A DNA stretch of 36,167 bases from Thauera phenylacetica B4P (GTDB lineage: Bacteria > Pseudomonadota > Gammaproteobacteria > Burkholderiales > Rhodocyclaceae): contig NZ_AMXF01000020.1 of assembly GCF_000310225.1 (NCBI RefSeq), positions 1 to 36,167 of the forward strand, read 5' to 3'. Below the pieces are notes generated by a model. That model was not told where the DNA came from, did not search any database, and worked only from the letters and a program-made list of their open reading frames with translations. The translations under genes were made by a program, and so were the position numbers. Positions 1 to 36,167 of the stretch are shown in pieces. Numbering within the stretch: the first letter of the stretch is position 1; each line of letters begins with the position of its first letter.

Positions 1-1272
1 CGCGACACCGCCGAGGTGGCCGCGGTGGTCGCCGCCTGCGCGCAGGCGGGCGTGGCGATGGTGCCGCAGGGCGGCAACACCGGGCTGTGCGGCGGCGCGA
101 CCCCGCTCGCCGACGGCGCGGCGGTGGTGATCAGCCTCGTGCGCCTGAACCGCATCCGCGCGCTCGATGCCGACAACGACACGCTCACCGTCGAGGCCGG
201 CTGCACGCTCGCCGCGGTGCAGGAGGCGGCGCAGACCGCCGGACGCCTTTTCCCGCTCTCGCTGGCCTCGGAGGGCAGCTGCCGGATCGGCGGCAACCTG
301 TCGACCAACGCCGGCGGCGTGCAGGTGCTGCGCTACGGCAACACCCGCGACCTGGTGCTCGGGCTGGAGGTGGTGCTGCCCGATGGCCGTGTCTGGGAGG
401 GGCTGCGCGGCCTGCGCAAGGACAACACCGGCTACGACCTCAAGCAGCTCTTCATCGGCGCCGAGGGCACCCTGGGCATCGTTACCGCCGCGGTGCTGAA
501 GCTCTTCCCGGCCATCCGCAGCCGCGCCACGGCCTGGGTGGCGGTGCCCGACCCGCGCGCCGCGGTACGTCTGCTCGGGTTCCTGCGCGCGGCCTGCGGC
601 GACCGCGTGAGCGCCTTCGAGATCGTCGGCCGTGCGGCGCTCGGGCTCGTCCTGCAGCACATCCCGGGGGCGCGCGACCCGCTCGCCGGGGCGCCGGCGT
701 GGGCGGTGCTGGTCGAGCTCTCCGATCCCGCGCTGGATGCGCCGCTCGACGCCCGCCTCGAGGTGGTGCTGGGCGAGGCCTGCGCGCAGGGCCTGGCCAG
801 CGACGCCGCGGTGGCGGCGAGCGGGGCGCAGGCGCAGGCCCTGTGGGCGCTGCGCGAGGACATCTCCGAGGCGCAGCGCATCGAGGGCGTCAGCATCAAG
901 CACGACGTCTCGGTGCCGGTGAGCCGCCTCCCCGAGTTCCTCGAGCGCGCGGGCGCGGCGCTCGCCGCGCGCTGGCCGGATGTGCGCGTGGTGGCCTTCG
1001 GCCATATCGGCGACGGCAACCTGCACTACAACCTGTCCAAGCCGGCGGCCGACGACAACGCCATCTTCATCGCGCGTACCGCCGAGGTCAATCGCATCGT
1101 GCACGACCTGGTGTGCGAGCTCGGCGGCTCGATCTCGGCCGAGCACGGCCTCGGCCAGCTCAAGCGCGAGGAGGTGCTGCGCTACAAGCCGGCGCTGGAA
1201 ATGGAGCTGATGCGGCGGGTGAAGCAGGCCTTCGATCCGGATGGTTTGATGAATCCGGGCAAGGTGCTGTAG
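1..1272 (+). CDS. FAD-binding D-2-hydroxyacid dehydrogenase (GlcD/D-2-hydroxyglutarate dehydrogenase-like), 5' truncated
   Basis: The reading frame is open from the first base, so the start lies outside the window; 423 residues are visible. The family oxidises D-2-hydroxyacids such as D-lactate, glycolate or D-2-hydroxyglutarate with FAD. Visible marks are the FAD (PCMH-type) domain with PQGGNTGLCGG near residue 22 and GSCRIGGNLSTNAGG near residue 93, followed by the C-terminal FAD-oxidase domain with the metal/substrate motif HIGDGNLHYN and the closing SISAEHGLG and DPDGLMNPGKVL motifs. The substrate cannot be told from sequence. It has no evident link to the aromatic genes. It is followed after 17 nt by the first tRNA promoter, and no terminator is visible between them. 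Confidence 0.85.
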   Translation, partial: RDTAEVAAVVAACAQAGVAMVPQGGNTGLCGGATPLADGAAVVISLVRLNRIRALDADNDTLTVEAGCTLAAVQEAAQTAGRLFPLSLASEGSCRIGGNLSTNAGGVQVLRYGNTRDLVLGLEVVLPDGRVWEGLRGLRKDNTGYDLKQLFIGAEGTLGIVTAAVLKLFPAIRSRATAWVAVPDPRAAVRLLGFLRAACGDRVSAFEIVGRAALGLVLQHIPGARDPLAGAPAWAVLVELSDPALDAPLDARLEVVLGEACAQGLASDAAVAASGAQAQALWALREDISEAQRIEGVSIKHDVSVPVSRLPEFLERAGAALAARWPDVRVVAFGHIGDGNLHYNLSKPAADDNAIFIARTAEVNRIVHDLVCELGGSISAEHGLGQLKREEVLRYKPALEMELMRRVKQAFDPDGLMNPGKVL

Positions 1273-1289
1273 ATATTTGGAGATGGGGG

Positions 1290-1318
1290 TTTACAGGCCT
1301 GGGGGTGCGACCTATAAT
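1290..1318 (+). promoter_or_regulatory. sigma-70 promoter of first tRNA triad
   Basis: A -35 box TTTACA (1290-1295) and a perfect -10 box TATAAT (1313-1318) are separated by exactly 17 bp. Transcription would start about 10 nt upstream of tRNA-Ala at 1336. The second triad has a promoter of the same design. Confidence 0.8.
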
Positions 1319-1335
1319 GCGCGCTCTTCGGTGCC

Positions 1336-1411
<76 letters not shown>

Positions 1412-1425
1412 AACTGAAGAATGCA

Positions 1426-1501
1426 GTCCCCATCGTCTAGAGGCCTAGGACACCGCCCTTTCACGGCGATAACCGGGGTTCGAATCCCCGTGGGGACGCC
1501 A
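1426..1501 (+). tRNA. tRNA-Glu (anticodon TTC), copy 1
   Basis: 76 nt including CCA. The acceptor stem is GTCCCCA/TGGGGAC with discriminator G, the anticodon loop is CTTTCAC (TTC), and the T arm is CGGGG-TTCGAAT-CCCCG. The anticodon stem reads CCGCC/GGCGA, leaving a C27-A43 mismatch at its top; this is shared with copy 2 and so is not a sequencing slip in one copy. Confidence 0.97.
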
Positions 1502-1535
1502 CACAAGGCAGTCCAGCCAGTGGCTGGAAGGCAAA

Positions 1536-1549
1536 CCGGCGAAAGCCGG
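1536..1549 (+). other. GNRA-tetraloop hairpin in tRNA-Glu/tRNA-Asp spacer, copy 1
   Basis: CCGGC-GAAA-GCCGG lies in the 60-nt spacer before tRNA-Asp. The same stem with loop GAGA occurs at the same place in copy 2, although the rest of the spacer has diverged. It may be a processing or folding element of the tRNA precursor (inference). Confidence 0.5.
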
Positions 1550-1561
1550 GCAGCTCAGTGC

Positions 1562-1638
1562 GGAGTGGTAGTTCAGTCGGTTAGAATACCGGCCTGTCAC
1601 GCCGGGGGTCGCGGGTTCGAGTCCCGTCCACTCCGCCA
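1562..1638 (+). tRNA. tRNA-Asp (anticodon GTC), copy 1
   Basis: 77 nt including CCA. Acceptor stem GGAGTGG/CCACTCC, discriminator G, anticodon loop CTGTCAC (GTC), T-loop TTCGAGT. It is the third gene of the triad and is identical to the copy at 1977-2053. No clear terminator follows before the next promoter. Confidence 0.97.
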
Positions 1639-1694
1639 GTTTCAAGCGCAGGGCTTCGGTCCTGCGATGTTCCGGAAATGACGCTCCGGGGCAG

Positions 1695-1723
1695 TTGCGG
1701 TGGGCTTTACCAGAAGCTATAAT
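1695..1723 (+). promoter_or_regulatory. sigma-70 promoter of second tRNA triad
   Basis: TTGCGG (1695-1700) and TATAAT (1718-1723) are spaced 17 bp apart. The predicted start falls just before tRNA-Ala copy 2 at 1738, so the second triad can be transcribed independently of the first. Confidence 0.8.
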
Positions 1724-1737
1724 CGCCGACTCGTTGT

Positions 1738-1813
<76 letters not shown>

Positions 1814-1841
1814 ACCGATTTTTGCAGTAGATAGGCTTGCA

Positions 1842-1917
1842 GTCCCCATCGTCTAGAGGCCTAGGACACCGCCCTTTCACGGCGATAACCGGGGTTCGAA
1901 TCCCCGTGGGGACGCCA
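1842..1917 (+). tRNA. tRNA-Glu (anticodon TTC), copy 2
   Basis: 76 nt including CCA, identical to the copy at 1426-1501, including the C27-A43 mismatch. The spacer to the preceding tRNA-Ala is 28 nt here against 14 nt in copy 1. Confidence 0.97.
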
Positions 1918-1949
1918 CACAAGGCGGTCCGGCATTGTTCGGATCGCAA

Positions 1950-1963
1950 CCGGCGAGAGCCGG
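1950..1963 (+). other. GNRA-tetraloop hairpin in tRNA-Glu/tRNA-Asp spacer, copy 2
   Basis: CCGGC-GAGA-GCCGG, the counterpart of the hairpin at 1536-1549. The stem is kept and the loop remains a GNRA tetraloop. Confidence 0.5.
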
Positions 1964-1976
1964 AGCAGGTCAGCGC

Positions 1977-2053
1977 GGAGTGGTAGTTCAGTCGGTTAGA
2001 ATACCGGCCTGTCACGCCGGGGGTCGCGGGTTCGAGTCCCGTCCACTCCGCCA
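1977..2053 (+). tRNA. tRNA-Asp (anticodon GTC), copy 2
   Basis: 77 nt including CCA, identical to the copy at 1562-1638. It is the last gene of the cluster and is followed 7 nt later by a strong terminator hairpin. Confidence 0.97.
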
Positions 2054-2060
2054 CCAAGAA

Positions 2061-2094
2061 AGCCACCGTACGGTCTCCGTGCGGTGGCTTTTTT
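2061..2094 (+). terminator. Rho-independent terminator of the tRNA cluster
   Basis: A 12-bp stem (GCCACCGTACGG at 2062-2073 with CCGTGCGGTGGC at 2077-2088, one G-U pair) and a 3-nt loop are followed by six T. The A-rich left flank means it could also stop transcripts of the converging regulator gene on the minus strand. Confidence 0.9.
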
Positions 2095-2168
2095 CCGTCT
2101 ACCCCCAGAACCGGCCATCCCGCACCAGTCCTCGACTCGGGATTGCTCATGCGCCCCCGCCTCCCGCC

Positions 2169-3836
<1,668 letters not shown>

Positions 3837-3972
3837 GGGGTCTCCTCCAGGCGGGTTTCGCTTCCGCTCTGCGGCGGTTGGTTTCCGGGGTCGTCGTCGT
3901 GGCCGGGCGAAGCGAAGAGATTACCTCAGGCGGAGGGGCTTCGGGCGACACGGAATTTCATCGATTATGTGG

Positions 3973-3986
3973 AAAATCTCGAGAAA
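3973..3986. promoter_or_regulatory. Palindromic operator candidate, TCTCGAGA-type, site 1
   Basis: AAAATCTCGAGAAA lies in the dmpR/dmpK intergenic region, about 137 bp from the dmpR start. The core TCTCGAGA is a perfect palindrome. Near-identical sites lie at 11944-11956 and 16051-16064, and half-sites at 18439-18460. On the minus strand it lies just upstream of a CATAAT hexamer (complement of 3964-3969) that could be the dmpR -10 box. The binding protein is unknown; the local GntR regulator is a candidate. Confidence 0.5.
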
Positions 3987-4132
3987 TAGAAATGGGGCAG
4001 GCGAAAGAAGCGGACTTTTCACCATCTGCCCGATCCTGTCCCGGCTCGGTGCGAGCCTGGAGCGATGCTCAGTACCACGCTGGGTGCGGCGAGTCGAAGG
4101 AAAGGCGGGTTGCTGCAGGGCAATAAATAGAC

Positions 4133-4177
4133 TAAATCAAATAATCAACGAGAAGCCGGGTTTGATCATTTGGTGAA
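4133..4177 (+). promoter_or_regulatory. Paired upstream activating sequences for the DmpR-type activator
   Basis: Two imperfect inverted repeats resemble the DmpR/XylR site (TTGATCAATTGATCAA as I recall it): 4133-4148, read on the minus strand as TTGATTATTTGATTTA, and 4162-4177, TTGATCATTTGGTGAA. Their starts are 29 bp apart, near three helical turns. They lie about 90-130 bp upstream of the -12 element, the usual place for an enhancer-binding protein. The stretch is AT-rich against a GC-rich surround. Confidence 0.65.
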
Positions 4178-4203
4178 GCCGTAAATCGGCGCCGCGACGC
4201 GGG

Positions 4204-4215
4204 AATATCGAGAAA
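4204..4215. promoter_or_regulatory. Degenerate copy of the TCTCGAGA-type motif
   Basis: AATATCGAGAAA differs at one of twelve positions from the AATCTCGAGAAA of site 1. It lies between the activator sites and the sigma-54 promoter, where a bound repressor could interfere with looping. A weak call that rests on similarity alone. Confidence 0.25.
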
Positions 4216-4253
4216 GCGGCTGAATCGGGCTATAAACATGGGTTTTCAGAAAT

Positions 4254-4269
4254 TGGCACGGAACTTGTT
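4254..4269 (+). promoter_or_regulatory. sigma-54 (-24/-12) promoter of the phenol hydroxylase operon
   Basis: TTGGCACGGAACTTGTT has the -24 GG at 4255-4256 and the -12 element at 4267-4268, with the required 10 bp between. The -24 half TGGCACG is perfect; the -12 half is TTGT in place of the consensus TTGC. It lies about 53 bp upstream of dmpK and downstream of the activator sites. Confidence 0.85.
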
Positions 4270-4320
4270 AGGTACTCCCCTGCGGCCAGCCCGTGTTGAT
4301 CAATCCGAAGGAGTGTGGGG

Positions 4321-4590
4321 ATGAAGAACAGCGAACCGGCGGTAGACCTGAACCGGAAGTTCGTACGCCTGATCGAGCGCCGCCCGGACGGCTTCGTGGA
4401 GTTCGAGTTCGCCATCGGCGACCCGGAGCTGTTCGCGGAGATGTTGCTGCCGTCCGAAGCCTACGAATCCTTTTGCCAGTCGAACCACGTCGTCTTCCTC
4501 GAGCCGCGCGAGGCGTCGGCGGAGGGCGAGGACGAGTCCGCGGACTGGAACTGGAACCTGCATCAAGCCACCCACCAGCGCTTCCGCTGA
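4321..4590 (+). CDS. dmpK: Phenol hydroxylase component, DmpK type (assembly subunit)
   Basis: 89 residues and the first gene after the sigma-54 promoter. DmpK-type proteins are small; in the family DmpK is thought to help assemble or iron-load the oxygenase and is not needed for turnover. Visible features are an N-terminal FVRLIERRPDGFVEFEF segment and the C-terminal DWNWNLHQATHQRFR typical of the subunit. A GTG at 4315 is in frame, but ATG 4321 sits 7 nt after AAGGAG (4308-4313) and is preferred. dmpL follows after 33 nt. Confidence 0.9.
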   Translation: MKNSEPAVDLNRKFVRLIERRPDGFVEFEFAIGDPELFAEMLLPSEAYESFCQSNHVVFLEPREASAEGEDESADWNWNLHQATHQRFR

Positions 4591-4623
4591 GCGCCGACAG
4601 ACGAGTACACAGGAGGAGATTCC

Positions 4624-5619
4624 ATGCAGATCGATTTGCGCACCGTCACCATCAAGCCGCTGCGGCAGACGTTCGACAACATCGCCCGCCGCATCGGCGC
4701 GGACAAGCCCGCGTCGCGCTACCAGGAAGGCACCCTGGACATGCAGCAGACGGCGAACTTCCATTACCGCCCGACCTGGGATCCCGAGCACGACATCTAC
4801 GACGCCTCGCGCACCGCGATCAAGATGGCCGACTGGTACGCCTTCAAGGATCCGCGCCAGTTCTACTACGGCGCCTACACCCTGGCGCGCGCGAAGCAGC
4901 AGGACACCGCCGAGGCCAACTTCGACTTCGTCGAGAACCGCGGCCTGGCGGGGACCCTGCCCGAGTCGGTGCGCAAGACCGTGCTCGAGCTGCTGCTGCC
5001 GCTGCGCCATGTGGCCTGGGGCTCGAACATGAACAACGCGAGCGTCTGTGCCTACAGCTACGGCACGGGCTTCTCGCAGCCGCACATCTACCAGGCGATG
5101 GATCAGCTCGGCATCGCCCAGTACCTCACCCGCGTGGGCCTGCTGCTCGGCGACGTCGAGTCGCTCGACGAGGCCAAGCGCGCCTGGATGGACGATGACG
5201 CCTGGCAGGGCCTGCGCCGCTATGTCGAGGACTCCTTCGTGATCAAGGATCCGGTGGAGCTCTTCGTGGCGCAGAACGTCGCGCTCGACGGCCTGCTCTA
5301 CCCGCTGGTGTACGAAACCATCATCGACGACGTGCTGTCGTCCCAGGGGGGCACGCCGGTGGCGATGCTCACCCAGTTCATGACCGACTGGTTCACCGAG
5401 ACCCGCAAGTGGGCCGACGCCACGGTGAAGATCGCCGCGGCCGAGTCGCCCGAGAACAAGGAAGTGATGGCGCGCTGGCTGAGCCAGTGGCGCGATCGCT
5501 CGGCCGCAGCCTTGCTGCCGGTCGCGCGCATCGCCCTCGGCGACCGTTCGGACGAGGTCCTCGGCGAAGTCGTCCAGCAATTCAACGCACGCATGGCCAA
5601 GGCCGGCGTCGCCCTCTGA
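4624..5619 (+). CDS. dmpL: Phenol hydroxylase oxygenase beta subunit (P1), DmpL
   Basis: 331 residues, the normal size. It is the beta subunit of the multicomponent phenol 2-monooxygenase hydroxylase, (alpha-beta-gamma)2. It has the ferritin-like fold of the family but lacks the carboxylate-histidine pairs that bind iron, so it is structural. The N-terminal MQIDLRTVTIKPLRQTF and the central NMNNASVCAYSYGTGFSQPH segment are characteristic. GGAGGAG lies 6 nt before the ATG. dmpM starts 12 nt after the stop. Confidence 0.95.
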   Translation: MQIDLRTVTIKPLRQTFDNIARRIGADKPASRYQEGTLDMQQTANFHYRPTWDPEHDIYDASRTAIKMADWYAFKDPRQFYYGAYTLARAKQQDTAEANFDFVENRGLAGTLPESVRKTVLELLLPLRHVAWGSNMNNASVCAYSYGTGFSQPHIYQAMDQLGIAQYLTRVGLLLGDVESLDEAKRAWMDDDAWQGLRRYVEDSFVIKDPVELFVAQNVALDGLLYPLVYETIIDDVLSSQGGTPVAMLTQFMTDWFTETRKWADATVKIAAAESPENKEVMARWLSQWRDRSAAALLPVARIALGDRSDEVLGEVVQQFNARMAKAGVAL

Positions 5620-5631
5620 GCGGAGCATTCA

Positions 5632-5901
5632 ATGTCGACCGTATTTCTCGCACTGCAGACCAACGAAGAGACGCGCCCGATCATCGAGGCGATCCTGCAG
5701 GACAACCCTTCCGCCGTCGTGGATGAGCAGCCGGCGATGGTGAAGATCAACGCCGATGGTCGCCTCGTCGTGCGTCGCGAAACCATCGAGGAGCTCATCG
5801 GTCGCGACTACGACCTGCAGGAACTGCAGGTCAACATGATCACGATGTCGGGCAACCTCGATCAGACCGACGACGAAATCATCCTGTTCTGGAAATCCTG
5901 A
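5632..5901 (+). CDS. dmpM: Phenol hydroxylase regulatory/coupling protein (P2), DmpM
   Basis: 89 residues. MmoB/DmpM family: a cofactor-free protein that binds the hydroxylase and is needed for efficient coupling of oxygen activation to phenol hydroxylation. It begins MSTVFLALQTNEETRPIIE and ends in the acidic DDEIILFWKS expected of the family. It lies between the beta and alpha subunit genes with short spacers (12 and 20 nt), as in the dmp, pox and mop operons. Confidence 0.95.
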   Translation: MSTVFLALQTNEETRPIIEAILQDNPSAVVDEQPAMVKINADGRLVVRRETIEELIGRDYDLQELQVNMITMSGNLDQTDDEIILFWKS

Positions 5902-5921
5902 GACCCCGAGGAGACACGAAA

Positions 5922-7475
5922 ATGGACATGCAAGTCGCGAAGAAAAAGCTGGGCCTGAAAGAGCGCTATGCCGTGATGACCCGGGGCCTGGACTGGACCC
6001 CGTCGTACCAGAAGATGGAAGACATCTACCCCTACATCGCCTACGAGGGGATCAAGATCCACGACTGGGACAAGTGGGAAGACCCCTTCCGCCTGACCAT
6101 GGACGCCTACTGGAAGTACCAGGCCGAGAAGGAACGCAAGCTGTACGCGATCATCGACGCCTTCAACCAGAACAACGGCCACCTCAACGTCACCGACGCG
6201 CGCTACATCAACACCATCAAGCTCTTCATCAGCGGCATCAGCCCGCTGGAGTACGTCGCCCACCGCGGCTTCGCCCACGCCGGCCGCGCCTTCCCGGGCG
6301 CGGGGCCGCGCGTCGCCTGCCTGATGCAGTCGCTCGACGAGATCCGCCACGCGCAGACGCAGGTGCATTCGATCTCGAACTACAACAAGTACTACAACGG
6401 CATGCACGACTTCCATCACGCGCATGACCGCGTGTGGTTCCTGTCGGTGCCCAAGAGCTTCTTCGACGACGCCATCACCGCCGGTCCGTTCGAGTTCATG
6501 GTCTCGATCGGCTTCTCGTTCGAGTACGTGCTCACCAACCTGCTGTTCGTGCCCTTCGTCTCGGGCGCGGCCTACAACGGCGACATGGGCACGATGACCT
6601 TCGGCTTCTCGGCGCAGTCCGACGAGGCGCGCCACATGACGCTGGGCCTGGAGGTGATCAAGTTCATCCTCGAGCAGGATCCCGCCAACGTCCCGATCGT
6701 GCAGCGCTGGATCGACAAGTGGACCTGGCGCGGCTACCGCGTGCTGACCCTGGTGGCGATGATGATGGACTACATGCTGCCCAAGCGCACGATGAGCTGG
6801 AAGGAAGCCTGGGAGGTGTATTTCGAGGAGAACGGCGGCGCGCTGTTCAAGGACCTCGCGCGCTACGGCATCAAGATGCCCAAGTGCGCCGAGCAGATCG
6901 CCCTGGAGAAGGACCACCTGTCGCACCAGGCCTGGAGCACCTTCTACAACTACGCCGCGGCCGCGAACTTCCACACCTGGATGCCGGACGAGGACGAGAT
7001 GGCCTGGCTGGCGGCGAAGTACCCGGCGAGCTTCGACAAGCACTACCGTCCGCGCTACGAGTTCTGGCGCGAGCAGGCCGCCAAGGGCAACCGCTTCTAC
7101 AACAAGACGCTGCCCATGCTGTGCCAGACCTGCCAGATCCCGATGATCTTCACCGAGCCGGGCGACGCGACCAAGATCTGCTACCGCGAGGTCGACTACA
7201 AGGGCGACAAGTATCACTTCTGCTCCGACCACTGCAAGGAGATCTTCGAGCACGAGCCGGAGAAGTACGTCCAGGCCTGGCTGCCGGTGCACCAGATCTA
7301 CCAGGGCAACTGCTTCCCCGAGGGCACCGATCCGACGGTGGAGGGCTTCGACCCGCTGGCCGCGGTGCTGCAGTACTACAAGCTCGAGCACGGCCGCGAC
7401 AACCTCGACTTCGACATTTCCGAAGACAAGAAGAACTTCGCCGAGTGGCGTGGCCAGGCGACGAAGAACATCTGA
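5922..7475 (+). CDS. dmpN: Phenol hydroxylase oxygenase alpha subunit (P3), DmpN
   Basis: 517 residues, the catalytic subunit of phenol 2-monooxygenase, which converts phenol to catechol with O2. All six diiron ligands of the family can be placed: E110 (SPLEYVAHRG), E140 and H143 (DEIRH), E201 (FSFEYVLTN), E235 and H238 (DEARH). A C-terminal YHS-like, cysteine-rich region (about 394-435, CQTCQIP and CSDHCKEIF) matches the zinc-binding part of phenol hydroxylases. GAGGAG precedes the ATG by about 8 nt; an ATG two codons later is possible. dmpO follows after 62 nt. Confidence 0.97.
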   Translation: MDMQVAKKKLGLKERYAVMTRGLDWTPSYQKMEDIYPYIAYEGIKIHDWDKWEDPFRLTMDAYWKYQAEKERKLYAIIDAFNQNNGHLNVTDARYINTIKLFISGISPLEYVAHRGFAHAGRAFPGAGPRVACLMQSLDEIRHAQTQVHSISNYNKYYNGMHDFHHAHDRVWFLSVPKSFFDDAITAGPFEFMVSIGFSFEYVLTNLLFVPFVSGAAYNGDMGTMTFGFSAQSDEARHMTLGLEVIKFILEQDPANVPIVQRWIDKWTWRGYRVLTLVAMMMDYMLPKRTMSWKEAWEVYFEENGGALFKDLARYGIKMPKCAEQIALEKDHLSHQAWSTFYNYAAAANFHTWMPDEDEMAWLAAKYPASFDKHYRPRYEFWREQAAKGNRFYNKTLPMLCQTCQIPMIFTEPGDATKICYREVDYKGDKYHFCSDHCKEIFEHEPEKYVQAWLPVHQIYQGNCFPEGTDPTVEGFDPLAAVLQYYKLEHGRDNLDFDISEDKKNFAEWRGQATKNI

Positions 7476-7537
7476 CCCATGCACGCTGCGGGCGCTCCGG
7501 TGCCCGCAGCGATCAAGCGATCGCTAGGAGACAAGAC

Positions 7538-7897
7538 ATGGCTGTTGCCGCAATTTCGAAGTACGAGTTCGCCCCTGCCGACACGCAGGACAAGTTCCAC
7601 GGCGCCCAGCTGCTCTACATCGGCTGGGAAGACCACCTGCTGTTCTGCGCGCCCTTCGCCTTCCCCTTCCCGCCGACCATGCGTTTCGGCGACGTCGTCG
7701 CCGGTCCGATGCAGGCCGCCTTCGGCTACCACCCCGACTTCGCGCAGATCGACTGGGCGAAGGCCGAGTGGTTCAAGTCGGGCAAGCCGGTCACGCTCGA
7801 CTTCGACAAGTCGCTGGCCGAGAACGGCTTGAACCACAAGGACGTGATCCGCTTCCGCACGCCCGGCCTCGCCGGCATCAAGGGCTCCTGCAGCTGA
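7538..7897 (+). CDS. dmpO: Phenol hydroxylase oxygenase gamma subunit (P4), DmpO
   Basis: 119 residues, the small gamma subunit of the hydroxylase complex. Recognisable by its N-terminal aromatic-rich segment (YIGWEDHLLFCAPFAFPFPP) and by its place between dmpN and dmpP. The start ATG follows TAGGAG by 7 nt. An 85-nt gap with a hairpin and a short tandem repeat separates it from the reductase gene. Confidence 0.93.
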   Translation: MAVAAISKYEFAPADTQDKFHGAQLLYIGWEDHLLFCAPFAFPFPPTMRFGDVVAGPMQAAFGYHPDFAQIDWAKAEWFKSGKPVTLDFDKSLAENGLNHKDVIRFRTPGLAGIKGSCS

Positions 7898-7908
7898 TCG
7901 CCCGCAAC

Positions 7909-7932
7909 GGGGTGCGGCGTGCGCCGCACCCC
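7909..7932 (+). other. Intercistronic hairpin dmpO/dmpP
   Basis: A perfect 10-bp stem GGGGTGCGGC/GCCGCACCCC with a GTGC loop and no T-run, so probably not a terminator. It may set mRNA stability or the lower dose of the reductase relative to the oxygenase (inference). Confidence 0.5.
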
Positions 7933-7946
7933 GCGCACCCCGCCCG

Positions 7947-7971
7947 AGAACGTACAAGAACGTACAAGAAC
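7947..7971 (+). repeat. 2.5 copies of a 10-bp tandem repeat before dmpP
   Basis: AGAACGTACA occurs twice in tandem (7947-7956, 7957-7966), followed by AGAACG. It lies 11 nt before the dmpP start, right before or overlapping the ribosome-binding region (GGAAG). It could be a slippage-prone leader. Confidence 0.7.
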
Positions 7972-7982
7972 GGAAGCGCACC

Positions 7983-9038
7983 ATGAGCTACGAACTGACG
8001 ATTGAACCGATCGGCCAGACGATCGAGGTGGAGGAGGGTCAGACCATCCTCGACGCCGCCCTGCGCGCGGGGATCTGGCTGCCCCACGCCTGTTGCCACG
8101 GCCTGTGCGCCACCTGCAAGGTGCAGGTGCTCGACGGCGAGATCGACCACGGTGAGGCCTCCAGCTTTGCGCTGATGGACTTCGAGCGCGACGAGGGCAA
8201 GACCCTGGCCTGTTGCGCCCGCCTCGAGTCCGACGTGACCATCGAGGCCGAGATCGAGGAGGAGGCCGACGCCGAGTCCATCCCGGTGCGAGACTTCCCC
8301 GGCACCGTGACGCGGATCGAGGCGCTGACGCCGACGATCAAGGCGGTCTTCATCGAGACCGACGAGCCGATGCATTTCCAGGCCGGCCAGTACATCAACT
8401 TCTTCCTCGAGGGGGGGGAATACAGCCGCGCCTTCTCGCTCGCCAACCCGCCGTCCACCGGCCGCGAGGTCGAGCTCAACATCCGCATCGTGCCCGGCGG
8501 CCGCGGCACCACCTGGATCCACGAGCAGCTGCAGGTCGGCGAGCGCGTGCGCCTGTCCGGGCCGTACGGGCGCTTCTTCGTGCGCAAGTCGGCGCCCGAG
8601 GCGCTGCTGTTCATGGCCGGCGGCTCCGGCCTGTCGAGCCCGCGCTCGATGATCCTCGACCTGCTCGAGGCCGGCGACACGCGGCCGATGACCCTGGTGT
8701 ACGGCCAGCGCAACCGTGCCGAGCTCTACTACCACGACGAGTTCCTCGCGCTCGCCGCGAAGCACCCGAGCTTCACCTACGTGCCGGCGCTCTCCGACGA
8801 GCCCGCGGACTCGGGCTGGGATGGCTTTCGCGGCTATGTGCACGAGGCGGCGACGGCGCACTTCGACAACGACTTCCGCGGCCACAAGGCCTACCTGTGC
8901 GGCCCGCCGCTGATGATCGACGCCTGCATCACCGCGCTGATGCAGGGGCGCCTGTTCGAGCGCGACATCTTCATGGAGAAGTTCTTCTCTGCGGCGGACG
9001 TGCAGCAGGTTCGCAGCCCGCTGTTCAAGAAGATCTGA
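7983..9038 (+). CDS. dmpP: Phenol hydroxylase NADH reductase (P5), DmpP
   Basis: 351 residues. It transfers electrons from NADH through FAD and a [2Fe-2S] centre to the diiron oxygenase. The N-terminal plant-type ferredoxin domain has cysteines C37, C42, C45 and C77 (C-x4-C-x2-C then C). The ferredoxin-reductase part follows, with FAD motif RAFSLANPP, the NAD motif GGSGLSSPRS and the C-terminal CGPPLMIDAC. Length matches DmpP (about 353). dmpD begins 19 nt after the stop. Confidence 0.95.
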   Translation: MSYELTIEPIGQTIEVEEGQTILDAALRAGIWLPHACCHGLCATCKVQVLDGEIDHGEASSFALMDFERDEGKTLACCARLESDVTIEAEIEEEADAESIPVRDFPGTVTRIEALTPTIKAVFIETDEPMHFQAGQYINFFLEGGEYSRAFSLANPPSTGREVELNIRIVPGGRGTTWIHEQLQVGERVRLSGPYGRFFVRKSAPEALLFMAGGSGLSSPRSMILDLLEAGDTRPMTLVYGQRNRAELYYHDEFLALAAKHPSFTYVPALSDEPADSGWDGFRGYVHEAATAHFDNDFRGHKAYLCGPPLMIDACITALMQGRLFERDIFMEKFFSAADVQQVRSPLFKKI

Positions 9039-9057
9039 GGCACGCGGGGACGGGCGA

Positions 9058-9933
9058 ATGAGCACCATGGCCACAGCGCAGGCGACATCGCAGGCGAGCG
9101 CCGCGGGTGATCCGGAGATCGGCCGCAGCGTCCGCGCGGCCGGCATCCTGACCAACTACCACGACCTGGGCGAGGGCTTCCCCGCGCTCTTCCTCCACGG
9201 CTCGGGGCCGGGCGTCTCCGCTTGGGCGAACTGGCGCCTGGTGCTGGCGCCGCTGGCGCAGCGCATGCGCGCGATCGCGCCCGACATGGCGGGCTTCGGC
9301 TTCACCGAGCGACGCGTCGACCTGCGCTACGACATGGATACCTGGGTGGCGCAGGCGCTCGGGCTGATGGACGCGCTCGGCATCGAGCAGGCGGACGTGG
9401 TGGGCAACTCCTTCGGCGGGGCGCTCGCGCTCGCGCTGGCGATCCGCCACCCGCAGCGCGTGCGCCGGCTGGTGCTGATGGGCAGCGTGGGCGTGCCCTT
9501 CGAGATCACCGCGGGGCTGGACGCGGTGTGGGGCTACACGCCCTCGTTCGAGAACATGCGCCGGATCATGGATTACTTCGCCTGGGACCGCAGCCTGGTG
9601 AACGATGAGCTCGCCGAGCTGCGTTATCGCGCCAGCATCCGCCCAGGCTTCCAGGAGTCCTTCGCGAGCATGTTTCCGGCACCGCGCCAGCGCTGGGTGG
9701 ATGCGCTCGCCAGCCGCGAGGAGGACATCCGCGCACTGCCGCACGAGACGCTGATCGTCCATGGCCGCGACGACCAGGTGATTCCGCTGCAGACCTCGGA
9801 GACCCTGCTACGCTGGATCGAGCGCGCGCAGCTGCACGTGTTCGGCCGCTGCGGCCACTGGACGCAGATCGAGCACTCCACGCGCTTCGTGCGGCTGGTC
9901 GGCGATTTCCTCTGCGAGGAGGCCGGAGGCTGA
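9058..9933 (+). CDS. dmpD: 2-hydroxymuconic semialdehyde hydrolase, DmpD
   Basis: 291 residues, an alpha/beta-hydrolase. It cleaves the meta ring-fission product to 2-hydroxypent-2,4-dienoate and formate (the hydrolytic branch). The oxyanion-hole region HGSGPGVSAWANWR, nucleophile S118 in GNSFGG, acid D239 in GRDDQVIP and H267 in CGHW form a complete catalytic set. Position is unusual: it sits between dmpP and the dioxygenase gene, where many phenol operons carry the dmpQ ferredoxin. The ribosome-binding site is weak for ATG 9058; ATG 9067 is an alternative. Confidence 0.88.
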   Translation: MSTMATAQATSQASAAGDPEIGRSVRAAGILTNYHDLGEGFPALFLHGSGPGVSAWANWRLVLAPLAQRMRAIAPDMAGFGFTERRVDLRYDMDTWVAQALGLMDALGIEQADVVGNSFGGALALALAIRHPQRVRRLVLMGSVGVPFEITAGLDAVWGYTPSFENMRRIMDYFAWDRSLVNDELAELRYRASIRPGFQESFASMFPAPRQRWVDALASREEDIRALPHETLIVHGRDDQVIPLQTSETLLRWIERAQLHVFGRCGHWTQIEHSTRFVRLVGDFLCEEAGG

Positions 9934-10056
9934 GCCTGGCCAGGGGCCGGGCAGGCTGGAGGGGATGTTTGAAGTTTTCGTGGCGCCCCAGCGCAGGGTG
10001 GCGGGGGCCACGGCAGGATCCGTCTAGCGACGGAGGTAGATCGAGCGAACCGGCCC

Positions 10057-10073
10057 GGACGGGGGGTCCGTCC
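10057..10073 (+). other. Intercistronic hairpin dmpD/catechol dioxygenase
   Basis: GGACGG-GGGGT-CCGTCC within a 168-nt gap, the only structure I see in this gap; no promoter or terminator signature was recognised. Confidence 0.35.
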
Positions 10074-10101
10074 CGGGCACATCAAGAGAGGAGCAGACAA
10101 A

Positions 10102-11031
10102 ATGGCAATGACAGGCGTACTTCGTCCGGGACACATCTCCCTGCGTGTCCTCGACCTCGAGGAAGGCATCAACTTCTACAAGAACACCCTCGGCCTGGTC
10201 GAGACCGGCCGCGACGGCCAGGGCCGCGTCTACTTCAAGGCCTGGGACGAGCGCGAGCACAACAGCGTGCTGATCCGCGAGGCCGAGAGCGCCGGCGTGG
10301 ATTTCTTCGCCTTCAAGGTCGCCGACAAGGCGACGCTCGACAAGCTCGACGCCGACCTGCAGGCCTTCGGCCTCAAGACCGAGCGCATCCCCGCCGGCGA
10401 GATGCTGGAGACCGGGGAGCGCGTGCGCTTCGAGGTCCCCTCGGGCCACCTGATCGAGCTCTATGCCGAGAAGACCGATATCGGCAACGGCCAGTCGTAT
10501 GTGAACCCGGACCCCTGGATCCCCGACGCCGAGCACGGCATCGCGCCGACGCGCATGGACCACTGCCTGCTGTACGGCCCGGACATCGAGAAGGTGCAGG
10601 AGATCTTCGAGAAGGTGCTGGGTTTCTACCTCGTCGAGCACGTGGTGATGGAAGACGGCAAGACCGACCTGGCGATCTGGCTGTCTTGCTCGACCAAGGC
10701 CCATGACATCGCCTTCGTGCGCCACCCCGAGCCGGGCAAGCTGCACCACATCTCGTTCAAGCTCGACAGCTGGGAGAAGGTGCTGCGCGCGGCCGACATC
10801 ATGTCGATGAACCGCATCTCGATCGACATCGGCCCCACCCGCCACGGCATCACCCGCGGCACCACGATCTACGCCTTCGATCCTTCGGGCAACCGCTTCG
10901 AGACCTTCTGCGGCGGCTACGACACCTACCCCGACTACAAGGCGGTCACGTGGACCTGGGACGAGGTCGGCGCCGGCATCTTCTACCACGACCGCAAGCT
11001 CAACGAGCGCTTCCTGAGCGTGGTGTCCTGA
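10102..11031 (+). CDS. dmpB: Catechol 2,3-dioxygenase (extradiol, type I.2.A), phenol-operon copy
   Basis: 309 residues, close to XylE/DmpB (307). It cleaves catechol to 2-hydroxymuconic semialdehyde with Fe(II) and O2. Two vicinal-oxygen-chelate domains; iron ligands are H154 (RMDHCLLYGP), one of H215/H216 (GKLHHISF) and E267 (NRFETF). The extradiol signature runs through GITRGTTIYAFDPSGNR. AAGAGAGGAG precedes the ATG. It is about 75% identical, without gaps, to the copy at 26613-27542 by hand alignment. It ends the phenol operon and is followed by GC-rich hairpins. Confidence 0.96.
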   Translation: MAMTGVLRPGHISLRVLDLEEGINFYKNTLGLVETGRDGQGRVYFKAWDEREHNSVLIREAESAGVDFFAFKVADKATLDKLDADLQAFGLKTERIPAGEMLETGERVRFEVPSGHLIELYAEKTDIGNGQSYVNPDPWIPDAEHGIAPTRMDHCLLYGPDIEKVQEIFEKVLGFYLVEHVVMEDGKTDLAIWLSCSTKAHDIAFVRHPEPGKLHHISFKLDSWEKVLRAADIMSMNRISIDIGPTRHGITRGTTIYAFDPSGNRFETFCGGYDTYPDYKAVTWTWDEVGAGIFYHDRKLNERFLSVVS

Positions 11032-11042
11032 GCGTGGCCGCG

Positions 11043-11152
11043 CCGGCGCTCCCTGCCGACCGGGCAGGGCCGCCGGCGCGCGCGATGCCGGACTTGCGTC
11101 CGGCGAGCCCGGGGCTTGACGGCCCGAGTCTTAACGGCCCGGGGCTCGCCGG
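11043..11152. terminator. GC-rich inverted repeats between converging genes, possible bidirectional terminator
   Basis: Two structures are visible: a nested hairpin with core CCCTGCC (11051-11057)/GGCAGGG (11063-11069), and an 11-bp stem CCGGCGAGCCC (11100-11110)/GGGCTCGCCGG (11142-11152). Neither has a T-run, so the terminator call is weak. The stretch separates the end of the phenol operon from the 3' end of the GntR gene. Confidence 0.35.
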
Positions 11153-11153
11153 C

Positions 11154-11873
11154 TCAGGATTTCCGCTTGCCGGCGAAAAACTCTTCCGGCAGCAGCTTGA
11201 CCGCGTCGAGCGTGCGCAGCACGTGCTCGGTGAGGATGGAGGTCGCGCGCGTGGTGTCGCGTGCCAGGCTGGCGTTGAACAAGGCCTGGTGCTCGGCGTG
11301 GATGTCGCGCGGGATGGGGTGGCTGAACAGGCTCAGGCGCCGGTAGCGCTCGGACTGCTGGTAGAGGATGTGCTGGAAATGACGGATCCAGCGCGAGGGC
11401 GAGGCGGCGATCAGCGCCTCGTGGAAGGCGCGGTTGCGGCGCTCCCACTCCTCGGCGGCCAGCGAGTCGTTGTCGCCGAGCTTCTGCTCGGCGCGCGACA
11501 GGCGATGGAATGCGGCGACGATGGCAGCTTCCCAGTCCTCGCCGCCGAGCTGCAGCGACTGGCGCAAGGCCTCGGTCTCGAGCAGCAGGCGGGTGCGGGT
11601 GATGTCCTCGAAGTCCTCGATCGAGATTGGCGAGACGCGGAAGCCGCGCTGCCCCTGCGCGATCACGAGGGCGTCGGTGACGAGCAGGAGGAGGGCCTCG
11701 CGCAGGGTGCCGGCGCCGACCTCGTAGCGGTCCTTGAGATGTTCGACGCGAAGCTTCTCGCCGGGGGCGTGGACGCCCTCGATGATGTCCCGGCGCAGGC
11801 GCTGGTAGGCGCCCTCGACGAGGGTCTTCGGCTCGACGGCGTCCGGTGTTTTCGGTGGAACCGCTTCGTTCAT
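11154..11873 (-). CDS. GntR-family transcriptional regulator, FCD (FadR/VanR) subfamily
   Basis: 239 residues. Winged-helix DNA-binding domain (about 17-82) with GAYQRLRRDIIEGVHAPGE and the recognition region LREALLLLVTDALV, then an FCD ligand domain (about 90-222) with candidate metal histidines H151, H195 and H217. AphS and PhcS of Comamonas phenol clusters are GntR repressors, so an analogous role is likely. It is divergent from the 12034 operon, and an inverted repeat plus a TCTCGAGA-type site lie between them. No convincing Shine-Dalgarno precedes the ATG. The effector is unknown. Confidence 0.88.
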   Translation of the reverse strand: MNEAVPPKTPDAVEPKTLVEGAYQRLRRDIIEGVHAPGEKLRVEHLKDRYEVGAGTLREALLLLVTDALVIAQGQRGFRVSPISIEDFEDITRTRLLLETEALRQSLQLGGEDWEAAIVAAFHRLSRAEQKLGDNDSLAAEEWERRNRAFHEALIAASPSRWIRHFQHILYQQSERYRRLSLFSHPIPRDIHAEHQALFNASLARDTTRATSILTEHVLRTLDAVKLLPEEFFAGKRKS

Positions 11874-11888
11874 GGTCGCGACAATGTT

Positions 11889-11916
11889 GGATACACCCCG
11901 GTTCGCGATTGTATCC
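11889..11916. promoter_or_regulatory. Inverted repeat GGATACA-N14-TGTATCC, GntR operator candidate
   Basis: Arms at 11889-11895 and 11910-11916, ending 16 bp from the GntR start codon. The location suits autorepression of the GntR gene. The arm spacing is larger than in usual FCD operators, so two dimers or another factor are possible. Confidence 0.45.
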
Positions 11917-11943
11917 GAGCGGAGTGGAATTAGCTTCTTCTAT

Positions 11944-11956
11944 AAATCTCGAGAAA
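11944..11956. promoter_or_regulatory. Palindromic operator candidate, TCTCGAGA-type, site 2
   Basis: AAATCTCGAGAAA, identical over 13 positions to site 1. It ends 5 bp before the -35 box of the promoter at 11962, so a bound protein would sit immediately upstream of RNA polymerase. Confidence 0.55.
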
Positions 11957-11961
11957 AAACC

Positions 11962-11990
11962 TTGACGTCGACATTGGCCTGACCTATCTT
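11962..11990 (+). promoter_or_regulatory. sigma-70 promoter of the dmpFGI operon
   Basis: TTGACG (11962-11967) and TATCTT (11985-11990) with 17-bp spacing. Transcription would start near 11997, about 37 nt before the first gene of the operon. Confidence 0.65.
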
Positions 11991-12033
11991 CAAACGCATT
12001 ACAGATCAAACCTGAACCACAGGAGCTCACCCG

Positions 12034-12471
12034 ATGAAAGTCGCTGTTCCTCAGGCCACCATCAGCTGGGAGGCGGCGCATGCCGCCGTCGCCGCCGCGG
12101 TCGCGAAGGCCGAGGCGCTCGGGGTGCGGATCAACGTCGGCGTCGCCGACGCCTCCGGCAACCTCGTCGCCTTCCTGCGCATGCCCGGCGCCTTCCCGCA
12201 GTCGATCGCGATCGCCATCGACAAGGCCTACACCGCGGGCGGCTTCGGCTTCCCGACCGGCAAGTGGATGGACGTGTGCGCGGGCAACGAGGGCATGAAG
12301 CTGGGCTTCTCTGCGCAGCCGCGGCTGGTCGTGTTCGGCGGCGGCCTGCCGATCCGCGTCGGCGGCGAGCTGTTGGGCGGCATCGGTGTCTCGGGGGCCT
12401 CCGAGGAGCAGGACGGCATCTGCGCGCGCGCAGGGTTGCTCGCGATCGGCGCCGACGACGTCGAGCCCTGA
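12034..12471 (+). CDS. GlcG/HbpS-family (haem-degrading domain) protein
   Basis: 145 residues of the GlcG/HbpS (DUF336) fold: alternating helix and strand with [33 protein letters not shown] and the C-terminal [21 protein letters not shown]. Some members bind haem; others sit in catabolic operons with no known activity. There is no signal peptide, so it is cytosolic. It heads the operon with dmpF, dmpG and dmpI. CAGGAG lies before the ATG. Its role in the pathway is unknown. Confidence 0.85.
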
Positions 12472-12529
12472 GCGGCGAACTTCGCTTTTCCGTCCGCGCT
12501 GCGGGCACCTCCCGGTTGCAGTCGTGCGG

Positions 12530-12560
12530 CGGTCCGTTCCTCTCCCCTCTCCCCGGACCG
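12530..12560 (+). other. Intercistronic hairpin before dmpF
   Basis: CGGTCCG (12530-12536)/CGGACCG (12554-12560) with a pyrimidine-rich 17-nt loop, in a 139-nt gap that holds no gene. Confidence 0.35.
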
Positions 12561-12610
12561 TCGCGCGGCCTGCATTCCTGGAAACGACTCAACCCCAAAG
12601 GAAGACAGGC

Positions 12611-13534
12611 ATGAACAAGATCAAGTGTGCGCTGATCGGACCGGGCAACATCGGCACCGACCTGCTGTACAAGCTCAAGCGCAGCCCGGTGCTCGAGCCG
12701 GTGTGGATGGTCGGCATCGACGCCGGCTCGGAAGGCCTCGTGCGCGCCCGCGAGCTCGGCCTCAAGACCACCGCCGACGGCGTCGACGGCCTGCTGCCGC
12801 ACGTCAAGGCCGACGGCGTGCAGATCGCCTTCGACGCGACCAGCGCCTACGTCCACGCCGAGAACAGCCGCAAGCTCAACGAGCTCGGCGTGCTGATGAT
12901 CGACCTCACCCCGGCTGCGATCGGCCCCTTCTGCGTGCCGCCGGTCAACCTCGTCGAGCACGTCGGCAAGGGCGAGATGAACGTCAACATGGTCACCTGC
13001 GGCGGCCAGGCCACGATCCCGATGGTCGCGGCGGTGTCGCGCGTGCAGCCGGTGGCCTATGGCGAGATCGTCGCCACCGTGTCGTCCAAGAGCGCCGGCC
13101 CCGGCACGCGCAAGAACATCGACGAATTTACCCGCACCACCGCGGGCGCGGTCGAGAAGGTCGGCGGCGCGAAGAAGGGCAAGGCGATCATCATCCTGAA
13201 TCCGGCCGAGCCGCCCTTGATCATGCGCGACACGGTGCACTGCCTGACCGAGACCGAGCCCGACCAGGCCGCGATCACGGCCTCCATCCACGCCATGATC
13301 CAGGAAGTGCAGAAGTACGTGCCCGGCTACCGCCTGGTCAATGGCCCGGTGTTCGACGGCAATCGCGTCTCGGTGTACCTCGAGGTCGAAGGCCTGGGCG
13401 ACTACCTGCCCAAGTACGCCGGCAACCTCGACATCATGACCGCGGCCGGCGCGCGCACCGCCGAGATGTTCGCCGAGGAGATCCTCGCCGGCCGTCTGAA
13501 GCTCGAATCCAACCGCGCCACGATGGTGGCCTGA
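12611..13534 (+). CDS. dmpF: Acetaldehyde dehydrogenase (acylating), DmpF
   Basis: 307 residues. It converts acetaldehyde, CoA and NAD+ to acetyl-CoA and works in a channelling complex with the aldolase encoded next. N-terminal Rossmann motif [10 protein letters not shown], catalytic C130 in VTCGGQAT, and the dimerisation/aldolase-contact region toward the C-terminus. The ATG at 12611 is chosen because it gives the family N-terminus [15 protein letters not shown]; the reading frame is open further upstream, but that stretch is unlike any member. The aldolase gene follows after 25 nt. Confidence 0.96.
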
Positions 13535-13559
13535 GCGCCCCGGCCACAAGGAGATGAAC

Positions 13560-14591
13560 ATGGAACTTCGCGGCAAGAAGATCACCGTCCACGACATGAC
13601 CCTGCGGGACGGCATGCACCCCAAGCGCCACCTGATGACGCTCGAGCAGATGAAATCCATCGCCACCGGGCTCGATGCGGCGGGCGTGCCGCTGATCGAG
13701 GTCACCCACGGCGACGGCCTGGGCGGTAGCTCGGTGAACTACGGCTTCCCGGCGCACAGCGACGAGGAATACCTCGGCGCGGTGATCCCGCTGATGAAGC
13801 AGGCCAAGGTCTCGGCGCTGCTGCTGCCTGGCATCGGCACCGTCGATCACCTGAAGATGGCGCACGAGATCGGTGTCTCCACCATCCGCGTCGCCACCCA
13901 CTGCACCGAGGCCGACGTCTCCGAGCAGCACATCGGCATGGCCCGAAAGCTCGGCATGGACACCGTCGGCTTCCTGATGATGGCGCACATGAACAGCCCC
14001 GAAGGCCTGGTCACCCAGGCCAGGCTGATGGAGAGCTACGGCGCCAACTGCATCTACGTCACCGATTCCGCCGGCCACCTGCTGCCCGACACCGTCAAGG
14101 CGCGCCTGTCCGCGGTGCGTGACGCCCTCAAGCCCGAGACCGAACTCGGTTTCCACGGCCACCACAACCTGGCGATGGGCGTGGCCAACAGCCTCGCCGC
14201 GCTCGAAGTGGGCGCCACCCGCATCGACGCCGCCGCGGCGGGTCTGGGCGCCGGCGCCGGCAACACCCCGCTGGAGGTCTTCATCGCGGTGTGCGACCTG
14301 ATGGGCATCGAGACCGGCGTGGACGTGTTCAAGATCCAGGACGTGGCCGAAGACCTCGTCGTGCCGATCATGGACTTCCCGATCCGCATCGACCGCGACG
14401 CGCTCACGCTCGGCTACGCGGGCGTGTATGGCTCCTTCCTGCTGTTCGCCAAGCGCGCCGAGAAGAAGTACGGCGTGCCGGCGCGCGAGATCCTCGTCGA
14501 GATGGGCCGTCGCGGCATGGTCGGCGGCCAGGAGGACATGATCGAGGATACGGCCTTGAACCTCGCCCGGGCGAAGGGGCTGGCCGCCTGA
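13560..14591 (+). CDS. dmpG: 4-hydroxy-2-oxovalerate aldolase, DmpG
   Basis: 343 residues (DmpG 345). It cleaves 4-hydroxy-2-oxopentanoate to pyruvate and acetaldehyde, which passes to DmpF. TIM-barrel HMGL-like domain with catalytic R16-D17 (MTLRDGMH) and H20, the metal-binding FHGHHN, and a C-terminal helical communication domain. An ATG at 13554 overlaps AAGGAG; ATG 13560 lies 6 nt after it and is chosen. Confidence 0.96.
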
Positions 14592-14600
14592 ATGTGAGCT

Positions 14601-14631
14601 GCGCCCCCGCTGGCCGATGCCGCGGGGGCGC
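14601..14631 (+). other. Intercistronic hairpin dmpG/dmpI
   Basis: A perfect 10-bp stem GCGCCCCCGC/GCGGGGGCGC with an 11-nt loop, in the 123-nt gap before the tautomerase gene. There is no T-run. Confidence 0.45.
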
Positions 14632-14714
14632 GCCACATCGGGGCCGAGTGCAACGCAGCGGCGTCGTGCCACCGGGCAGGGCGCCATCGTTTCGATGACA
14701 AGGAGGGGCAGAGC

Positions 14715-14906
14715 ATGCCGTTGGCAGAAATCACCATGATCGAAGGCCGCACCGAAGACCAGAAGCGCGCCGTGATCGAGAAAGTCACCCAGGCGCTCGT
14801 CGAGGCAGTGGGCGCGCCGATCCAGACCGTCCGCGTCGTCATCCGCGAGGTGCCCAAGACCAACTGGGGCATCGGCGGGGTGTCGGCAAAAGACCTCGGA
14901 CGCTGA
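14715..14906 (+). CDS. dmpI: 4-oxalocrotonate tautomerase, DmpI
   Basis: 63 residues, the standard length. It converts 2-hydroxymuconate to 2-oxo-3-hexenedioate in the oxidative branch. After Met removal the N-terminus is Pro, the catalytic base, followed by LAEITMIEGRTEDQKRAVI; the arginine-bearing segment VRVVIREVPKTNWGIGG is intact. AAGGAGGGG precedes the ATG. Its partner enzymes DmpC and DmpH are encoded 13 kb away in the other block. Confidence 0.95.
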   Translation: MPLAEITMIEGRTEDQKRAVIEKVTQALVEAVGAPIQTVRVVIREVPKTNWGIGGVSAKDLGR

Positions 14907-15008
14907 GGGCTGCGCAGTCGCAGGCAGGATTCACCGAGCGCCCCGCAGAGGGCGCCGGTCCAGGAGCAGCACACTCGTCGCAAGACCAATCAAGGAGGAG
15001 ATGAAGGG

Positions 15009-15926
15009 ATGAAGATCAGCAAGATTGCGGCTGCGGTCGCGCTCGGCGCGCTCGCGATCGGCGGTGCCCACGCCAAGGATGGCGGCGACCAGTACCCCAA
15101 CGGGGCCGAGACCTGGCTGGGCGGCGCGGTGCCGCCGCCGGGCAACTATTTCATCAACTACTTCGGCTACTACGGCGGAGAGCTGCGCGACGGGGACGGC
15201 AACAAGGCACCCTCGGGCGAGGTCGACGCCTGGTTCAACGCCTTCCGCTTCGTGCACACCAGCGAGCACAAGATCCTGGGTGGCAACTGGGGTTGGCACG
15301 TGATCGTGCCACTGGTGCACCAGAAGGTCGATCTGTTCGGCTCCAAGTCGGTCAACGGCGTGGGCGATATCACGATCGATCCGTTCATCGTGTCGTGGCA
15401 TTCGAAGAACTGGCACTGGGCGATCGGCCTGGACATCAATCTGCCGACCGGGCGCTACAAGGAAGGCGATGCGCGCCAGAGCATCGGGGCCAACTACTGG
15501 AGCTACGAGCCGCTGTTCGCCTTCACCTATATGGGCGACACCGGCTGGGAGGTCTCGGCCAAGCTGATGTACAACATCAAGACCAAGAACAAGGACTACG
15601 ACGGTCCGGCCGGTGTTGGCAGCTACGCTTCGGGCGACGAGTTCCACATGGACTATCTTGTCGGCAAGCGCATCGGGCCCTGGGGCGTAGGCCTGTCGGG
15701 CTACTATCTCAAGCAGACCACCGACGACGAGATCAACGGACAGAAGGTTGCGGCGAACGCCTTCTGGTCGGAAGGCCGTCGCGGGCAGGTCTTCGCCATC
15801 GGCCCCACGGTCAGCTACACGACCAAGGGCGGCGTGCACCTCACCGCGCAGTGGAACCACGAGACCAAGGTGGAGAACCGCTTCGAGGGCGACAAGTTCA
15901 TCGTCAAGCTGATCATGCCGCTGTAG
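15009..15926 (+). CDS. Outer-membrane channel of the phenol meta-degradation (MetA/SphA) family
   Basis: 305 residues. A Sec signal peptide (about 1-22, cut after GAHA) is followed by amphipathic beta strands rich in alternating aromatic residues, ending in IVKLIMPL, as in beta-barrel proteins. It matches the phenol MetA-pathway family often encoded in aromatic-degradation clusters and thought to aid uptake of hydrophobic substrates across the outer membrane. GGAGATGAAGGG precedes the ATG. It is the last gene before a clear terminator. Confidence 0.85.
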   Translation: MKISKIAAAVALGALAIGGAHAKDGGDQYPNGAETWLGGAVPPPGNYFINYFGYYGGELRDGDGNKAPSGEVDAWFNAFRFVHTSEHKILGGNWGWHVIVPLVHQKVDLFGSKSVNGVGDITIDPFIVSWHSKNWHWAIGLDINLPTGRYKEGDARQSIGANYWSYEPLFAFTYMGDTGWEVSAKLMYNIKTKNKDYDGPAGVGSYASGDEFHMDYLVGKRIGPWGVGLSGYYLKQTTDDEINGQKVAANAFWSEGRRGQVFAIGPTVSYTTKGGVHLTAQWNHETKVENRFEGDKFIVKLIMPL

Positions 15927-15937
15927 GTCGCCGCCTG

Positions 15938-16022
15938 CGATCGTGATCAAGACCCCGGCACACCGCCCTGGTGGCCGGGGTCTTTTCGTCTGCTGCGTGC
16001 CCTGCATGGTCGATCGTGATCA
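15938..16022 (+). repeat. 12-bp direct repeat flanking the terminator
   Basis: CGATCGTGATCA occurs at 15938-15949 and again at 16011-16022, on either side of the terminator hairpin. Each contains the palindromic TGATCA. Function unknown. Confidence 0.5.
15951..15986 (+). terminator. Rho-independent terminator of the dmpFGI/channel operon
   Basis: Nine-bp stem GACCCCGGC (15951-15959)/GCCGGGGTC (15974-15982) followed by TTTT. The loop of 14 nt can fold further. Confidence 0.85.
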
Positions 16023-16032
16023 TGGTAAATGT

Positions 16033-16044
16033 TAATCGCGATTA
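16033..16044. promoter_or_regulatory. Perfect 12-bp palindrome TAATCGCGATTA
   Basis: Located 99 bp upstream of the ABM-domain gene, in an AT-rich stretch and 7 bp before a TCTCGAGA-type site. An operator candidate for an unidentified regulator. Confidence 0.4.
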
Positions 16045-16050
16045 TTTATC

Positions 16051-16064
16051 AAAATCTCGAGAAT
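16051..16064. promoter_or_regulatory. Palindromic operator candidate, TCTCGAGA-type, site 3
   Basis: AAAATCTCGAGAAT, matching sites 1 and 2 at 11 of the 12 core positions or better. It lies 79 bp upstream of the ABM-domain gene; I could not assign a confident -35/-10 pair here. Confidence 0.5.
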
Positions 16065-16142
16065 TATGCGTTAGAGTAGCGCTCTACCTGCGGTGAGCTT
16101 CCCGTTCGGTTTCACCGCCCCGTCAGAACAGGAGAGTCCTCG

Positions 16143-16721
16143 ATGAATGCCCCCGCCGCCGCACCTGCCGCCGCTCCCGCCCGCGTCACCCGCATCGCCC
16201 GCCGTCGTGCCCGTCCCGGGCACGAGGCCGAGTACGAAGGGATGTTGCGTGAGATGCTCGCCAAGATGCGCGAGCACAAGGGTTTTCTGGGGGGCGACCT
16301 GATCCCGCCCGAGGCGCCGGGCGAGGAGTATCAGCTCGTGGTCCGCTTCGCCTCGGAGGCCGAGCTGCAGGCCTGGGACATGAGCGACGCCCGCGGCGCG
16401 CTGCTCGAGCGCATGAAGGCGGTCGCCGAAGGCGAGCCCGAGTTTCGCAAGCTGAGCGGGCTCGAGGCCTGGTTCGAGCCCGCGGTGGTGCCGGCCACGA
16501 TGCACCCGCCGCGCGCGCGCATGGCGCTGGTGACCTGGCTGGGCATCTTCCCCACGGTGTCCTTCTTCCTGTGGTTCGTGCTGCCATGGATCCAGCCGCT
16601 GCCCTTCCTGCCGCGCACCGCGGTGCTCACCGCGCTGATCGTGGTGACGATGACCTGGGTGGTCATGCCGCGGCTCACCCGCGTGCTGCGCGGCTTCCTG
16701 AATCCGCCGCGCAAGGGCTGA
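16143..16721 (+). CDS. ABM-domain (antibiotic biosynthesis monooxygenase-like) membrane protein
   Basis: 192 residues. After an Ala/Pro-rich start comes an ABM ferredoxin-like domain (about 14-110; ARRRARPGHEAEYEGMLREML, GGDLIPPEAPGEEYQLVVRF). Two membrane helices follow at about 127-149 and 156-176, with a basic tail. Proteins of this make-up are common and uncharacterised; the domain may act on quinone-like or reactive aromatic compounds at the membrane. CAGGAGAG precedes the ATG. It has its own upstream region with a TCTCGAGA-type site, and no downstream partner on this strand. Confidence 0.75.
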   Translation: MNAPAAAPAAAPARVTRIARRRARPGHEAEYEGMLREMLAKMREHKGFLGGDLIPPEAPGEEYQLVVRFASEAELQAWDMSDARGALLERMKAVAEGEPEFRKLSGLEAWFEPAVVPATMHPPRARMALVTWLGIFPTVSFFLWFVLPWIQPLPFLPRTAVLTALIVVTMTWVVMPRLTRVLRGFLNPPRKG

Positions 16722-16826
16722 GCGGGCGCGCGTGAAGGCGGCACGCGGCGCGCGCCAGCCGTGCCGTCACGAGACGGAGAGTCGTGCCCGGCATGCCGCC
16801 TCGCAGCGGCGTACCGGGCTGCTGCG

Positions 16827-17225
16827 TCACTGCGCAGCGATGATGTCGATCTCGACCCGCAGCCCGGGGAAGGCGAGGCGCTCGATGCCGAGCAGCGTGA
16901 CCGCCGGCGGGCGCTCGGCGTCGAAGTAGGCGGAGCGGATCTCGCGGATGCGCGCGGTGTCCTCGGGGCGCAGGCCGACGACGTAGATCGTCACCTGCAC
17001 CAGGTCGCGCATGCTCGCGCCCTGCGCGCGCAGCGCGATCTTGAGGTTGTCGAGCGTGCCTGCGAGCTGCGCCTCGAGGTCGTCGGGGTTGCGCACCTTG
17101 CCCTCGCGGTCGCAGTCGACCTGGCCGGACACGAAGATCAGCCGTTGCGGCGTGCTGATCGAGAAGGTCTGGCTGAAGGCCTTGCCACTGAAGAGCTCGG
17201 GTGGATTGATCGCGATGCGTTCCAT
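16827..17225 (-). CDS. RidA/YjgF-family protein lacking the catalytic arginine
   Basis: 132 residues of the Rid fold (FVSGQVDCDREGKVRNPDD, QLAGTLDNLKIALRAQG, VEIDIIAAQ). Canonical RidA enzymes hydrolyse 2-aminoacrylate-type enamines using an Arg in the motif PARSCV (E. coli R105). Here the same place reads PAVTLLGIERL, so Arg is replaced by Val and imine hydrolase activity is doubtful. CAGGAG lies before the ATG. It follows benR on the same strand after 105 nt with a hairpin between, so it may be co-transcribed with it. Function unknown. Confidence 0.85.
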   Translation of the reverse strand: MERIAINPPELFSGKAFSQTFSISTPQRLIFVSGQVDCDREGKVRNPDDLEAQLAGTLDNLKIALRAQGASMRDLVQVTIYVVGLRPEDTARIREIRSAYFDAERPPAVTLLGIERLAFPGLRVEIDIIAAQ

Positions 17226-17254
17226 GGCGGATTTCTCCTGATGAGGTCGTGACC

Positions 17255-17280
17255 GCGCCTGCCCGCAGGAGGGCAGGCGC
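17255..17280 (-). other. Intercistronic hairpin benR/ridA-like gene
   Basis: A perfect 10-bp inverted repeat GCGCCTGCCC/GGGCAGGCGC with a 6-nt loop. No T-run on the minus strand. Confidence 0.45.
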
Positions 17281-17330
17281 GGGGCGGGAGGGGGGGCATG
17301 CGGCGCCCGGCAATGGACGCCGCGCGGCGT

Positions 17331-18302
17331 TCAGCGCCCGGCCTGGGGCTGGCGGCAGCGGATCGACTGCGAGGGCAGCACGCCGTAGGTGGACTTGTAG
17401 AGCTCGGAGAAGCGGCCCAGGTGCGAGAAGCCGTACTCGAGCGCCACCGCGGTGACGTTCGGACAGGCCTGGGCGGGGTCGTTCAGGATCGAATGCACCT
17501 TCTCGAGCTTCTTCTGGCGCACGAAGTTCTTCGGCGTCGTCTTGACGTTCTTCTCGAACAGCAGGTAGAGCGAGCGCAGGCTCAGCCCGGCGTACTGGGC
17601 GAGCTCGTCGGCGCCGAGCTCGAGCTTGATGTTGCGCTCGATGTAGTTCTCCAGGCGCTCGAAGCTGGGCGCGTGGCGGGTGGGGGCGACCATGCTGACG
17701 TTGTGCTTTAGCATCACCATCAGCTTGGTGGTGACCACGCGGCAGTAGTGCTGCAGCATCTGCGGCGTCGCCAGCTCGGACTCGGCCTCCTCGCACAGCA
17801 GGCGCAGCAGCAGCAGCAGGCTGTCGATGTCCTCGAAGCGCTGCGGCTCGGGGCTGAACTTGATGCGCTCGTTGGGCTTGAACCAGCGGTGCTCGGTGCA
17901 CGCGTCGTCGAGCATCGACGAGGGGATGCGGACAATGAACTTCTCGCAGTTGTCCGAGTAGGTGAGGTCCACCGGCTCGTCGGGGTTGAGCACCAGCACG
18001 TGGCCGGCGGGCAGGTCGAGCGTGCGGTTGGCTAGCGTGTAGCTGCAGTAGCCCTGCAGGATGAACTGGGCGTGGTAGATGTCGCCGAGGCTCTCGGACA
18101 GCACGCGCGCCTGCGCGCCGTAGCTCAGGCGGCACAGGTCGAGGGTGCCGGCGCGGCGGTGGCTGAGCGAGGCGCTGGCGTCGCTGGCGCGTGGCAGGCG
18201 CAGGCTGTGTGAGCCCACGTTGGCGCGCACGTACTCGGAGACCTCGAAGGGGTTGGCGGCGGCGAAGACGTTGCTCTGGCCGTTGAGGAAGCGGATGGGC
18301 AT
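17331..18302 (-). CDS. benR: AraC/XylS-family benzoate regulator, BenR type
   Basis: 323 residues. N-terminal effector/dimerisation domain (about 1-215) and a C-terminal AraC domain with two helix-turn-helix units. The C-terminus (LSLRSLYLLFEKN, TTPKNFVRQKKLEKV, VALEYGFSHLGRFSELYK) is close to XylS and BenR, which use benzoates to activate Pm and ben promoters. Open frame extends to GTG 18317, but ATG 18302 lies 8 nt after GGAGG and is chosen. Two pairs of XylS-like half-sites in the benA upstream region (22405-22491) are the expected targets. It lies downstream of benD but beyond a terminator, so it has its own promoter. Confidence 0.92.
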   Translation of the reverse strand: MPIRFLNGQSNVFAAANPFEVSEYVRANVGSHSLRLPRASDASASLSHRRAGTLDLCRLSYGAQARVLSESLGDIYHAQFILQGYCSYTLANRTLDLPAGHVLVLNPDEPVDLTYSDNCEKFIVRIPSSMLDDACTEHRWFKPNERIKFSPEPQRFEDIDSLLLLLRLLCEEAESELATPQMLQHYCRVVTTKLMVMLKHNVSMVAPTRHAPSFERLENYIERNIKLELGADELAQYAGLSLRSLYLLFEKNVKTTPKNFVRQKKLEKVHSILNDPAQACPNVTAVALEYGFSHLGRFSELYKSTYGVLPSQSIRCRQPQAGR

Positions 18303-18438
18303 CACGCGATCCTCCACTCGGGTTTGCTCACGTGCGATTGAAACCGGCGTTCCGTGCTCATGCGCTTCTCCTCTCCGCCTGGCGTGCAGGCTGTCTCGCT
18401 CTCTGTCGGGCGAAGCCGGCTTCTTGATGTGCCGTTCT

Positions 18439-18460
18439 TCGAGATACTTAAGAATCTCGA
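18439..18460. promoter_or_regulatory. Inverted repeat TCGAGAT-N8-ATCTCGA upstream of benR
   Basis: Arms at 18439-18445 and 18454-18460, in the AT-rich control region of benR. Each arm resembles half of the TCTCGAGA-type motif, but they are pulled apart by 8 bp. The 18303-18544 stretch holds no gene; the remaining AT-rich part (18461-18512) probably contains the benR promoter, which I could not place with confidence. Confidence 0.4.
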
Positions 18461-18544
18461 TTTTATTTGGATGGAAAAGCCCTGTCTATGGTTCTATGTA
18501 TAAATTTTTCTGATGCCGAGCAGTCGGGACGATCCGGGTGAACG

Positions 18545-18577
18545 AAAAAAAGCCGCGCTGCATCACTGCAGCGCGGC
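18545..18577 (-). terminator. Rho-independent terminator of benABCD
   Basis: A perfect 11-bp stem GCCGCGCTGCA/TGCAGCGCGGC with loop TCAC; on the minus strand it is followed by seven T (complement of 18545-18551). It starts 36 nt after the benD stop. Confidence 0.93.
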
Positions 18578-18612
18578 CGAGGCGTCCGAGGGGAGGGAGA
18601 GGACGCGGGAAA

Positions 18613-19389
18613 TCAGCCCAGGTCGCCACCGCCGACCGGCACGATGGTGCCGGTGATGTAGGCGGAGTCGTCGGAGGCGAGGAACAGGATGGGGTCGGCC
18701 TGCTCGTCGAGCGTGCCGTAGCGCTTCATCAGGCTGCTGTCGATCGACTGGGTGTAGATCTGCTTGTACCAGAGTTTCTCCTGCTCGCTCTGCTCCTTGG
18801 TGTTGCGCGGGATCAGGCGCGGCGGGGCCTCCGTGGCGCCCGGCGCGGTGGCATTGACGCGGATGCCGCGCTCGGCGTTCTCGAACGCCAGGCAGGCGGT
18901 GAGCGCATTGACGCCGCCCTTGGCCGCGCCGTAGGGCACGCGGTTGACGCCGCGGGTGGCGATCGAGGACACGTTCACGATCGCGCCCTGGCCCTGCTCC
19001 TGCATGTAGGGCAGGGCGGCGCGGCAGCACCACAGCGTGGGGAAGAGCGAGCGCCGGACCTCGGACTCGATCTCGTCCTCGTCGTAGTGCTCGAAGGGCT
19101 TGGTCCAGATCGTGCCGCCGACGTTGTTGATCAGGATGTCGATGCGGCCGAACTTCTCCACCGCGGCCTCCATGACGCGCTTGCAGTCGGCGAACTTCTC
19201 CAGGTCGGCGGTGAGGCTGAGGACCTCGACCTTCCCGGACAGCTCCTTGGCCACCTCATGGACGAGCTCGGAGCGGTCAACCAGCACCAGGGTGCCCTTC
19301 TCCTTGGCCATCTTCTCGGCGACGCGCTTGCCGATGCCCTGCGCGGCGCCGGTGATGACGGCCACTTTCTTCTTGAAACGGTTTGCCAT
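18613..19389 (-). CDS. benD: cis-1,6-dihydroxycyclohexa-2,4-diene-1-carboxylate dehydrogenase, BenD
   Basis: 258 residues, short-chain dehydrogenase/reductase. It oxidises and decarboxylates benzoate cis-diol to catechol with NAD+. NAD motif TGAAQGIG (13-20), NNVGG (88-92), catalytic Ser in NVSS (141/142), Y153 and K157 (YGAAK). Fourth gene of the benABCD operon, 27 nt after benC and before a strong terminator. Other SDR roles are possible by sequence alone, but the context fixes it. Confidence 0.94.
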   Translation of the reverse strand: MANRFKKKVAVITGAAQGIGKRVAEKMAKEKGTLVLVDRSELVHEVAKELSGKVEVLSLTADLEKFADCKRVMEAAVEKFGRIDILINNVGGTIWTKPFEHYDEDEIESEVRRSLFPTLWCCRAALPYMQEQGQGAIVNVSSIATRGVNRVPYGAAKGGVNALTACLAFENAERGIRVNATAPGATEAPPRLIPRNTKEQSEQEKLWYKQIYTQSIDSSLMKRYGTLDEQADPILFLASDDSAYITGTIVPVGGGDLG

Positions 19390-19416
19390 TGTCGCTCCTG
19401 ACGGGGTGGGCCGCGC

Positions 19417-20427
19417 TCAGACGCTGGCGGCGAACTTCTCGTAGTGGAAGCTGTTCGGTTCGACCTTGCGCTCGCGCAGGTCGTGGGCGACAGCCTCGAC
19501 CATGGGCGGGGGGCCGCACAGGTAGATGTCGACCTTGCCCTCGTTGAGGTGGGCGGGCTCGATGTGGGCGGTGACGTAGCCCTTCTTCGGCCAGCTGCTG
19601 TCGTCGGCGACCACGCACACGTCGTAGGTGAAGTTGGGCAGCGCCGCCTTGAAGGCGTCCAGGCGCTCGAGCTCGACCACGTCGGCGTCGGTGTTCACCC
19701 CGTAGATCAGGTGCACCGGGTGCGCGCTGCCGCCGGCGGCGACGAGCTTGTCGAGCATGGCGAGGAAGGGCGCGAGGCCGGTGCCGCCGGCGAGCATCAG
19801 CACCGGGCGGGCGACGTCGCGCAGGTAGAAGCTGCCGATCGGGCCGGCGAGCCTGATGGTGTCGCCGGCCTTCGCGGCGCCGGTGAGGTAGCCGCTCATC
19901 AGGCCGTTGGGCACGTTGCGGATGAGGAAGCTCACCTTGCTGTCGGCGGGCATCGAGCTGAACGAGTAGGCGCGCGTCTGCTCGGTGCCGGGCACGGTGA
20001 GGTTGGCGTACTGGCCGGGCAGGAAGGCGAGCTTGGCGATGCCTTCGCCCTGCAGCACCAGGGAGAGCGTGCTCGGCGAGAGCTGGCGCACCTCGGCCAC
20101 GGTGGCGGTGAGGGTGGCGTGCTTGATCTTGCACACCTCGGACGAGGCGGGCACGTTCACCACGCAGTCGCTCTTGGGGTGCATCTGGCAGGTGAGGACG
20201 TAGCCGAGCTTGGCCTCTTCCTCGCTCATGGCGTCGTCGATGTAGAAGCCGAGCTCGTACTTGCCCGATTCGGCCTTGCACTTGCAGGCGCCGCAGGCGC
20301 CGTCGCGGCAGTCGATGGGGACGTTCACGCCCTGGCGATAGGCCGCGTCGGCCACCGTCTCGGTGGCGTTGCAGTCGATGAAGCGGGTGACGCCGTCCTC
20401 GAAGTTCAGCGCGATCTTGAATGTCAT
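19417..20427 (-). CDS. benC: Benzoate 1,2-dioxygenase reductase, BenC
   Basis: 336 residues. It passes electrons from NADH via FAD and [2Fe-2S] to the BenAB oxygenase. N-terminal ferredoxin domain with C40, C45, C48 and C80; FAD-binding RAYSFSSMP; NAD-binding GGTGLAPFLAML; C-terminal CGPPPMVEAV. The frame is open to 20475, but ATG 20427 gives the family N-terminus (MTFKIALNFEDGVTRF) and has GGGAGA upstream. 66 nt separate it from benB. Confidence 0.95.
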   Translation of the reverse strand: MTFKIALNFEDGVTRFIDCNATETVADAAYRQGVNVPIDCRDGACGACKCKAESGKYELGFYIDDAMSEEEAKLGYVLTCQMHPKSDCVVNVPASSEVCKIKHATLTATVAEVRQLSPSTLSLVLQGEGIAKLAFLPGQYANLTVPGTEQTRAYSFSSMPADSKVSFLIRNVPNGLMSGYLTGAAKAGDTIRLAGPIGSFYLRDVARPVLMLAGGTGLAPFLAMLDKLVAAGGSAHPVHLIYGVNTDADVVELERLDAFKAALPNFTYDVCVVADDSSWPKKGYVTAHIEPAHLNEGKVDIYLCGPPPMVEAVAHDLRERKVEPNSFHYEKFAASV

Positions 20428-20493
20428 GGTTGTCTCTCCCGGTTGGGGCGGGGTCGCCCGCGCCGTTGCCGGCACGGTGCCCCGCCCTCGTTG

Positions 20494-20982
20494 TCAGACG
20501 TGGTAAACGTCGATGACGTGGCGGATGTAGTCGGTCTTCAGGACGACCTTCTTGTCCTTGATCAGCGGGCTCGCGCCGGACACGTCCAGGGTGTAGTAGC
20601 TGGTGCCGCAGAAGTGGTCGGTGTGGTGGTAGCGCACGCTCATGGTGTGCCAGTTGAAGCGCAGCTTGACCGTCTTGTCGTTCTGCTCGACCACCTCGAT
20701 GTTGCTGATGTGGTGGTTCGTGCGGGTGTCGGGGATGGTCGCGCTCGAGCGCTCGGTACGGATACGGAATACGCGGTCTTCCAGGCCGGAACGGCGGCCG
20801 TACCAGATCAGCGAGATCTCGGACTGCGGATCTTCGGTCAGCTCGCCGTCGTCATCCCAGGCCGGCATCCAGAAGGTGCAGTTCTCGTCGTACATCGCCA
20901 GCCACTCGTCCCACTCGCGGTCGTCCAGGTGGCGAGCCTCACGATACAGGAAGGCGCACAGGTTCTCGTAGGAAATGCTCAT
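20494..20982 (-). CDS. benB: Benzoate 1,2-dioxygenase small (beta) subunit, BenB
   Basis: 162 residues, ring-hydroxylating dioxygenase beta subunit (NTF2-like fold), structural partner of BenA in an alpha3-beta3 oxygenase. Typical segments are EARHLDDREWDEWLAMYDENCTFWMPAW near the N-terminus and TSYYTLDV toward the C-terminus. GGAGAC precedes the ATG; only 15 nt from benA. Confidence 0.95.
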   Translation of the reverse strand: MSISYENLCAFLYREARHLDDREWDEWLAMYDENCTFWMPAWDDDGELTEDPQSEISLIWYGRRSGLEDRVFRIRTERSSATIPDTRTNHHISNIEVVEQNDKTVKLRFNWHTMSVRYHHTDHFCGTSYYTLDVSGASPLIKDKKVVLKTDYIRHVIDVYHV

Positions 20983-20997
20983 CTCGTAAGTCTCCGA

Positions 20998-22338
20998 TTA
21001 TGCGTTCTTGGCTTCGGCTTCGGCGGCCTTGCGGATCTGCTCGAGCCAGTAGGTGTGCTGGGCGACGTAGAGGCCCTCGTCCTCGGTCTTGACGCCGGAC
21101 AGGATGGGCTTGAGGCCGATCTTGTCGGCTTCCTCGTCCGGGCCTTCGACCCAGTGCGTGGCGCCGCGCGACATGTCGTTCCATTCCAGCGCACGACCCA
21201 TGAAGCCTTCCTGGCAGGCGCGGAATTCCTCGAGGTCGTCCGGCGTGGCCATGCCCGAGGCGTTGAAGAAGTCCTCGTACTGGCGGATGCGGCGCGTGCG
21301 CGCCTCGGCCGACTCGCCCTTGGGCGCGATGCAATAGATCGTGACCTCGGTACGGTTCACGTCCAGCGGGCGGAGAACGCGGATCTGCGAGCTGAACTGG
21401 TCCATCAGGTACACGTTCGGGTACAGGCACAGGTTGCGCGAGTTGCCGATCATCCAGTCGGCCTTGGCTTCGCCGAACTCGGCCACCAGGCGGTCGCGCT
21501 GTTCCATCAGCGGACGGTCTTCGGGGTTGTCCCAGCGCGTCCACAGCAGCAGGTGGCCGTTCTCGAACGAGTACGAGCCGCCGCCCTTCTTGGCCCAGCC
21601 GCCGGCGCTCATGGCCTTGATGTCGTCGCCGGCGTCGCGGCTCTTGCGCTGCGCCTGGGTGGCGGCGTAGTTCCAGTGTACGGCGGTGACGTGGTAGCCG
21701 TCGGCGCCGTTCTCGGCCTGCAGCTTCCAGTTGCCTTCATAGACGTAGGTCGAGGAGCCGCGCAGCACTTCCAGGCCCTCGGGCGACTGGTCGACGACCA
21801 TGTCGATGATCTTCTTCGATTCCCCCAGATAGTCCTCGAGCGACTGTACGTCCGGGTTCAGGCTGCCGAAGAGGAAGCCGCGGTAGGACTCGAAGCGCGC
21901 GATCTTCTTGAGGTCGTGCGAGCCCTCGCAGTTGAAGCCCTCGGGGTAGCCGGTCTCGGTGGGGTCCTTGATCTTCAGCAGCTTGCCCGAGTTGTTGAAG
22001 GTCCAGCCGTGGAAGGGGCAGGTATAGGTGGCCTTGTTGCCGTGCTTGAAGCGCGCCAGCGTGGCGCCGCGGTGAGCGCAGGCGTTGATGAAACAGTTGA
22101 GCTGGTTGTCCTTGTTGCGGGTGATGAACACCGGCTGACGACCGATCTTGGTCGTGTAGTAGTCGTTGATCTTCGGCAGCTGGCTCTCGTGGGCGAGATA
22201 GATCCAGTTGCCTTCGAAGATGTGCTTCATCTCGAGGTCGAACAGCTCGCGGCTGGTGAACATCTCACGCTTGCAGCGGAAAAGCCCTTTTTCCTTGTCC
22301 TTCTCGAGGAGTGAGTCCAGATATTCCGTAGTGATCAT
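20998..22338 (-). CDS. benA: Benzoate 1,2-dioxygenase large (alpha) subunit, BenA
   Basis: 446 residues, catalytic subunit that dihydroxylates benzoate to the cis-diol. Rieske [2Fe-2S] ligands C87, H89 (CAHRGATL) and C107, H110 (CPFHGW). Mononuclear iron ligands H216 and H221 with bridging D213 ([12 protein letters not shown]). Toluate dioxygenase (XylX) is a close relative, so substituted benzoates may also be used. CAGGAG precedes the ATG. First gene of the operon, divergent from the 22612 operon across a shared XylS/BenR control region. Confidence 0.95.
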
Positions 22339-22377
22339 CGCCAGAGTCTCCTGTGTTGTCTGATGCGCGGAGTTCGC

Positions 22378-22441
22378 ATCGTAGGGGGGGCAAATGGCGC
22401 GAAATATCCAGTTCTTGCAACATCAATATCCAGTCTCTGCA
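22378..22441 (-). promoter_or_regulatory. BenR/XylS-dependent promoter of benABCD (Pm-like)
   Basis: Read on the minus strand: distal half-site TGCAGAGACTGGATA (22427-22441), proximal half-site TGCAAGAACTGGATA (22405-22419), then 21 bp, then the -10-like TACGAT (22378-22383). Both fit the XylS consensus TGCA-N6-GGNTA as direct repeats with a 22-bp period. The -10 spacing equals that of TOL Pm as I recall it. The benA start is 40 bp further on. Confidence 0.85.
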
Positions 22442-22454
22442 GGGCGGTCCCCGC

Positions 22455-22518
22455 TGCACAAAGCGGATAGCGGTTGTGCACGAAGTGGATATTGCCGTAT
22501 GGCCGCTCCCCCTAATCT
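22455..22518 (+). promoter_or_regulatory. BenR/XylS-dependent promoter of the oxidoreductase/meta-cleavage operon (Pm-like)
   Basis: Distal half-site TGCACAAAGCGGATA (22455-22469), proximal TGCACGAAGTGGATA (22477-22491), then 21 bp to TAATCT (22513-22518) as -10. Same 22-bp period and same spacing to the -10 as the divergent benA promoter. Even the GGCC and C-run before the -10 resemble Pm. The first gene starts about 94 bp downstream. Confidence 0.85.
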
Positions 22519-22611
22519 GCGCCCCAGATCGTTCCGCACTGCCGTCCGGCGCGCGTGGGGCGAGACGGACAAAACGCCTGGCGACGGGCTGATAAAAGGG
22601 GAAGGACACTC

Positions 22612-25600
22612 ATGTCATCCGGCAAGCAAATCTCCAACACGTTCACCCAGGAAGAAGGAGACATCCACCTGGGCGGCATCGACGCGATCGTCCGCCTGAC
22701 CCTCGACCAGGTGCGCACCGACGCCCGTCGCGGGCTCAAGACAGGCATGTTCGTCTCCGGCTACCGCGGCTCGCCCGTCGGCATGCTCGACGCCGCGCTG
22801 ATCAAGCAGCAGAAGCTGCTGGTGCAGAACCACATCCACTTCGTCGACGGCATCAACGAGGACCTCGCCGCCACCGCGGTGTGGGGCACGCAGATGCTGC
22901 ACACCGTCGGCAAGCAGAAGTTCGACGGCGTCACCGGCATGTGGTACGGCAAGGCGCCGGGCGTGGACCGCTCGGGCGACGCGCTCAAGCACGCCAACTA
23001 CACCGGCATCGCCAAGAACGGCGGCGTGCTCGCGATCGCGGGCGACGACCCGAGCTGCAAGAGCTCCTCGCTGTGCTCGCAGTCAGAGCCGATGCTGTTC
23101 CACGTCGGCATCCCCTCGCTGTACCCGGGCAACGTCCAGGAGATCCTCGACTACGGCCTGCACGGCTACCAGATGTCGCGCCTGGGCGGGCTGTGGGTGG
23201 GCATGAAGATCGTCACCAACGTCGCCGACGGCACCGGCACCGCCAGCGTGTCGCCCGAGCGCCTGAACTTCGTCACCCCCGACCTCGAGTTCGACGGCAA
23301 GCTGTTCACGCCCAACATGAACCTGGGCATGAACGTGCGCGTCGAGGCGCTGGAGATGGAGCAGTCGCTGTACACCCGCCGCCTCGAGGTGGCCAAGCGC
23401 TACGCCCGCGCCAACAACCTCAACAACGTCGTCTTCCCCAACCCCGGCGCCTGGATCGGCATCATCACCGCGGGCAAGACCTACAACGACCTCAACCAGG
23501 CCTTCCTCGAGATGGGCCTGGACGACGCGGCGCTGCGCCGCTACGGCATCCGCATCCTCAAGATGGGCATGCTGTTCCCGATGGAGCCGACCATCGTGCG
23601 CGAGTTCGCGCAGGGTCTGGAAGAGATCTTCGTCATCGAGGAGAAGCGCCCCTTCCTGGAGATGTTCGCCAAGCAGGTGCTCTACGGCATGGCCAACGCG
23701 CCGCGCATCGTGGGCAAGTTCGACGAGGAAGAGAAGGAGCTGCTGCCGCACTACGGCGAGTTCGAGTCCGACATCATCGTGCGCGCGCTGCTCAAGCGCC
23801 TGTCGCGCAAGACCCGCATCGAATCGGCCGAGAACTGGCTCAAGCGCCTGGACGAGATCCACTCGCGCAACAAGCTGCCGACCGCGGTGCGCACCGCCTG
23901 GTTCTGCTCGGGCTGTCCGCACAACTCGTCCACCCAGGCCCTCGACGGCAGCATCGTGTCGGCCGGCATCGGCTGCCACACCATGGCGATGTGGATGGGC
24001 CGCAACGTGGTCATGGGCACCCACATGGGTGCCGAGGGCACGCAGTGGATCGGCATGGCGCCCTTTACCGAGGCGCAGCACATCTTCCAGAACATGGGCG
24101 ACGGCACCTACGCCCACTCGGGCAGCCTGGCGATCCGCTACGCGGCCTCGACCGGGGTGAACATCACCTTCAAGCTGCTGCGCAACGCCCACACCTCGAT
24201 GACCGGCGGACAGGCCATCCAGGGCGAGGTCCCGGTGACCAACATGGTCTCCGACCTGCTCGCCAACGGCGTCAAGAAGATCATCGTCACCACCGACGAG
24301 CCCGCGCGCTTCAACGGCGTGCAACTGCCCGGCGGCACCGAGGTCTGGCACCGCGACCGCATCGAGGAGGCGCAGCGCGTGCTCGCCGCCACCCCGGGCT
24401 GTACCGTGCTGCTGCACGACCAGGAGTGCGCCGCCGAGCTGCGCCGCGCGCGTAGCCGCGGCAAGGCCGACGAGCCGGTCGAGGTCACGGTCATCAACGA
24501 GCGCGTGTGCGAAGGCTGTGGCGACTGCGGCGAGAAGTCGAACTGCATGTCGGTCGAGCCGGTGCAGACCGAGTTCGGCCGCAAGACCCGCATCCACCAG
24601 TCCTCGTGCAACAAGGACTTCAGCTGCGTGAAGGGCTTCTGCCCGTCCTTCCTCACCATCACCCCGCACCCGGCCCCGGCCAGCGAGGGCGCGCCCAAGA
24701 AGAAGAAGGGCCGCATCCCCGCGCTCGAGCGCGAGCTGCCGGCGCCGGTCAACAAGGTCGATGACAGCCTGGGCTTCGGCATCCACGTCATGGGCATCGG
24801 CGGTACCGGCTCGGTGACCGTGGTGGCGACGCTGGCGCGTGCCGCCCGCCTCGAAGGCAAGCACGTGATCGGCCTCGACCAGACCGGCCTGGCGCAGAAG
24901 GGCGGCGCGGTGATCTCCGACATCAAGATCACCCACGCCCCGTTCAAGGGTTCGAACAAGATCTCGGACGGCCGCGCCGACCTGTATCTGGGCTTCGACA
25001 TCCTCAACGCCACCGACCCGAAGAACCTCGACAAGTGCAACCCGGAGCGCACCATCGCGGTCGTGTCCACCACCCAGACCCCGACCGGTCAGATGGTGAC
25101 CAACCGCAAGGCGCTGTTCCCGGCCACCAGTGGTCTCACCGGCGGCATCGACCGCGTCACCCGCAAGGAGCACAACGTGTTCCTCGACGGCGAGGCGCTG
25201 GCCGCGGGCCTGTTCGGCGATGCCATGGCGACCAACAACTTCATGGTCGGCGTGGCCTTCCAGGCCGGCACCATCCCGCTCGCGGCCGAGTCGATCGAGG
25301 AAGCCATCCGCCTGTCCGGCGTGGCGGTGGACATGAGCCTGGCGGCCTTCCGCTGGGGCCGCATGGCGGTGGTCGATCGTGCGTTCGTCGAAGCCGAGGT
25401 GGCGCGCCAGAAGCCGGGCGGCAAGGTGGTGGTGCTCAACAAGGCGCCGCAGCTGTCGCCGGCCGCGCGTGCGATCGTCGATTCGATCGGCGCCAGCGGC
25501 GAGGTCAAGCGCCTGGTCGAGGTCCGCGTGCCCGAGCTCATCGCCTTCCAGGACGAGGCCTACGCCAAGCGTTACGCCGAGGTCGTCAAGCGCGTGGTCG

Positions 25601-26154
25601 CGGGCGAGCAGAAGGCGGCGTCGTCGTCCAGGCTCGCCGAGGCGGCAGCCCGCTACCTGTACAAGCTGATGGCCTACAAGGACGAGTTCGAGGTCGCCCG
25701 CCTGCACACCGACCCGGCCTTCCTCGCCGAGCTCGACGCGCAGTTCCCGAATGGCTACTCGGTCAAGTACAACCTCGCGCCCCCGCTGCTGTCCAAGCCG
25801 GATCCGGTCACCGGTCATCCGCAGAAGAAGCAGTTCGGCGAGTGGATGTTCAAGGCCTTCAAGCGCCTGGCCGGCCTGAAGCGGTTCCGCGGCAGCTCGC
25901 TCGATGTGTTTGGCAAGACCGAGGAGCGTCGGACCGAGCGTCAGCTGATCGAGGAGTACATCCAGCTGCTCGACCAGATCCTCGCCAGGCTCAGCCCGGT
26001 GAATCACGCCGCGGCGGTTGCGCTGGCGAGCGTGCCCGACGAGATCCGCGGCTTCGGCCACGTCAAGGAGAAGAACCTCGCCGCGGCCCGCGAGCTGCAG
26101 GCGGCGCGCCTGAAGGCCTTCAACGAGGCGCAGCAGGAACGGCAGGTGGCCTGA
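22612..26154 (+). CDS. Fused indolepyruvate:ferredoxin oxidoreductase-like 2-oxoacid oxidoreductase
   Basis: 1180 residues, a fusion of the IorA and IorB functions. The family decarboxylates 2-oxoacids (arylpyruvates in characterised members) with TPP and CoA and reduces ferredoxin. Order: pyrimidine-binding domain from the N-terminus (GYRGSPVGMLD), TPP domain with GDG (496-498) and a following RN, iron-sulphur segment with C633, C636, C639, C645, C666, C672 and C677, gamma-type domain (about 722-900; GIGGTGSVTVV, DQTGLAQKGGAV), and a C-terminal helical domain (DUF6537-like) typical of fused members. ATG 22612 has AAGGGGAAGGA upstream. The gene ends 1 nt before a ferredoxin gene and lies under a BenR-type promoter. 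The real substrate is unknown. Confidence 0.88.
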   Translation: MSSGKQISNTFTQEEGDIHLGGIDAIVRLTLDQVRTDARRGLKTGMFVSGYRGSPVGMLDAALIKQQKLLVQNHIHFVDGINEDLAATAVWGTQMLHTVGKQKFDGVTGMWYGKAPGVDRSGDALKHANYTGIAKNGGVLAIAGDDPSCKSSSLCSQSEPMLFHVGIPSLYPGNVQEILDYGLHGYQMSRLGGLWVGMKIVTNVADGTGTASVSPERLNFVTPDLEFDGKLFTPNMNLGMNVRVEALEMEQSLYTRRLEVAKRYARANNLNNVVFPNPGAWIGIITAGKTYNDLNQAFLEMGLDDAALRRYGIRILKMGMLFPMEPTIVREFAQGLEEIFVIEEKRPFLEMFAKQVLYGMANAPRIVGKFDEEEKELLPHYGEFESDIIVRALLKRLSRKTRIESAENWLKRLDEIHSRNKLPTAVRTAWFCSGCPHNSSTQALDGSIVSAGIGCHTMAMWMGRNVVMGTHMGAEGTQWIGMAPFTEAQHIFQNMGDGTYAHSGSLAIRYAASTGVNITFKLLRNAHTSMTGGQAIQGEVPVTNMVSDLLANGVKKIIVTTDEPARFNGVQLPGGTEVWHRDRIEEAQRVLAATPGCTVLLHDQECAAELRRARSRGKADEPVEVTVINERVCEGCGDCGEKSNCMSVEPVQTEFGRKTRIHQSSCNKDFSCVKGFCPSFLTITPHPAPASEGAPKKKKGRIPALERELPAPVNKVDDSLGFGIHVMGIGGTGSVTVVATLARAARLEGKHVIGLDQTGLAQKGGAVISDIKITHAPFKGSNKISDGRADLYLGFDILNATDPKNLDKCNPERTIAVVSTTQTPTGQMVTNRKALFPATSGLTGGIDRVTRKEHNVFLDGEALAAGLFGDAMATNNFMVGVAFQAGTIPLAAESIEEAIRLSGVAVDMSLAAFRWGRMAVVDRAFVEAEVARQKPGGKVVVLNKAPQLSPAARAIVDSIGASGEVKRLVEVRVPELIAFQDEAYAKRYAEVVKRVVAGEQKAASSSRLAEAAARYLYKLMAYKDEFEVARLHTDPAFLAELDAQFPNGYSVKYNLAPPLLSKPDPVTGHPQKKQFGEWMFKAFKRLAGLKRFRGSSLDVFGKTEERRTERQLIEEYIQLLDQILARLSPVNHAAAVALASVPDEIRGFGHVKEKNLAAARELQAARLKAFNEAQQERQVA

Positions 26155-26155
26155 C

Positions 26156-26515
26156 ATGAACCTCCCGGCGCCCAAGGTCTTTCACCAGGTCACCCTCGTC
26201 GAGACCGGTGAGGTGTATCGCTGCCGCGAGGACGAGACCCTGCTCGCAGGCATGGAGCGGCTCGGCAAGCGCGGCATCCCGGTGGGGTGCCGCGGCGGTG
26301 GCTGCGGCGTGTGCAAGGTGCAGGTCGAGGCCGGCGAGTACAGCAAGCGCGTGATGAGCCGGGCCTACGTCAGCGCCGAGGAGGAGGCCGCCGGCATCGT
26401 CCTCGCCTGCCGGGTGAAGCCGCTGTCGGACATCCGCCTGGCGGTGCTCGGCAAGATGAAGAAGAACGTGTGCGCGACGCCGCCAGCGGCGGACGCGGGC
26501 GCAAGTCAGCCGTAG
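26156..26515 (+). CDS. xylT: [2Fe-2S] ferredoxin, XylT/DmpQ type
   Basis: 119 residues, plant-type ferredoxin with cluster cysteines in GCRGGGCGVC (C-x4-C-x2-C) and a fourth in LACRV. XylT and DmpQ re-reduce the oxidised iron of catechol 2,3-dioxygenase, and the next gene encodes that enzyme. It starts 1 nt after the stop of the 2-oxoacid oxidoreductase, so the two are translationally coupled and it may also be the acceptor of that enzyme. No other stand-alone ferredoxin is in the window; the phenol operon lacks dmpQ. Confidence 0.88.
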   Translation: MNLPAPKVFHQVTLVETGEVYRCREDETLLAGMERLGKRGIPVGCRGGGCGVCKVQVEAGEYSKRVMSRAYVSAEEEAAGIVLACRVKPLSDIRLAVLGKMKKNVCATPPAADAGASQP

Positions 26516-26521
26516 AAACAG

Positions 26522-26578
26522 GCGGGCGCGACCCGCCGCATGAGAACCCGGGGAGCGCGGGTCGCAGAACGCGCCCGC
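26522..26578 (+). other. Intercistronic hairpin ferredoxin/catechol dioxygenase
   Basis: Inner stem GCGACCCGC (26528-26536)/GCGGGTCGC (26557-26565), extended by GCGGGC (26522-26527)/GCCCGC (26573-26578). There is no T-run. Confidence 0.45.
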
Positions 26579-26612
26579 AACCCCGTCCGTGACCCCTGAG
26601 AGGAGATGCAAG

Positions 26613-27542
26613 ATGGCAACTACCGGAGTGATGCGTCCTGGCCACATCCAGCTGCGCGTGCTGGACCTGGACGAAAGCACGACTTTCTACAAGGACGTGC
26701 TCGGCCTCGTCGAGACCGGCCGCGATGCCGCCGGCCGCGTGTATTTCAAGGCCTGGGACGAGCGCGACCACAACAGCGTGGTGCTGCGCCAGGCCGACCG
26801 CGCCGGCGTGGACCTGATCGGCTTCAAGGTCAAGGACAAGGCCACGCTCGAGCAGCTCGACAAGGACCTGCAGGCCTACGGCGTCGCCACCGAGCGCGTC
26901 CCCGCCGGCGAGCTGCTCGAGACCGGCGAGCGCGTGCGCTTCACCATCCCGACCGGCCACGTCCTCGAGCTCTATGCCGACAAGACCGACGTCGGCAACG
27001 GCCAGCCCTACACCAACCCGGACCCGTGGATCCCGGCGGCCGAGCACGGCATCGGCCCGCACCGCTTCGACCACTGCCTGCTCTACGGCCCGAACCTCGA
27101 GCAGACCCTCGAGCTCTTCACCCAGGTGCTCGGCTTCCACCTCGTCGAGCGCGTGCTGATGGAAGACGGCAAGTCGCTGCTGGCGATGTTCATCTCCTGC
27201 TCGCACAAGGCGCACGACCTGGCCTTCGTCTGCCATCCGGAGCCGGGCAAGCTGCACCACGTGTCCTTCCTGCTCGGCAGCTGGGAGCAGGTGCTGCGCG
27301 CGGCCGACATCATGTCGATGAACCGCGTCTCGATCGACATCGGCCCCACCCGCCACGGCATCACCCGCGGCACCACGATCTACGCCTTCGACCCCTCGGG
27401 CAACCGCTTCGAGACCTTCTCCGGCGGCTACGAGAGCTATCCCGACCACCAGCCGATCACCTGGACCTTCGACGAAGTCGGCCCGGCGATCTTCTACCAC
27501 GACCGCAAGCTCAACGAGCGCTTCCTGAGCGTGGTGACCTGA
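26613..27542 (+). CDS. xylE: Catechol 2,3-dioxygenase (extradiol, type I.2.A), benzoate-operon copy
   Basis: 309 residues, co-linear with the copy at 10102-11031 (about 75% identical by hand count). Iron ligands H154 (RFDHCLLYGP), H215/H216 (GKLHHVSF) and E267 (NRFETF) are all kept. Start ATG 26613 follows GAGAGGAG; an open frame extends to 26589, but that extension is not in the paralogue. The 3' part shares an almost identical 132-nt tract with the other copy. It follows a XylT-type ferredoxin gene, as in TOL plasmids. Confidence 0.96.
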   Translation: MATTGVMRPGHIQLRVLDLDESTTFYKDVLGLVETGRDAAGRVYFKAWDERDHNSVVLRQADRAGVDLIGFKVKDKATLEQLDKDLQAYGVATERVPAGELLETGERVRFTIPTGHVLELYADKTDVGNGQPYTNPDPWIPAAEHGIGPHRFDHCLLYGPNLEQTLELFTQVLGFHLVERVLMEDGKSLLAMFISCSHKAHDLAFVCHPEPGKLHHVSFLLGSWEQVLRAADIMSMNRVSIDIGPTRHGITRGTTIYAFDPSGNRFETFSGGYESYPDHQPITWTFDEVGPAIFYHDRKLNERFLSVVT

Positions 27543-27552
27543 TCCGGTTCGC

Positions 27553-27575
27553 GGCCCGGCGCATCGCGCCGGGCC
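27553..27575 (+). other. Intercistronic hairpin catechol dioxygenase/dmpC
   Basis: A perfect 10-bp stem GGCCCGGCGC/GCGCCGGGCC with loop ATC, 11 nt after the dioxygenase stop. No T-run, so read-through is expected. Confidence 0.5.
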
Positions 27576-27685
27576 TGCGCCCGCACCCACCCCCGACCCC
27601 ATCCCCGACGCCGCCCGCCCGACGAGGCCACGACGACAAGCGGCACTACAATCCAGATACGTTCGAAAACGCAACGGGAGAAATC

Positions 27686-29146
27686 ATGATCGCTGACAAG
27701 ATCCTCAACTTCATCGACGGCGCATACGTCGCCACCGACAAGTGGTACGAAAACCGCAACCCGATCAACAACAAGGTGATCGGCATGGTCGCCGAAGCCG
27801 GCGAGAAGGAAGTCGACGCCGCCGTCAAGGCCGCCAAGGCCGCGCTGAAGGGCCCCTGGGGTTCGATGTCGCTGCAAAAGCGCATCGAGCTGCTCGAGGC
27901 GCTGGTGGTCGAGATCAACAACCGCTTCGACGACTTCCTCGAGGCCGAGTGCGCCGACACCGGCAAGCCCAAGAGCATGGCCTCGCACGTGGACATCCCG
28001 CGCGGTGCGGCCAACTTCAAGGTCTTCGCGGACATGGTCAAGAACGTCCCGACCGAGTTCTTCGAGATGACCACGCCCGACGGCGGCAAGGCGATCAACT
28101 ACGGCTATCGTCGCCCGGTCGGCGTGGTCGGCGTGATCTGCCCGTGGAACCTGCCCCTGCTGCTGATGACCTGGAAGGTCGGCCCGGCGCTGGCCTGCGG
28201 CAACACCGTGGTCGTCAAGCCCTCGGAAGACACCCCGCGCACCGCCGCGCTGCTCGGCGAGGTGATGAACAAGGTCGGCATCCCCAAGGGTGTCTACAAC
28301 GTGGTCAACGGCTTCGGCGCCAACTCCGCCGGCGCCTTCCTGACCGCCCACCCGGACGTCGACGCGCTCACCTTCACCGGCGAGACCCGCACCGGCGAGG
28401 TCATCATGAAGTCGGCGGCCAACGGCTCGCGCCCGGTGTCGCTGGAGATGGGCGGCAAGAACGCCGCGATCGTGTTCGCCGACTGCGACTTCGACAAGGC
28501 CATCGAAGGCACCCTGCGCTCCGTGTTCCTGAACTGCGGCCAGGTCTGCCTGGGTACCGAGCGCGTGTATGTCGAGCGCCCGATCTTCGACAAGTTCGTC
28601 GCCGCCCTGAAGGCCGGCGCCGAAGGCATGAAGATCGGCGTGCCGGATGATCCGGCCGCCAACTTCGGCCCGCTGGTCAGCAAGAAGCACCAGGAGAAGG
28701 TGCTGTCCTACTACAAGGTCGCCGTGGAAGAGGGCGCGACCCTGGTCACCGGCGGTGGCGTGCCCGACATGCCGGGCGAGCTCGCCGATGGCTGCTGGGT
28801 CCAGCCGACCATCTGGACCGGCCTGCCGGAGACCGCCCGCGTGATCAAGGAAGAGATCTTCGGGCCGTGCTGCCACATCGCCCCCTTCGACGCCGAGGAC
28901 GAAGTGCTGGAGAAGGCCAACGACAACAAGTACGGCCTGGCCTGCGCGATCTGGACGCAGGACGTCTCGCGCGCGCACCGCGTCGCGCAGAAGATGGAAG
29001 TGGGCATTTCCTGGGTGAACAGCTGGTTCCTGCGCGACCTGCGCACCCCCTTCGGCGGCTCCAAGCAGTCGGGCATCGGCCGTGAAGGCGGCGTGCACTC
29101 GCTCGAGTTCTACACCGACCTGAAGAACGTCTGCATCAAGCTGTAA
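27686..29146 (+). CDS. dmpC: 2-hydroxymuconic semialdehyde dehydrogenase, DmpC
   Basis: 486 residues, aldehyde dehydrogenase superfamily. It oxidises the ring-fission product to 2-hydroxymuconate with NAD+ (the oxidative branch). N155 (CPWNLP), K178 (VVKPSE), E254 (LEMGG) and nucleophile C288 (GQVCLG) are intact. The frame is open far upstream through the dioxygenase gene, but ATG 27686 with GGGAG 5 nt before gives the family N-terminus (MIADKILNFIDGAYV). The hydratase gene follows after 14 nt. Confidence 0.96.
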   Translation: MIADKILNFIDGAYVATDKWYENRNPINNKVIGMVAEAGEKEVDAAVKAAKAALKGPWGSMSLQKRIELLEALVVEINNRFDDFLEAECADTGKPKSMASHVDIPRGAANFKVFADMVKNVPTEFFEMTTPDGGKAINYGYRRPVGVVGVICPWNLPLLLMTWKVGPALACGNTVVVKPSEDTPRTAALLGEVMNKVGIPKGVYNVVNGFGANSAGAFLTAHPDVDALTFTGETRTGEVIMKSAANGSRPVSLEMGGKNAAIVFADCDFDKAIEGTLRSVFLNCGQVCLGTERVYVERPIFDKFVAALKAGAEGMKIGVPDDPAANFGPLVSKKHQEKVLSYYKVAVEEGATLVTGGGVPDMPGELADGCWVQPTIWTGLPETARVIKEEIFGPCCHIAPFDAEDEVLEKANDNKYGLACAIWTQDVSRAHRVAQKMEVGISWVNSWFLRDLRTPFGGSKQSGIGREGGVHSLEFYTDLKNVCIKL

Positions 29147-29160
29147 TAGGAAGATCGTAC

Positions 29161-29943
29161 ATGGACCAGAAAACCATCGAAGCCCTGGGCGATTCGCTCT
29201 ACGACGCGCTCGTCGCGCGCACGCCGATCGCGCCGCTGAGCGCCGCGCATCCCGACATGACGATCGAGGACGCCTACCACGTGCAGCAGCGCATGATCGC
29301 GCGCCGCCTCGAGAAGGGCGACCGCGTGATCGGCAAGAAGATCGGCGTCACCAGCAAGGCGGTCATGAACATGCTGGGCGTGCACCAGCCCGACTTCGGC
29401 TACCTCCTCGACAGCATGGTCTTCAACGAGGGCGAGTCGGTCGACATGGACACGCTCATCCAGCCCAAGGCCGAGGGCGAGATCGCCTTCCTGCTCAAGA
29501 AGGACCTGCAGGGCCCGGGCGTGACCGCGGCCGACGTGCTCGCCGCCACCGAAGGCGTCATGGCCTGCTTCGAGATCGTCGATTCGCGCATCCAGGACTG
29601 GAAGATCAAGATCCAGGACACCGTGGCCGACAACGCCTCCTGCGGCGTGTTCGTGCTCGGCGACCAGCTGGTCGACATTGCCGACCTCGACCTCGCGCTC
29701 GCCGGCATGGTGCTGGAGAAGAACGGCGAGATCGTCGTCACCGGCGCCGGCGCGGCCACCATGGCCCACCCGGTCAACGCCATGGTGTGGCTGACCAACA
29801 TGCTCGGCTCGCTCGGCATCGCCCTCAAGGCCGGCGACATCGTGCTCTCCGGCGCCATGGGCGCCATGGTCCCGGTGGTGCGCGGCGACAACCTGCGCAT
29901 GACGATCGGCGGCATCGGCGGCTGCTCGGTGCGCTTCGTCTGA
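29161..29943 (+). CDS. dmpE: 2-oxopent-4-enoate (2-hydroxypenta-2,4-dienoate) hydratase, DmpE
   Basis: 260 residues, FAH-like hydratase/decarboxylase family. It adds water to 2-hydroxypentadienoate to give 4-hydroxy-2-oxopentanoate, the substrate of DmpG. Diagnostic segments VIGKKIGVTSKAVMNMLGV, HQPDFGYLLDSMV and the metal region AEGEIAFLLKKDLQGPG, FEIVDSRIQDWKI. It is a distant paralogue of the next gene, with which it forms a complex in the known pathway. AGGAAGA precedes the ATG. Confidence 0.95.
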   Translation: MDQKTIEALGDSLYDALVARTPIAPLSAAHPDMTIEDAYHVQQRMIARRLEKGDRVIGKKIGVTSKAVMNMLGVHQPDFGYLLDSMVFNEGESVDMDTLIQPKAEGEIAFLLKKDLQGPGVTAADVLAATEGVMACFEIVDSRIQDWKIKIQDTVADNASCGVFVLGDQLVDIADLDLALAGMVLEKNGEIVVTGAGAATMAHPVNAMVWLTNMLGSLGIALKAGDIVLSGAMGAMVPVVRGDNLRMTIGGIGGCSVRFV

Positions 29944-29984
29944 CGCGCCCCATCCCCGCCCCCCAATCCAACAGGAAACTTCCA

Positions 29985-30773
29985 ATGAAGCTGAATCAGC
30001 AAACCATCGAACAACTCGCCGAACACCTCGAGAACGCCGAATTGCAGGCCTTCGAAGTGGTGAAGATCACCGAGGCGCATCCCGACATGGACTGGGACGA
30101 CGCCTACGCGATCCAGGCGGAGATCCTGCGCCGCAAGCTGGCGCGCGGCAACCGCGTGGTCGGCCTCAAGGCCGGCCTGACCTCGCGCGGCAAGATGAAG
30201 CAGATGGGCGTCGAAACCCCGGTGTTCGGCTGGCTCGTCGATTACTTCAGCGTGCCGGACGGCGGCGAGATCAAGACCAGCGAGCTGATCCACCCGAAGG
30301 TCGAGCCCGAGATCGTGTTCGTGACCAAGCGCGCGCTCAAGGGTCCCGGCTGCCACATCGGCGCGGTGCTCGCAGCCACCGACTTCGTCATGCCCGGCAT
30401 CGAGATCATCGACTCGCGCTACAAGGACTTCAAGTTCGACCTCAAGAGCGTGATCGCCGACAACTGCTCGTCGACCCGCTTCGTGCTCGGCGGCCAGGCC
30501 GCGCCGGTGGCCGGCCTGGACCTGCGCACCCTGGGCGTGGTGCTCGAGAAGAACGGCGAGCCGGTGGCGGTCGGTGCCGGCGCGGCGGTGCTCGGCCACC
30601 CGGCGGCGGCGATCGCGGCCCTGGCCAACCACCTCGGCGCGCGCGGCGAGGAGATCCCGGCCGGCACCATGATCCTGTCGGGCGGCGTCACCGAGGCGGT
30701 GGCGGTGCAGGCCGGCGACAGCGTGAACCTGCGCATCCAGTCGCTCGGCAGCGTCAGCACCCGTTTCATCTGA
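29985..30773 (+). CDS. dmpH: 4-oxalocrotonate (2-oxo-3-hexenedioate) decarboxylase, DmpH
   Basis: 262 residues, same fold as DmpE. It decarboxylates 2-oxo-3-hexenedioate and works bound to the hydratase. Distinguishing motifs are VGLKAGLTSRGKMKQMGVETPVFG, DYFSVPDGG and HPKVEPEIVFVTK. Start ATG 29985 follows ACAGGAAAC; the longer upstream frame overlaps dmpE and is rejected. Last meta-cleavage gene before the transporter. Confidence 0.95.
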   Translation: MKLNQQTIEQLAEHLENAELQAFEVVKITEAHPDMDWDDAYAIQAEILRRKLARGNRVVGLKAGLTSRGKMKQMGVETPVFGWLVDYFSVPDGGEIKTSELIHPKVEPEIVFVTKRALKGPGCHIGAVLAATDFVMPGIEIIDSRYKDFKFDLKSVIADNCSSTRFVLGGQAAPVAGLDLRTLGVVLEKNGEPVAVGAGAAVLGHPAAAIAALANHLGARGEEIPAGTMILSGGVTEAVAVQAGDSVNLRIQSLGSVSTRFI

Positions 30774-30795
30774 GGCTCCGGGCTTCGTCCCTTTT

Positions 30796-30817
30796 GCGGT
30801 CGCCCCCGGGCGGCCGC
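30796..30817 (+). other. Hairpin between dmpH and the transporter genes
   Basis: GCGGTCGCCC/GGGCGGCCGC (10 bp with one G-T pair), followed by only ATTTC. It may be a leaky terminator lowering transporter expression. It lies in the 156-nt gap before the binding-protein gene; no new promoter was recognised there. Confidence 0.45.
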
Positions 30818-30929
30818 ATTTCATGTCCCGCCGAGGCGCGTCGCACGCCACCGGCGGGCACTCTGTGAGCAGCAAGACGATGCGTCGTCCAGAAGACGCA
30901 CGAACCCAATCCACCTTCAAGGAAGAGAC

Positions 30930-32105
30930 ATGATGAAGAGCACGTTCAAACTCGCCGGCAACCTCGCCCTGACCCTCGCGCTGGCCGCCGCCGGCATCGG
31001 CGCCGCCAACGCGGCCGACAAGGTCAAGGTCGGCCTGATGCTGCCCTACACCGGCACCTACGCGGCGCTCGGCACTGCGATCACCAACGGCTTCAAGCAG
31101 TTCGTCGATGAGAACGGCGGCAAGCTGGGCGGCCGCGAGGTCGAATACTTCACCGTCGACGACGAATCCAACCCGGCCAAGGCCACCGAGAACGCCAAGA
31201 AGCTGGTGTCGCGCGACAAGGTCGACGTGCTGGTCGGCACCGTGCACTCCGGGGTCGCGCTCGCCATGGCCAAGGTGGCCCGCGACACCAAGACCCTGAT
31301 GATCGTCCCCAACGCCGGCGCCAACGATCTCACCGGCCCGCTGTGCTCGCCCTACGTGTTCCGCTCGTCCTTCTCGGCCTGGCAGCCTTCCTACGCGATG
31401 GGTGAGGCGCTGGCGAAGAAGGGCATCAAGAACGTCGCCACGGTGACCTGGAAGTACTCCTTCGGCGAAGAGTCGGTCGCCGGCTTCAAGGAGGCCTTCG
31501 AGAAGGGCGGCGGCAAGCTCGTCAAGGAAATGACGCTGCCCTTCCCCAACGTCGAGTTCCAGCCCTTCCTCACCGAGATCGCCTCGGCCAAGCCCGACGC
31601 GGTGTTCGTGTTCTTCGCCGGCGCCGGCGCGGCCAAGTTCGTCGCCGACTATGCCGCGGCGGGCCTCAAGAACAGCATCCCGCTGTACGGCCCGGGCTTC
31701 CTCACCGACGGCAACCTCGGCGCCATGGGCGGCGCGGGCGAGGGCCTGCTCACCACGCTGCACTACGCCGACGGCCTCACCAACGCCAAGGACGCGGCCT
31801 TCCGCACCAAGTACGCGCAGACCTACAAGCTGCAGCCCGACGTGTACGCGGTGCAGGGCTACGACGCCGCGCAGATGTACGAGGCCGGCCTGAAGGCCGC
31901 CGGCGGTGATCCGGAGAAGAAGGAAGACGTCATCAAGGGCATGGAGTCCGCGAAGATCGACAGCCCGCGCGGCGCCTTCACCCTGTCGAAGGCGCACAAC
32001 CCGGTGCAGGACATCTACATGCGCCAGGTCAAGGGCGACCAGAACGTGATGCTCGAGGTCGTCTCCAAGAGCCTCGAGGATCCTGCCCGCGGCTGCAAGA
32101 TGTAA
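30930..32105 (+). CDS. ABC transporter periplasmic substrate-binding protein (branched-chain amino acid/aromatic type)
   Basis: 391 residues. Signal peptide of about 28 residues ending in GAANA, then a type I periplasmic binding fold (VKVGLMLPYTGTYAALGTAI). Family members bind leucine-type amino acids, amides or aromatic acids. Its place after dmpH and before two permease and two ATPase genes, downstream of a BenR-type promoter, suggests benzoate or a related acid as ligand (inference). AAGGAAGAG precedes the ATG; a second ATG follows immediately. Confidence 0.9.
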   Translation: MMKSTFKLAGNLALTLALAAAGIGAANAADKVKVGLMLPYTGTYAALGTAITNGFKQFVDENGGKLGGREVEYFTVDDESNPAKATENAKKLVSRDKVDVLVGTVHSGVALAMAKVARDTKTLMIVPNAGANDLTGPLCSPYVFRSSFSAWQPSYAMGEALAKKGIKNVATVTWKYSFGEESVAGFKEAFEKGGGKLVKEMTLPFPNVEFQPFLTEIASAKPDAVFVFFAGAGAAKFVADYAAAGLKNSIPLYGPGFLTDGNLGAMGGAGEGLLTTLHYADGLTNAKDAAFRTKYAQTYKLQPDVYAVQGYDAAQMYEAGLKAAGGDPEKKEDVIKGMESAKIDSPRGAFTLSKAHNPVQDIYMRQVKGDQNVMLEVVSKSLEDPARGCKM

Positions 32106-32120
32106 GCCCCCGGCCTCTTA

Positions 32121-32143
32121 GGGGCGGCCCGGCGGGCCGCCCC
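32121..32143 (+). other. Intercistronic hairpin after the binding-protein gene
   Basis: A perfect 10-bp stem GGGGCGGCCC/GGGCCGCCCC with loop GGC. Such hairpins after binding-protein genes commonly protect the upstream mRNA so that the binding protein outnumbers the permease (established for maltose-type operons). Confidence 0.6.
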
Positions 32144-32212
32144 CCAAGTCCCGTTTCTTCTTGAACCCTGATCGATCCTGACAGGCGCATGCCTGCCGGG
32201 AGGGGGAGTGTC

Positions 32213-33079
32213 ATGGATTTCGCAAGCTTTCTGATCCAGACGCTGAACTCGCTGCAGTACGGATTGCTGCTTTTCCTGGTGGCAAGCGGACTGACGCTGG
32301 TGTTCGGCATCATGGGCATCATCAACCTGGCGCACGGTAGTTTCTACATGATCGGCGCCTACCTCGCCTTCGTGCTCACCAGCGCGACCGGCAGCCTGGT
32401 ACTGGCGGTGGTGCTCGGCATCCCGCTGGCGCTGGCCTTCGGCGCCTTCCTGGAGTGGGCGCTGTTCTCCCACCTCTACAAGCGCGACCACCTCGAGCAG
32501 GTGCTGCTGACCTACGGCCTCATCCTCATCTTCGAGCAGCTGCGCAGCCTGCTCGTGGGCGACGATGTGCACGGGGTGGCGATCCCCGCCTTCCTCGACG
32601 CCTCGATCCAGCTCACCGAGGTCATGAGCTACCCGGTGTACCGGCTGGCCATCTCGGTGGTGTGCATCGTGCTCGCGGTCGCGCTCTATTACGTGATCCA
32701 GCGTACCCGCCTGGGCATGATGATCCGCGCCGGCAACGACGACCGCGGCATGGTCGAGGCGCTCGGGATCAACATCAACATGATCTACCGCGTCGTGTTC
32801 GCGCTCGGTGTCGCGCTCGCCGCGCTCGCCGGCATGCTGGCCGCGCCGATCTCGTCGGTGTTCCCGAACATGGGCAGCCACGTGCTGATCATCTCCTTCG
32901 TGATCGTGGTCATCGGCGGCATCGGCTCGGTGTGGGGCGCGCTCGTCGCCGCGCTGATCGTCGGCTTCGCGGACACCTTCGGCAAGGTGCTGGTCCCCGA
33001 GCTCTCCGGCATCGTGGTGTATGTGGTCATGGCGGTGGTCCTGCTGTGGCGCCCCGAAGGCATCCTGAAGAAGGGCTGA
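32213..33079 (+). CDS. livH: ABC transporter permease, LivH family
   Basis: 288 residues, very hydrophobic, about eight membrane helices. Characteristic LTLVFGIMGIINLAHGSFYMIGAY near the N-terminus and the coupling region ALGININMIYR. ATG 32213 follows GGGAGGGGG by about 6 nt; the longer open frame from 32189 is rejected. Pairs with the LivM-type permease encoded 4 nt downstream. Confidence 0.92.
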   Translation: MDFASFLIQTLNSLQYGLLLFLVASGLTLVFGIMGIINLAHGSFYMIGAYLAFVLTSATGSLVLAVVLGIPLALAFGAFLEWALFSHLYKRDHLEQVLLTYGLILIFEQLRSLLVGDDVHGVAIPAFLDASIQLTEVMSYPVYRLAISVVCIVLAVALYYVIQRTRLGMMIRAGNDDRGMVEALGININMIYRVVFALGVALAALAGMLAAPISSVFPNMGSHVLIISFVIVVIGGIGSVWGALVAALIVGFADTFGKVLVPELSGIVVYVVMAVVLLWRPEGILKKG

Positions 33080-33083
33080 GACC

Positions 33084-34049
33084 ATGAACGCAAACGCATC
33101 CCTGATTCCCAAGCTGGTCGCGCTCGCGATCGTGGCCTGCGTGCCGCTGTCGGGCGAGTCCTTCTACATCGAGATCGTCGGCAAGGTGCTGGTGATGGCG
33201 ATCTTCGCCATGAGCCTGGACCTGCTGGTGGGCTTCACCGGCCTGGTCAGCTTCGGCCACGCGGCCTACTTCGGCATCGCCGCCTACGCGGTGGCGATCC
33301 TGAGCCCCGAGTACGAGGCGGCCAGCCTGTGGTACGTGCTGCCCGCCTCGGTCGGCCTGTCCGCGCTCGCCGCCTTCGTGATCGGGCTCTTCGTGCTGCG
33401 CACCAAGGGCATCTATTTCATCATGGTGACGCTGGCCTTCGCCCAGATGGCCTACTTCATCTTCCACGACACCCCGCTCGGCGGCGGCTCGGACGGCAAG
33501 TACCTCAACAACAAGCCCTCGGCCTCCATCTTCGGCTGGGAGCCGTTCGACCTCACCAACGAAGTGCACATGTTCTACTTCATCCTCGCGGTGCTGGTGC
33601 TGGTGTACCTGTTCCTCGCCCGCGTGCTGCAGTCGCCCTTCGGCCGCGTGCTGGTGGGCATCAAGAGCAACGAGCACCGCATGCAGTCGCTCGGCTACCT
33701 CACCTTCCGCTACAAGCTCGGCGCCTTCACGCTGGCCGGCGCGCTCGGCGGTCTGGCGGGCTTCCTCTACGCCGTGCTGTTCGGCTTCGTGACCCCGGAG
33801 CTGCTGTCCTGGCACGAGTCCGGCAACGTGCTGCTGATGGTGATCCTGGGCGGCATGGGCAACCTCGCCGGCGCGATCGCCGGGGCCTTCGCCTTCGAGG
33901 CGATGCGCGAGATCTTCGCCGACATCACCAAGTACTGGCAGCTGCTGATGGGCGGCGTGATCGTGGCGGTCGTGCTGTTCCTGCCGGGCGGGCTGGCCGG
34001 TGTTCCGGGTCGCATCAAGCGTGCCCTGCAGGGGGGAGAAGCCAAATGA
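33084..34049 (+). CDS. livM: ABC transporter permease, LivM family
   Basis: 321 residues, polytopic membrane protein with the LivM signature SLDLLVGFTGLVSFGHAAYFG and the coupling segment VGIKSNEHRMQSLGY. Its last codons overlap the next start (ATGA at 34046-34049), so the two are translationally coupled. Confidence 0.92.
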   Translation: MNANASLIPKLVALAIVACVPLSGESFYIEIVGKVLVMAIFAMSLDLLVGFTGLVSFGHAAYFGIAAYAVAILSPEYEAASLWYVLPASVGLSALAAFVIGLFVLRTKGIYFIMVTLAFAQMAYFIFHDTPLGGGSDGKYLNNKPSASIFGWEPFDLTNEVHMFYFILAVLVLVYLFLARVLQSPFGRVLVGIKSNEHRMQSLGYLTFRYKLGAFTLAGALGGLAGFLYAVLFGFVTPELLSWHESGNVLLMVILGGMGNLAGAIAGAFAFEAMREIFADITKYWQLLMGGVIVAVVLFLPGGLAGVPGRIKRALQGGEAK

Positions 34050-34822
34050 GCACGACGACGAAGAACGAAGTCCTGCTGCAGGCCGACAGGCTGACCCGTC
34101 GCTTCGGCGGCCTGGTGGCGAACCAGGACATCAGTGTGACGCTCGAGCGGCAGATGATCCACGTGCTGCTCGGCCCCAACGGCGCGGGCAAGTCGACCTG
34201 CATCAACATGCTGTCGGGCGACCTGCCGCCCTCCGAGGGCAGGATCCACTACCTCGGCAAGGACATCACCGCGCTCACTGCGGCGCAGCGCTCGCAGGTG
34301 GGCATCGGGCGCAGCTACCAGCGCACCAACATCTTCCCGCAGTTCACCGTGCTGGAGAATGTGCGCCTGGCCGCGCAGTCGCGCCGCCAGCAGCCGTGGA
34401 GCCTGTTCACCAAGGCCATGGAGCAGAAGTGGGCGCTCGACAAGGCGCGCGCCTGCATCGAGGAGGCCGGACTGGGCAAGCGCGTCGACTGGGTGTCGGG
34501 CGTGCTCAGCCACGGCGAGCAGCGCCAGCTCGAGATCGCCATGGTGCTCTCCACCGATGCGCAGGTGCTGCTGCTCGACGAGCCGCTCGCCGGCATGGGT
34601 TCGGAAGAGTCGGCGAGCATGGTCGAGGTGCTCAAGCGCCTGCGCCAGACGCGCGGCATCCTGCTTGTGGAGCACGACATGGACGCGGTGTTCGCGGTCG
34701 CCGACATGATCACGGTGATGGTCAACGGCCAGTTGCTGGAGTGCGGCCCGCCCGCGCAGATCAAGGCCAGCGTGGCCGTCCAGCAGGCCTATCTGGGTAC
34801 GGAGGACAGCTTCCATGTCTAA
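34046..34822 (+). CDS. livG: ABC transporter ATP-binding protein, LivG family
   Basis: 258 residues. Walker A GPNGAGKST, signature LSHGEQRQLEIA (a usual LivG variant of LSGGQ), Walker B VLLLDEPLAGM, switch His in VEHDM. Start ATG 34046 overlaps the livM stop; the stop overlaps the livF start by 8 nt. Confidence 0.93.
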   Translation: MSTTTKNEVLLQADRLTRRFGGLVANQDISVTLERQMIHVLLGPNGAGKSTCINMLSGDLPPSEGRIHYLGKDITALTAAQRSQVGIGRSYQRTNIFPQFTVLENVRLAAQSRRQQPWSLFTKAMEQKWALDKARACIEEAGLGKRVDWVSGVLSHGEQRQLEIAMVLSTDAQVLLLDEPLAGMGSEESASMVEVLKRLRQTRGILLVEHDMDAVFAVADMITVMVNGQLLECGPPAQIKASVAVQQAYLGTEDSFHV

Positions 34823-35528
34823 CATGCTGCTCGAAGCCAAGGAAGTTCATACCTACTACGGCGCGAGCCACATCCTGCACGGCATCGACTTCAACATCCG
34901 CGAAGGCGAGGGCATCGCCCTCATGGGCCGCAACGGCATGGGCAAGTCCACGCTGATCAAGAGCATGCTCGGCATCGTGCGCCCCCGGCATGGGCGTGTG
35001 CTGGTGCGGGGCGACGACTACACCAAGGCGCGCACCTACCAGACGGCACAGCAGGGCATCGCCTACGTGCCGGAAGGGCGCGGCATCTTCAAGAGCCTGA
35101 CCGTGCGCGAGAACCTGCTGATGTCGGCGCGCGCCGGCGTCGACGGTCGCCGCGAGTGGACCTTCGACCGCGTGATGGAGACCTTCCCGCGCCTGGGCGA
35201 ACGCATCAACAACGGCGGCTGGCAGCTCTCGGGCGGCGAGCAGCAGATGCTCACCATCGGCCGCGCGCTGATGACCAACCCCGACCTGCTGATCCTGGAC
35301 GAGGCCACCGAGGGCCTCGCCCCGCTGATCGCCATGGAGATCTGGCGCATCGTCAAGGAGATCCGCAGGACCGGCATCGCCACCGTGATCGTGGACAAGA
35401 ACCACGGCGCGGTCACCAGCATCTGCGACCGCGCGATGATCCTGGTGAAGGGGCAGGTCGTGTTCGACGGCACCAGCGACGAGATCCGCGCCCAGCCCGA
35501 GCTGATCCAGAAGCACCTCGGCGTCTGA
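34815..35528 (+). CDS. livF: ABC transporter ATP-binding protein, LivF family
   Basis: 237 residues. Walker A GRNGMGKST, signature LSGGEQQ, Walker B LLILDEATEGL, H-loop replaced by the family-typical VDKNHG segment. Starts inside livG. It completes a binding protein/LivH/LivM/LivG/LivF set. Confidence 0.93.
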   Translation: MSNMLLEAKEVHTYYGASHILHGIDFNIREGEGIALMGRNGMGKSTLIKSMLGIVRPRHGRVLVRGDDYTKARTYQTAQQGIAYVPEGRGIFKSLTVRENLLMSARAGVDGRREWTFDRVMETFPRLGERINNGGWQLSGGEQQMLTIGRALMTNPDLLILDEATEGLAPLIAMEIWRIVKEIRRTGIATVIVDKNHGAVTSICDRAMILVKGQVVFDGTSDEIRAQPELIQKHLGV

Positions 35529-35548
35529 GTCCAAGGAGGAAACCAAGC

Positions 35549-36124
35549 ATGAGCAACAAGTCACTGGACATCATCCACGACGAACATCGCGCCCTCGCGG
35601 CGATGCTGAGCGGGCTGCGCGGGCTCGTGGCCTCGATCGAGGCCGGCCGCCTGAAGCCCGACTTCGAGCTGATGGCGTCGATGATCGAGTACATCGAGAT
35701 GGTCCCCGAGAAGGTGCACCACCCCAAGGAGGACACCTATCTCTTCGCCCGCCTGCGCGAGCGCAGCGCGGAGGCGCTGCCGGTCATCGAGCGCCTGGAG
35801 GCCGAGCACCGCGAGGGCGATGCGCGCATCGCCACCTTGCGCGGCGCGCTCGAGGCCTACCGGCGCGAGGGCGAGGCCGGCCTGGCCGGCTTCCAGGCCG
35901 CGCTCAAGACCTACATCGAGCACGAGTGGCAGCACATGAACACCGAGGAGCACCTGATCTTCCCGCTCGCCAGGAAGCACCTGAGCGCAGAGGACTGGGC
36001 GCAGATCGACGCCGCCTTCCTCGCCAACGACAACCCCTGGCAGGGACCGGCGGGCAAGTACGCGGCGCTATTCACCCGCATCGTCAACACCGCCCCGGCG
36101 CCGGTCGGGCTGGGCGGCGGCTGA
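35549..36124 (+). CDS. Hemerythrin-domain protein
   Basis: 191 residues, four-helix hemerythrin/HHE-type domain. Candidate iron ligands are H10/H13 (IIHDEH), H57/H58 and E61 (HHPKE), H87, and H125, H129 and E134 (EHEWQHMNTEEH). Members bind O2, NO or iron and act in sensing, storage or protection. AAGGAGG lies 8 nt before the ATG; 20 nt after livF, so probably in the same transcript. Whether it supplies or senses oxygen for the dioxygenases is not known. The remaining 43 nt of the window hold a short GC hairpin but no gene. Confidence 0.85.
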   Translation: MSNKSLDIIHDEHRALAAMLSGLRGLVASIEAGRLKPDFELMASMIEYIEMVPEKVHHPKEDTYLFARLRERSAEALPVIERLEAEHREGDARIATLRGALEAYRREGEAGLAGFQAALKTYIEHEWQHMNTEEHLIFPLARKHLSAEDWAQIDAAFLANDNPWQGPAGKYAALFTRIVNTAPAPVGLGGG

Positions 36125-36167
36125 GCGCGGGCTCCGGCGGAGCCGGCCGCAGGCGTCGCGCGCGAGC

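Follow-up and report, generated by a model that had tools for sequence, protein, structure and literature searches.

Textbooks describe the lower meta-cleavage pathway, which is usually reconstructed with the aldolase DmpG and the acetaldehyde dehydrogenase DmpF (F/G). Catechol 2,3-dioxygenase (C23O), once inactivated, is reactivated by a XylT-type ferredoxin. Ior1 of Phaeobacter, from an aerobic host, is presumably a fused arylpyruvate oxidoreductase with the same domain architecture as the oxidoreductase (IOR) described here; we would expect such Ior1-type enzymes, with their aromatic substrates, to fall in a separate clade. The BenR/AphS regulon was analysed in 2019, in a study that we take to be by Suvorova and Gelfand. 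In the accessible parts of that study, a COG4231 2-ketoacid ferredoxin oxidoreductase belongs to the regulon in Thauera MZ1T and Dechloromonas aromatica; its BenR-regulated operon, divergent from benABCD, comprises COG4231, aphQ, aphBCEH, an ABC transporter (called a benzoate ABC transporter) and COG3945 (PMC6449761). In estrogen degradation, EdcC of Novosphingobium tardaugens and KC8_05315 of Sphingomonas KC8 represent the IOR family. As described in the accessible text, EdcC is proposed to remove CO2 from a meta-cleavage product and couple the remainder to CoA; deletion and complementation were reported, and the in vivo action of EdcC indicates that meta-cleavage products can serve as substrates of the family in an aerobe (PMC7793797).

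The window (the whole stretch of 36,167 nucleotides that was analysed) contains an operon in the order IOR-xylT-C23O-HMSD-hydratase E-decarboxylase H-ABC transporter, divergent from benABCD (Table 1). The first-pass annotation had pointed to the trio of IOR, ferredoxin and dioxygenase; the trio is real, and its coordinates and families were confirmed. IOR (1180 aa) extends from an ATG at 22612 to a TGA at 26152-26154, and the ATG of xylT at 26156 lies 1 nt past that stop, in agreement with the tight coupling noted earlier. The ferredoxin is of the XylT type, with a plant-type [2Fe-2S] domain (PF00111) and a C23O gene 98 bases downstream; it has no second strong match in the genome, the next-best matches showing 30-36% identity, two of them inside reductases of the window. 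The dehydrogenase at 27686..29146 is presumably HMSD, a name given from operon position and family and not by a family search. The genome holds other IOR genes besides 22612..26154.

Table 1. Features of the window (positions in the whole stretch)
Feature	Position	Strand	Basis
Fused 2-oxoacid:ferredoxin oxidoreductase (IOR)	22612..26154	+	NF009589, Pfam POR + DUF6537
XylT-type [2Fe-2S] ferredoxin	26156..26515	+	Fer2 PF00111; 119 aa
Catechol 2,3-dioxygenase (C23O)	26613..27542	+	TIGR03211, 451 bits, cut-off 320
2-Hydroxymuconic semialdehyde dehydrogenase (HMSD, DmpC-like), putative	27686..29146	+	open frame; conserved cluster in 48 loci
2-Oxopent-4-enoate hydratase (E, DmpE)	29161..29943	+	TIGR03220, 465.6 bits, cut-off 408.8
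2-Oxo-3-hexenedioate (4-oxalocrotonate) decarboxylase (H, DmpH)	29985..30773	+	TIGR03218, 483.5 bits, cut-off 350.55
Branched-chain-type ABC transporter genes	30930..35528	+	open frames
benABCD	18613-22338	-	benA: TIGR03229 over cut-off; rest by position and homology
AraC-type regulator	17331-18317	-	position and homology
DmpF acetaldehyde dehydrogenase	12611-13534	+	97.7% identical to L006 protein scoring over TIGR03215 cut-off
DmpG aldolase	13554-14591	+	TIGR03217, 563.7 bits

No F or G gene was found between 22612 and 35528, and the canonical DmpEFG arrangement, with F and G beside E and H, is absent from the IOR operon. A phenol cluster about 8 kb upstream of IOR, past the ben genes, contains a second C23O (75% identical), DmpF, DmpG and a 4-oxalocrotonate tautomerase; no HMSD, E or H appears in its gene list. 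Genome searches showed that E and H of the IOR operon are the sole copies in the genome, as is DmpG of the phenol cluster.

IOR scored 1632.1 bits against NF009589 (fused indolepyruvate ferredoxin oxidoreductase; cut-off 816) over residues 4-1177, which bears out the enzyme family named by the first-pass annotation, and it stayed below the cut-offs of the two-subunit IorA/IorB models (TIGR03336, 159.5 vs 650.9 bits; TIGR03334, 52.7 vs 205.8 bits). Cysteines C432, C435, C455, C606, C633, C636, C639, C645, C666, C672 and C677 were invariant in 36 aligned IOR proteins and probably belong to iron-sulfur centres, with the cluster assignment predicted from the alignment. Contigs were scanned for relatives of IOR, yielding 79 loci: 76 showed 69-98% identity (best segment), and the next three dropped to 44-46%. 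In a tree of 42 rows, 33 of which came from the 69-98% group (32 of its 76 loci plus the window), this group formed one clade with a long stem and support of 100/100. The AlphaFold2 model of IOR had a mean pLDDT of 69.5, with residues 78-161 and 429-488 below 50, a confidence too low for the active site to be read; the best Foldseek matches of this low-confidence model were pyruvate:ferredoxin oxidoreductases (a PFOR-like fold), and a sequence search against solved structures gave no match at E 0.001.

Eight other fused IORs (L082-L084 and L291-L295, five from plasmids) had no adjoining meta-pathway genes; the association with the meta pathway thus belongs to the clade of the window IOR. This result bears on the idea that IOR serves amino acid breakdown as an arylpyruvate oxidoreductase and lies in the operon by chance. 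The family name and the fused relatives at 44-46% identity agree with that idea, but the association is specific to this clade and the genome has other IOR genes, so we regard it as extremely improbable. Arylpyruvates were rejected as likely substrates, and the earlier suggestion that IOR handles an aromatic 2-oxoacid found no support.

To avoid an IOR-based bias, the relation between IOR and F/G was analysed in loci sampled by DmpH (TIGR03218). DmpH was found in 15/399 genomes of the order and in at least 107/395 of the family; the sample, drawn from among the matches listed, consists of 160 regions with 162 H genes from 116 genomes. Among these matches, the H genes flanked by 4 kb or more on each side (n=121) were accompanied by F/G only in 89 cases, IOR only in 24, both in 1 and neither in 7; for all 162 H genes the figures were 114, 33, 1 and 14. 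The Fisher value for the alternation, computed over the matches listed and ignoring common descent, was 4.5e-18. At the single listed locus with both (L175), the arrangement of the window recurs, with DmpG in an adjacent phenol cluster. The listed loci with neither include L225, where an IOR lies on the other strand; L141 and L142, beside transporter-like genes; and L228 and L229, where IOR and F/G are both missing nearby. At least 14 genomes in the sample, among the matches listed, carry both kinds of operon. Because ben genes were present in 21/25 IOR loci vs 0/90 F/G loci among the same matches, the upper pathway is a confounder of the alternation in the DmpH sample.

In the loci sampled by IOR, 48 of the 57 with meta-pathway or mhp genes had no F/G in the fetched stretch. 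F/G lay on the strand of IOR in 8/57, five of them of the window type (L006, L007, L008, L009 and L011); in the other three (L027, L043 and L058) F/G belonged to the same gene string as IOR, with L027 showing only a cut DmpF end. At L028, F/G was on the other strand.

At the level of whole genomes, DmpG scored over the cut-off somewhere in 46/50 IOR genomes tested. IOR therefore replaces F/G in operons and not as a rule of genomes, and replacement at the genome level was rejected. Most of the genomes, including that of the window with its DmpG 8 kb upstream, have another route beside IOR. The four genomes without DmpG (G022, G042, G048 and G050) also had no DmpF at E 1e-10; three comparison genomes have DmpF. 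A hydratase scored over the cut-off in G050, hydratase-family matches in G042 and G048 remained below the dmpE cut-off, and none was found in G022. G050, which appears identical to G066 (matching coordinates; 99% complete, 1% contaminated), carries E-H-IOR at the end of a phenol meta operon (L069, L138), with no DmpG over the cut-off and no DmpF. In the genome of L031, IOR-PhaJ is present, and hydratase, F and G were not found.

The alternation with the aldolase also bears on pyruvate. IOR might be an aerobic pyruvate:ferredoxin oxidoreductase acting on pyruvate from the meta pathway, as its modelled PFOR-like fold could suggest. However, pyruvate requires DmpG, which is mostly missing from IOR-type operons, and the PhaJ/PhaC genes that accompany IOR (see below) would be unexplained. 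We consider this role quite improbable, and pyruvate was rejected as the likely main substrate on the ground of the operon-level alternation.

Meta-pathway or mhp genes lay within the stretch fetched around IOR in 57 of the 76 loci. Benzoate genes were present in 32 of these and phenol hydroxylase in 6; another 4 were classed as mhp (L036, L048, L056 and L055, the last with ben genes too), 3 had 3-hydroxyanthranilate genes (L065, L077 and L078) and 12 had lower-pathway genes only. The other 19 showed no meta genes over the length fetched, most of these loci being truncated by contig ends; L031, L029, L039, L046, L071 and L079 had none even with 5 kb or more to either side of IOR. Family searches identified HcaE, MhpB and MhpD in L036, an MhpA-type hydroxylase and MhpD in L056, and a 3-hydroxyanthranilate dioxygenase in L077, where some E/H-like proteins fell below family cut-offs. 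The phenol, mhp and 3-hydroxyanthranilate cases argue against a role restricted to benzoate. These routes use different ring-cleaving enzymes yet meet at 2-oxopent-4-enoate; the phenylpropionate and 3-hydroxyanthranilate clusters containing the IOR clade use ring-cleaving enzymes other than C23O. In the 74 counted IOR genes, the commonest immediate upstream neighbours were H (25) and 4-oxalocrotonate tautomerase (12), genes being called with our own codon-usage script, which may miss short genes such as tautomerase. The distribution of the IOR clade matches that of the shared lower meta-cleavage pathway and not that of XylT; its typical place is right after E/H, in the absence of F/G.

XylT directly followed IOR in 7/74 cases (L006-L009, L011, L044 and L045); C23O did so, with no XylT between, in L010 and L072. 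The gene order singled out by the first-pass annotation is thus not unique, and it is a minority arrangement. That annotation had also proposed that IOR oxidises a 2-oxoacid such as pyruvate to reduce XylT, which in turn reactivates C23O. The 1-nt coupling in the window and the seven recurrences are in line with such a repair function, but 67/74 IOR genes have no XylT directly after them, and XylT is as common without IOR (38/89 F/G-type regions without IOR vs 15/25 IOR-type regions, among the matches listed). In the 160 regions sampled by DmpH, again among the matches listed, 61 XylT genes were counted; 6 of them adjoined IOR, 34 C23O and 18 DmpP (overlapping counts). XylT tracks C23O and phenol hydroxylase, IOR is found in clusters whose ring-cleavage enzymes are of other kinds, and repair would leave the alternation with F/G unexplained. 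It was rejected as the main function of IOR, for which its prospects are slight. Because the two genes are coupled, IOR may pass electrons to XylT in the window operon, where XylT would serve C23O whether or not such transfer occurs; electron flow from IOR to XylT leaves the distribution of the clade unexplained.

The constant partner of IOR is the hydratase making 4-hydroxy-2-oxovalerate. It was present in 32/34 IOR-type DmpH loci among the matches listed, H lying at a contig end in the two misses, and it was kept in L036 and L056 though H is absent there. At L048 the operon has no hydratase, and a hydrolase is followed directly by IOR and PhaJ. Such an order would suit an IOR acting one step earlier, converting 2-oxopent-4-enoate to but-3-enoyl-CoA (vinylacetyl-CoA) for isomerisation to crotonyl-CoA, and PhaJ would fit that product as well. 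Against this stand the hydratase kept in nearly all the IOR-type loci and in the hydrolytic operons without H, and the hydratase encoded elsewhere in the L048 genome; we regard action on 2-oxopent-4-enoate as unlikely.

On the product side, a PhaJ-like gene with a MaoC domain came immediately after IOR in 25/74 cases. The name PhaJ, that of an (R)-specific enoyl-CoA hydratase, was given by resemblance, and PF01575 (MaoC) was detected in 4/4 of the proteins scanned. Within 6 kb downstream on the same strand, 10 of the 76 loci had a PHA synthase (class I, TIGR01838), 7 a crotonase-type hydratase and 6 a phasin-like gene; Variovorax loci L025, L030 and L033, and L077, have crotonase, PhaJ and PHA synthase together beside IOR. 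PhaJ followed IOR even where no meta genes were near (L031, L039, L071 and L079). Since PhaJ was found in 0/25 IOR loci of the DmpH sample, among the matches listed, the IOR-PhaJ pair is lineage-bound and missing from the sample of the window's own family.

From the genes, families, clade, gene order and operon-level alternation with F/G, we infer a substrate, product, stereochemistry and electron acceptor for IOR. There is, in our judgement, an even chance that IOR gives the meta-cleavage pathway another final step, converting 4-hydroxy-2-oxovalerate to 3-hydroxybutyryl-CoA and bypassing F/G; a 2-oxoacid of the meta pathway is the likely substrate, as suggested earlier. In favour of this reading are the alternation with F/G, the lower intermediate shared by different upper pathways, the retained hydratase, the PhaJ and PHA synthase neighbours, the G050 genome, the monophyly of the clade and the precedent of EdcC. 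Weighing against it are DmpG elsewhere in most IOR genomes, F/G in the gene string of IOR at L027, L043 and L058, the hydratase missing from the L048 operon and the L031 genome, IOR genes away from any meta genes, the confounding with ben genes and the lack of PhaJ in the DmpH sample. In the window, BenABCD would convert benzoate to catechol, C23O would open the ring, HMSD and H would yield 2-oxopent-4-enoate, and E would hydrate it to 4-hydroxy-2-oxovalerate. IOR, with thiamine diphosphate and its own iron-sulfur centres, would convert this acid and CoA to 3-hydroxybutyryl-CoA, CO2 and reduced ferredoxin. The ester could be split to two acetyl-CoA via beta-oxidation, and free acetaldehyde would be sidestepped. 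An (S)-acid is expected to give an (S)-ester. Where PhaJ/PhaC lie beside IOR, the ester could pass through crotonyl-CoA to (R)-3-hydroxybutyryl-CoA and polyhydroxybutyrate, crotonase and PhaJ together turning the (S)-ester into the (R)-ester used by PHA synthase. We found no paper in the open-licence PubMed Central literature that proposes the conversion of 4-hydroxy-2-oxovalerate to 3-hydroxybutyryl-CoA by IOR.

By analogy with EdcC, IOR might instead take the ring-fission product itself, or 4-oxalocrotonate, as its substrate, as the accessible account of EdcC would allow (PMC7793797). However, HMSD, H and E are kept in IOR operons, and the ring-fission products of the mhp and 3-hydroxyanthranilate routes differ; direct action is very improbable.

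If the conversion of 4-hydroxy-2-oxovalerate is correct, the final steps encoded in many benzoate operons of Thauera, Zoogloea, Variovorax and relatives differ from those usually assumed, and genome-scale models misroute the carbon and electrons of these bacteria. Acetaldehyde would be avoided, a direct path would lead from aromatic pollutants to a bioplastic precursor, and a widespread, wrongly named enzyme family would gain a concrete substrate.

Compared with known systems, the operon described in the regulon study is, by its description, that of the window; the accessible parts of that study give no function for COG4231, no alternation with F/G and no link to PhaJ (PMC6449761). EdcC, likened here by description only, resembles the window IOR in family and in lying beside an extradiol dioxygenase. 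Unlike it, EdcC is described in the accessible text as acting on a product of steroid ring A immediately after the ring is opened, with no DmpE/H (PMC7793797). The canonical DmpE-DmpG-DmpF route shares with the IOR operon the same intermediates to 4-hydroxy-2-oxovalerate, and E and H are present; in IOR-type operons, however, F/G is absent and a ferredoxin-linked oxidoreductase stands in its place. The meta pathway may thus have a third ending, a proposal that we hold to be evenly poised between right and wrong: a dedicated ferredoxin-linked clade would send aromatic carbon to beta-oxidation or polyhydroxybutyrate without aldolase, acetaldehyde or the reductive PhaB step, yielding low-potential electrons in an aerobe.

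The genes for 2-hydroxymuconic semialdehyde dehydrogenase (HMSD), the hydratase DmpE and the decarboxylase DmpH are absent from the phenol cluster and present only in the ben-side operon; therefore, these three enzymes must serve the degradation of both benzoate and phenol in this organism. The second catechol 2,3-dioxygenase is 75% identical to the first and has no xylT gene of its own. Among the 160 regions sampled by DmpH (L131-L290), 4-oxalocrotonate tautomerase was found in 71 of 89 F/G-type regions (DmpH with DmpF/DmpG) versus only 6 of 25 IOR-type regions (DmpH with the fused oxidoreductase, IOR), although so short a gene could escape detection.

Features in the window and at two IOR loci
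Feature	Location	Position
tRNA-Ala, tRNA-Glu, tRNA-Asp set, two tandem copies	window	1336-2053
second catechol 2,3-dioxygenase	window	10102-11031
DmpF, DmpG and tautomerase of the phenol cluster	window	12611-14906
HMSD, DmpE and DmpH of the ben-side operon	window	27686-30773
hemerythrin-domain protein, last in IOR operon	window	about 35156-36124
IOR-PhaJ pair	L031 (Bradyrhizobiaceae genome)	10001-14137
IOR-PhaJ with electron transfer flavoprotein genes and an acyl-CoA dehydrogenase upstream	L065 (Curvibacter)	3136-6708

IOR paired with the MaoC-domain gene PhaJ also lies outside meta operons, adjoined by ribonucleotide-reductase-like and SelD-like genes (L035, L039, L041, L071 and L079). Transporter and regulator genes adjoin the pair in L031. 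No hydratase, DmpF or DmpG was found in the L031 genome, so the IOR substrate must come from another source there. The Curvibacter flavoprotein and dehydrogenase genes may provide an electron route.

COG3945, the counterpart of the hemerythrin-domain protein, is also in the regulon described in a published study (PMC6449761).
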